Positions 1 to 37,284 of a DNA stretch of 37,284 bases are shown piece after piece. Position numbers and translations under genes: made by a program. The stretch is from the NCBI GenBank assembly GCA_016873095.1, contig VGYC01000058.1, positions 1 to 37,284 of the forward strand, given 5' to 3'. Positions within the stretch are counted from its first letter, which is position 1. Every line of letters begins with the position of its first letter. The notes under the pieces are model-generated. The model did no database searches. It saw only the letters and a list, made by a program, of their open reading frames with translations, and was not told where the DNA came from. Source of the stretch: Planctomycetota bacterium (GTDB taxonomy: Bacteria; Planctomycetota; Planctomycetia; Gemmatales; Gemmataceae).

Positions 1-1
1 C

Positions 2-91
2 CAATCCTGCAACGTCTTCGACTGGCTTGTCGAGGCAGTCCAAGCCCACCACAATCAACAAAGGGCAATATCTCTATTGCCCGCGCCGTGA
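2..91 (+). CDS. IS66-family transposase, C-terminal end only
   Basis: The frame entering from the left edge encodes NVFDWLVEAVQAHHNQQ and ends in SLLPAP followed by TGA at 89-91. This resembles the C-terminus of IS66-type transposases (TnpC), which commonly end in an NV-x-DWL-x-EA segment followed by a short PSLLP-like tail. Only 29 codons are visible. No inverted repeat matching the left end of the IS66 element at 37008 (GTAACCGGTCACGG, expected here in reverse complement) is found in the next 100 bases, so the right end may be lost or of a different subgroup. The assignment rests on a short motif and memory of the family. Confidence 0.55.
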   Translation, partial: QSCNVFDWLVEAVQAHHNQQRAISLLPAP

Positions 92-127
92 ACCAATACG
101 ACTTATGTCCGCTTTCGCTCGGAGTAC

Positions 128-1249
128 ATGCAACTCTGGCGGCAGTTCTTCGATCCGGTCGGCATCCGGCTGGCGCTGGACAAGAAGCGCGTGAAGGCAG
201 AGGTGTATGTGCTGCCGATGATAAGCAACGAGTATTACAACCAGCTTTTCCGGCTTTCCGGCCGTGACACGCATCAGTTCGATCCAAAGTGGATCTCGCC
301 GCGCTCGCTGGCGCACTTCACAATTGCATTTAATCCGCAAGGTTGGTTCCGGGCCCTTGGCGACTGGGCCCTCGTTCGGATCGACGACGGTGAGGGGCTT
401 GCGAACTTGTCGGAATGGTGGGTGAAGAACGACCTTGTCCCGAGATCGCAGGACGAGCTGCGCAACGGTTCAATTGCCAAGATTCCCTTGCTTCCGCTTA
501 CTGCCGGAGTCGGCATCCGAGACCCACAAATTGTGCAGGCCGACAAATTGGAACTGATGCGGTCAATTGCTAGCTTTCTCCGAGCAGATTCGTCGAAATC
601 CCTCGACTACAAGAAGACACCGATCTTGTGGTCCCGCCTCGGAAAGGAGAGCTTCCTCTTAACTTACTTGAACCAAATTCATGAGAATCTCAAGCTGACG
701 CACGTGGAATTCTATCAGATGATCTTTGACAACGGCTGGTACGTTTCCTTCGACAAGCAAGCGCTCCACGACATCATCGATCGCGCCATCGAGCGCAAGC
801 AGAAGAAGGCGAGGGCCGAGACTGTCCCCATCAACGCGTCGCTGTACATTGCTCCGAAAGCGGCGAAGCAGTCGGCGGCGGCGCTGCGGCAGTACCTGGA
901 ATGGGAGACGCACAAGCGGGCGTTGCCGAACAATGCCTTGTGGGGCATCCTCTACCGCGCGAACCTGCTGGATGAGAAGTCGCCGGCGAGCGCGAAACGG
1001 CAAGCCGCGCTGCGTTTCCTCGGCTTCCTCCCCGTCAGCCCCGATGATGCCGCGTACCGCTACGATGCCGCCCGCGGCGAGGTCGTAAACCTCCGCCACG
1101 GCTCGCTGCGGCAACCGAAGCTGCACGACACCATCGCCGCCGACTCGCCGCTGGCCGGCCTGCTCGACCAGTTCCCGACCCTGCGCGTGGACCTGCGCTT
1201 CCGCGAGGACGGCTTCCATTCGACGATCACGGTGGAACGCAAGCCGTAG
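128..1249 (+). CDS. Hypothetical protein, possibly 5'-truncated
   Basis: A 373-residue protein that I do not recognise. It has no signal peptide, membrane segment or clear catalytic motif. It is rich in charged residues, with a Lys/Arg-rich stretch near residue 220 (RAIERKQKKARAE). The frame is open back to the transposase stop at 89-91, only 36 bases before the ATG, and no good ribosome-binding site precedes the start. The IS66 remnant may therefore have removed the original 5' end; this is inference. The last codon and the TAG stop lie inside a palindromic repeat starting at 1246, so the repeat defines the C-terminus. The gene is convergent with the DapA-like gene. Confidence 0.6.
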   Translation: MQLWRQFFDPVGIRLALDKKRVKAEVYVLPMISNEYYNQLFRLSGRDTHQFDPKWISPRSLAHFTIAFNPQGWFRALGDWALVRIDDGEGLANLSEWWVKNDLVPRSQDELRNGSIAKIPLLPLTAGVGIRDPQIVQADKLELMRSIASFLRADSSKSLDYKKTPILWSRLGKESFLLTYLNQIHENLKLTHVEFYQMIFDNGWYVSFDKQALHDIIDRAIERKQKKARAETVPINASLYIAPKAAKQSAAALRQYLEWETHKRALPNNALWGILYRANLLDEKSPASAKRQAALRFLGFLPVSPDDAAYRYDAARGEVVNLRHGSLRQPKLHDTIAADSPLAGLLDQFPTLRVDLRFREDGFHSTITVERKP

Positions 1250-1332
1250 GCGACGCTGCCAGCGTCGCCTACCTGCCAGCGTCGCCTACCCGTCGCCAAG
1301 GCAAAATTGCCGACGCTGGCAGCGTCGGCTAC
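1246..1332. repeat. Palindromic repeat cluster between convergent genes
   Basis: 1246-1272 is a perfect palindrome with one central base: GTAGGCGACGCTG, C, then CAGCGTCGCCTAC. A half copy follows at 1273-1289 (CTGCCAGCGTCGCCTAC). A variant palindrome lies at 1309-1329: GCCGACGCTG, G, CAGCGTCGGC. Related arms recur at 35129-35166. The position between two converging genes suggests a bidirectional transcription end, but no T-tract follows, so classical Rho-independent termination is not shown. Confidence 0.85.
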
Positions 1333-1345
1333 GCTCCCAGCCGCC

Positions 1346-2272
1346 TCACGTTTCCAGCATCTCCGGGAACTTCTCGCGGTACCACTGGCGCAGTATCTTG
1401 ACGTCTTCCTGGGTCGGCGAGGGATACGGGCCACGGCAGCGCAGGCTGGTCTTGAGGAAGCCGCTGGCAACGCCGCCCAGCCGGTCGAAGGCGGAGTCGG
1501 TGAAGCCCTTGGGGCTGAACGTCTCCAGGAACTCGAACAGGGCTTGCAGCTTGGCGCAGCCGACGTTGACGGCGGCCCAGTTGCGTTGCTCGGCTTCCTG
1601 CCACAGGGGCAGGATGAAGCTCGGATTCCAGTAGACGACGGAGCTGCAGCCGCCGCGGGCGCCGTGCGGGCCGAGCGGTCCCCACAGGTTCTCGCCGACG
1701 AACACGTTCGTGAATTCTGAAAGCTGGGCGCATCCCAGCGGTGTAGAGCCCAGCGTGGACTCATTCGCTTTCACCATGATGTAACCGGGGACTGCGTCCT
1801 TGATCGCGCGGTGCTGGTCGAGCGTCAGTGATTTCTTGCAACGCCGCGTTTCGTAGATGGATAGCGGCAAGCCGCCGGAGGCCCGGCTGACCTCGCGGAA
1901 GAAGGGTGTCACTTCCTTGTCCGCGACCTCCATCCAGAACGGCAGAGTCACCTGAACGGCGTCGGCGCCGATCTCGGCAGCGTAGGCCGCGCGCCGGCAG
2001 GCGCCGAGGGTATACGTCGAGCTGACACCTATCATGACGGGCTTGCCGCCGGCGTGTGCCTCCTCGACGGTCGCGCGGGCTACTGCTCGGAATTCGTCCA
2101 TCTCCATGGCGTAGAATTCGCCCGTTGTGCCGCCGGTGTAAATACCCGGCATGCCTGCCTTGCAACAGCGGGCGATGTCGCCACGGTAGATTGCCTCGTC
2201 GAACTGATCGGTATCGGTCCATGCCACTGGTAATCCCGCCCAGGGGCCGGTCATGGTTTCACGCGTCAGCAT
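1346..2272 (-). CDS. Dihydrodipicolinate synthase/N-acetylneuraminate lyase family aldolase
   Basis: A 308-residue class I aldolase of the DapA/NanA superfamily, about the normal length. The conserved GGTTGE phosphate/carboxylate-binding motif is at residues 47-52, the catalytic Tyr at 140 (SIYETRR) and the Schiff-base Lys at 168 (YIMVKANES). The family cleaves or condenses pyruvate with an aldehyde through a Lys imine. Its true substrate cannot be told from sequence; non-lysine family members often act on sugar acids or hydroxyproline derivatives. The start is ATG with GGAGG eight bases upstream. It is the last gene of a minus-strand run after the Fae homologue and the dehydrogenase (38-base gap), so co-transcription is likely. 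Whether it acts in lysine synthesis is doubtful given this context. Confidence 0.85.
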   Translation of the reverse strand: MLTRETMTGPWAGLPVAWTDTDQFDEAIYRGDIARCCKAGMPGIYTGGTTGEFYAMEMDEFRAVARATVEEAHAGGKPVMIGVSSTYTLGACRRAAYAAEIGADAVQVTLPFWMEVADKEVTPFFREVSRASGGLPLSIYETRRCKKSLTLDQHRAIKDAVPGYIMVKANESTLGSTPLGCAQLSEFTNVFVGENLWGPLGPHGARGGCSSVVYWNPSFILPLWQEAEQRNWAAVNVGCAKLQALFEFLETFSPKGFTDSAFDRLGGVASGFLKTSLRCRGPYPSPTQEDVKILRQWYREKFPEMLET

Positions 2273-2310
2273 TGCTGTGTCCTCCGCTGGATAGCGTAGT
2301 ATGCGCAGCG

Positions 2311-3168
2311 CTAGTTGTCTTGATCCGAGTACCGCTCATGTGGCCTGCCGGCGGTCTTGCTCGCCTCTCGAAACAACGAGCGTACCTTGCGGGCGACGAT
2401 CCAGTCGGCAAGGCTGGGCCATAGCCGATTGACGAGGACGATCAGCTGACCTTGCCAGGTCAAGCACGTTTCGTGCTTGCCGCGTTCCAGCGATTTCAGT
2501 GTGCTCCAGGCGACCTTCTCTGAAGTCATGCCTTGCATGTGCTGCAGCGGCATGAGGGCCCGGCTTTCGAGCAGGTTCTTGCCGAAATTCGAGCGGGTCA
2601 GGCCGGGACAGACGACCAGGACGTCGATGCCGTCGCAGGCCAGCTCGGCGCGCAGGGCCTCGCTGAATCCTTGCACCGCGAACTTGCTGGCCGAGTACTC
2701 GGCGCGTGCCGGCAACGCCCGCTTGCCAACGATGGATGAGATATTGACGATGGCCGGCCTGTTGCCGCACCTGAGAAGGGGCAGGCAGACGCGTGTCGTC
2801 TCCGTCAGGCCGAAAAAGTTGACCTCAAACACTTTGCGCAGCCGTTCGCTGTCGGCGTCGGCAAAGTGCCCGGTGGCACCGACGCCGGCGTTGTTGATGA
2901 GCACGTCCAGCCCGCCGAATCGCTCCCGCGCCGTGGCGACCATCAAGTTCCGATCGCTCGCGCTGGTGACGTCGGCGCGCAGGACCTCAAGAGGCCGGCC
3001 CTGACGGCGCGCCTCGGCCGCAAGATCGTCCAGCAACTCTGCCGACCGCGCCATCGCCAGCACATGCCCGCCGCGCTTCGCCGCGAGCAGTGCCAGTGCC
3101 CTGCCAATGCCCTGCGAGGCCCCGGTGATCAGCAGCCGCGCGCCGGCAATCGCTCGTCGTTGTCCCAA
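2311..3168 (-). CDS. Short-chain dehydrogenase/reductase (SDR)
   Basis: A 285-residue classical SDR. The Rossmann cofactor motif TGASQGIG is at residues 15-22, NNAG at 92-95, the catalytic Ser at about 144-145 (VNISS), and YSASK gives Tyr158 and Lys162. The Arg after the second strand (MARSAE) suggests NADP(H) preference. The C-terminal part, with a hydrophobic LIVLVNRLWPSLADWIV stretch, resembles SDRs that attach loosely to membranes and act on lipids or retinol-like substrates; the substrate is unknown. The start codon appears to be TTG, one base after the stop of the upstream Fae homologue, so translational coupling is likely. GGAG lies 12 bases before it. Confidence 0.88.
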   Translation of the reverse strand: MGQRRAIAGARLLITGASQGIGRALALLAAKRGGHVLAMARSAELLDDLAAEARRQGRPLEVLRADVTSASDRNLMVATARERFGGLDVLINNAGVGATGHFADADSERLRKVFEVNFFGLTETTRVCLPLLRCGNRPAIVNISSIVGKRALPARAEYSASKFAVQGFSEALRAELACDGIDVLVVCPGLTRSNFGKNLLESRALMPLQHMQGMTSEKVAWSTLKSLERGKHETCLTWQGQLIVLVNRLWPSLADWIVARKVRSLFREASKTAGRPHERYSDQDN

Positions 3169-3169
3169 G

Positions 3170-3745
3170 CTACTGGCTCGCCTCCACCGCCATTTGATGG
3201 AAGAAGTGCGTCACCTTGTCCTGGTTCTTCAAGAGCCAGTCGATGTCCGGCTCGTTGCGCATCGCCTTGTGGATGGCCTTGGCGGTCGCCTCGCGGTGTG
3301 TCCCGAAGAGGATGTTGTAATCGACCTTCTCGTCGAGCACGGCGGGATCGAGCCAGACGGAGGCAATGATGCCGAGATCATTGACCTTGTTCTTCGGGAT
3401 GCCGCCGGCGCGGACGGCATCGAGCACGCCGTTGGCGATGGCCGCCTGCACGGTGCCCATGAGAATATTGGTGTAACGCGACGTGGTGACCGTGACCTTG
3501 CTGACCATGAGAGTGACCGGCCGGACCTGCACATCACAATTGAGAATGGCAAACACGCGCGAATGCCCCTTGACCTGGTCGCCCAGCAGGTTGGCGATGG
3601 CGTAGCCGACGGGGCCATCCAGTTCGCCGATCACGACCTCCGGCTCCGCTGCCGACCAGCCCGGCTCCGCCTCGACGAGCGCCTCGCCGGTGCGCAGAAC
3701 GATGCGGCCGGTGGATCGTGCTTTCTTCACGGACTTCTTGGCCAT
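3170..3745 (-). CDS. Formaldehyde-activating enzyme (Fae) family protein
   Basis: A 191-residue protein resembling Fae, which condenses formaldehyde with tetrahydromethanopterin in C1 oxidation. Recognisable parts are RTGEALVEAE near the start, the core VGYAIANLLGDQVKGH, VTLMVSKVTV, MGTVQAAIANGVLDAV and a C-terminal REATAKAIHKAM. The chain begins with a basic Lys-rich tail (MAKKSVKKARSTGR). The region that in Methylobacterium Fae carries the proposed catalytic His (VAHID) reads PEVVI here, so that His appears to be missing and the activity may differ. I chose ATG at 3745 because GAGG lies seven bases upstream; a GTG at 3805 would add 20 residues without a ribosome-binding site. It leads the operon with the SDR and DapA-like genes. 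Confidence 0.75.
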   Translation of the reverse strand: MAKKSVKKARSTGRIVLRTGEALVEAEPGWSAAEPEVVIGELDGPVGYAIANLLGDQVKGHSRVFAILNCDVQVRPVTLMVSKVTVTTSRYTNILMGTVQAAIANGVLDAVRAGGIPKNKVNDLGIIASVWLDPAVLDEKVDYNILFGTHREATAKAIHKAMRNEPDIDWLLKNQDKVTHFFHQMAVEASQ

Positions 3746-3949
3746 TGCAAAACCTCGTTTGGGAATTGTGACAGGAAGGCGTCGCGAAACTGCAATCTTA
3801 TCCACAGCGCCGGCCAGGACAATTGATCACTGGTCGCGTCACGCCATTTGCCATCACTGGAATCCTGACCTATATTTCCGCAAGCCCCTGCGATGACAGG
3901 CCGTTCCCTTGTCCGCGCGGCGGTGTTTCGAGCCACGAGGCGATCCACG

Positions 3950-4405
3950 ATGCGAGAAGACCGCAAGAAAGTCTGGATTCACGAGTTTCAGACCAGGCTG
4001 CTGATACGCTTCGGCTTGTACTGGCTGATTTTCGTGGTCACGTTCATGAACCTGCTGTTTGCCTGGCGGCTGCTGTCCGAGGGGCCGGGCAACGCGCTGG
4101 AGCAGTATGTTCAGTTCCTGACCGACTACGCGCCGGTGCTCGCATGCCTGGCGATGATGCTGCTGCTGATGGCCTGGGACGCGGTCAAGTTCTCGCATCG
4201 GCTGCTTGGGCCCGTTTATCGCATTCGCAAGACGGTGCAAAGCATCGCCGACGGCGAGCCGGTCCGCCCCGTCAAGTTGCGGCAACGCGACTACCTCACC
4301 GAGTTTCGCGACGATTTCAACCGCATGCTTGAAACACTGCAGAAACAGGGCGTACCGGTCTTGAAGCCGAACGACCCCGCGGATCAGCAACAACAGACGG
4401 CATGA
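3950..4405 (+). CDS. Small membrane protein with HAMP-like linker
   Basis: A 151-residue protein with two membrane helices (about residues 18-40 and 59-77) followed by a HAMP-like segment at about 82-131, containing the LLGPVYRIRKTVQSIADGE signature of the first HAMP helix and DDFNRMLETLQ of the second. It stops there: no kinase, cyclase or methyl-accepting domain follows. Stand-alone HAMP proteins of this kind are common in Planctomycetes, and I infer a sensing or scaffold role. GAGG ten bases before ATG 3950 supports this start over an ATG at 3893, which would add 19 residues without a binding site. The stop TGA overlaps the ATG of a 16-codon reading frame leading to the pilin gene, so the two are probably co-transcribed. 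Confidence 0.72.
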   Translation: MREDRKKVWIHEFQTRLLIRFGLYWLIFVVTFMNLLFAWRLLSEGPGNALEQYVQFLTDYAPVLACLAMMLLLMAWDAVKFSHRLLGPVYRIRKTVQSIADGEPVRPVKLRQRDYLTEFRDDFNRMLETLQKQGVPVLKPNDPADQQQQTA

Positions 4406-4452
4406 GCATCACCTGGCTACTTGACGGATTACTTGACGGGACGGCTTCATGA
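4402..4452 (+). CDS. Possible 16-residue coupled leader peptide
   Basis: ATG at 4402 overlaps the TGA of the HAMP gene as ATGA. The frame encodes MSITWLLDGLLDGTAS and ends in TGA at 4450-4452, which in turn overlaps the ATG (4449) of the pilin gene as ATGA. Such a double ATGA chain would let ribosomes pass from gene to gene by stop-start coupling. There is no other support that the peptide is made. Confidence 0.25.
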   Translation: MSITWLLDGLLDGTAS

Positions 4453-4676
4453 TCTTCTCCCTCCTGAAGTGGTTGACAGCCCTGTGTCGCATGGCCGTCG
4501 CGCCGACGGCAAGCAATCGCCGGACGCCCGTACGCAAGGGTGCCACCGCACTGGAGTATCTGTTCGTCATCTCGTTGATACTGGTCGTGCTCATCGCGGG
4601 CGTGCAAAGCGTTGCCAACAGCACCAAGGGGCTGTTCAACAAGTCGAACGACGCCACTTCCAAGAAGTCTAATTAG
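4449..4676 (+). CDS. Flp/Fap-type (class IVb) pilin
   Basis: A 75-residue prepilin. A basic leader (RRTPVRKG) is followed by the prepilin peptidase site, cut after Gly31, and a mature N-terminus ATALEYLFVISLILVVLIAG with Glu at +5 and Tyr at +6, which are hallmarks of Flp pilins. The mature protein would be 44 residues, mainly one hydrophobic helix plus a short polar tail. Flp pilins are assembled by the Tad secretion machinery, none of which is present nearby, although a truncated TadE-like gene lies at 36948. The start ATG overlaps the stop of the short leader frame; the ribosome-binding site is weak, consistent with coupling. Confidence 0.82.
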   Translation: MIFSLLKWLTALCRMAVAPTASNRRTPVRKGATALEYLFVISLILVVLIAGVQSVANSTKGLFNKSNDATSKKSN

Positions 4677-4705
4677 GGCTGCCCTGCCTTTACCAGAAAC
4701 CGCAA

Positions 4706-5476
4706 TCAGAAGCGGTACACGCTGCCAGGCCTGACGGTTTCGAATCCGGTCAGGGCGAGAGCCTGCAACTCGGCGATGACCTGCGCTTGAAAGCGCGCCT
4801 TGATGTGCACGGCAATGAACCTGGCAGGCCTGTTGACCTTGCGAACCTCGCCGGCGAACAGCTTGGGAGTCAAGTGACCGGCTATGTCGGCGAGTCGTGC
4901 TTGTTCGTCAGGAAATGTCGCTTCGAGAAAGATTGCCTTCAGGTTGGCTAGCCGGTTGGCGCGATGCCAGATTTCCTCGGTCGGGCCCGTGTCGCCGGGC
5001 ATGACGACCGCCGCGGCGGCATCCTCCACGATGAAACCGAACGTCGGCACCGAGTGATGCACCGGTACGGGAGTGATGCTCAATCCGCCGCAAGACACCG
5101 CCTGCCCTGCGACCAGCGGGTGCAAGCGCAACAGCGATTCTCCCTTGCGCGACATGCCGATGAAATCCGGCCACAAACGGTCGTTGAACACGTCACGTTG
5201 CAGCGAATCAAGGACCTCGGCGCTGCCGTAAACTGTCACCGGCGCCGCACCTTGGTCGAAGACGTTCTCGAGAAAGATGGGCAACGACGCAACATGGTCG
5301 ATGTGGCTGTGCGATAGGAATACGTGCCGCACACGCGTCTGCTCGGCGGGACTGCCCGCGAAGCCGAGGCTGCCGGCATCGATGGCGACGTCGTCGTTGA
5401 TGAGATACGTCGTCAAATAGTGGTACAGGGTCTGAGCATCGTGGCCCAGGCCGGTCGGCGCCAGCGTGATGTTCAC
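4706..5476 (-). CDS. MBL-fold hydrolase resembling class II cyclic-nucleotide phosphodiesterase
   Basis: A 256-residue metallo-beta-lactamase-fold protein. The metal motif LSHSHIDH is at residues 54-61, preceded by VAIDAGS and followed by VASLPIFLEN, an arrangement typical of class II 3',5'-cyclic-nucleotide phosphodiesterases. Further metal ligands are likely in PVHHSV, MPGDTG and the late GHLTP. The end AVHIKARFQAQVIAEL also fits this group. It probably hydrolyses a phosphodiester such as cAMP, but the substrate is not proven. I start it at GTG 5476, with GAGGAG nine bases upstream; a longer frame back to 5629 would add 51 low-quality residues. It lies 189 bases downstream of the MFS gene on the same strand. 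Confidence 0.78.
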   Translation of the reverse strand: MNITLAPTGLGHDAQTLYHYLTTYLINDDVAIDAGSLGFAGSPAEQTRVRHVFLSHSHIDHVASLPIFLENVFDQGAAPVTVYGSAEVLDSLQRDVFNDRLWPDFIGMSRKGESLLRLHPLVAGQAVSCGGLSITPVPVHHSVPTFGFIVEDAAAAVVMPGDTGPTEEIWHRANRLANLKAIFLEATFPDEQARLADIAGHLTPKLFAGEVRKVNRPARFIAVHIKARFQAQVIAELQALALTGFETVRPGSVYRF

Positions 5477-5665
5477 GGACTCAATCTCCTCGCCTCGTGC
5501 GGCAGGGAAATGAAGGTTCGCCGGGCAGCCGCAGGCTCGTGCCGGGAAGGAGCGCCTGCATTGCTGATTGTAGCGGAGCGGTCGGGGAGATTGCAACTGC
5601 CTACCAGTCTCCAAGTCGTCCAGTCTCAACCGAGCGGAGGCCGATATCCCGCAAGCGGAGTGGCA

Positions 5666-7852
5666 TCAATGGGGCGTCGCATTTGATTCATTGTGCCAGC
5701 CGTGCGCGGCAAGTTCCTCGATATGGCGGGCGATTTCCGCGGCGCTGGCGGGTGATTTCAGTTGCGGGCCGAAGATGACGTGGATGACACGACCGCGTGT
5801 GCGTCGCTCTGTGGAATCGTCGCCGCCCACCGGACCGCAGTAGACCGGGAGAATGGTCGTCTGGCCATTGCTGGTCAAGTCGGCAAGCAGCCTTTGGATG
5901 TTTTCCGTGACGGCAGCATCAGGAGCGCCGACAGCCAGCAGATCGTCGCGCTGCACGGCCTGGCGGCCCGCTTCGAGAAGGCCGGCGAGGGTTGTCTCAT
6001 CGATGGGCCCGGGCTTGAGCACGTGGAATGACGTACCCGAGACGAGGCGCACTACCGGCGCGGCCGCCCGCTCGTGCTCGTTCTCCACAAGAATGAAACG
6101 TGTGCAGCGGTCCGTGGCGGACACGACCTGCAGAGCACTATCGATGGTCGCGCAGTTGCTCGCCAGGATCACTGGACCGCGCGTCGGCAAGTGTTGCATT
6201 CCGGCCACGCGAATGCGAAACCGGCCCAGCGACCGCAGCCAGAACGCCGAACGTGTGATGAAATCCGGCAACTGACGGCACAATAGCAGTAGAATCCCCA
6301 GTGCCATCAAGGCGGCGCCGAGGAACAGGTAGCGCGGCAATTTCTCGTTATCGTATACCTCCTTGAGCGGCGTTCCGGCCCGGCGAATCCGGTAATGACG
6401 GGCATCGTGCAGATCGTAGCTGCTGATGACGACCTCGTCTCCCTTGCTGAGCCCGCCCCCGGCCAGCTCGAACAAGCCGTCCTCAAAGGATGTCGGCACA
6501 TCGACGATGATCGCCTCCATCTCCTCGTCGTCGGCCTGCTTGACGCTCTTGGCTCGAAATGGCATGAGGACGCCGGTCCTGGCTTCCTCAATGAGGATCA
6601 CGGCAGGGCGGCCCTCCTTGTTGTAGCCGAGCTTGACCAGGATGCCGGCGGCCACGTTGTCCTTCTGCGGCACCTGGGGCGTTAGTCCGACCCGCTGACT
6701 GCCAAGGACCAGGACAAAGAAGAGCAGCGATGCTGCCATGGCCCCGGTGACATTGATGAAGTTGCTGGTGGCGATCAGGTCTCCCTTGCTGGTCTTCGGC
6801 GCGCGGTGCTGCAGCAACGTGTAGAGCGGCACCATGTAGAAACCGCTGCAGAACCCAAGGATGATCAGGATCACGACCAGCCCGCTCGTCCAGTCCATGA
6901 CCGCCGCGGCGATGCTGAGCGCGACTGCCATGCCCAGCGTCCCGAGAGGCACCAGCCCCAGTTCCACCTTGCCGCCCGAGAGAAACCCGGCCAGAGGCGT
7001 GCCCAGCCCAACGCCCAGCGCGACCGTCGCCACCACCAGGCTGGTCTTGAACTCGCTCCAGCGGGGGTTGCGCGTCTCGCCATGCATGTACATCGCCGCG
7101 CGCATGTACGACACCATGAATATGAAGAACGCGATTCCCAGCACCGCCAGGATCAGCGGCTTGGACCGCAACAGCGTGCCCAGGTTCTGGAACAAGGGCT
7201 TCAGCAGATTGCGCGGAAACAAGCGCTCGGGATTGGCGGCTGGCAAGCGTTCGATCATGAGGCTGGCAATCGCGCCGATGATGGCCAGCAGCAAGAGGAT
7301 GCCGCCGATGACCCACTCGCGATCCCGAAACCACTCGGATAGCAGCCCTCCCGAGACCGTGCCAAGAATCGCAGCCAGAAACGTGGTGGATTCCAGGATG
7401 CCGTTGCCACGCGACAGCACGTGCGCTTGCAGCATCTCCGGCATGGCGCCGTACTTGGCCGGGGCAAAAAACGCGGCATGCGTGCCCATCAAGAAGACGG
7501 CGGAAAGCACGAGCCACGCTCCGACTGGCTCATGCAGCACCGACCCAAGATAAAAGCCGCCCAGGGCCACCACAGCGATGGCGATCTCGGCCATCTTCCA
7601 GAGCACCAGCGCGGTGGTCTTGCTGAATCGGTCGGCGAAATAGCCCGCCAAGGTGCAGAACAGCGCCCAGGGCGCGTAGAACAGAATCGGCATCAGCGAG
7701 ATGGCCTGTGCCTCCGTCAGGATGCCCTGATGAATGGCGTAGAACATCGAGGCAGCGTGAATGGCCTGGTCGTTGAACCCGGCCAGGAACTGGGCCACGA
7801 TCAAGCCGCTGAAGGTGCGGTTCCGGAGAGTGTCGGCCGGCTGAAAAGCCAT
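5666..7852 (-). CDS. MFS transporter fused to degenerate acyltransferase-like domain (LplT-Aas-like)
   Basis: A 728-residue fusion. Residues 1-400 are a major facilitator of the LplT type with about 12 membrane helices (opening FSGLIVAQFLAGFNDQA; FAPAKYGAMPEM; GNGILESTTF). LplT flips lysophospholipids into the cytoplasm. A soluble insert (about 405-505) precedes one more helix (LFLGAALMALGILLLL). Residues 544-728 resemble PlsC-type acyltransferases, as in Aas, but the HxxxxD catalytic motif reads NCATID (about 566-571), with Asn in place of His, so catalysis is unlikely. The acyl-ACP synthetase part of the usual LplT-Aas fusion is absent. I infer a role in membrane lipid remodelling, with the C-terminal domain possibly only binding lipid. 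No clear ribosome-binding site precedes ATG 7852. Confidence 0.85.
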   Translation of the reverse strand: MAFQPADTLRNRTFSGLIVAQFLAGFNDQAIHAASMFYAIHQGILTEAQAISLMPILFYAPWALFCTLAGYFADRFSKTTALVLWKMAEIAIAVVALGGFYLGSVLHEPVGAWLVLSAVFLMGTHAAFFAPAKYGAMPEMLQAHVLSRGNGILESTTFLAAILGTVSGGLLSEWFRDREWVIGGILLLLAIIGAIASLMIERLPAANPERLFPRNLLKPLFQNLGTLLRSKPLILAVLGIAFFIFMVSYMRAAMYMHGETRNPRWSEFKTSLVVATVALGVGLGTPLAGFLSGGKVELGLVPLGTLGMAVALSIAAAVMDWTSGLVVILIILGFCSGFYMVPLYTLLQHRAPKTSKGDLIATSNFINVTGAMAASLLFFVLVLGSQRVGLTPQVPQKDNVAAGILVKLGYNKEGRPAVILIEEARTGVLMPFRAKSVKQADDEEMEAIIVDVPTSFEDGLFELAGGGLSKGDEVVISSYDLHDARHYRIRRAGTPLKEVYDNEKLPRYLFLGAALMALGILLLLCRQLPDFITRSAFWLRSLGRFRIRVAGMQHLPTRGPVILASNCATIDSALQVVSATDRCTRFILVENEHERAAAPVVRLVSGTSFHVLKPGPIDETTLAGLLEAGRQAVQRDDLLAVGAPDAAVTENIQRLLADLTSNGQTTILPVYCGPVGGDDSTERRTRGRVIHVIFGPQLKSPASAAEIARHIEELAAHGWHNESNATPH

Positions 7853-7888
7853 CGCGAGTCAATCTTGTCAAGCGAATCAGGCAAGCAG

Positions 7889-7915
7889 GCTATAGTTCTA
7901 TCTCGCTACTATAGC
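7889..7915. promoter_or_regulatory. Inverted repeat upstream of MFS-acyltransferase gene
   Basis: Perfect 8-base arms GCTATAGT (7889-7896) and ACTATAGC (7908-7915) flank an 11-base centre, about 40 bases before the start of the minus-strand MFS gene. TATAGT and TATAGC are also -10-like on the minus strand. This could be an operator or promoter; no regulator is implied. The rest of the 295-base gap (7853-8147) holds only small GC-rich inverted repeats such as CCGCCTGAGGCGG at about 8026 and the hairpin at 8090. Confidence 0.35.
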
Positions 7916-8089
7916 GAACGCGCTTCGCGGCGGCGAGACGCACGCAACCGGGGCGCATTCGCTTCCGCCCGGCGGTTCAGGGCGAATGAGGCCGCGAAAC
8001 ACGGAGCCGCAAGCCAGGTCACGGCACAAGAACCGCCTGAGGCGGAACTACGAACGTGTCGCTGCTGAATCGCTGACCCTGCGCCAAGG

Positions 8090-8119
8090 GCGGGTCTCCC
8101 GATGCCAGGAGACCCGCCT
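8090..8119 (-). terminator. Strong hairpin downstream of diheme peroxidase gene
   Basis: Eleven-base perfect arms GGCGGGTCTCC (8090-8100) and GGAGACCCGCC (8109-8119) with an 8-base loop, starting about 30 bases after the stop of the minus-strand cytochrome gene. No U-tract follows on that strand, so it may stabilise the mRNA end or need a factor to terminate. Confidence 0.45.
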
Positions 8120-8147
8120 ACTCAACCCGACAAGAGGAAAAACGCCA

Positions 8148-9590
8148 TCAAAGCTGATCGAGAAACGCGACCAGGTCGCGCTTCTCCGCCTGGGTTAGCT
8201 GCGTTTCGAGGATCAGGTTGAAGAACTCGACCACGTCTTCGAGCGTGAGCAGCCGGCCATCGTGGAGGTACGGCGGCGACTCCTTGATGCCACGCAGCGT
8301 AAATGTCTTGATCGGCCCCTGGGCGGTGGCGACCATGCCATTGATCCGCTGTGGCTTGTAGAAGCGTTCCACGCGCAGATTGTGCATCGAGTTATCGGTG
8401 TAATACGGCGCCGGGTGGCACATGGCGCACTTGGCCTTGCCGAAGAACAACGCCTGGCCACGCATCTCCGGCGAGTCGGCCGAAAGCTTCTTTGGATTCA
8501 GCTTGCCGTCCAGTCCGAGATTGGGCGCCGGCGGGAAATCGAGCAGGTCCTGAACCTCGGCCATGAAGTGCACCTGTGTCGAGCGGTTCAGGAAATTGAT
8601 GCCCTTGGCGATGGCGGTGAGCGGATCGCCGTCGAAGTAGGCGGCAAGCTGCTCGAACTCGGTGAAGTCCTCCACGCTCTTCATGGCGCGCTGCGAGCCG
8701 AAGATGCGCTGCACGTTGACGCCGCGCAAGCTGACGGTATCGATGCGGCGCCGGTGCGACTGCGGGCGTATGTCGCCGACCAGGTGCGTCGCCGACGAGG
8801 TGTGGCCGTTGACGTGGCAATCGAAGCAGGCCACGCCCTGGCTGGCGATTTCCGTCTTGCGATCGTGCGTGGCGTTGAATTGCTGTTGTGGGAACTGCGT
8901 CACCAGCAAGCGCATGCCTTCCAGGTCCTTGGCGTTCAAGATGCCCTGGAACAGGTCCTGGAAATTCTCGATGGTGACGACCTTGCCTTGTGACACGTCG
9001 CCGAGGTCCGGACGTGTCGTCAGGAACATTGCCGGCGGAAACTCGGGCAGAAAATGCTCCGGCAGATCGAAGTCGAGATCGAAGCGCTCGAGGCGTTTGA
9101 ACTGCTTGATCTGGTGCTGTGGAAATACCATGCCGCCGACTGGATGATTGGGGTGCGGCAAAGGCAGGTAACCCTTGGGGAACAGTCCCTTGTCGCGGAT
9201 GTCTTCGGGCGACATCTTCGCAAGTTCCTGCCAGGTGACGCCAGCGGGCAGCCGGGCGGTCGGGCCGACGGGTACAGGCTTGCCACGTGTCATCTTGGTA
9301 CGCTTGCTGACCTTGCGCGCGAGGTCGTAACGCTCTTCGAGCAGCGCCTTCTGCCGGGCCATGACCTCGGCCTTGCCGGCCTTGTCCTTGGCCATCATGT
9401 CGGCAAAGGTCTGTTTGCCGATCAGCACGGGCGAGATCTGGTCGTAGCTGGTCTTGCCGACCTCACGCTTGGGAGGCGGCGCGTCGTTGTTCGGCTGGGT
9501 CAGCGATTGCCCGGCCAGCACGAGGGCCAGCCCGGCACCAACAATTCCGGCCAACCACAGCCGAGGATTACGAATTCTCGAGTGTCGCAT
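8148..9590 (-). CDS. Diheme cytochrome c peroxidase/MauG-like protein
   Basis: A 480-residue exported protein. An N-terminal membrane signal (LWLAGIVGAGLALVLAG, about residues 11-27) is followed by two c-type heme sites, CFDCH at 255-259 and CAMCH at 388-392. The second half has the typical peroxidase/MauG features: EMRGQALFFGKAKCAMCHPAPYYTDNS, then FTLRGIKESPPYLHDGR and LEDVVEFFN. These enzymes reduce hydrogen peroxide to water with electrons from small cytochromes, or oxidise other substrates, in the periplasm. The first ~230 residues are longer than in CcpA-type enzymes. AGGAGG lies six bases before the ATG. It is divergent from an OxyR gene with an OxyR-type operator between them, so peroxide induction is likely. 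Confidence 0.88.
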   Translation of the reverse strand: MRHSRIRNPRLWLAGIVGAGLALVLAGQSLTQPNNDAPPPKREVGKTSYDQISPVLIGKQTFADMMAKDKAGKAEVMARQKALLEERYDLARKVSKRTKMTRGKPVPVGPTARLPAGVTWQELAKMSPEDIRDKGLFPKGYLPLPHPNHPVGGMVFPQHQIKQFKRLERFDLDFDLPEHFLPEFPPAMFLTTRPDLGDVSQGKVVTIENFQDLFQGILNAKDLEGMRLLVTQFPQQQFNATHDRKTEIASQGVACFDCHVNGHTSSATHLVGDIRPQSHRRRIDTVSLRGVNVQRIFGSQRAMKSVEDFTEFEQLAAYFDGDPLTAIAKGINFLNRSTQVHFMAEVQDLLDFPPAPNLGLDGKLNPKKLSADSPEMRGQALFFGKAKCAMCHPAPYYTDNSMHNLRVERFYKPQRINGMVATAQGPIKTFTLRGIKESPPYLHDGRLLTLEDVVEFFNLILETQLTQAEKRDLVAFLDQL

Positions 9591-9680
9591 GGAGAGCCTC
9601 CTGTAAAAATGGCCGCTCGCGTCCTGGCGCGCATCGGCGCGTCGGCACGCGGTGCAGATGTCCTTCTAGCCATGCATCTT

Positions 9681-9728
9681 CTATAAGTGAAATATATAAT
9701 TGCTATTCTTTCGATAGGATCCGCCTAT
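9681..9728. promoter_or_regulatory. OxyR-type operator in the peroxidase-oxyR divergent region
   Basis: Tetranucleotides in 11-base register: CTAT 9681, ATAT 9692, CTAT 9703, ATAG 9714, CTAT 9725, each separated by exactly seven bases. The last four match the established OxyR pattern ATAG-n7-CTAT-n7-ATAG-n7-CTAT with one mismatch. It ends 29 bases before the likely oxyR start and lies 91 bases before the divergent peroxidase start. A 15-base direct repeat (9716-9730 and 9732-9746) overlaps its oxyR-side end. Confidence 0.72.
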
Positions 9729-9756
9729 GGCAGGATCCGCCTATGGAAATGTCGCT

Positions 9757-10638
9757 ATGGAGCTGCAGCAACTGCGCTACTTCGTGGCGGTGGCGGGCAC
9801 CGGGAGCTTCAGCCGTGCAGCGGAGCGCTGCCAGGTGACGCAGCCGTCGTTGAGCCAGCAGATCGCAAGGCTGGAAGGCGGTCTGCGGCAACGACTCTTC
9901 GACCGCACCGGCCGGCAGGTGTTGCTCACCGATGCTGGCCGACTCCTTCTGGCGAGTGCCGAGGCCATCCTCGCCGCCGTCGAAGACGCGGAGCGCAAGC
10001 TGCGCGAGAGCGACACACTGGCGGGCGGCCAGGTCACGCTTGGCGCCTTGCCGACCATCGCGCCCTATTTGCTGCCGCGCGTCCTCAAGAAATTCATGAC
10101 CCGCTTTCCCGGAGTCGAGATCACGGTGCACGAGGACGTGACCAAGCATCTCCTGGAAGGCATCACTGCCGGCGACCTTGATCTGGCACTGATCGCGCTG
10201 CCCGTCCCCGACGAACGGCTGCACGTCGAACCGCTGCTGACCGAACCGCTGCTGCTGGCGTTGCCGCCCAGACATCGGCTGCTCAGGCGGCGCCGCATCG
10301 GGCTCAATGACCTGCGGACGGAGCGCTTTATCTTGCTCAACGAGATGCATTGCCTGGGCGAACAGGTGGTGAGTTTTTGCCGGGCCAACGAGTGCCATCC
10401 GCGCGTCGGCTGCCGGAGCGCGCAGATTTCGACCATTCAGAACCTGATCGCGCTGGGCCAGGGCGTGTCACTGCTGCCGGACATGGCCCGCAAGGCGGAC
10501 GTGAGCCGCCAGTTGCCATATCGCCGCCTATGGGGCGCCCAGCCGACGCGCACCATCGCCGTCATCCGCCGCAAGTATCGCTCCACGGGACTGGCCGTGG
10601 AGCGCTTCGTGGGACATCTGAAGAAGGAATGCAGCTGA
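9757..10638 (+). CDS. oxyR: LysR-family hydrogen-peroxide sensor OxyR
   Basis: A 293-residue LysR-type regulator. The winged helix-turn-helix is at about residues 1-60 (FVAVAGTGSFSRAAERCQVTQPSLSQQIARLE) and the effector-binding domain follows. Within it, MHCLGEQVVSFC places Cys199 and Cys208 nine residues apart in the context HCL..Q..xFC, the same residues and numbering as the redox-active disulfide pair of E. coli OxyR. OxyR is oxidised by peroxide and then activates catalase or peroxidase genes. ATG 9757 gives this numbering; ATG 9727 would add ten residues and would lie inside the operator. No clear ribosome-binding site is seen for either. The divergent diheme peroxidase is the likely target. 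It ends 12 bases from the convergent DUF4838 gene. Confidence 0.88.
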   Translation: MELQQLRYFVAVAGTGSFSRAAERCQVTQPSLSQQIARLEGGLRQRLFDRTGRQVLLTDAGRLLLASAEAILAAVEDAERKLRESDTLAGGQVTLGALPTIAPYLLPRVLKKFMTRFPGVEITVHEDVTKHLLEGITAGDLDLALIALPVPDERLHVEPLLTEPLLLALPPRHRLLRRRRIGLNDLRTERFILLNEMHCLGEQVVSFCRANECHPRVGCRSAQISTIQNLIALGQGVSLLPDMARKADVSRQLPYRRLWGAQPTRTIAVIRRKYRSTGLAVERFVGHLKKECS

Positions 10639-10650
10639 CGGGGCTGACGG

Positions 10651-12972
10651 TCATTTCTCCCGGTACAGCAGCGCCGGCGCCAGCATGCCGCCAGTCCCCA
10701 GTTCGTTGAAGAAGGTGCGCGTGCACAGGATGGCGATCTTGTTCGCTCCCGGCTGGAGAGCCGTGGTGATGTCGAAGGACACGGGCTGGCAATAGCCGTC
10801 GAAGTCCGCGCTCGATTTGTTCTTGGCATCCACGAAGGGCACATGCTTGCCATTGATGAACACCTTGGCCGTACCGTCCGTCGCACCCAGCCAGAGGTAG
10901 ACCTTCTTGCCGGCCGGGACGGCAGGGACATTGACCTGCGTGCGGTACCACATCGACTTGAACCAATCGTGATAGCCGATCGTGGACCAGGTTTCCAGGC
11001 ACACGTCTGTGGTCTTCCATGCCTTGTCGTCGAAGTCAGCCCTGGCCCAGCCGAGCGACTCGCCCTTCTTGTCCTTGTCCGCCTGGTAGCGAAACTCGCG
11101 GAGCGGCTTGGCAGTCAACAGCTGAAACTTCGAGGCAATGCGATTGGCATCGTCGTACGTCTTCTGATAGAACTCGCCGAAGTATCGACCATTCACCGTG
11201 TCATCGCCGGCCCAGGATGCGTTTGTGAAGCAATGCTGGTGCTTGTACTTCTTGCCGAGGGCCGAGACCCGCTTGCGCCACGCGGCCGCCTCGCCGGCCA
11301 GCTTGTCGAAACGCCCTTCCGCCTGGTCGTAGCGAAGCTTCATGAACAGTTCGAAGAGCGACAGAGACTCGTTGGCCAGGGCGACGCGCTGCTTCTCGAT
11401 CGGCGACTTGCAAGCGGCGATGGCGTCGTTCAGCAGTTGCCGGGCCTTCTTGAGCCGTTCGCGCGACCAGAAGCGCATGTAGGCAAAGCCGCAGCCGGAG
11501 TACTCCGGCGTCGTGGTCCAGACGTCGTCCACGAAACTCCAGTAGGCGGCCATCGGCTTGGCAGCGGCGCCGTAGAATCGCGTGTTGATCTCGTCGATGA
11601 TGGCGGCCGGCTTCAGGCTCGGGTCCCAGGCGAGGCGGCAACCCATCCAGTTGGCGTGCATGTGCGTCTCGAAGTTCGGCGTCGTTTCCGGCTGCCAGAA
11701 CTTGCACTTGTTCTTCATCACGAACGGGATGTCCAGGCTCCAGCGCTTGAGCATCGGCATCGGCGCCGAAGTCTCGGCAAGGTTGTCGGCGTAGCAGTAC
11801 ATCGAGATCTCCTTCGACGCCTTGGCCCAGCCCTCGACCAGGTAGCGCAGTTCCTTGGCGCCGTGCGCCGAGTCATCCGTCATCGAATGATAGCGGCACA
11901 GCGCGATGGGCGCGATCTGCGGCACGATGTTCGGATGCAGCTTCTCGCGCACTGGCGGACGGATGTACTGCGCGTAGGCGAGCATGCCGAAGAGCACGTC
12001 CGGCTGCTTGGCAGCCACCTTGGTGGCGATGCGGTTGCACAGCACCATGAGCCGATCGGTGAGCGACACGACTTGCGAGGTTGGGTCGAAGTCGCCGGCG
12101 TCCAGGGCCTTGTCCTCCTTGGATTCGTCGAAATCCATGCCGTCGTTGGGCGAAAGTGAGTACGTAGGCTCGGGGGCAGTGGCATGCCGGTCCAGGATGC
12201 TTTTCGCAATGTGATCGGCCAGGGTGGCGCTGCTCCACTTCAAGCGCACGGGGTTTGGCTTGCCACCCACCACGCCGACCCACTCCGGGTGCTTTTTACG
12301 ATCTTCCTTGCTGACGTACATTTCGAGCGCGTGGCCGGCGGACAGCAGCAAGCCGCCATGTCGGTTGCGCCGCTTGAAGGCATCATCGGCGTACCAGATG
12401 CCGCGATATGTCGTGCCGGGCGCCGAGGAGAAGTCCAGCTCCGGTAGCGCGATGGTCTTGGTTTGTGGAACCACTTCACCCAGGTCGCTGGGCATGTACC
12501 AGCGGCAGCCGAGCCGATCCAGCAATTCATAAACAGCGTAGCTGGCGGCCAGATCGGACTCGCCCAGCAGTCCCACGCCTCTCGGCGAGACGACGACGCG
12601 GAAGCCCTGCCTGAAGGGAGCCTTGATCTTGCCGGGACCGAAGGTCTTTTCGGCCAGCGCGCCGATGAGTATGGCGAGTTGCTTGCCGTCCGTGGCTGGC
12701 GTGGTCGCGATCTCGACTTTCGCGCCGGAGATCTTGCCCAGGTACAGCGCGAGGTCCTTGACCGACTCGCGAAGCCGTTGCCGTTGCCGCTCCGCCTCCA
12801 GGGCCGGGCCCTTGAGCTTGTTGACATCCTTGTCGCCTGCCATCCCATCTGCGGCTACACGAATCGCCGCCTGCGGCCGGCCATCCTGGATCAGCACGAC
12901 ATCCGCGGCCGTCACCGGCGCTATGAAAAGCACAAAGGCGGTTAGCGTGAACACTGGCCTTATCGCGATCAT
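10651..12972 (-). CDS. Secreted DUF4838 (alpha-glucuronidase-like) protein
   Basis: A 773-residue protein with a signal peptide (VFTLTAFVLFIAPVTAA, cut near residue 23). Residues 70-190 resemble the N-terminal domain that precedes family 67 alpha-glucuronidases (ESVKDLALYLGKISGAKV; SYAVYELLDRLGCRWYMPSDLGEVVP). The central part matches the DUF4838 type (SLSPNDGMDFDES; FGMLAYAQY; MHANWMGCRLAWDP). The last ~150 residues look like a beta-sandwich carbohydrate-binding domain (WYRTQVNVPAVPAGKKVYLWLGATDGTAKVFINGK). Such proteins are numerous in Planctomycetes and are believed to act on complex polysaccharides; no activity is proven here. AGGAGAGG precedes the ATG. It converges on oxyR with a 12-base gap and no obvious terminator. 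Confidence 0.83.
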   Translation of the reverse strand: MIAIRPVFTLTAFVLFIAPVTAADVVLIQDGRPQAAIRVAADGMAGDKDVNKLKGPALEAERQRQRLRESVKDLALYLGKISGAKVEIATTPATDGKQLAILIGALAEKTFGPGKIKAPFRQGFRVVVSPRGVGLLGESDLAASYAVYELLDRLGCRWYMPSDLGEVVPQTKTIALPELDFSSAPGTTYRGIWYADDAFKRRNRHGGLLLSAGHALEMYVSKEDRKKHPEWVGVVGGKPNPVRLKWSSATLADHIAKSILDRHATAPEPTYSLSPNDGMDFDESKEDKALDAGDFDPTSQVVSLTDRLMVLCNRIATKVAAKQPDVLFGMLAYAQYIRPPVREKLHPNIVPQIAPIALCRYHSMTDDSAHGAKELRYLVEGWAKASKEISMYCYADNLAETSAPMPMLKRWSLDIPFVMKNKCKFWQPETTPNFETHMHANWMGCRLAWDPSLKPAAIIDEINTRFYGAAAKPMAAYWSFVDDVWTTTPEYSGCGFAYMRFWSRERLKKARQLLNDAIAACKSPIEKQRVALANESLSLFELFMKLRYDQAEGRFDKLAGEAAAWRKRVSALGKKYKHQHCFTNASWAGDDTVNGRYFGEFYQKTYDDANRIASKFQLLTAKPLREFRYQADKDKKGESLGWARADFDDKAWKTTDVCLETWSTIGYHDWFKSMWYRTQVNVPAVPAGKKVYLWLGATDGTAKVFINGKHVPFVDAKNKSSADFDGYCQPVSFDITTALQPGANKIAILCTRTFFNELGTGGMLAPALLYREK

Positions 12973-13208
12973 GATGCCTCTCCTCTGCCTGGAAACGCCC
13001 TTGCCTCTGCGTCGGGCTGTGCAATTGATCTAGGAGGTGGTACACGGCGCGGCAAAGACGCCCCATCGAGACAAGCGATTGACACACGCCCGACATTTCG
13101 TTATTCCAGCCGGCCGCACTGCCGATGCATTACGCTAGGACCATTACGCCACGCCTTGGCGGCGCCGGCGGCAATTCGGCAAATCTGGGGAACAAGGGAG
13201 GAATGAAC

Positions 13209-13550
13209 ATGGCCTGTCATCACGGGAATCACGAGCACAAGCACGGCCCTAATTGTGGGCACACCGGCATCATGCACAAGGGACACGTCGACTACCTGCA
13301 CGACGGCCATCTGCATCACCAGAACGGTGGCACGGTCGAAGAACATTGCCTGGAGGTAAGCGGAATCAACCCCGCCGTCTGCACGCCGCATCACAGCTGC
13401 GCCGGGCATGAGAAGGGACACAAGCACGGCCCCAACTGCGGCCACGCCGCCATTCCGCACGGCGACCACATCGACTACCTCGTGGACGGCCACCTGCACC
13501 ATCCGCACGGCGACCACTGCGACGACCATGGGCCGGTGCAACGGGCTTGA
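13209..13550 (+). CDS. Histidine-rich metal-binding protein with internal duplication
   Basis: A 113-residue protein with about a fifth His plus Cys pairs. Two copies of one unit are visible: HKHGPNCGHTGIMHKGHVDY with LHDGHLHH, and HKHGPNCGHAAIPHGDHIDY with LVDGHLHHPHGDH. Between them lies a Cys-containing linker (EEHCLEVSGINPAVCTPHHSC). There is no signal peptide. Similar HGPxCGHxxIPHGDHxDYxxDGHLHH proteins occur in many bacteria and are presumed to bind or buffer zinc, nickel or other metals; function is unproven. GGGAGGA lies just before two possible starts; its spacing fits ATG 13209 (seven bases) rather than the adjacent ATG 13203. Confidence 0.75.
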   Translation: MACHHGNHEHKHGPNCGHTGIMHKGHVDYLHDGHLHHQNGGTVEEHCLEVSGINPAVCTPHHSCAGHEKGHKHGPNCGHAAIPHGDHIDYLVDGHLHHPHGDHCDDHGPVQRA

Positions 13551-13625
13551 TCGTCCATCTCCGGGAGTGTTGACGCCCGCAAGGGCGCTGGGTCCTTTGG
13601 CCGGTGACTGTGCGCGCGACCTGCT

Positions 13626-14330
13626 GTGTGCGCTCGTGCAGCCAGCACCTCGGACTGCACGAAGAAGAGCGAGCCGGGCGGCGAAGGTAAAGAGACCTTC
13701 ACCATCAGTCCCTCGGCCAATGCCACAACGGTCACGCCGGGAGCACGAGAGAATGTCACGCTGACGATTCGGCCCTCGCGCCGATTCAAGCAGACCGTGA
13801 AGCTGGAGGCCAAGCCGTTGCAGGATGGCGTCAAGCCAAGCCTTGAAGAGAAGGAAGTCACCGTGGATGGCAGCAACCGCGACATCAAGCTGACCGTGGC
13901 AGCCGTCGATAGCGCCGCGGCTGGCAAGTACGGCATCCGCGTGACGGCCACGCCCGAAAAAGGCGACCCCACCACTTTCGATCTCGACGTCAATGTCGAG
14001 CGCAAGCGCGAAGACAAGTTTGAGATAACCGGCCCGCTCACCTCCACCAACGTCACCCAGGGGGACAGCAGTACCGCCACCGTGATGCTGCGGCCATCAC
14101 GGGAGTTCAAGCAGACTGTCAAGCTCGAGGCCAAGCCACTCGAGGACGGCATCAAGTGCGAAATCCAGGACCGATCAGTGAAGCTCAACGGCGAAAACCG
14201 CGAGATCAAGTTGACCGTGACGGCGGACAACAACGCCACCGTCGGCAAGCGCAACATACGTGTGACCGCAACTCCCGAGAGCGGCGGCCCCAGCTATGTG
14301 GACGTTACCTTCAATGTCAAGAAGAAGTAG
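13626..14330 (+). CDS. Protein with two tandem Ig-like beta-sandwich repeats, start uncertain
   Basis: A frame of 234 residues containing two similar ~95-residue units: one with TLTIRPSRRFKQTVKLEAKP and IKLTVAA, and the second with TVMLRPSREFKQTVKLEAKP and IKLTVTA, each ending in IRVTATPE plus a final strand. This is the pattern of extracellular Ig-like or invasin-like domains. Exported proteins of this kind normally have a lipoprotein signal, and SDCTKKSEPGG looks like the sequence after a lipobox, but no hydrophobic leader is encoded upstream: a stop lies at 13605-13607 and the only starts are GTG 13626 or CTG 13608. The signal sequence may have been lost to a frameshift. It is 15 bases upstream of the next gene. 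Confidence 0.6.
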   Translation: MCARAASTSDCTKKSEPGGEGKETFTISPSANATTVTPGARENVTLTIRPSRRFKQTVKLEAKPLQDGVKPSLEEKEVTVDGSNRDIKLTVAAVDSAAAGKYGIRVTATPEKGDPTTFDLDVNVERKREDKFEITGPLTSTNVTQGDSSTATVMLRPSREFKQTVKLEAKPLEDGIKCEIQDRSVKLNGENREIKLTVTADNNATVGKRNIRVTATPESGGPSYVDVTFNVKKK

Positions 14331-14345
14331 AAAGGAACCTTTCCC

Positions 14346-14597
14346 ATGCAAGCCAGTTTTCAAGCCCGCCGAGTCTCGAAGCCTCGTGCGATCGTCCTGC
14401 GCGATGCGGCCGGCAAGGGCTGTATTCTGCTGTCGACCTTTCAGGGCACGATTGTCATCGCGCCCAAGGGGTCGCGAACGGTGGAAGGCAAAGTGCTTTC
14501 GACCGAGGAAGCCAGCTACGAGTTGCAGCCGGTATGGTGCACAGAGTCCAAGGCCAAGGTCGAAGAGGCCCGCAAGCGTCTCGGCCTCGATGAGTAG
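14346..14597 (+). CDS. Small hypothetical protein
   Basis: An 83-residue protein with no signal peptide or membrane segment. It is predicted to be mainly beta strand (IVLRDAAGKGCILLSTFQGTIVIAP) followed by a C-terminal helix (SKAKVEEARKRLGL). I do not recognise the family. AAAGGAA lies nine bases before the ATG. It follows the Ig-like gene by 15 bases and ends 23 bases before a strong terminator, so these two genes probably form a unit. Confidence 0.6.
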   Translation: MQASFQARRVSKPRAIVLRDAAGKGCILLSTFQGTIVIAPKGSRTVEGKVLSTEEASYELQPVWCTESKAKVEEARKRLGLDE

Positions 14598-14620
14598 TGA
14601 CTTTGGACGCCAATCGGTTG

Positions 14621-14662
14621 AGAGGCGACGGTTCTAGTCCGGGACCGTCGCCTCTTTTTTTG
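14621..14662 (+). terminator. Rho-independent terminator
   Basis: Twelve-base perfect arms AGAGGCGACGGT (14621-14632) and ACCGTCGCCTCT (14644-14655) with an 11-base loop, followed directly by seven further T residues (14656-14662). It closes the preceding transcript and isolates csrA. Confidence 0.92.
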
Positions 14663-14697
14663 CCGCTGTACCTGCTTTCGCAAAAGGGAAAAAGGCC

Positions 14698-14713
14698 GGC
14701 ACGACCTTTGCTT
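14698..14713 (+). promoter_or_regulatory. Sigma-54-type promoter for csrA
   Basis: CGGCACG, four bases, TTGCT: matches the sigma-54 consensus TGGCACG-N4-TTGCW except for the first base, with GG at 14699-14700 and GC at 14711-14712 at the required ten-base separation. A transcript would begin near 14724 and have a ~137-base leader before csrA. The same pattern recurs at 15551. Confidence 0.55.
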
Positions 14714-14860
14714 AGTCCATCACAGCGAGTTCGGCAAAAGCGTGTGTTTTTGTGCGGAAACAAACTCGCGGCATCCTCACCACTCATGTTTGGGCAGATT
14801 GTTGCTCGCAATTGCGCATCATCTTGCCCACGCGTGATCGCAGCTAGGGAAGGAGACATC

Positions 14861-15076
14861 ATGCTCGTTCTGTCAAGGCGCGTCGGCGAAAAGATCAAGA
14901 TCGGCAATGACGTGCTCGTCACCATCATCGCGGTCACGGGCAACCAGGTCCGCATCGGCATCGATGCGCCCCCCGAGATGACGATTCTGCGTGAAGAGCT
15001 GGAGCCATTCGCCAGAGACGAACGGCCGACGCTCGACCGCGGGCATTCCCGCAGCCGGGTCTTGGTTCATACATGA
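14861..15076 (+). CDS. csrA: Carbon storage regulator CsrA
   Basis: A 71-residue RNA-binding regulator. MLVLSRRVGEKIKIG and NQVRIGIDAPPE match CsrA throughout, and Arg44 (ILREEL), critical for RNA binding, is at the same position as in E. coli. CsrA dimers bind GGA motifs in mRNA leaders and control translation or mRNA decay. The C-terminal tail (ARDERPTLDRGHSRSR) is basic and a little longer than in E. coli. GGAGA lies six bases before the ATG, and the run AGGGAAGGAGA there contains GGA motifs, so autoregulation is possible. It stands alone after a terminator, behind a sigma-54-like promoter. Confidence 0.93.
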   Translation: MLVLSRRVGEKIKIGNDVLVTIIAVTGNQVRIGIDAPPEMTILREELEPFARDERPTLDRGHSRSRVLVHT

Positions 15077-15084
15077 CAGGCAGA

Positions 15085-15106
15085 CGACCCGGGAAGGAAT
15101 GGGTCG
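15085..15106 (+). promoter_or_regulatory. Hairpin with AAGGA loop, possible CsrA-binding site
   Basis: Six-base arms CGACCC (15085-15090) and GGGTCG (15101-15106) present the loop GGGAAGGAAT. A GGA in a hairpin loop, ideally ANGGA, is the known CsrA target. It lies nine bases after the csrA stop and 78 bases before the next gene. Confidence 0.4.
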
Positions 15107-15183
15107 AGGCAACGCCAACAGCGATCATTTGCCCTTTCAATTCCGAAACGGTTCGATCACCACGATTCGACAAGGAGCATCCC

Positions 15184-15414
15184 ATGCGCATGGCAATGAT
15201 GATTGGCGTCATTTTGATTGTGGCGAGCGTGCTTTTCCTCGGCTACCAGGGCGTGACTTACATCACGACGCGGGACACCGTGGCCCGTGTCGGCCCCGTC
15301 GAGGTGCAAACGCAGCGAGACCATCCCATCCCGCTCGGTCCAATCCTGAGCGGCGTCGCCCTGGTCGGCGGCATCATCCTAGTAGCAGTCGGCGCGCGGC
15401 GAGGCACGGCATAA
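15184..15414 (+). CDS. Small two-helix membrane protein
   Basis: A 76-residue protein with two membrane helices (residues 4-20, IGVILIVASVLFLGYQG, and about 52-70, GPILSGVALVGGIILVAVG) joined by a polar loop with TTRDTVARVGPVEVQTQ. The GYQGVTYxTxxxVxxxGPxxV pattern is shared with small uncharacterised proteins of many bacteria (DUF3185-like); function unknown. GGAG lies seven bases before ATG 15184. Its TAA stop is followed in the same frame by a basic peptide up to 15510. Confidence 0.7.
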   Translation: MRMAMMIGVILIVASVLFLGYQGVTYITTRDTVARVGPVEVQTQRDHPIPLGPILSGVALVGGIILVAVGARRGTA

Positions 15415-15420
15415 GGCGAC

Positions 15421-15510
15421 ATTAAGAGGCTGACCGCTATCGCCATCGGCTTGTCGAAGGCACGCAAGAAGGGCGCCAGGATACCGGCGAAGCGACGCAA
15501 GGCCGGCTAG
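15421..15510 (+). pseudogene. Remnant of small basic protein, in frame after a TAA stop
   Basis: The frame after the membrane protein's TAA encodes TAIAIGLSKARKKGARIPAKR and ends in TAG at 15508. This resembles the C-terminal half of small basic proteins (DUF6496-like, with an AIAIALSxARKxG motif). No ATG, GTG or ribosome-binding site begins it, so it is likely a remnant, or a readthrough extension of the upstream gene. Confidence 0.35.
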
Positions 15511-15550
15511 TCACTCACCTATGCCGACGGGCGAAGAGTAGCCGCCTACC

Positions 15551-15566
15551 GGGCACGGATTTTGCA
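15551..15566 (+). promoter_or_regulatory. Sigma-54-type promoter
   Basis: GGGCACG, four bases, TTGCA: agrees with TGGCACG-N4-TTGCW at every position but the first. GG at 15552-15553 and GC at 15564-15565 are ten bases apart as required. It lies 54 bases before the ATG of the gene at 15620. Confidence 0.65.
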
Positions 15567-15619
15567 CCCGCTACTTTGGTGAAACGCCCAGGATCCGAGC
15601 CATCAAAAGAGGAGGCGAA

Positions 15620-16039
15620 ATGTCGTTGAATTCCTGGAATCCGTGGAACGAACCGGCGCACCAACTGGCACGCACTGTCGCCTGGATACGACAGTTCAAG
15701 TCACGTGGCGCCATTGCCGTGCACTTTCAGGATGAAGCCGTGCTGCCCAGAGCGATCGAATCCGGGCCAATCATCATCGGAATCTTCAGCAACGAGCCCG
15801 TCTTCGCGAATCCCAAGGGTCAACTCATGGTGGCTTGCGTCCGCCGCGAGTTGAAGGAGAACGGTCTCGAAGAACTGGCCTTTGGCTTCAGCGAGGACCT
15901 GGGCACCTGGGCGATGATGCTGGCTGCCAGCGACGAACATGAAACCAAGGTGGGTCGCGACTTCCACCGCGAGTTGTTATTGATCGAGTTGGAGAACATG
16001 CTGTGGAAGGCTCGCAATCGCGTGTATCAGTGCGCCTGA
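15620..16039 (+). CDS. Hypothetical protein under a sigma-54-like promoter
   Basis: A 139-residue soluble protein that I do not recognise. It alternates short strands and helices (AIAVHFQDEAVLPRAI; PIIIGIFSNEPVF; LMVACVRRELKENGLEELAFGF) and ends in a helical segment (LLLIELENMLWKARNRV). No catalytic motif is evident. GAGGAGG lies five bases before the ATG. The sigma-54-type promoter at 15551 and the neighbouring csrA suggest a role in a regulated or stress-related programme; this is inference from position only. Confidence 0.65.
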   Translation: MSLNSWNPWNEPAHQLARTVAWIRQFKSRGAIAVHFQDEAVLPRAIESGPIIIGIFSNEPVFANPKGQLMVACVRRELKENGLEELAFGFSEDLGTWAMMLAASDEHETKVGRDFHRELLLIELENMLWKARNRVYQCA

Positions 16040-16040
16040 C

Positions 16041-16376
16041 CGGACCACCCAGCCGCGCGCGGTTGCCAGCGCCAACACTGCCCGCGAGATGCTCGAGCAA
16101 GCGCTTGCCGCGGAAAGACTGGCCATCGCGGATTGCAACGAGCGCAGCAAACAAGCAGAATCCTTTGGAGACGTCGGACTGAAGGGGGATCTCGAGAATC
16201 AGATCGCGGATGAAACGCGACACAAGGAGGAAATCGAGCACATCCTGGCTGGCCGGTCGCCAAGACTGTCAAGAACAGAAGGAAGCTTGCCACGTCGAGT
16301 GTCGCTTGAAACCGGTGACCGCCAACTGTCGCGGCTTTCTGCTCTGCCGAGCGGCTGCTTCTCGCGAAACCACTGA
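16041..16376 (+). pseudogene. Ferritin-like (bacterioferritin-type) domain fragment
   Basis: The frame encodes SANTAREMLEQALAAERLAI, then ERSKQAESFGDVGLKGDLEN and ADETRHKEEIEHILAG, resembling the second half of bacterioferritin/rubrerythrin-like domains, including the ExxH metal motif (ETRHKEE). The first half with the other iron ligands is missing and the upstream frame is unlike it. The sequence after ILAG is unrelated low-quality peptide. The only ATG (16089) lacks a ribosome-binding site. I read it as a decayed remnant; a short expressed protein is not excluded. Confidence 0.45.
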
Positions 16377-16656
16377 CATTGACGGAATACCCGGGCTGGA
16401 TAGAATCACATAAAGTGAGTTGTCGGCAGTATTTCCGCCGTTTTTCCGTGAAAGCATCCGTGCACGGACCACTTCCTCCTTGCGTTGCGTTGCGCGACGT
16501 GTAAGTCACCCGCACGATCCCGCCAAGTCGTTTATCCGGCTAGAGGCAGGCTGGTGGGGAGGATGAGCGTAAATAAGGTTGACGACCTTGGCGGATAATC
16601 TGCGGGCTGGGTGAAACGGCAAGCAGGCAAGTTGACTTCGTCAAGACGGCCGTGAA
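16377..16656 (+). other. Noncoding gap upstream of the FG-GAP/MBL/selenoprotein block
   Basis: About 280 bases without a credible gene. It presumably holds the promoter of the block starting at 16657. I see TTGACG and TTGACT boxes (about 16579 and 16631) but no convincing -10 partner, and no sigma-54 pattern. Confidence 0.4.
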
Positions 16657-18519
16657 ATGACGAGTTCCTCAAGGTTCGGCACTCTGTTTCTCACGGCTAT
16701 CGGGACGCTAATCGTGGCGGCATCTGCCACGCTCGTGTTCCGGTGGCTGATGCTGCCTGAGCCCGTGCAAGATGACTCGAAAGGCGAACCGGACCGCGGC
16801 TTTCGGGAATGTGCTCTGCAGTGCGGCTTGAATTTTCGCATGGCTTTCTTGCCCAAGGAGCAGGGCGAGAAATTCAAGATCAACCTGTACGATCACGGGT
16901 CGGGAGTGGCGATCGCCGATTATGACGGTGACGGCCACGACGATATCTACTTCGTCAATCAACTCGGTCCCAATGCTCTCTACCGCAATCGAGGCGATGG
17001 CACCTTCATCGATGTCACTCCTCAGGCCGGCGTGGCGCTTGGTGATCGTGTATGCGTGTCGGCAACGTTTGCCGACTACGACAATGACGGCCACAAGGAC
17101 CTGTACGTGCTGAGCACGCGCGGCGGCAACGTGCTGTTCCGCAATCAAGGCAACGGAACTTTCAAGGACGTTACTCGCGAAGCCGGCCTGATGCACGTCG
17201 GACATTCCCAGTCCGCCACGTTTTTTGATTACGACGGCGACGGCCGCCTCGACCTGTTCGTGACCAACACGGCGCGCTGGACGCTGGCGACCTACGATGC
17301 CGCACACCGCTATTATCCCGGCAAGTCCATCGCTGTTGGAGATGAGTTCACGAGCAGTCCGAAGGAGTCCAACATCCTCTATCGCAACAACGGCGACGGC
17401 ACTTTCAGCGATGTGACCAAGCAAGCTGGTCTTTCCGGGCGCGGCTGGAGCGGCGATGCCGTGGTCCTTGATTACAATCAGGACGGCCGGCTTGATCTCA
17501 TGGTGGGCAACATGTTCGGCCCGTCGCAGCTGTATCGCAACAACGGCGACGGCACCTTCACCAACGTCACGCGCGAGGCTCTTGGGCCGACCTCGTTCGG
17601 CTGCTGCGGCGTCAAGGCATTCGATTTCAACAACGACGGCAAGCTGGATCTCTTTCTGGCCGACATGCACTCGGACATGTGGATGGGGCTGGACAGGGAC
17701 CACGCCTCGCTACGCCAGGCCAAGACTCATCAGCGCACGCGCTTTCCAAACCTGGTTGGACCGAATGTCATCGACCATCCGGAATACAAGAAACAGGACC
17801 AGGTCAATGCGGACCTGCTAGGCTATCGAGTGGAGGAAGTAGTCTACGGCAACACGCTTTTCAAGAATCGCGGCAATGGCAAGTTCGAGGAGGTATCCGG
17901 TTCGGCTAACATGGAAACCTTCTGGCCGTGGGGCGTGGCCACGGGAGATTTCGACAACGACGGCCACGAGGACGTGTTCATGCCTTCCGGCATGGGCTAC
18001 CCATTCTATTACTGGCCCAATCAACTGATGATGAACAACGGCAACGAGACGTTCCGCGAGCGCGGTCGGGAACTGGGGATCGAACCCCCCGTACGCGGCA
18101 TGTATCTGGACGAGCGCATCGGCGGAGACCGGGCTTGCCGCAGTTCGCGGAGCGCGGCCGTGGCGGATTTCGACGGCGATGGACGCCTCGATATCGTCAC
18201 GAACAATTTCAATGACCAGCCGTATTACTTTCGGAACAAGCTGCCGGCTCGAAACTATCTTGCGTTTCGCTTGCGCGGCACCAAGAGCAATCGTGATGCG
18301 ATCGGCGCGGTGGTCACCTTGCACCTGGGCAAGGAAATCATGGTCCGGCAGGTCGCGCCGGCCGGCGGCTTCCTGTCACAGTCGTCGCACGACGTGCACT
18401 TTGGCCTGGGGGATCGTAGCCATGTCGATCAGGTCCGAATTCGCTGGCCCAGCGGCATTGTTACCGTCATCGCCAATCCTGCGATCAATCGCCGGCATGA
18501 TCTGACGGAAGCACCCTGA
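16657..18519 (+). CDS. CRTAC1-type FG-GAP/VCBS repeat protein with ASPIC/UnbV domain (paralogue 1)
   Basis: A 620-residue envelope protein. An N-terminal hydrophobic segment (LFLTAIGTLIVAASATLVF, about 9-27) is a signal anchor. The body is a beta-propeller of FG-GAP repeats with calcium-type loops DYDGDGHDD, DYDNDGHKD, DYDGDGRLD, DYNQDGRLD, FNNDGKLD, FDNDGHED, each followed by LYRNNGDGTFxDVT units. The end is an ASPIC/UnbV domain: LRGTKSNRDAIGAVVTLHLG and PAGGFLSQSSHDVHFGLGD, then VRIRWPSG. The family is named after human cartilage acidic protein 1; its bacterial role is not known. It is the first and most divergent of three tandem copies. The ribosome-binding site is weak. Confidence 0.9.
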   Translation: MTSSSRFGTLFLTAIGTLIVAASATLVFRWLMLPEPVQDDSKGEPDRGFRECALQCGLNFRMAFLPKEQGEKFKINLYDHGSGVAIADYDGDGHDDIYFVNQLGPNALYRNRGDGTFIDVTPQAGVALGDRVCVSATFADYDNDGHKDLYVLSTRGGNVLFRNQGNGTFKDVTREAGLMHVGHSQSATFFDYDGDGRLDLFVTNTARWTLATYDAAHRYYPGKSIAVGDEFTSSPKESNILYRNNGDGTFSDVTKQAGLSGRGWSGDAVVLDYNQDGRLDLMVGNMFGPSQLYRNNGDGTFTNVTREALGPTSFGCCGVKAFDFNNDGKLDLFLADMHSDMWMGLDRDHASLRQAKTHQRTRFPNLVGPNVIDHPEYKKQDQVNADLLGYRVEEVVYGNTLFKNRGNGKFEEVSGSANMETFWPWGVATGDFDNDGHEDVFMPSGMGYPFYYWPNQLMMNNGNETFRERGRELGIEPPVRGMYLDERIGGDRACRSSRSAAVADFDGDGRLDIVTNNFNDQPYYFRNKLPARNYLAFRLRGTKSNRDAIGAVVTLHLGKEIMVRQVAPAGGFLSQSSHDVHFGLGDRSHVDQVRIRWPSGIVTVIANPAINRRHDLTEAP

Positions 18520-18574
18520 AACCTGGCTGCATTAATCTCGCCTTCCCCGTGACCGCACTCAAACTGGATGGTCG

Positions 18575-20446
18575 ATGAACACAGCGAACAGCTTGCTTGG
18601 CCGCCTTGCTTTCCTTGCCGTGGCCCTGTCCAGTGCCGTGCTGCTTGGCTGGTGGCTTTTCTTCTCTGCAGAAAAGCCCGATCCCAACGAGAAATCGAAC
18701 GCGAAGCAACGCGCGGGCGGATTCAAGGATGTTGCCCGCGCCTCGGGCATCACATTTCACATGTCGTTCTTGCCGAATGAGCAAGGAGAGAATTTCAAGA
18801 TCAATCTCTACGACCACGGCTGCGGCGTCGCTGTCGCCGATATCGATGGCGATGGTTTCGAGGATTTGTATTTCCTCAATCAGCTCGGCGCCAATGCCCT
18901 GTACCGGAACAAGGGGGACGGAACTTTCAAGGACGTGACGCAAGCAGCCGGCGTTGGGCTCGGAGACCGGATCTGCGTTGGCGCCACGTTTGCGGACTAT
19001 GACAACGATGGCCATCCGGACCTGTACGTAACCAGCACGCGCGGCGGCAATGTTCTTTTCAAGAACCTGGGCAATGGCAAGTTCCGGGATGTCACCAAGG
19101 AGGCCGGCGTCGATCTGGTGGCACACTGTCAGACGGCGGTGTTTTTCGACTACGACAACGACGGCTTTCTCGACCTGTTCGTGACGTGCACGGCTAAATG
19201 GACGACGAGTTTCGATCGTGCGGCGGGTTATTATCCGGGCCTGGGCGACCTTCTGGAAGTGGCCACCAGCCCCCGCGAGTACAACGTACTTTACCGCAAC
19301 AACGGCAACGGCACGTTCAGCGACGTCACGGTCAAGGCCGGTCTGAAGGGTGTCGGCTGGGGGGGTGACACCAGCGTTTTCGATTTCGACGAAGACGGCC
19401 GCATCGACTTGCTCGTCACGAACATGTTCGGCCGCTCGCTGCTGTATCGCAACAATGGCAACGGCACCTTTTCGGACGTGACAGAGCAGGCGCTCGGGCG
19501 CACCTCGTGGGGCGCGATCGGCTCCAAGGCTTTCGATTACGATAACGACGGCAAGCTCGACCTGATGATCGTTGACATGCATTCCGATATGTGGCTGCCG
19601 CTGCACCAGCAAACCGACGATACATTGCTGGAATACATTCGCAAGCACGAGAAGATGCGCTATGAACGCGTCAGTGGCCCCCTGGTCGAACTGGACAAGC
19701 GCAAGGTCTTGCACGAGAGCAAGCTGGCAGACACGTTTCAGATCGATTACAAGCGTGTGATTTTCGGCAACACGCTTTTCAAGAACCTGGGCAACGGCCG
19801 GTTCAAGGAGGTCGCGGATCAGGCCGGGGTAGAAACGTTCTGGCCCTGGGGCATCGCCACCGGCGATTTCAACAACGACGGCTTTGAGGATGTCTTCCTG
19901 CCGTCCGGCATGGGATTTCCTTACTTCTACTGGCCCAATCGTCTACTCATGAATCAGGGCAAGGGCACGTTTGCAGAACAATCGGCAGAGCAAGGGCTGG
20001 AACCGCCTCTGGGTGGCATTCTTCAGGAAAAGAAGATCGGCGACAAGCCAGCCACGCGCAGTTCGCGCTGTGCCGCCGTTGCCGATTTTCGCAACGTCGG
20101 ACGACTCGACATCGTCACCAATAACTTCAACGACATCCCCTACTACTATCAGAACCAGTTTCCGCAGAAGAACTACATCTCCTTCCGACTGCGCGGCACC
20201 AAGAGCAACCGGGACGCCATCGGCGCCGTGGCCAGGCTGCGCCTTGGCGATAAGACCATGATTCGCCAGGTCCATGCCGCCGGCGGCTATCTGTCGCAGT
20301 CGTCGCGCACGCTGCACTTCGGCCTCGGCGATCACGCACACGTGGATCGCGTCGAGATTCACTGGCCCAGCGGCGTGCGACAAGTGATGAACGCGCCGGC
20401 CATCAACCGCTTGCACAGCATGGTCGAACCGGACCAGAAGAATTGA
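18575..20446 (+). CDS. CRTAC1-type FG-GAP/VCBS repeat protein with ASPIC/UnbV domain (paralogue 2)
   Basis: A 623-residue protein of the same architecture as its neighbours: signal anchor (LAFLAVALSSAVLLGWWLFF, about 9-28), KINLYDHGCGVAVADIDGDG and five or more further D-x-D-x-D-G calcium loops, a conserved DMHSDMWLPLHQQ segment near residue 335, then HAAGGYLSQSSRTLHFGLGD and EIHWPSG in the UnbV domain. It lies 55 bases after paralogue 1 and is closest to paralogue 3, with which it shares a 62-base perfectly identical stretch (19076-19137). The family is presumed to be a calcium-stabilised propeller outside the cytoplasm. The start has only a weak ribosome-binding site (GGATGG). Confidence 0.9.
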   Translation: MNTANSLLGRLAFLAVALSSAVLLGWWLFFSAEKPDPNEKSNAKQRAGGFKDVARASGITFHMSFLPNEQGENFKINLYDHGCGVAVADIDGDGFEDLYFLNQLGANALYRNKGDGTFKDVTQAAGVGLGDRICVGATFADYDNDGHPDLYVTSTRGGNVLFKNLGNGKFRDVTKEAGVDLVAHCQTAVFFDYDNDGFLDLFVTCTAKWTTSFDRAAGYYPGLGDLLEVATSPREYNVLYRNNGNGTFSDVTVKAGLKGVGWGGDTSVFDFDEDGRIDLLVTNMFGRSLLYRNNGNGTFSDVTEQALGRTSWGAIGSKAFDYDNDGKLDLMIVDMHSDMWLPLHQQTDDTLLEYIRKHEKMRYERVSGPLVELDKRKVLHESKLADTFQIDYKRVIFGNTLFKNLGNGRFKEVADQAGVETFWPWGIATGDFNNDGFEDVFLPSGMGFPYFYWPNRLLMNQGKGTFAEQSAEQGLEPPLGGILQEKKIGDKPATRSSRCAAVADFRNVGRLDIVTNNFNDIPYYYQNQFPQKNYISFRLRGTKSNRDAIGAVARLRLGDKTMIRQVHAAGGYLSQSSRTLHFGLGDHAHVDRVEIHWPSGVRQVMNAPAINRLHSMVEPDQKN

Positions 20447-20602
20447 CGCGTGACAGAATTGATGCGCGACGGCACTCGTTAATACGTTCACGGCGCAATC
20501 CGCTGCCGTTCACCAAATTCTCATCGTTGTTCAGCTATCCTCTATGAATGCAGCAGCGATGCCCGCATTCCGCGAGCAAGCGCGTCAGGAACGGAGCGAT
20601 CC

Positions 20603-22462
20603 ATGCGCGGCAACGTTTTGCTTGGCTTGCTGGCCGCGTTTCTCTTCGCAGCCCTGGCACTTGCCTTTTTCATCGATCCACACCGGAGCCCGGAAGAACC
20701 GCGCGACTGGAATGAACTGGGCGCTGGCGGCGGGTTCAAGGAGTCTGCGCGGCAGGCGGGCATTGCATTTCGCATGAAATGCCTGCCAGGCGAGCAGGGC
20801 GAGGACTTCAAAATCAACCTGTACGATCACGGTTGCGGCGTTGCCGTCGGAGATTACGACGGTGATGGTTACGAAGACATCTACTTCGTGAATCAGCTCG
20901 GCACAAACGCCCTGTACCGAAATCGCGGTGACGGATCGTTTGAGGATGCGACCCGCTACGCCGGAGTCGGCCTCGGGGACCGTATCTGCGTCGGTGCTAC
21001 CTTTGCGGACTACGATAACGATGGGCACGCGGACCTGTACGTTACCAGCACGCGCGGCGGCAATGTTCTTTTCAAGAATTTGGGCAACGGCAAGTTCCGG
21101 GATGTCACCAAGGAGGCCGGCGTCGATCTGGTGGCACACTGTCAGACGGCAGTGTTTTTCGACTACGACGGCGACGGTTTTCTCGACCTATTCGTGACGT
21201 GCACGGCCAAATGGACGACCAGTTTCGACCGTGCCGCGGGATATTACCGAGGCGCGGCCGATCTTGTGAACCTGGCCGGGAGTCCACGCGAATTCAATGT
21301 GCTCTACCGCAACAACGGCAATGGCACATTCAGCGACGTCACTGTCAAGGCTGGCTTGAAGGGAGTCGGCTGGGGGGGAGACACCAGCGTTTTCGATTTC
21401 GACGAGGACGGCTACATCGACCTGCTCGTGACGAACATGTTCGGGCGTTCGCAGCTGTACCGCAACAATGGCGATGGCTCATTTGCCGACGTGACGGACA
21501 AAGCTCTGGGACGTACCTCATGGGGCGCGATCGGCTCCAAGGCCTTCGATTTCGATAACGACGGCAAACTCGACTTGCTCATTGTCGACATGCACTCCGA
21601 TATGTGGCTGCCTGCCGATGTGCTGGCCAGTCAGCAGGTCGCCGAATTCATGAAGAAGAACGAGAAGGTCCGTTATCCCGGGGTCACCGGACCGTCCGTG
21701 CTCCAAAAGAATCTCAAGGCGCAGGACGCGGAACGAATGATTGCCGCCCAGTTTCAGATCAAGTACGACCGTGTGATTTTTGGCAACACGCTGTTCAAGA
21801 ACCTTGGCGGCGGGCGCTTCAAGGAAGTTGCCGACGAGGCCGGTCTGGAAACGTTTTGGCCCTGGGGAATCGCCACGGGCGACTTTGACAACGACGGCTT
21901 CGAGGACGTGTTCCTGCCTTCGGGCATGGGCTATCCCTACTTCTACTGGCCCAATCGCTTGCTGATGAATCAGGGCGACGGCACTTTCGCGGAGAGTGCA
22001 GCCAAGGAGGGAATCGAACCGCCGGCGGGGGGCCAGCACCTTCCAGAGAAAATCGGCAATGTGCCGGCAACGCGAAGCTCACGCTGCGCGGCCGTCGCCG
22101 ATTTTCGCAATAATGGGGGACTCGACATCGTCACCAACAACTTCAACGACGCCCCTTATTACTTCAAGAACCAGTTTCCGCAGAGGAACTACCTTTCACT
22201 CCGACTGCGCGGCAGCAAGAGCAACCGCGACGCCATCGGCGCCGTAGCGCGGCTGCGCCTTGGAGACAAGACTGTCGTTCGTCAGGTCCATGCGGCCGGC
22301 GGCTATCTGTCGCACTCGTCGCGCACGCTGCATTTCGGGCTCGGCGATCAGCGCCACGTGGATCGCCTCGAGATTCAATGGCCCAGCGGCTTGCGGCAAG
22401 TGATCGACGCGCCGGAGATCAATCGCCTGCATCGCATCGTCGAACCGGCCGCAACAAGGTGA
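20603..22462 (+). CDS. CRTAC1-type FG-GAP/VCBS repeat protein with ASPIC/UnbV domain (paralogue 3)
   Basis: A 619-residue third copy. It has a signal anchor (LLGLLAAFLFAALALAFFI, about 6-24), FG-GAP repeats with DYDGDGYED, DYDNDGHAD, DYDGDGFLD, FDEDGYID, FDNDGKLD and FDNDGFED loops, and a C-terminal UnbV domain. The segment after DMHSDMWLP differs from its siblings and may be where specificity lies. GGAG six bases before ATG 20603 is the best ribosome-binding site of the three. The 156-base gap before it could hold its own promoter. Its stop overlaps the region of the next start (TGATGTG), so it is tightly linked to the first double-MBL gene. Confidence 0.9.
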   Translation: MRGNVLLGLLAAFLFAALALAFFIDPHRSPEEPRDWNELGAGGGFKESARQAGIAFRMKCLPGEQGEDFKINLYDHGCGVAVGDYDGDGYEDIYFVNQLGTNALYRNRGDGSFEDATRYAGVGLGDRICVGATFADYDNDGHADLYVTSTRGGNVLFKNLGNGKFRDVTKEAGVDLVAHCQTAVFFDYDGDGFLDLFVTCTAKWTTSFDRAAGYYRGAADLVNLAGSPREFNVLYRNNGNGTFSDVTVKAGLKGVGWGGDTSVFDFDEDGYIDLLVTNMFGRSQLYRNNGDGSFADVTDKALGRTSWGAIGSKAFDFDNDGKLDLLIVDMHSDMWLPADVLASQQVAEFMKKNEKVRYPGVTGPSVLQKNLKAQDAERMIAAQFQIKYDRVIFGNTLFKNLGGGRFKEVADEAGLETFWPWGIATGDFDNDGFEDVFLPSGMGYPYFYWPNRLLMNQGDGTFAESAAKEGIEPPAGGQHLPEKIGNVPATRSSRCAAVADFRNNGGLDIVTNNFNDAPYYFKNQFPQRNYLSLRLRGSKSNRDAIGAVARLRLGDKTVVRQVHAAGGYLSHSSRTLHFGLGDQRHVDRLEIQWPSGLRQVIDAPEINRLHRIVEPAATR

Positions 22463-22463
22463 T

Positions 22464-24101
22464 GTGCAAGCAGCGGCGGACAAGACCATGAATGAAGAGC
22501 GTTTTCTGCCACTGTCCCGAGCGAAGCGGCGACTCATCGTCGGCATCGTCCTGCTGACATTTGTCCCGGTGCTTTGCTACCTGTGGTTCAAGGAGCGGCT
22601 AGGAGATCCTGACCTCCTGGCGAGCGTCCCCGCCCTGGGGCCCGTTCCGGTGACGGTCGTGCCGGGGGTGCACCTGCTTGGGGGATTGGCTCCCGCCGCT
22701 GCCTATGTCATTGAATCCAGCAGAGGCCTCATCCTGATCGACGCCGGACTGGAACGCGACGCGTCTGTCTTGAAGGCCCAGTTGGCGGCCCTGGGCCTGG
22801 ACTGGAAGCGTTTGCAAGCGATCTTCCTCACGCACATGCACCCGGATCACTCGGGCGGCGCCGAACACCTCCGCGAGCTTACCGGCGCCATCATCCATGC
22901 GGGCGGCGGCGACGTCGATGTTCTGCTTTCGCCGCCGCTGCATACTCCGGACGAGCAGCTGATCGCGCATTGGCCGTCACATTCGACCAAGGTAAATGTG
23001 CGACTGCGCCAGGACCAGACCATCGTTATCGGTGGCGTGCGCATTCATGCCCTGACCACACCCGGCCACAGCCCAGGGAGCATGTGCTACCTCGTGGAAC
23101 GAGGCCAGCTGCGGATCCTTTTTTCCGGCGACGTCATCATGACGCTCGGTGGCCCCAAAGTCTCGAAATCCAAGTTGACGAGACCTCTGGGGACGTATAC
23201 CGCTTACCTGTCACCCTTCTTGGGCGGCAGTGCCCAGGGGTTCCTGAACACGTTCCGGAAGCTGGCAGCGCTGCCACCTCCCGACTTGGTTCTGCCGGGA
23301 CACCCCCGGATGGACCAGACGTACCGCCGTCCGGCCATGTCGCAGGAGCGCTGGCGCGCCTTGCTCGATGACGGCATTCGCGAGATGGACCGCTTGCTAG
23401 CCCGCCTTTCCCGGGACGGCGCCCTGTTTCTTGACGGCGCTCCGAGACAGGTCTTGCCCGGCATGTACTACCTCGGTGATTTCCATGGCCATCCCGTCCC
23501 CACCTGGTTTGCCGGCTCACGACTGCACCTGATTGATGCACCGGGCGGCCCGGGTCTGGGAGACTTCGTCCGATCGCGGCTGGCCCAGCTGGGAGCCAGC
23601 CCGGAATTACCCGACGTCGTGATGTTGACTTCATGCGCGCCGGAGGCCATGGCCGGCCTCGGAGAACTGCTGGCACAGGGCGGTTCGTCTGTGGTGGTTG
23701 GCAAGGCCGGCATCGAGACAGTCAAGGGCCTCTGCCCGCGCAAGACGGTTATCCAGGCGGCGGAGGAATTACGTGGCGACGAATGGTCGGCGGTCACGGC
23801 GATTGCGTTGCCGGCGCCGGGGCCGGCATCGATTGCCTATCTCGTTCGCTGCGACAAAAAGCAGGTGCTATTCTCGGGGCGCGCTCCAGCGCCGCTCAAC
23901 AATCGGCTCGCCATCAAGCGCCTGGTTGGGGAACGCGACGCCCGGCAGAATGATTTCGCGCTGCGGGCCGCGCTCGATCTGCTTGCCGCACATAGGCCGG
24001 ACGTGTGGCTGCCCGCAGCGTCGTTGCTCGGCTTCAATGCGCTGCTTTACGACGATGACTGGCAAGAACTCATCGAGGAAAACCGGCGCTTTATCAAGTA
24101 G
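22464..24101 (+). CDS. Membrane-anchored double metallo-beta-lactamase-fold protein (paralogue 1)
   Basis: A 545-residue protein with a membrane helix at about 24-41. Residues 60-300 form a complete MBL domain: THMHPDH at 123-129, His202 in TPGHSPGS, Asp223 in FSGDVIM and His280 in VLPGHP, all the expected zinc ligands. Residues 340-545 look like a second, degenerate MBL fold: LHLIDAPGGPGLGDFV mirrors the first-domain strand LILIDAGLERDASVL, and VVMLTSCAPEAMAGLGEL occupies the place of the THxHxDH loop without its ligands; KQVLFSGRAP mirrors FSGDVI. Active sites face outward if the N-terminal helix is the anchor. The substrate is unknown. GTG 22464 has AGGTGA before it; ATG 22488 is an alternative start. 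Confidence 0.82.
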   Translation: MQAAADKTMNEERFLPLSRAKRRLIVGIVLLTFVPVLCYLWFKERLGDPDLLASVPALGPVPVTVVPGVHLLGGLAPAAAYVIESSRGLILIDAGLERDASVLKAQLAALGLDWKRLQAIFLTHMHPDHSGGAEHLRELTGAIIHAGGGDVDVLLSPPLHTPDEQLIAHWPSHSTKVNVRLRQDQTIVIGGVRIHALTTPGHSPGSMCYLVERGQLRILFSGDVIMTLGGPKVSKSKLTRPLGTYTAYLSPFLGGSAQGFLNTFRKLAALPPPDLVLPGHPRMDQTYRRPAMSQERWRALLDDGIREMDRLLARLSRDGALFLDGAPRQVLPGMYYLGDFHGHPVPTWFAGSRLHLIDAPGGPGLGDFVRSRLAQLGASPELPDVVMLTSCAPEAMAGLGELLAQGGSSVVVGKAGIETVKGLCPRKTVIQAAEELRGDEWSAVTAIALPAPGPASIAYLVRCDKKQVLFSGRAPAPLNNRLAIKRLVGERDARQNDFALRAALDLLAAHRPDVWLPAASLLGFNALLYDDDWQELIEENRRFIK

Positions 24102-24136
24102 TCTCGGACTATCGCGTAGCGAAGTCGTTGTACACC

Positions 24137-25747
24137 ATGCAAAGGTCCACGCCACCATCGCGAACGTTGATCGGAGGTTTTATTTTTCTGCTCATGGCGA
24201 CGTTGTTGCTTTACGGATGGCACGCTACACGCGAATCTTCTCCAGCCACCGCTGAACCTGCCGCTCTTCTTGGACCCACTGCCCTGACGATCGTGCCGGG
24301 GATTCATCTTCTGGGCGGGCTGGAGCCCGCGGCGGCGTATGTCGTGGACACCTCGGCGGGGCTGGTCCTGGTGGATGCAGGGCTCGATGCCGACGCCGGC
24401 GCGCTCAAGAAGCAGATGGCCAAGCTCGGCCTCGACTGGCAGCGGCTGCGCGCCATCTTCCTGACGCACGTGCACGGCGACCACAGCGGCGGCGCCGAGC
24501 ACCTGCGCCGCGCAACGGGGGCGACGGTCTACGCGGGAGCCCGGGACGCCCAGATCCTGCGCGCGGGCAAGCCGCGCTCCGCTTTCTTCGGTTCGCTGTT
24601 GTGGCGCGGGACGGCACAGCCAACCGCCGTGGACGTGGAATTGCACGGCAACGAGCGCATCGCCATCGGCAACGCGGTCTTTCACTCCTTGGCCAGTCCC
24701 GGCCACAGCCCGGGCAGCGTCTGCTACTTGCTGGAAATGGACGGAAAGCGCGAGTTCTTCTCCGGTGACGTGATCATGTCCTTGACCGGTCACGCGTTAT
24801 CGATCTCCAAGCTCAAACGGCCGCTGGGAACCTATGCCGCATACTTGTCCCAGCGTGGTCGTGGCGATGCCGTCGCCTTCCTCGATACGCTGACCCGGCT
24901 GCGCGCGCTCCCCGTTCCAGATCTGGTGCTGCCCGGCCATCCACGCAATGATGGCACACCGCAGAGCCCGCGTCTGTCGGAAGCGCGCTGGCAGGCGCTG
25001 CTGGATGACGGCATTGCCGACATGAAGCGGCTCATCGCCCGCGCGCAAGCCCATCCGCCCAGCTTTCTGGACAGCGGTCCGAAGCGGCTCTCGACTCATC
25101 TCTATTTTTGCGGTCTTCTCGAAGGCGCTCCGGTCTACGGTTTTGTGGCCGCGTCGCGGTTCTTTGTCGTGGACGCGCCGGGCGGAGCGCTGCTGACCGA
25201 TTTTGTGTCTTCGCGCATGCGGGAGCTGGACAAGGCATCCGCGACGCCGGCAGCGCCAACGGCCGTCCTGCTCACGTCCGGAGGTGAGCGTGCAACGTCC
25301 GGGCTCGCGGACTTGGTGAAGCGAACCGGGGCCACGGTCGTGGTCGCCGCCGACGGCATGGCCAGGGTGAAGGAGATCTGCCCGCCCGGCACCCGGATCA
25401 TTTCTGCCGCGGAATTGCCGGAGCAAGGCTGGTTCGAGGCGCGCTCCAGCGCGCTGCTGGGGCCGGGCCTGGCCACCGTGGCTTATCAGGTCGTCCTCGA
25501 CGACAAGAAGATCCTGTTCTCCGGTGGACTGCCGGTACCGGTCCACAACGAAATCGCCGTGCGACGGCTCTTTGCTGACATCGAGGCGCGGCGGAGCATT
25601 GCCGAGTTCCTCGGCTCCCTGAAACAGCTCGAACAGTTCCACCCCGATGCCTGGCTGCCCTCCTGGCCCCTGGAGGGGCACAATGCCAACCTCCATGACC
25701 GCGACTGGCAAGAAATCCTGGAAGACAACCGTGACCTGGTGCGCTGA
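24137..25747 (+). CDS. Membrane-anchored double metallo-beta-lactamase-fold protein (paralogue 2)
   Basis: A 536-residue paralogue of the preceding gene, similar along its whole length. A membrane helix (LIGGFIFLLMATLLLYGW) lies at residues 11-28, THVHGDHSGG at about 110-119, SPGHSPGS, FSGDVIM and VLPGHPRND supply the remaining zinc ligands. The second half again lacks ligands: VLLTSGGERATSGLADL in place of THxHxDH. Both proteins end in a similar NLHDRDWQEILEDNRDLV segment, so the C-terminal half is conserved despite losing its metal site. ATG 24137 is chosen; a TTG nine bases earlier is also open. No strong ribosome-binding site is seen. It is 35 bases after paralogue 1 and 42 bases before the selenoprotein gene. 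Confidence 0.82.
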   Translation: MQRSTPPSRTLIGGFIFLLMATLLLYGWHATRESSPATAEPAALLGPTALTIVPGIHLLGGLEPAAAYVVDTSAGLVLVDAGLDADAGALKKQMAKLGLDWQRLRAIFLTHVHGDHSGGAEHLRRATGATVYAGARDAQILRAGKPRSAFFGSLLWRGTAQPTAVDVELHGNERIAIGNAVFHSLASPGHSPGSVCYLLEMDGKREFFSGDVIMSLTGHALSISKLKRPLGTYAAYLSQRGRGDAVAFLDTLTRLRALPVPDLVLPGHPRNDGTPQSPRLSEARWQALLDDGIADMKRLIARAQAHPPSFLDSGPKRLSTHLYFCGLLEGAPVYGFVAASRFFVVDAPGGALLTDFVSSRMRELDKASATPAAPTAVLLTSGGERATSGLADLVKRTGATVVVAADGMARVKEICPPGTRIISAAELPEQGWFEARSSALLGPGLATVAYQVVLDDKKILFSGGLPVPVHNEIAVRRLFADIEARRSIAEFLGSLKQLEQFHPDAWLPSWPLEGHNANLHDRDWQEILEDNRDLVR

Positions 25748-25789
25748 TCCGTTCACACGGCCGGCCCCGATTTTTTTTGGAAAGGAACC

Positions 25790-26482
25790 ATGGATCCAGA
25801 TCATTCACAGGTCCCACGTCAGCACGAGATCAAGCGGCGGCCGATGTGCCGAGCCCTGTTCCGCAAGAGAACATGGCTGGGCATGACCGGCATGGCCTTG
25901 CTGGCTGGGACATACTTCGGCCTCGGCGAGCAGTCGCGTCCGGAGGCCCTGGTGGCGGTCGAGGGCAACCTGCATGTCGGACAACCAGCGCCGGACTTCG
26001 AACTGCTCGAGGCCGCCAGCGGCCGCAATGTGAAGCTGTCTTCCTTCAGGGGCAAGAGAGCCGTCGTGTTGATATTCGGCAGCCTGACCTGAACACCGCG
26101 ACTTGGCCGGTCTGGCCAGATCTCAGAGTTGGCCCAGCGTCACAAGGGCCAGGCACAATTTTACTTCGTCTACATTCGCGAAGGACACAAGATGCTGCCG
26201 GTCATGCGCAACGGCATCATCGCCATCGACAAGATTGAAGAGGCCCGCGACTTCGCTGAGCGCTGCCAGCGCGCCAGGACCTGCGGCACGAACCTCGGCC
26301 TTTCCGTGCTCGGTGATGGCGCGGACAATGCCGCCGGCGCCGCCTACGCCGCCTGGCCGCAACGTGTCTATGTGATCGGTCTCGACGGCTTGATCACATT
26401 CAAGGGCCGATCGGGAACCATGACCGGGCAAGACTTGCCCCTGGCACTGGATCGCTTGCCAGCTCCGGGCGGCCTGGATTGA
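25790..26482 (+). CDS. Selenocysteine-containing iodothyronine deiodinase-like thioredoxin-fold protein (TGA 26090 read as Sec)
   Basis: I read this as one 230-residue gene with Sec at position 101. Residues 27-46 are a membrane anchor. VGQPAPDFELLEAASGRNVKLS and RAVVLIFGSLT then open a thioredoxin fold; the next codon is TGA (26090-26092), and the same frame continues with GQISELAQRHKGQAQFYFVY, IREGHKM, DNAAGAAYAAWPQRVYVI and FKGRSGTM up to a TGA at 26480. Deiodinases have the active site FGSxTU followed by a strand ending VYI-E-H and a late NNANIAYG-type segment, so both halves are homologous to one family and TGA sits exactly at the catalytic position. A SECIS-like hairpin follows immediately. 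AAAGGA lies three bases before the ATG. Bacterial members are presumed to be redox enzymes; an iodinated substrate is not implied. A nonsense mutation of an ancestral Cys codon is the alternative. Confidence 0.85.
26090..26122 (+). promoter_or_regulatory. Bacterial SECIS element following UGA-Sec
   Basis: Eleven bases after the TGA, TTGGCC (26103-26108 region) pairs with GGCCAG (26114-26119), one pair being a G-U wobble, and closes the five-base loop GGTCT (26109-26113). Beyond a C-A mismatch two more pairs (GA with TC) extend the stem. The loop is identical to the GGUCU apical loop of the E. coli fdhF SECIS, whose G and U contact SelB, and sits only two bases closer to the UGA. Confidence 0.78.
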
Positions 26483-26524
26483 CACGAATGGAGCGCAAGG
26501 CTTGGCTGATGAAAGGCGCGACGC

Positions 26525-26557
26525 TTCGTTCTCGCTCACGCTTACGGTTAGAACGAA
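26525..26557. terminator. Inverted repeat between convergent genes
   Basis: Eight-base arms TTCGTTCT (26525-26532) and AGAACGAA (26550-26557) around 17 bases, in the 87-base gap between the selenoprotein gene and the convergent gene at 26570. There is no T-tract; a role as a transcript end is inferred from position. Confidence 0.35.
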
Positions 26558-26569
26558 ACGGGCCCAGAA

Positions 26570-27091
26570 CTAAATCGCTGAGCGATAGCAATGATCGAAG
26601 AGCAGTTCCCACTCGACCTGTTGCACCTGGCGAGCGAGCGTTTCCAGGTCTGAGCCGGTCCCGCGGACGCGCTCCACGAGATCCACGAAAGCAAAGGGAG
26701 TGGTGAACTCGAAACGAAGACCGGCAGCACGCTCCGACAGCGTCTTCAGGACCGGATGATTGCCGACGCGTCGCCACCAGTACTTGCTGTTATTCGGGTC
26801 CGGCTCGCGGCGATGCATGATGGCATGCCAGAAGCTGCCGCTCGCCGTCTCGATTTCCTGTGCGCGCTTGTGCGCTTCATCGAGAAAATCGTGATAGAGC
26901 CACAACCCCGCCAGGCAGCACAAGGCCATCTCCCGGTCACGGACAACCAGCGGCGCAAACGCGGTCTCAACCGTCAATGCTTGCAAGGCAGGCTGCATCG
27001 TCCGGTTGGGGGATCCCGGTCCGAGGGGATTGAGGCGCTTCTCGGCCAGAAGTACAGCGAGCGCCGAGCTGTAGGCGCGGTTCGAGTTCAT
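26570..27091 (-). CDS. Conserved hypothetical protein
   Basis: A 173-residue soluble, mainly helical protein. The segment WLYHDFLDEAHKRAQEIE, then SFWHAIMHRREPDPNNSKYW and WRRVGNHPVL, looks strongly conserved and I recall similar planctomycete proteins of unknown function; the clustered His, Arg, Asp and Trp suggest an active or binding site. No signal peptide. The start is uncertain: ATG 27091 overlaps the end of the glycosyltransferase frame by 125 bases and has no ribosome-binding site, while ATG 26998 would still overlap by 32 bases and leave 142 residues including the conserved part. Confidence 0.65.
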   Translation of the reverse strand: MNSNRAYSSALAVLLAEKRLNPLGPGSPNRTMQPALQALTVETAFAPLVVRDREMALCCLAGLWLYHDFLDEAHKRAQEIETASGSFWHAIMHRREPDPNNSKYWWRRVGNHPVLKTLSERAAGLRFEFTTPFAFVDLVERVRGTGSDLETLARQVQQVEWELLFDHCYRSAI

Positions 27092-28145
27092 GATGATGAG
27101 TGTTATAGTGCGCCGCCAGTCCGCCCGTCCTTTCCTGGCGGCGAATGGCTCGACTCAGCCGTCGACGCGCCGCGCGGAAGTTGCCGCGAGCCATCTCGCC
27201 GGCCAGTGCCGCCTGCTCGCCGGCCACGCCGCCGGCGTGCCGATTTCGCCGGCAGTGCCCGAGCAGCCAGCGCAGCCAGGCCTCCAGACGCACGATCGCG
27301 CCGAGCACGCGAAGCTGCCAGCGCGGCCAGTGGCGGGCGGCGTACGTCAGCAGTGAATGCCGCACCACCAGGCGAAGCATGGGCGGCACGCGCCGCCGAT
27401 GCAGCGGTTCATGGTGCACGACGCGCAACGTCGGCTCGTGCCAGACCGTCCAGCCGCGGTCGCGGGCCCGGCGGCACAGGTCCACGTCCTCGTAGTACAG
27501 GAAGAAATGCTTGTCGAGTCCGCCGACGTCGTCGAAGCACTCCTTGCGAATGAGCAGACAACAACCGCTCACCCAGTCGACCTGCCGCCGCCGCCGGCTT
27601 GCAACAACCTGGCAGCGCCGCCGGCAGCGCGGCATGATCAGGCCGACCAAGCAGCGCAGCAGCGTGGGAAACCGGCCGACCGACGGTTGCAGGCCGTTAT
27701 CGCCATCACGAACCTGGAAACCGACGATTCCGGCGCGCGGCGCGGATGCGGCAAGCCGGTCCGCATGGCCGATGACACCTTCGATGAATCCAGGCGTGAC
27801 GCTCATGTCGGGGTTGAGCAGCAAGAGCCACGACCCGCGGCTGAGGCGAACGCCCTCGTTGACGGCCCGGGCAAAGCCATGGTTGCGTCCCCAGCGCCGT
27901 AGCGACACACCCTCGGTCCGTCGAAGTTGCGGGAGCAGCCGATGGGGCGGCGAATGGTTATCCACCACCATGATTTCCACGTCGCCGCGGGCAGCGGCCT
28001 GGCTGGACAGAACCTGCCCGGCCAGCGCCGCGGTGTTTTCCCATTGCCGATAGTTGACGACGATGATGGAAAGTCGAGGCACGGCGGCCCCGGTCGAGGC
28101 AGGAGCCGAGGGCCGAAGTGGCTGGCGAGTTTCGGTTCCGTCCAT
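26967..28145 (-). CDS. Family 2 glycosyltransferase
   Basis: A 392-residue GT-A glycosyltransferase of the rhamnosyltransferase-like group. It has LSIIVVNYRQWENT near residue 25, MVVDNHSPP, GRNHGFARAVNEGVRLS, LLLLNPDMSV in place of the DxD motif, and the later VDWVSGCCLLIRKECFDDVG and HFFLYYEDVDLCRRARDRGW acceptor-side motif. Such enzymes add sugars to lipopolysaccharide, exopolysaccharide or glycoproteins. The last ~100 residues are Arg-rich and low in complexity, and the final 40 overlap the next gene in another frame, so the true C-terminus may have been extended by a lost stop. ATG 28145 is preceded by GGAG at eight bases; the frame is open further upstream to 28229. Confidence 0.83.
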   Translation of the reverse strand: MDGTETRQPLRPSAPASTGAAVPRLSIIVVNYRQWENTAALAGQVLSSQAAARGDVEIMVVDNHSPPHRLLPQLRRTEGVSLRRWGRNHGFARAVNEGVRLSRGSWLLLLNPDMSVTPGFIEGVIGHADRLAASAPRAGIVGFQVRDGDNGLQPSVGRFPTLLRCLVGLIMPRCRRRCQVVASRRRRQVDWVSGCCLLIRKECFDDVGGLDKHFFLYYEDVDLCRRARDRGWTVWHEPTLRVVHHEPLHRRRVPPMLRLVVRHSLLTYAARHWPRWQLRVLGAIVRLEAWLRWLLGHCRRNRHAGGVAGEQAALAGEMARGNFRAARRRLSRAIRRQERTGGLAAHYNTHHHELEPRLQLGARCTSGREAPQSPRTGIPQPDDAACLASIDG

Positions 28146-28355
28146 GAAATCGACTCCGAAGCAACCGCCCGGATCAATCGGGCCGCGGGCGGAACCACCA
28201 GTATAGTGCAGCCTGCCGGATTCGAGCAATGGCGAAGCGGCGGCAGTGTGTCAGTGTGACGGTGTAACGCTCGCCGCTTTACTCGGACACATGTTCTCAA
28301 TATTTGTGAATGTAGAACCCTCTCTCGAGACATGGTGAGTGTCTCACTGACAACG

Positions 28356-28401
28356 GTTCCGCACATTCCATGTGCGGAACGCGGCACGCGGAGTGTGCCG
28401 C
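28356..28401. repeat. Two adjacent hairpins with 7-base loops
   Basis: GTTCCGCAC (28356-28364) and GTGCGGAAC (28372-28380) flank ATTCCAT; then, with no gap, GCGGCAC (28381-28387) and GTGCCGC (28395-28401) flank GCGGAGT. Both are perfect. They lie just before the MacA-like gene and may form a leader structure or be a small mobile palindrome. Confidence 0.6.
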
Positions 28402-28428
28402 CTAACAATCCGAGGCGTGAGATCGCGC

Positions 28429-29826
28429 GTGAAGAAACTGTTGCTATTCTTGATCCTCGTGGGCGGGGCCCTGGCCGGCATCGCCGCATGGATCAACTAT
28501 CCGCGGCGGATCGCCGTAAATGAGAAGATCTTCTCCTACGCGCCGGTCGAGCGCGGCCGCATGATGGAGGCCATTAGCGCCACCGGCATTGTTCACATCG
28601 AATCGACCAAGCTCCTGCTCGTCGGCAGCACGATGCCCGGCACGGTTGTCGGCGTGTTCGGCAAGGTCAATGACATGGTGCAGGAAGGCGACGTGCTCTT
28701 GAAACTGGATGATCGCAAGCTGCACCTGAAAGTCGAGGAGGCACGCAACGGGATCAAGACGGCGGAAGCGGCCCTGGCCCAGGCCAATGCGTCGCTGGCT
28801 CAGGCCCAAGCGCTGCACGAGGCCGCAAGGTTAGCGTTCAAGTACCAGAAAGAAATCGAGGCCAAGGGCGGCTTTCGCTCGGAGCGTGATCAGGCGGAAG
28901 TGAAGGTGAAGTCGGCCGTGGCGGGCGTGCAAGCCGCCGAAGCCGGCGTGAAGCTGGCCAAGGCACAGCGCCAGGGAGCAGAAATCCTCGGCCGGGAGGC
29001 GCAACTCGCCTTCGATCTGGCGCGCGTCATCGTGCCGCGCGTGTCGCGGCATGCATCGGCAAATACCCTGGCGTCGGCCGATACGGCCGCTTCCGATCTC
29101 CCGCCGCACGATTATCTCATCGTCGAGAGCAAGGTTCAGCTCGGACAGCAGGTTGGTCCCGGTGGCCCGCCGCTGTTCACGCTGGCCCGCGATCTCGATC
29201 GCATTCAGGTGCTCGCCCAGGTGGCTGAAGGTGACATCGGCAAGGTCAAGAAAGGCCTGTTGGCGGCGTTCACGGTCAGTGCCTTTTCGGATGAGAATGT
29301 CGAGTTTCGGGGCAAGGTCAAGGAGATCCGCCCGGTGCCGGCGAACGTAAAGGGCGCGATCTTCTACGACACCGTTGTTGACGTAGACAACCAGCGTGAC
29401 CCGGACACAAAAGAATGGCGGCTCCGGCCGGGCATGACCGCCGCGGTGGACGTCATTCGTCGCCGGCACGACAACGTCTGGAAGATGCCGAGCGCGGCGC
29501 TCAATTTTCAGATGGAGGAACCGTATCAGTCGACCGCCGCCAAGGCGCACCTTGCCGAGTTCAAGCAGCGCGCCGATCAAGAGCACTGGCGGCCGATCTG
29601 GATCTGGGATGAAGAAAAGTCTCAACCGTGGCCGGTCTTCGTTCGCGTCGGCGGGCAGGACAAGAACGGCGAACCGGGCATCAAGGACGGCGGTTTCAAC
29701 GAAGTTCTGGAATGGGAGGCCGGCCGCATACCAAGCACCAGCCAACCGCACCGCGTCATCATCGCCGCCCCGCCAGCCCAGGCTCCGGGCTTTCTCGACC
29801 GTCCAGCAAATATCAAGGTCTCCTAG
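28429..29826 (+). CDS. MacA-like periplasmic adaptor (HlyD family)
   Basis: A 465-residue membrane-fusion protein. It begins with a membrane anchor (LLLFLILVGGALAGIAAWI). The biotinyl-lipoyl half motif VGSTMPGTVVGVFGKVNDMV with QEGDVLLKLDD is followed by a long coiled-coil hairpin rich in Ala and Gln (about 100-200), then the second lipoyl half (VESKVQLGQQVGPGGPPLFTLARD) and a beta-barrel (DIGKVKKGLLAAFTVSAF). Such adaptors link an inner-membrane ABC pump to the outer membrane. The C-terminal ~100 residues (PIWIWDEEKSQPWPVFVRVG) are an extra piece seen in planctomycete versions. I place the start at GTG 28429, nine codons from several alternatives upstream. The ABC ATPase follows by 50 bases. 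Confidence 0.82.
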   Translation: MKKLLLFLILVGGALAGIAAWINYPRRIAVNEKIFSYAPVERGRMMEAISATGIVHIESTKLLLVGSTMPGTVVGVFGKVNDMVQEGDVLLKLDDRKLHLKVEEARNGIKTAEAALAQANASLAQAQALHEAARLAFKYQKEIEAKGGFRSERDQAEVKVKSAVAGVQAAEAGVKLAKAQRQGAEILGREAQLAFDLARVIVPRVSRHASANTLASADTAASDLPPHDYLIVESKVQLGQQVGPGGPPLFTLARDLDRIQVLAQVAEGDIGKVKKGLLAAFTVSAFSDENVEFRGKVKEIRPVPANVKGAIFYDTVVDVDNQRDPDTKEWRLRPGMTAAVDVIRRRHDNVWKMPSAALNFQMEEPYQSTAAKAHLAEFKQRADQEHWRPIWIWDEEKSQPWPVFVRVGGQDKNGEPGIKDGGFNEVLEWEAGRIPSTSQPHRVIIAAPPAQAPGFLDRPANIKVS

Positions 29827-29831
29827 GAAGT

Positions 29832-29876
29832 TTCAATGTTCAGACCGGAACATTGAACATTGAACACGGAACACTG
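29832..29876. repeat. Inverted and short direct repeats between adaptor and ATPase genes
   Basis: TTCAATGTTC (29832-29841) and GAACATTGAA (29848-29857) form a 10-base-arm palindrome with a 6-base loop. On its right side it runs into repeated seven-base units of the kind ATTGAAC, ATTGAAC, ACGGAAC up to the ATPase start. It may be a stable intercistronic hairpin. Confidence 0.55.
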
Positions 29877-30617
29877 ATGTCCGTCATCGAACTCGACAAC
29901 GTGCACAAGACCTACGACACCGGCGAGGTGCAGGTGCAGGCGTTGCGCGGCGTATCGCTGTCCGTCCTTGCCGGCGAGTTCGTGGCCATCATGGGGGCCA
30001 GCGGATCGGGCAAATCCACGCTCATGAACATCATCGGCTGCCTGGACCATCCCACGTCCGGGACGTATCGCTTTTCCGGGCGCGACATCAATCGCCTCAG
30101 CCGCGCCGAACTGGCCAACATCCGCAACCGGCAACTCGGCTTCATCTTTCAGGGTTTCAACTTGCTCAAGCGTTACTCGGCGCTGGGCAATGTCGAACTA
30201 CCGCTGGTCTACGCTGGCGTCTCACCGCGCCAGCGCCGAGAAAGGGCGCTGGAGAAGCTCAAGCTTGTTCATCTGGAGGATCGCGCCAGCCATCATCCCA
30301 GCCAGCTTTCCGGCGGGCAGCAGCAACGCGTCGCCATCGCGCGCGCGCTCGTCAACAACCCGCATGTGCTCCTTGCCGACGAGCCGACGGGCAATCTCGA
30401 CTCCAAGGCCGGCGCGGAAGTGCTCGGCATCGTCAAGGACCTCAACCGTACCCTGGGACAAACGGTCATCCTGGTAACGCACGACGCGGCCATCGCGGCC
30501 CACGCCGATCGGCAGATCATCATCCGCGACGGCCTGGTGGACAGCGACATCATCCGCCATCATGCCCACTGCCCGGAGCTGGAGATGCTGGACGAACCGT
30601 TGCGCACTGGCGAATGA
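29877..30617 (+). CDS. ABC transporter ATP-binding protein (LolD/MacB-type)
   Basis: A 246-residue ATPase. Walker A is GASGSGKST at 40-48, the Q-loop FIFQGFNLLKRYSAL at about 89-103, the signature LSGGQ at 144-148, Walker B VLLADEP at 164-170 with the D-loop GNLDS, and the H-loop His at 202 (LVTHD). The sequence resembles the MacB/LolD/FtsE group, which drives mechanotransmission pumps rather than ordinary import. A matching FtsX-type permease would be expected next but is not present; an OPT transporter follows after 237 noncoding bases. The upstream frame is open but ATG 29877 gives the normal family N-terminus (IELDNVHKTYDTG). Confidence 0.92.
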   Translation: MSVIELDNVHKTYDTGEVQVQALRGVSLSVLAGEFVAIMGASGSGKSTLMNIIGCLDHPTSGTYRFSGRDINRLSRAELANIRNRQLGFIFQGFNLLKRYSALGNVELPLVYAGVSPRQRRERALEKLKLVHLEDRASHHPSQLSGGQQQRVAIARALVNNPHVLLADEPTGNLDSKAGAEVLGIVKDLNRTLGQTVILVTHDAAIAAHADRQIIIRDGLVDSDIIRHHAHCPELEMLDEPLRTGE

Positions 30618-30854
30618 CACTTCATTGGCTGTGCCGGCTTCTGGCAAGGCTGCAGGTGCCTCCATAATCCGCGTGCTCCCCAGTGACCCGACCTCGGCTG
30701 TCACATCGTCATCCTGGCCGCGGGGTCGTCGTTACGTATCGTCATGCATAGCATCTGGCCGGACGGCAAAAAAGATCCTGCCACACGTGGTGCGGCAGAA
30801 TCGGGGTCCTTGGCCCATTGCTGAAACGCAATCGCCGATCCAGGAGAATCACCC

Positions 30855-32810
30855 TTGGCCATCCACGAGTTGAACGACGAAGAAATCCGCACCTGGTCGC
30901 TTGAGAAGAAGGATCGCTGGTGGCTGGAGAATGTCTTTCGCGGCGATATGCCGCAGCTGACATTGCGTTCGGCCACGACGGGTATGATCCTTGGCTCGAT
31001 CCTGTCCTTGACCAACCTGTACGTGGGCGCCAAGACCGGCTGGACGCTGGGTGTCGGCATCACCTCTGTCATCCTGGCCTTCGCCATGTTCAAGGTACTG
31101 GCATCGCTGGGATTGGCGGAAGAATTCACTGTGCTGGAAAACAACGCCATGCAGTCGATCGCCACAGCGGCCGGGTACATGACGTCGCCCATGATCTCCA
31201 GCCTCGCCGCCCTGATGCTCATCCAGAACCAGCTCGTGCCCGCGTGGCAAACTCTGTGCTGGATCATCGCGCTGGCGATTCTCGGCGTGCTATTTGCGTT
31301 TCCGTTCAAGAGACGATTCATCAACGACGAGCAACAACCGTTCCCCGAAGGACGGGCCGCGGGCGTGGTCATGGATTCGCTTCACCACGGCGACGCCATG
31401 TCCGGCTTGCTGAAGGCCAAGCTGCTGGTCATTTTCAGCTCGCTGGCAGCGGTCGTGAAATTCTTGCAGAGCGAGGCCATCGCCAAGGCGGGCGGGTGGG
31501 TCTGGCATCTTCCTGAGTATCTGGACGACTGGCTCTATCGGCTCTGGGGCTGGGTTCCGGAGATTCGCGGCACACCGGTCACGCAACTGACGCTGCGTCC
31601 GGAACTGGATCTCCCCATGCTTGGCGCCGGCGGCCTGATGGGCATGCGCACCGGCGCGTCGATCTTGCTCGGGGCCATCGTCAATTACGCGATCCTGGCG
31701 CCGATCTTCATCGAGCAGGGTGACATTCTGCGCAACGCGCGCCGGGCCGTGGGCTTTCGCGAGATCACCTTCTGGTCGCTGTGGTGCGGCGTGGGCATGA
31801 TGACCGTTGCCTCGGTCATGGCCTTCTTCGCCAAGCCCGAGATTCTCGTCGGTGCGTTTCGCAAGTTCTGGAGCCGCAAGGACACCGCCGAGCCTTCATC
31901 CGATGTCCTGGGCCACATCGAATTACCATTGAAGGTCTCGCTGGTGGGCATTCCGCTGGTGGGCATGCTGGTCATATGGATGGCGCATGCCTTCTTCGGC
32001 GTCAACCCGCTCTTCGGCGTTCTGGCCATCGTCCTCGTGTTCTTCTTCTGCCTGATCGCCATCAACTCGACGGGGCTGACGTCGATCACGCCGATCGGTG
32101 CGATGGGCAAGTTGACGCAGCTGACCTTCGGCGTGGTAGCCCCCGGCGACAAGTCCGTGAACCTGGTAACCGCCGGCATCACGGGCGAGGTGGCCAGCAA
32201 CTCCGCCAACCTGCTGAGCGACATCAAGCCGGGTTACATGCTCGGCGCCAAGCCGCGGCAACAGGCTCTGGGCCACGTGCTCGGAGCCATTGCCGGCGCC
32301 GTGCTATCGGTGCCGATCTTCTACCTGGTTTTCATCCGCGATGGCCGGGACACGCTGAGTCCTGACCGAGCGCTGGCGCCGACGCCGATGCCAGTCGTTG
32401 ATTTGAATTTTGGCGAGTTCCCGATGCCGGCCGCCACCATCTGGCGCGGGGTGGCCGACGTGCTTGCCGAGGGCCTGCATCGCATTCCGCTATCGGCGCA
32501 GTGGGCCGCGCTCATCGGCATTCTCATAGCCATCGTCTTCGAGCTGGCGCGCATCCGCAGCGCCGGGCGATTTCCACTGTCTCCGATAGGCATCGGGCTG
32601 GGGTTCGTGATTCCCTTCACAACCTGCTTGACCATGTTCCTCGGCGCCTTCGTTTTCTGGATGATCGGTAGGTGCTGGAACTCGCCGGAAAGCAAGATCA
32701 GCCAGGTTGTCGTGCAGAACCAGGAGCCGATCTGCGCCGGGCTGATCGCCGGCGGTGCCTTGATGGGCATCATCGTCGCCGTCGTCGAGGTTTTTTTCCT
32801 GGGGTCGTGA
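30855..32810 (+). CDS. OPT family oligopeptide/metal transporter
   Basis: A 651-residue integral membrane protein with about 14 hydrophobic helices, the typical length and pattern of prokaryotic OPT proteins. Characteristic stretches are SLTNLYVGAKTGWTLGVGIT, the helix FPFKRRFINDEQQPFPEGRA with its EQ-x-PFPEG element, and NSTGLTSITPIGAMGKLTQ. OPT transporters import peptides or metal-chelate complexes with protons; the bacterial substrates are mostly unknown. The start is TTG 30855, supported by AGGAG eight bases upstream. The 237-base gap before it contains only small inverted repeats (such as CTGCC and GGCAG arms near 30777), so it probably has its own promoter. Confidence 0.9.
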   Translation: MAIHELNDEEIRTWSLEKKDRWWLENVFRGDMPQLTLRSATTGMILGSILSLTNLYVGAKTGWTLGVGITSVILAFAMFKVLASLGLAEEFTVLENNAMQSIATAAGYMTSPMISSLAALMLIQNQLVPAWQTLCWIIALAILGVLFAFPFKRRFINDEQQPFPEGRAAGVVMDSLHHGDAMSGLLKAKLLVIFSSLAAVVKFLQSEAIAKAGGWVWHLPEYLDDWLYRLWGWVPEIRGTPVTQLTLRPELDLPMLGAGGLMGMRTGASILLGAIVNYAILAPIFIEQGDILRNARRAVGFREITFWSLWCGVGMMTVASVMAFFAKPEILVGAFRKFWSRKDTAEPSSDVLGHIELPLKVSLVGIPLVGMLVIWMAHAFFGVNPLFGVLAIVLVFFFCLIAINSTGLTSITPIGAMGKLTQLTFGVVAPGDKSVNLVTAGITGEVASNSANLLSDIKPGYMLGAKPRQQALGHVLGAIAGAVLSVPIFYLVFIRDGRDTLSPDRALAPTPMPVVDLNFGEFPMPAATIWRGVADVLAEGLHRIPLSAQWAALIGILIAIVFELARIRSAGRFPLSPIGIGLGFVIPFTTCLTMFLGAFVFWMIGRCWNSPESKISQVVVQNQEPICAGLIAGGALMGIIVAVVEVFFLGS

Positions 32811-32831
32811 AGCTGTGACGCGGCGACGGCT

Positions 32832-33227
32832 TCAAGCGTCGCGCATGGCTTGCTGAAACAGCTGCTCGAACTGGGGCGTCAGGCCGCCGAGTTTGGCTAG
32901 CTCTTGGCGGAGGTCTTGCAAGAAGGCTTTCTCGGCCGGGTCGATGCCGCCGCCGCCATAGAGCATATGCAGAATCTGGTATTGCTCCATGGAGGAGATC
33001 TGGCCGTCCGCGAGCAGATACTCTTTGAACATGGGAAAGAACCAGGCGTCAAAGGCCGGGCACGCCGAACGGGCGTCGCCGCGCATCTCGATGAGCACTT
33101 TCATGTCGTCGTCTGCAACTGGGCCAGGCGGCAACGCGGCCTGAATCGTTGCCAGGTCATGCTCGTCGATCCGGCCATCCTCGCCTTCCACCAGAATCTT
33201 CGACTTGAGTGGTCGCAACGCGCTCAT
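32832..33227 (-). CDS. Small hypothetical protein
   Basis: A 131-residue acidic, mostly helical protein with no signal or membrane segment. It begins with KILVEGEDGRIDEHDLATIQ and has a second acidic segment later (LLADGQISSMEQYQIL), two places where a loop with D/G precedes a helix, in the manner of degenerate EF-hand or TerB-like repeats. I do not recognise a named family. GGAG six bases before the ATG supports the start. It converges on the OPT gene (21-base gap) and is divergent from the methyltransferase gene, with ~200 noncoding bases between. Confidence 0.65.
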   Translation of the reverse strand: MSALRPLKSKILVEGEDGRIDEHDLATIQAALPPGPVADDDMKVLIEMRGDARSACPAFDAWFFPMFKEYLLADGQISSMEQYQILHMLYGGGGIDPAEKAFLQDLRQELAKLGGLTPQFEQLFQQAMRDA

Positions 33228-33426
33228 GACACGCTCCGCAGCTTACGCAGCTTGGCAATTGTTCCCAGGCCAACTTACAGGAAGGTCGCCGCGCTGGCTA
33301 CCTGGTCCGCAGCTCTTCGCCAGTGCTTTTCCCGCCTCGACATGCCGAGCCAAAATGGGTACCACGGCATGGCCATGGATGCGCACGCCAGATCGTGGGC
33401 ATACATGCCACCGAGGAAACAAGACG

Positions 33427-34146
33427 ATGCTGCGATCCCTCCAGAGTGCCTTGCGCAATCTGCCAATGCCCGGCCTTTTTCGCGCTCGTCGCCGCGTAGC
33501 CGTGCCGGCGCGGGCCAGCGCTGCCGAGATCTTCACGGACATCTATGAACGCAACGGCTGGCGCGGCAAGGAATCGGTTTCCGGCACCGGCTCCGATCCG
33601 GAGCAGACCCGTCGGCTGATCGCCGTGCTTCCGGAACTGTTTCGCGACTTCGGCATCCGTTCCATTCTCGACGCCCCGTGTGGCGATTTCAGCTGGATGC
33701 GCCATGTCGATCTCGGCAATATCGCTTATCTTGGCGGCGACATCGTCGATGACCTGATCGTTCGCAACCAGGCCCACGCGCGGGAGGGAGTCGCGTTTCG
33801 GCGCATCGACCTGCTCAACGATGTGCTGCCGGCGGTCGACCTCATTCTGTGCCGCGATTGTTTGGTGCATTTCTCCTTCGAGTACATCTTTCAGGCGCTG
33901 GCCAACCTTTGCGCCAGCAATGCAACATACCTGCTGACGACGACGTTTCCTTTGTGGCGTCGTAATCGCGTCATCCAGACCGGGCAATTCCGGCCGTTGA
34001 ACCTGGAACTCGCGCCGTTCCGTCTGCCGCCGCCGTTGCGACGGCTCGAGGAGGGCTGCACCGAAGCCCGTGGCCGTTACGCCGACAAATCGCTGGGACT
34101 GTGGCGCATCGCCGACATCCGCAAGTCACTCAACGCTTCCGCGTGA
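33427..34146 (+). CDS. SAM-dependent methyltransferase
   Basis: A 239-residue class I methyltransferase. Motif I is SILDAPCGDFSWM at 79-91, the acidic residue of strand 2 is in YLGGDIVDDLI at 101-111, FRRIDLLND follows, and motif IV is DLILCRDCLVHFS at 138-150. SGTGSDPEQTR near 52-62 is a typical approach segment in a group of these enzymes often found with glycan genes. The acceptor is unknown; a sugar or polysaccharide is a reasonable guess. The start ATG 33427 has GAGGA nine bases upstream. It ends 197 bases before the uracil-DNA glycosylase start, and a TATGAT box near 34302 may serve that gene. Confidence 0.75.
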   Translation: MLRSLQSALRNLPMPGLFRARRRVAVPARASAAEIFTDIYERNGWRGKESVSGTGSDPEQTRRLIAVLPELFRDFGIRSILDAPCGDFSWMRHVDLGNIAYLGGDIVDDLIVRNQAHAREGVAFRRIDLLNDVLPAVDLILCRDCLVHFSFEYIFQALANLCASNATYLLTTTFPLWRRNRVIQTGQFRPLNLELAPFRLPPPLRRLEEGCTEARGRYADKSLGLWRIADIRKSLNASA

Positions 34147-34343
34147 ACGCTATGCTGTCCGTCGCCGCCAGCGCCGACCCGGCGGCCAAACCTGCCATCG
34201 ACGACTCCGTGAGAAATCTGCGCCAGCTTGCCTGCGCGAAGTGCGACACTCTCATCCGACAATCATTTTGGACGGATGACTTGCCACGGTGCATCGCGGA
34301 GTATGATTTCCCTGACAACTTCCGATTGCAAGAAGAGGCACCC

Positions 34344-35132
34344 ATGGACAAGGAAAAACTTCGGCGGCAAGCAGGGGGACACATCGAGAGCCTTCGGCTG
34401 GCGGGGGTGGAATGGTTGCCGGCGCCCGTAGCCGGCGCCGCCCCGCCGCGCTGGACCGAGGCAGCGTCGCCGGAAGCAGCGACCGCACCGCTACAATCGC
34501 CGGCTACAATCGCGCCGGCAGCGGCCGCCGTCGTCGCCGAGATCTCGCCGGAGGACAAGCGCATCGCCTTGCAACTCCTGGCCCAGGAGGTCAGCAAGTG
34601 CGAGCGATGTCCGGAGCTGGTAGTGAGCCGCACGCGCACGGTGTTTGCCGACGGCGCTTGCACCGCGGAGCTGTGCTTCATCGGCGAGGCGCCCGGAGCG
34701 GACGAGGACGCGCAGGGAGTGCCGTTCGTCGGCGCGGCGGGGCAACTCCTCAACAAGATCATCGTCGCCTGTGGGCTCAAACGCGAGGACGTCTACATCT
34801 GCAACATCCTCAAGTGCCGTCCGCCCGGCAATCGCACGCCATTGCCCGATGAGGCTGCCAGGTGCCGCGGCTTTCTCGACCGGCAACTCGAACTCGTGAG
34901 GCCCAGGTTCATCTGCGCCCTTGGCGCCTGCGCCGCGCAGAACCTTCTGAATACGACAATATCCATCGGCAAGCTACGCGGCCGGTTTCACGATTATCGC
35001 GGCATCCCCGTCCTGGCTACCTATCATCCCGCCTTCTTGCTCCGCAGCCCGGACAACAAGAAATTCGTGTGGGAAGATATGAAGCTGATGCTCGCCAAAA
35101 TGGGCAGGCCGATCCCGGCGAAGTCGTCGTAG
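34344..35132 (+). CDS. Family 4 (4Fe-4S) uracil-DNA glycosylase
   Basis: A 262-residue DNA repair enzyme that removes uracil from DNA. After an Ala/Pro-rich N-terminal extension (about 1-70) the catalytic part has the four iron-sulfur Cys at 86, 89, 158 and 174, motif GEAPGADEDAQGVPFVGAAG at 114-133, the NILKCRPPGNRTP segment, and the uracil-pocket motif TYHPAFLLRSP at 226-236. AAGAGG five bases before ATG 34344 fixes the start; the frame is open upstream to 34101 but that part looks noncoding. The final Ser codon runs into a palindromic repeat that provides the TAG stop. Confidence 0.92.
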   Translation: MDKEKLRRQAGGHIESLRLAGVEWLPAPVAGAAPPRWTEAASPEAATAPLQSPATIAPAAAAVVAEISPEDKRIALQLLAQEVSKCERCPELVVSRTRTVFADGACTAELCFIGEAPGADEDAQGVPFVGAAGQLLNKIIVACGLKREDVYICNILKCRPPGNRTPLPDEAARCRGFLDRQLELVRPRFICALGACAAQNLLNTTISIGKLRGRFHDYRGIPVLATYHPAFLLRSPDNKKFVWEDMKLMLAKMGRPIPAKSS

Positions 35133-35166
35133 GCGACGCTGGTAGGGCGCTGGCAGCGTTGCCTAC
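35129..35166. repeat. Palindromic repeat supplying stop codons of both convergent genes
   Basis: Arms GTAGGCGACGCTG (35129-35141) and CAGCGTTGCCTAC (35154-35166) pair with one G-T, around a 12-base loop. The left arm is identical to that at 1246. TAG at 35130-35132 ends the uracil-DNA glycosylase, and TAG read on the minus strand at 35163-35165 ends the LamG gene. Confidence 0.85.
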
Positions 35167-36803
35167 GGGCGTTCGAGTTCGCTGGCCGTAAGGGCCCGGG
35201 CGTAGAACCGCAGATCGCGTAGCGAGCCGTTGAAGTAGTCGTGCGTGCCGAAGCCGATCTTGAGCGGCAGCGCGTCGCCGAGGTCGAAGGCATCGGCGTC
35301 GAACGGCATCGATTCCGCGACCTGCTTGCCGTCCACGTATAGCCGCAGCCGCTGGCCCTGGCGGACAGCGGCGAGCCGATGCCAGCCGGGCGACAGCTCA
35401 CGGTCGTGGGTGACACACTTGCCCGCTTCGAGGGAATGGACATGCCCTGAAGGCAGTGTGCCGCAAAACAGCTGCCCCTGGAAAACGGCCACCGACCAGG
35501 CGCGACGATAGCGTGTCGCTGAGAAATCGAGCCGACCCGTCAGCGTCCAGCGGTCGCCGCCGTCGAAGCGATAGACCTCGGCGAGCGGCAGCGTGCCGGC
35601 GTAGAGCCGGCCGTTGTAGCCGGCCATGCCCATCACTTCCAATTCCTTGCCGAGCCGACCGGCGTCACGCCACTCCTTGCCGCCCGCGAGACGAAAAACC
35701 CGGCCGTTGGGCCAGGTGCCGCAGAATAGCTCGCCGTCATGGACCTCGAACGAGTATGTCTGCCCGGATTTTTCGAGTCTGCCCATGTTCTCCCAGCTCT
35801 TGCCGTCAAAGCGAAACACGGCGCAGACGTCGTAGCTGGTCGCGTACAGATGGCCGTTGAACACCGTGAGCGCATCGACGCGCTCGCCGTTCTTGGGAAG
35901 CGGACAGGCTTCCCATGTCGATTCGCCGGCGTAGCGAAAGAAGCCAGCGGGCTTGTAGAGCGAAGAAGCGTACAGGTCGCCGCGATAGACGACGAGTCCA
36001 CCGACCGCCTCGGTCTTCGGCAGCTGGCCGCAATCGATCCACTTCTTGCCCCCCTCGTAGCGGTATACCTTGCCGCCGAGGTTGGCGTTGGTGGTCTCCG
36101 GCAGCGCGGAGCCGGCGAGCCGGTACCGTCCAACACCGGCGTACAACTTGCCGCGATAGGCCGCCAGGCTGGTGACGGCGTTGCACGGAGCGGGACTGCC
36201 GCAATCGAGCCAGCGCGACTCGCCGTCGAGGCGATAGACATGGCCGGCCTCGTCCTTGCTGGAGCTGTCCTTGCCGGGTTCGCAGGTGCCGGCATAGAGT
36301 TGGCCGTCGTGCACCGCCAGCGCCATCGTGTAAATCGACTTCCCAGGCCGGCCGCGGTCGCGCCACTTCGGCTCGGTGCCGGCGTCGATACCGAACTGCA
36401 GTTGCCGGTAATTCGCCTGACTCGACGGAGCGCCCGCATGGTTCTTGATGCACCAGGTCACGCCGCGCCGCTTGAGTGGATCGTACATGCTGAGGATGTC
36501 GCCAAGCACGTCGTCAAGCTTGTCGGCAGTGTGCGCCCAGACGGAGAAGGTGAAGTCGTTCTTGCCGAGGCGGAGGCGCTTGCTGGCCGGGACCTCGATG
36601 TAGCCTTTGCGGCCGGCGAAGCGGGCCGCCTTGCCCTCAAAAGTGACGCCGTGATTGACGCCGTGCAAATTGTTGCCGGAGGAATCGCGGGCGTCGCCGG
36701 CGAGTTGCCAGCGGCCGACCGGTTCGGGTTCCCCGGCCGCGGCGGGCACCCCCAGCGCACCGAACACGACGCATGACCAAAGCCATCTAAAGCTGCAAGG
36801 CAT
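35163..36803 (-). CDS. Secreted LamG-domain protein interrupted by a beta-propeller
   Basis: A 546-residue exported protein with a signal peptide (RWLWSCVVFGALGVPAAA). Residues ~25-120 begin a concanavalin-like LamG jellyroll (GRWQLAGDARDSSGNNLHG; FTFSVWAH). Residues ~135-445 are seven or so repeats of the form VYRYEGGKKWIDCG, LVVYRGDLYASS, alternating with W-x-x-x-G units, resembling a Kelch-type propeller. The jellyroll resumes at ~450 (LSPGWHRLAAVRQGQRLRLYVDGKQVAES; IGFGTHDYFNGSLRDLRFYARALTASE). The propeller therefore seems inserted in the LamG domain. Such proteins probably bind carbohydrate outside the cell. ATG 36803 has GGGAG at eight bases; a TTG at 36824 is also in frame. Confidence 0.78.
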   Translation of the reverse strand: MPCSFRWLWSCVVFGALGVPAAAGEPEPVGRWQLAGDARDSSGNNLHGVNHGVTFEGKAARFAGRKGYIEVPASKRLRLGKNDFTFSVWAHTADKLDDVLGDILSMYDPLKRRGVTWCIKNHAGAPSSQANYRQLQFGIDAGTEPKWRDRGRPGKSIYTMALAVHDGQLYAGTCEPGKDSSSKDEAGHVYRLDGESRWLDCGSPAPCNAVTSLAAYRGKLYAGVGRYRLAGSALPETTNANLGGKVYRYEGGKKWIDCGQLPKTEAVGGLVVYRGDLYASSLYKPAGFFRYAGESTWEACPLPKNGERVDALTVFNGHLYATSYDVCAVFRFDGKSWENMGRLEKSGQTYSFEVHDGELFCGTWPNGRVFRLAGGKEWRDAGRLGKELEVMGMAGYNGRLYAGTLPLAEVYRFDGGDRWTLTGRLDFSATRYRRAWSVAVFQGQLFCGTLPSGHVHSLEAGKCVTHDRELSPGWHRLAAVRQGQRLRLYVDGKQVAESMPFDADAFDLGDALPLKIGFGTHDYFNGSLRDLRFYARALTASELERP

Positions 36804-36947
36804 GATGCAATCTCCCGCCGTCAACGTGCTGTCTGAACCACTGTCAGTTCGCCCTCTAATAATCTCTCATAATACGATTTGACGGCCCGACATTCATGAC
36901 CTAGGGTTCATCCAATCCTCCCCGCAAGAATTCATGAGGGCGCCCGA

Positions 36948-37007
36948 ATGAGTCGTCCGTGGGCCGGCCGTCGTCATGGCGTGGCGGCGGTCGAGTTTGC
37001 CGTTGTC
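36948..37007 (+). pseudogene. TadE/TadG-like pseudopilin gene cut off by IS66
   Basis: ATG 36948, with GAGG eight bases upstream, encodes MSRPWAGRRHGVAAVEFAVV before the sequence changes to GTAACCGG, the likely end of an IS66 element. RRxGxAAVEFAVV is the N-terminus of TadE-like minor pilins, where a hydrophobic helix should follow; instead TAG comes seven codons later. The gene appears disrupted by the insertion. A five-codon frame ends in an ATGA overlap with this start. Confidence 0.65.
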
Positions 37008-37284
37008 GTAACCGGTCACGGGTCGATATAGCTCGGAATCGTGGTTTCGGGTACTGTTGCGGTTGGCATGGATGCTCCACCGACAGTATCGGCAGAAGTG
37101 TTGGCATCGCTGCCGCCTGAAGTCCTTGCTTTGATCAAGTGGCAGGCGGAGCAGATTCGCGTGCTGACCGCGCGCGTGGCGGAACTCGAAGCCAAGCTCG
37201 GCAAGAATCCCAGCAACTCGTCGAAGCCGCCATCGACCACGCATCCGCATTACAAGAAGCCAGCAGCCAAGCCCAAATCGGGAC
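37008..37284 (+). mobile_element. IS66-family insertion sequence, left part
   Basis: The left boundary is placed at GTAACCGGTCACGG (37008) because the TadE-like reading ends there and IS66 elements typically begin with GTAA. The transposase starts 60 bases later. The right end and target duplication are outside the window. Confidence 0.65.
37068..37284 (+). CDS. IS66-family transposase (TnpC), N-terminal part
   Basis: The first 72 codons of a transposase that runs off the right edge. A leading helix (ALIKWQAEQIRVLTARVAELEAKL) of leucine-zipper type is followed by GKNPSNSSKPPST, the near-invariant IS66 segment, and a Lys/Pro-rich stretch. IS66 TnpC binds the ends and carries a DDE catalytic domain further on, not seen here. 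There are no separate tnpA or tnpB genes before it, as in the single-gene IS66 subgroup. The ribosome-binding site is weak. Confidence 0.88.
   Translation, partial: MDAPPTVSAEVLASLPPEVLALIKWQAEQIRVLTARVAELEAKLGKNPSNSSKPPSTTHPHYKKPAAKPKSG

Follow-up and report, generated by a model that had tools for sequence, protein, structure and literature searches.

We have analysed a stretch of DNA of 37,284 nucleotides (hereafter, the window), which is the whole of contig C58 of a genome of 8.36 Mb (548 contigs, 95.5% complete), and we regard positions 16657-25747, with moderate confidence, as an instance of a partnership that is conserved in Planctomycetota: a membrane-anchored propeller of the CRTAC1 type is paired with a protein of the metallo-beta-lactamase (MBL) fold, in which one domain is of catalytic type and the other has no metal ligands. 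This reading is built on the families to which the proteins belong, on the pattern of the metal ligands, on the internal duplication of the MBL proteins, and on the recurrent adjacency of the two kinds of gene. An earlier note had proposed that the six genes of the block that contains the pair form a single functional unit; what we find is a core of two conserved parts, next to which lies an unrelated neighbour.

Composition of the block

The six open reading frames of the block, all on the forward strand, have been confirmed at the following coordinates, with one RNA element inside the last of them:

16657-18519, + strand: FG1, 620 aa, type I UnbV protein; PF13517, PF01839 and PF07593 above cut-off
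18575-20446, + strand: FG2, 623 aa, FG-GAP/UnbV_ASPIC protein, recent duplicate of FG3
20603-22462, + strand: FG3, 619 aa, FG-GAP/UnbV_ASPIC protein; MBL1 begins 1 base after its end
22464-24101, + strand: MBL1, membrane-anchored tandem MBL-fold protein (Lactamase_B)
24137-25747, + strand: MBL2, in-place paralogue of MBL1 (Lactamase_B)
25790-26482, + strand: predicted deiodinase-like selenoprotein (T4_deiodinase), with an in-frame TGA as the Sec codon at 26090-26092 (residue 101)
26103-26119, + strand: SECIS-like hairpin of the bacterial kind after the UGA, with 6 pairs and a 5-base loop that holds a conserved G

The gaps of 55, 156, 1, 35 and 42 bases, as previously reported, are correct with the start of MBL2 at ATG 24137; a TTG at 24128 is a possible alternative. 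The N-terminal membrane anchor that had been assigned to all six proteins is found by hydropathy in the three UnbV and the two MBL proteins (best 19-residue Kyte-Doolittle means of 1.9-2.8), and is doubtful in the deiodinase-like protein (1.0). Scans of the window for promoters and terminators gave counts equal to those of shuffled sequences or little more, and are uninformative on co-transcription; an Rfam search of the window gave no match. Around the block, a CsrA-like domain (74.6 bits) is located at 14597-15076, about 1.6 kb upstream, as the C-terminal part of an over-long open reading frame; downstream, a glycosyltransferase gene on the reverse strand (26967-28229) lies between the block and forward-strand genes for an HlyD-type protein, an ABC ATPase and an OPT oligopeptide transporter (28372-32810).

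In each of FG1, FG2 and FG3, Pfam finds FG-GAP_3 and, after the FG-GAP repeats, UnbV_ASPIC (PF07593), which scores 71-79 bits where the cut-off is 23.4. FG1 has a hydrophobic N-terminal segment, and its predicted structure (pLDDT 74) has murine CRTAC1 (9etn) as a clear first match, with an E-value of 1e-27 and TM scores of 0.60/0.67. FG2 and FG3 are 76-78% identical and are sisters in the tree (support 100/100); FG1 is about 59% identical to both and is not resolved as their sister, and a fourth type I copy, located on contig C19, groups next to FG2 and FG3 with modest support (81/92).

MBL1 and MBL2 are matched by Lactamase_B at 106 and 88 bits, respectively; they are 47% identical and are sisters in the tree (98/99). 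Each consists of a hydrophobic N-terminal segment and two MBL-like halves, and in MBL1 the N domain, at about residues 59-318, carries seven metal ligands, with the C domain, at about residues 319-545, being devoid of the HxHxDH ligands. The N halves of all 23 family members compared share H124, H126, D128, H129, H202, D223 and H280; HxHxDH and the downstream His, Asp and His ligands are thus present in each of these N domains and absent from the C domain, where the HxHxDH position reads LTS...G, with only T389 constant and G398 nearly so in the 23 members. Profiles of the N and the C halves, built from the 23 members, align over 219 columns with 99.7% probability (22% identity, E 2e-25). The MBL protein has thus arisen by internal duplication, and the term “double MBL” of the earlier note is right as a description of the fold, with the metal ligands kept in the N half. 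Residues 59-319 of the model of MBL1 (pLDDT 79, pTM 0.72) match B3-type MBLs with Z scores of 23-26; the matches of the fold search with this model were taken up by the N domain, and the fold of the C half is taken from the profile comparison and from the secondary structure of the model. Scores for subclass B3 metallo-beta-lactamase (NF033105; 98.2 and 116.6 bits against a cut-off of 240) and for glyoxalase II, GloB (TIGR03413; 49.7 bits for both proteins against 200.8), are far below the cut-offs, and the MBL proteins are therefore placed in neither family; D223, located in a GDV motif, presumably resembles the bridging Asp that glyoxalase II and lactonases have.

Two gene families had been said to be duplicated in place, with the block expanding as a unit. 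The duplication in place is supported for MBL1/MBL2 and for FG2/FG3; the expansion as a unit is contradicted by the trees and the identities, since the tandem duplication that gave MBL1/MBL2 and the one that gave FG2/FG3 have separate histories.

Recurrence of the UnbV-MBL pair

The double-MBL gene is rare: of 102 genomes from the order, 2 have it, and of 397 sampled from the class, 25 have it, in 16 genera; absences are soft, because the class searches scored only three candidates for each genome. The phylum sample has yielded no relative outside the class and the plasmid collection no relative of MBL1; across 84,980 species, with one genome per species, relatives of more than 38% identity occur solely in records titled Planctomycetota.

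When the MBL neighbourhoods were searched with all six proteins of the block, 21 of the 25 genomes, and 13 of the 16 genera, proved to have a UnbV gene no more than 2.4 kb away from the double-MBL gene. The chance expectation is 0.6 genomes (P ~1e-30) and 0.4 genera (P ~3e-19) under a simple model that treats UnbV genes as independently scattered and ignores their clustering and shared ancestry; the gap is still very wide. The genomes that have no UnbV neighbour are G156 and G310, where the flanks are full, and G043 and G326, where the contigs are short; G043, whose contig is the record in L026, is a Gemmataceae bin of the same family as the genome of the window.

UnbV_ASPIC is present in 27 of 27 tested proteins, i.e. 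the UnbV neighbours and the three proteins of the window, and these belong to just two subfamilies: type I, of about 620-660 aa (the window and loci L028, L029 and L166-L169), and a longer type, mostly of about 800 aa, in the other lineages. The UnbV gene precedes the MBL gene in the window and in L152, L161 and L166-L172, and follows it in L028, L029, L149-L150, L153-L156, L159-L160, L162, L164 and L174; the two share a strand everywhere but in L163 and L165, two loci with sister MBL proteins. Since lineages differ in the order and the strand is nearly constant, the two genes have stayed adjacent, or have become so again, in spite of rearrangement, and the occurrence of two UnbV subfamilies and of both gene orders makes the pairing very probably functional. 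What the adjacency shows is that the two are tied in function, not that they form a complex. At the level of whole genomes, type I UnbV and MBL are likewise found together (Fisher P 1e-5, or 1e-4 when the genome of the window is left out), and in 5 of 11 genomes type I UnbV occurs without MBL, clustered with genes for an ABC exporter and a NosL-like protein; UnbV therefore has other partners. We have found no published description of the UnbV-MBL pair in searchable papers.

The selenoprotein and the redox genes around type I UnbV

Read through its in-frame TGA, the last gene of the block is matched by T4_deiodinase (PF00837) at 58.1 bits against 27, and it scores 105 against 250 with NF038285. 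Its protein reads UTPRLG and EGHK where the relatives read UPPFR and EAHP, so that both the PPF[RV] that follows Sec and the EAHP motif have been lost; two tandem copies on contig C31 (L183) keep EAHP and a near-complete PPFR motif, which marks the copy of the window as a diverged paralogue. The TGA is located at the same site in 11 relatives from other genomes, and one further relative has Cys. In nine relatives, 98% of the cells of the SECIS hairpin are paired and two pairs have changed on both sides; at one pair, C-G, A-U and G-C are found, the window having the G-C form. The predicted RNA fold of the 59 bases that follow the UGA did not surpass those of shuffled sequences (z -0.5), and it is the comparative count of the hairpin that is decisive instead. 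The genome carries selB (381 bits against 242), and those matches to Rfam RF01852 in this assembly that were checked with ARAGORN are ordinary tRNAs; selB without a confirmed tRNA-Sec may reflect an assembly gap or a divergent tRNA-Sec. By its sequence and that of its relatives, the gene genuinely codes for a selenoprotein, whose role is probably a general one in selenol/thiol redox chemistry.

Relatives of the deiodinase-like protein are common: 145 of the 397 genomes sampled from the class have one, as do, by Pfam, 56 of the 102 from the order. None is present in any other MBL neighbourhood, and in the genomes that have both genes, these are on different contigs or megabases apart; conversely, a full UnbV gene is located within 2 kb in 1 of 20 deiodinase neighbourhoods, about as expected from the density of UnbV genes, and a weak partial match in one more. 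The co-occurrence of homologues that a six-gene unit implies thus breaks down at the deiodinase: on the basis of these neighbourhoods we reject it as a part of the module, and we judge it to be an accidental neighbour of the core.

In genomes that carry type I UnbV, whether or not they have MBL, the UnbV gene is often part of another conserved cluster: a membrane protein with invariant Cys and His and no Pfam match, a NosL-like protein, which at 25.7 bits is barely above the cut-off of 24, UnbV, a permease of the FtsX/MacB type and a LolD-like ATPase. The UnbV slot is located between the NosL-like and the permease genes in relatives; on contig C254 of the genome of the window, a cluster of 49-56% identity holds a different small open reading frame in this slot, with UnbV copies elsewhere. 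In the block itself, the NosL, FtsX and LolD genes are not adjacent to UnbV. Cytochromes c of six to seven hemes also adjoin UnbV genes, UnbV-MBL pairs, or both, and flank the pair in L028, L029, L161 and L171. The positions are:

L252 (own genome, contig C254), 258-4110: NosL-like/permease/ATPase cluster
L176, 7472-13118: NosL-like/permease/ATPase cluster
L169, L177, L178 and L180: NosL-like/permease/ATPase cluster
L028, 8431-9858: multiheme cytochrome c
L029, 173-1588: multiheme cytochrome c
L161, 4521-6386: multiheme cytochrome c
L171, 1-1332: multiheme cytochrome c
L188, 7638-9686: multiheme cytochrome c

L028 and L029 are near-identical cytochrome-MBL-UnbV loci, with cytochromes that are 86% identical; the bins are titled Planctomyces sp. 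and Candidatus Kuenenia stuttgartiensis, and the second may be mislabelled. A CRTAC1-family gene has been described between hydrazine-synthase-like genes in Planctomycetota (PMC12758564). Together, these cases hint at a redox or metal setting, and do not fix the substrate.

Mechanism, alternatives and known systems

The most likely mechanism would be that of an outward-facing metallohydrolase that acts with a calcium-propeller partner. Both the UnbV and the MBL proteins may face the periplasm or the outside, as suggested by the single N-terminal anchor, with a topology drawn from hydropathy alone, and by the FG-GAP calcium sites. The N domain of the MBL protein would be an active dinuclear metallohydrolase, of a type that cleaves esters, lactones or thioesters; docking or the shaping of the substrate may be the task of the domain without ligands, and the propeller may bind the substrate or hold the hydrolase. 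In the window, the separate amplification of three propellers and two hydrolases suggests different substrate or partner specificities. That a tandem metallohydrolase with one live and one dead domain has the CRTAC1-type propeller as its working partner, in a two-component extracytoplasmic enzyme system specific to Planctomycetota, is a tentative proposal, which we consider possible and somewhat doubtful.

The pairing could be dismissed as a chance cluster if UnbV genes were so abundant in Planctomycetota that their adjacency to MBL genes was meaningless. FG-GAP/UnbV proteins do occur in many copies per planctomycete genome, with 16 genes in the genome of the window and 8-44 in each MBL-bearing genome, and they cluster among themselves in some loci; runs of three to six side-by-side UnbV genes, on both strands, are seen in L154, L165, L179 and L163. 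The counts of adjacency, however, with the deiodinase neighbourhoods as the control, refute chance for UnbV and MBL, leaving it next to no probability there, and chance stands for the deiodinase. At the other extreme, the earlier note saw in all six genes one possible pathway, in which propeller, MBL hydrolase and selenium enzyme would carry out, for example, dehalogenation and the cleavage of an extracellular substrate. The common strand and the short gaps are consistent with this, as is the somewhat higher frequency of deiodinase relatives where the MBL gene is present (17 of 25 such genomes, compared with 128 of 372 others; P 0.001, uncorrected for kinship and confounded by lineage), but the separation of the deiodinase from MBL and from UnbV in relatives, its weak N-terminal hydrophobic segment and its lost family motifs make the full pathway very improbable, and nothing supports dehalogenation.

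The remaining alternatives accept the pair and assign it another role. The two proteins may belong to the same pathway and never touch, with the MBL protein hydrolysing what UnbV binds, transports or adheres to; both gene orders, two UnbV subfamilies, variable spacing and the occurrence of type I UnbV in the exporter cluster without MBL fit this, and nothing decisive speaks against it, although the choice of two UnbV subfamilies among the many in each genome hints at a specific partner. We consider this separate action rather unlikely. Alternatively, UnbV, the NosL-like protein, the FtsX/LolD-like proteins and the multiheme cytochromes may form a periplasmic redox or copper system, with the MBL protein as a maturation or repair factor; the clusters around type I UnbV in relatives, the UnbV-less cluster on C254, the adjoining cytochromes and the hydrazine-synthase-like case argue for it, but none of the proposed partners is found in the block, most MBL loci are without them and the NosL match is marginal, and we hold metal or electron handling to be improbable.

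The preferred reading, a conserved UnbV-MBL partnership, gives the question of UnbV/CRTAC1 function a recurrent and specific enzyme partner, through which it becomes directly testable, and it brings out a family of tandem MBL proteins, so far uncharacterised, in which one domain is ligand-less; as a caution, the selenoprotein that gives the block its exotic look is unlinked. CRTAC1 has, to our knowledge, no settled molecular function, and the two-component system, if true, would offer the first genetic clue to the role of UnbV/CRTAC1 and a testable model for an orphan human protein. The pair appears to be new to the searchable literature, and our proposal of a mechanism stops at the outward-facing hydrolase and its propeller partner.

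Among known systems, the bacterial deiodinase-like selenoproteins (PMC1088965) share with the last gene of the block PF00837, Sec at the same site and a SECIS hairpin directly after the UGA, and differ from it in the PPFR after Sec and the EAHP, which the copy of the window does not have. The hydrazine-synthase-like cluster (PMC12758564) likewise keeps a CRTAC1-type gene beside enzyme genes, but its partner is a heme redox complex (hydrazine-synthase-like alpha and beta-gamma subunits), not an MBL protein; by Pfam, no gene for such a subunit is recognised among the six of the block. Class B3-type MBLs (BJP-1, L1) and HARLDQ MBL-fold proteins resemble the block MBLs in the fold of the N domain and in HxHxDH, and the block MBLs differ from them in scoring far below the curated cut-offs, in the conserved Asp223 of the GDV motif, in the membrane anchor and in the second, ligand-less MBL domain. 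An internal duplication in which one half keeps the active site is also the architecture of tRNase ZL, where the C half is the active one. tRNase ZL, a tandem MBL protein with related amino and carboxy domains, one of which holds the active site (PMC3714273), is a eukaryotic RNA enzyme, and the block MBLs are not members of its family on any test. Closest to the propellers is the CRTAC1/ASPIC-UnbV family (PF07593 with FG-GAP repeats), for which no MBL partner has been described in searchable papers; the UnbV proteins of the window have its domain order and its fold, and differ from it in their N-terminal anchor and in their MBL-fold partner.

Follow-up and report, generated by a model that had tools for sequence, protein, structure and literature searches.

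The plus-strand gene at positions 25790–26482 of the 37,284-nt stretch of DNA analyzed here (the window) encodes, with a probability that we put at about 0.88, a selenoprotein belonging to the deiodinase-like family of bacteria (PF00837). A single reading frame, a match to PF00837, the interchange of selenocysteine (Sec) and Cys among homologs, a covarying hairpin, the presence of selA, selB and selD, TGA-containing paralogs and the Foldseek comparison together make it very probable that this is a real selenoprotein gene and not a pseudogene.

The gene comprises 230 codons plus a TGA stop, and the sole interruption of its frame is an in-frame TGA at 26090–26092, the predicted Sec codon 101. 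Reading through this codon gives a product of 230 aa in which residue 101 has the context FGSLT-U-TP, bearing out the proposal in the initial annotation that two segments lie in one frame with only the TGA between them. The GC contents of the three codon positions are 0.65/0.47/0.78 before the TGA and 0.66/0.49/0.75 after it, in agreement on both sides with the neighboring genes; the downstream part is therefore coding in the same frame. The start lies 42 nt 3' of an MBL-fold gene and is preceded by a Shine-Dalgarno-like GGAAAGGA. The basic N-terminus and the weak hydrophobic stretch that follows it (residues 30–46; segment 25790–25927), whose best 17-residue hydropathy is only 1.22, may form a signal peptide or a membrane anchor. 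Automatic annotation would split or truncate deiodinase-like genes that contain a TGA in this way.

The readthrough protein matched Pfam T4_deiodinase (PF00837) with 58.1 bits (E 1e-15), against a gathering cut-off of 27 bits, and the deiodinase/thioredoxin-fold domain spans residues ~60–211 (25967–26422). Weaker matches to AhpC-TSA and Redoxin are expected, as these belong to the same fold superfamily. Searched against the PDB, the family profile found mouse Dio3 (4tr3) at 3.8e-36 and Dio2 (9h48) at 4.5e-31. An AlphaFold2 model of the protein had a mean pLDDT of 76.6, with much of the core above 90 and low values at the ends, and the top two Foldseek matches of this model were 9h48 (mouse Dio2) and 4tr3 (mouse Dio3), in support of the proposed deiodinase-family fold. 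The deiodinase insertion motif AHPxDGW is absent from the window protein, which reads REGH-KML, and the nearest clade of this copy has AHPDS or AHPGS without DGW. As the motif is variable within the PF00837 family, its absence does not exclude the protein from the family.

Our alignment of 57 sequences combined copies in the host genome with those of its relatives and of named contigs. At position 101, 29 of these have Sec (TGA) and the other 28 have Cys, which supports the initial placement of Sec at the catalytic position; the Cys homologs sought at this residue were thus found. Position 101 comes directly after GSxT, where the first helix of the fold begins. The residue before it (T100) is invariant, as are His133 (57/57), Asp176, Pro190 and Gly200, and the window copy keeps all eight invariant columns of the alignment. 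The spacing of 32 residues between Sec and His133 is identical in mouse Dio3 (4tr3), and the active-site histidine of Dio2 is His162 (PMC11592359). Glu131 and Cys165 also lie in the domain; Cys165, which 10 of the 11 nearest relatives share, is a candidate resolving Cys.

In the phylogeny of these sequences the window copy lies within a Sec clade (support 0.956), of which it is the longest branch, and its nearest clade contains 10 Sec forms to 1 Cys form. Parsimony with midpoint rooting placed Sec at the root and required four Sec/Cys changes, compared with at least 14 when labels were shuffled; Sec is thus likely the ancestral state in the sampled tree. The window copy is without the usual PPF and AHP residues, and this loss, along with its branch length, makes relaxed constraint possible. 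No relative above 50% identity, as would be used for dN/dS, occurs among the available sequences. The Sec/Cys pairs of this family constitute natural material for asking what Sec adds to such a protein.

A hairpin resembling a bacterial SECIS element follows the TGA at 26103–26119 (+). It consists of a 6-bp stem and a GGUCU loop (26109–26113), with the sequence UUGGCC-GGUCU-GGCCAG and 16 nt from the UGA to the loop. The window sequence alone is weak evidence for this element: the folding of the region does not exceed that of shuffled sequences (z = -0.39), in isolation the hairpin loses out to a longer and more stable alternative, and 6% of synonymous recodings also form six pairs there (0.09% do so with the exact GGUCU loop). 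An Rfam scan of the window gave no match.

The comparative evidence is strong. All six pairs are present at the exact offset in 17 of the 29 Sec sequences and in 0 of the 28 Cys sequences, and four of the six pairs show changes on both sides among the Sec sequences. Standard pairs fill 95.6% of the pair cells in 19 Sec genes (window included) picked for a hairpin at the window-class position, a percentage inflated by that choice, and 19 cells have double-sided changes. The covariation in these genes, which the choice does not inflate, is 0.519, compared with 0.130 after shuffling and at most 0.147 after sliding. Across 19 Cys genes these columns are 41% paired, with a covariation of 0.155. The window hairpin is the positional homolog of this covarying structure, which lends support to the earlier suggestion of an fdhF-like SECIS with a GGUCU loop. 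Covariation of the element is accompanied by paired amino-acid changes, as in the segments RRQSGD (CGC CAG TCT GGC GAC) and RSQSGY (AGC CAG TCT GGC TAC), whose residues change jointly because the changed bases pair, a case of RNA acting on protein.

Most of the other Sec sequences have a different hairpin, with the loop GGUCA situated 5 nt more downstream; a second SECIS class of this kind, with loop GGUCA or GGUCU and 5 nt farther from the UGA, was seen in L066, L029, L027, L044, L042 and L073. L057 (G011:C274:12768-13232), the Cys member of the window's clade and its nearest Cys relative, retains five of the six SECIS pairs, and its genome (G011) has no SelB above the cut-off. The L057 hairpin is likely a relic SECIS decaying after a change from Sec to Cys.

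The host assembly is an 8.36-Mb draft of 548 contigs, 95.5% complete and 3.3% contaminated. Its selB and selA genes adjoin on contig C81 and selD is on C117; none has internal stops and all score above curated cut-offs (381, 571 and 287 bits for selB, selA and selD, respectively), so that three of the four sel genes the initial annotation had proposed as a check are intact. Across the taxonomic family, SelB exceeded the cut-off in all 23 genomes with the TGA form, and in 58 of the 72 genomes lacking that form (Fisher p = 0.02), in lists compiled by hand for which the exact TGA position is confirmed in the aligned sequences only. The host genome also carries, at L168 (G000:C31), tandem deiodinase-like genes of another Sec subgroup, each interrupted by a TGA (19378–19854 and 20596–21081).

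An intact selC was not found in the host draft by Rfam, by blastn or by a covariance model built from relatives, while a tRNA-Sec of ~95 nt was present in 12 of the 12 relatives tested. RF01852 matches of 47–52 bits were considered as candidates; ARAGORN called these tRNA-Ser or tRNA-Leu, and they are therefore not selC. There was no tRNA beside selAB on C81. Two pieces of the gene were located by blastn: a 40-nt 5' piece extending up to the anticodon loop at G000:C6:70507-70546 (L209:10508-10547), and an 18-nt 3' piece on G000:C242 (L211:9228-9245). The 5' piece has exactly the sequence of the 5' part of the tRNA-Sec in G023 and then gives way to unrelated DNA, in which brxA and brxB lie 8–9 kb further along. 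These observations make it possible that a BREX-bearing island has integrated in selC. The simplest reading would be that the island was inserted in selC and that the intact copy is missing from the assembly.

The same pieces could mean instead that the integration cost the host its tRNA-Sec, so that the gene is a former selenoprotein gene in which UGA-101 now acts as a stop or is suppressed by a near-cognate tRNA. Its support is that the only parts of selC found were the 40-nt 5' piece on C6, with the BREX genes nearby, and the 18-nt 3' piece on C242. Against this, the incompleteness and fragmentation of the draft leave room for a missing gene, and selA, selB, selD and three TGA genes are all intact. 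Islands integrated in tRNA genes, moreover, normally carry a short 3' tRNA end at their far end and leave an intact tRNA at the other, and the 18-nt piece would be just such an end. We thus regard loss of tRNA-Sec as improbable; if true, loss of selC to a BREX island with selA, selB, selD and at least three UGA genes still intact would be a snapshot of the loss of the Sec trait.

More improbable still is a pseudogene, a deiodinase-like gene in decay whose TGA arose by nonsense mutation. Such decay would suit the longest branch of the clade and the loss of several near-invariant residues, and translation without Sec decoding would cover the first 100 codons only. However, the same codon is TGA in 28 other aligned sequences, a second lesion is absent across the 230 codons, the codon-position GC is equal on either side, and both the eight invariant columns and a hairpin at the homologous offset have been kept. 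Misreading of a Cys codon (TGC or TGT) as TGA through a sequencing or assembly error has, in our estimation, hardly any chance of being correct: half of the relatives do have TGC or TGT at codon 101, but the hairpin, missing from the Cys forms, is present in the window, the nearest clade is predominantly Sec, and there are two more TGA paralogs in the genome. A real selenoprotein gene remains our preferred reading.

Upstream of the selenoprotein gene are three tandem FG-GAP/ASPIC-UnbV paralogs (16657–22462) and two tandem MBL-fold paralogs (22464–25747). An operon with the MBL and FG-GAP genes, as first suggested, is not conserved: blastp of the window neighbors against ~13–20 kb around the gene in each of eight close relatives found no MBL or FG-GAP homologs, and their only match was a distant FG-GAP protein on contig C31 of the same genome. 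In three relatives the flanks encode a mannosyltransferase, an FAD oxidoreductase, HEAT/cytochrome c and a glycosyltransferase, with no common context pointing to a function. Among named contigs, the nearest relative (L086) is from a Planctomycetia MAG, and the host genome has PSCyt1/PSD1 genes of planctomycete type; on these two grounds we take the host to be a planctomycete. L086, L097, L100, L102 and L132 are redoxin/peroxiredoxin-like frames from other bacteria in which a TGA falls in frame within the part matched by the query, and some of these may be further selenoproteins.

A mechanism can be proposed for the selenoprotein. SelB carrying Sec-tRNA would bind the hairpin past UGA-101 and direct insertion of Sec, and the thioredoxin/peroxiredoxin-type fold would set Sec101 beside His133 and Glu131. 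The selenolate might then reduce a putative substrate such as an organic halide, a peroxide or an oxidized thiol. Cys165 could close a selenylsulfide, which a thioredoxin-like reductant would reopen. The probability given at the outset applies to a selenoprotein of this family and does not extend to the proposed substrates or to Cys165 as the resolving residue.

A 2005 study reported deiodinase-like proteins with Sec or Cys in bacteria, together with their bacterial SECIS elements, and suggested that they have a redox function (PMC1088965); a further count of them was made in the GOS data (PMC2398784), and in 2026 they were still listed as having no known function (PMC13188914). Our literature search found no paper specifically on planctomycete deiodinase-like selenoproteins, and the main text of a planctomycete genome paper that surveyed selenoproteins is silent on deiodinases (PMC4807772). 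The kind of protein is thus already described, and the initial annotation overestimated its novelty: the window gene adds one more, diverged member to a family already known. The rarity that it supposed is not supported either, as the PF00837 domain was present in 74 of the 149 genomes searched, many with an in-frame TGA, so that deiodinase-like proteins are common in the planctomycete group sampled, occurring in about half of its genomes.

The window protein shares with the Sargasso Sea and GOS proteins the PF00837 domain, a catalytic Sec or Cys and a bacterial SECIS right after the UGA (PMC1088965, PMC2398784). It differs in being diverged, with TPR for PPF after the Sec and a His133 without the following Pro, and in coming from a planctomycete genome, whereas the sequences listed in those studies are from marine metagenomes. 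The SECIS of E. coli fdhF has the same GGUCU apical loop and is also directly 3' of its UGA, although at a distance of 18 nt compared with 16 nt in the window gene; the 6-bp window stem is of other sequence and has no obvious counterpart to the fdhF lower stem, and the fdhF product belongs to another protein family. Bacterial deiodinase-like proteins are prokaryotic relatives of the thyroid-hormone deiodinases, and the window protein has in common with vertebrate Dio1–3 (4tr3, 9h48) the thioredoxin fold, the GSxTU motif, a His 32 residues past the Sec and a conserved C-terminal half. In contrast to the vertebrate enzymes, in which the SECIS is in the 3' UTR and the residues at the conserved His read HPSDGW, the window gene has its SECIS inside the coding region and a different sequence after the His. 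The likeness, as judged from sequence and model, would be one of family and fold and would not imply thyronine deiodination. Thyroid hormone is not expected in the host.
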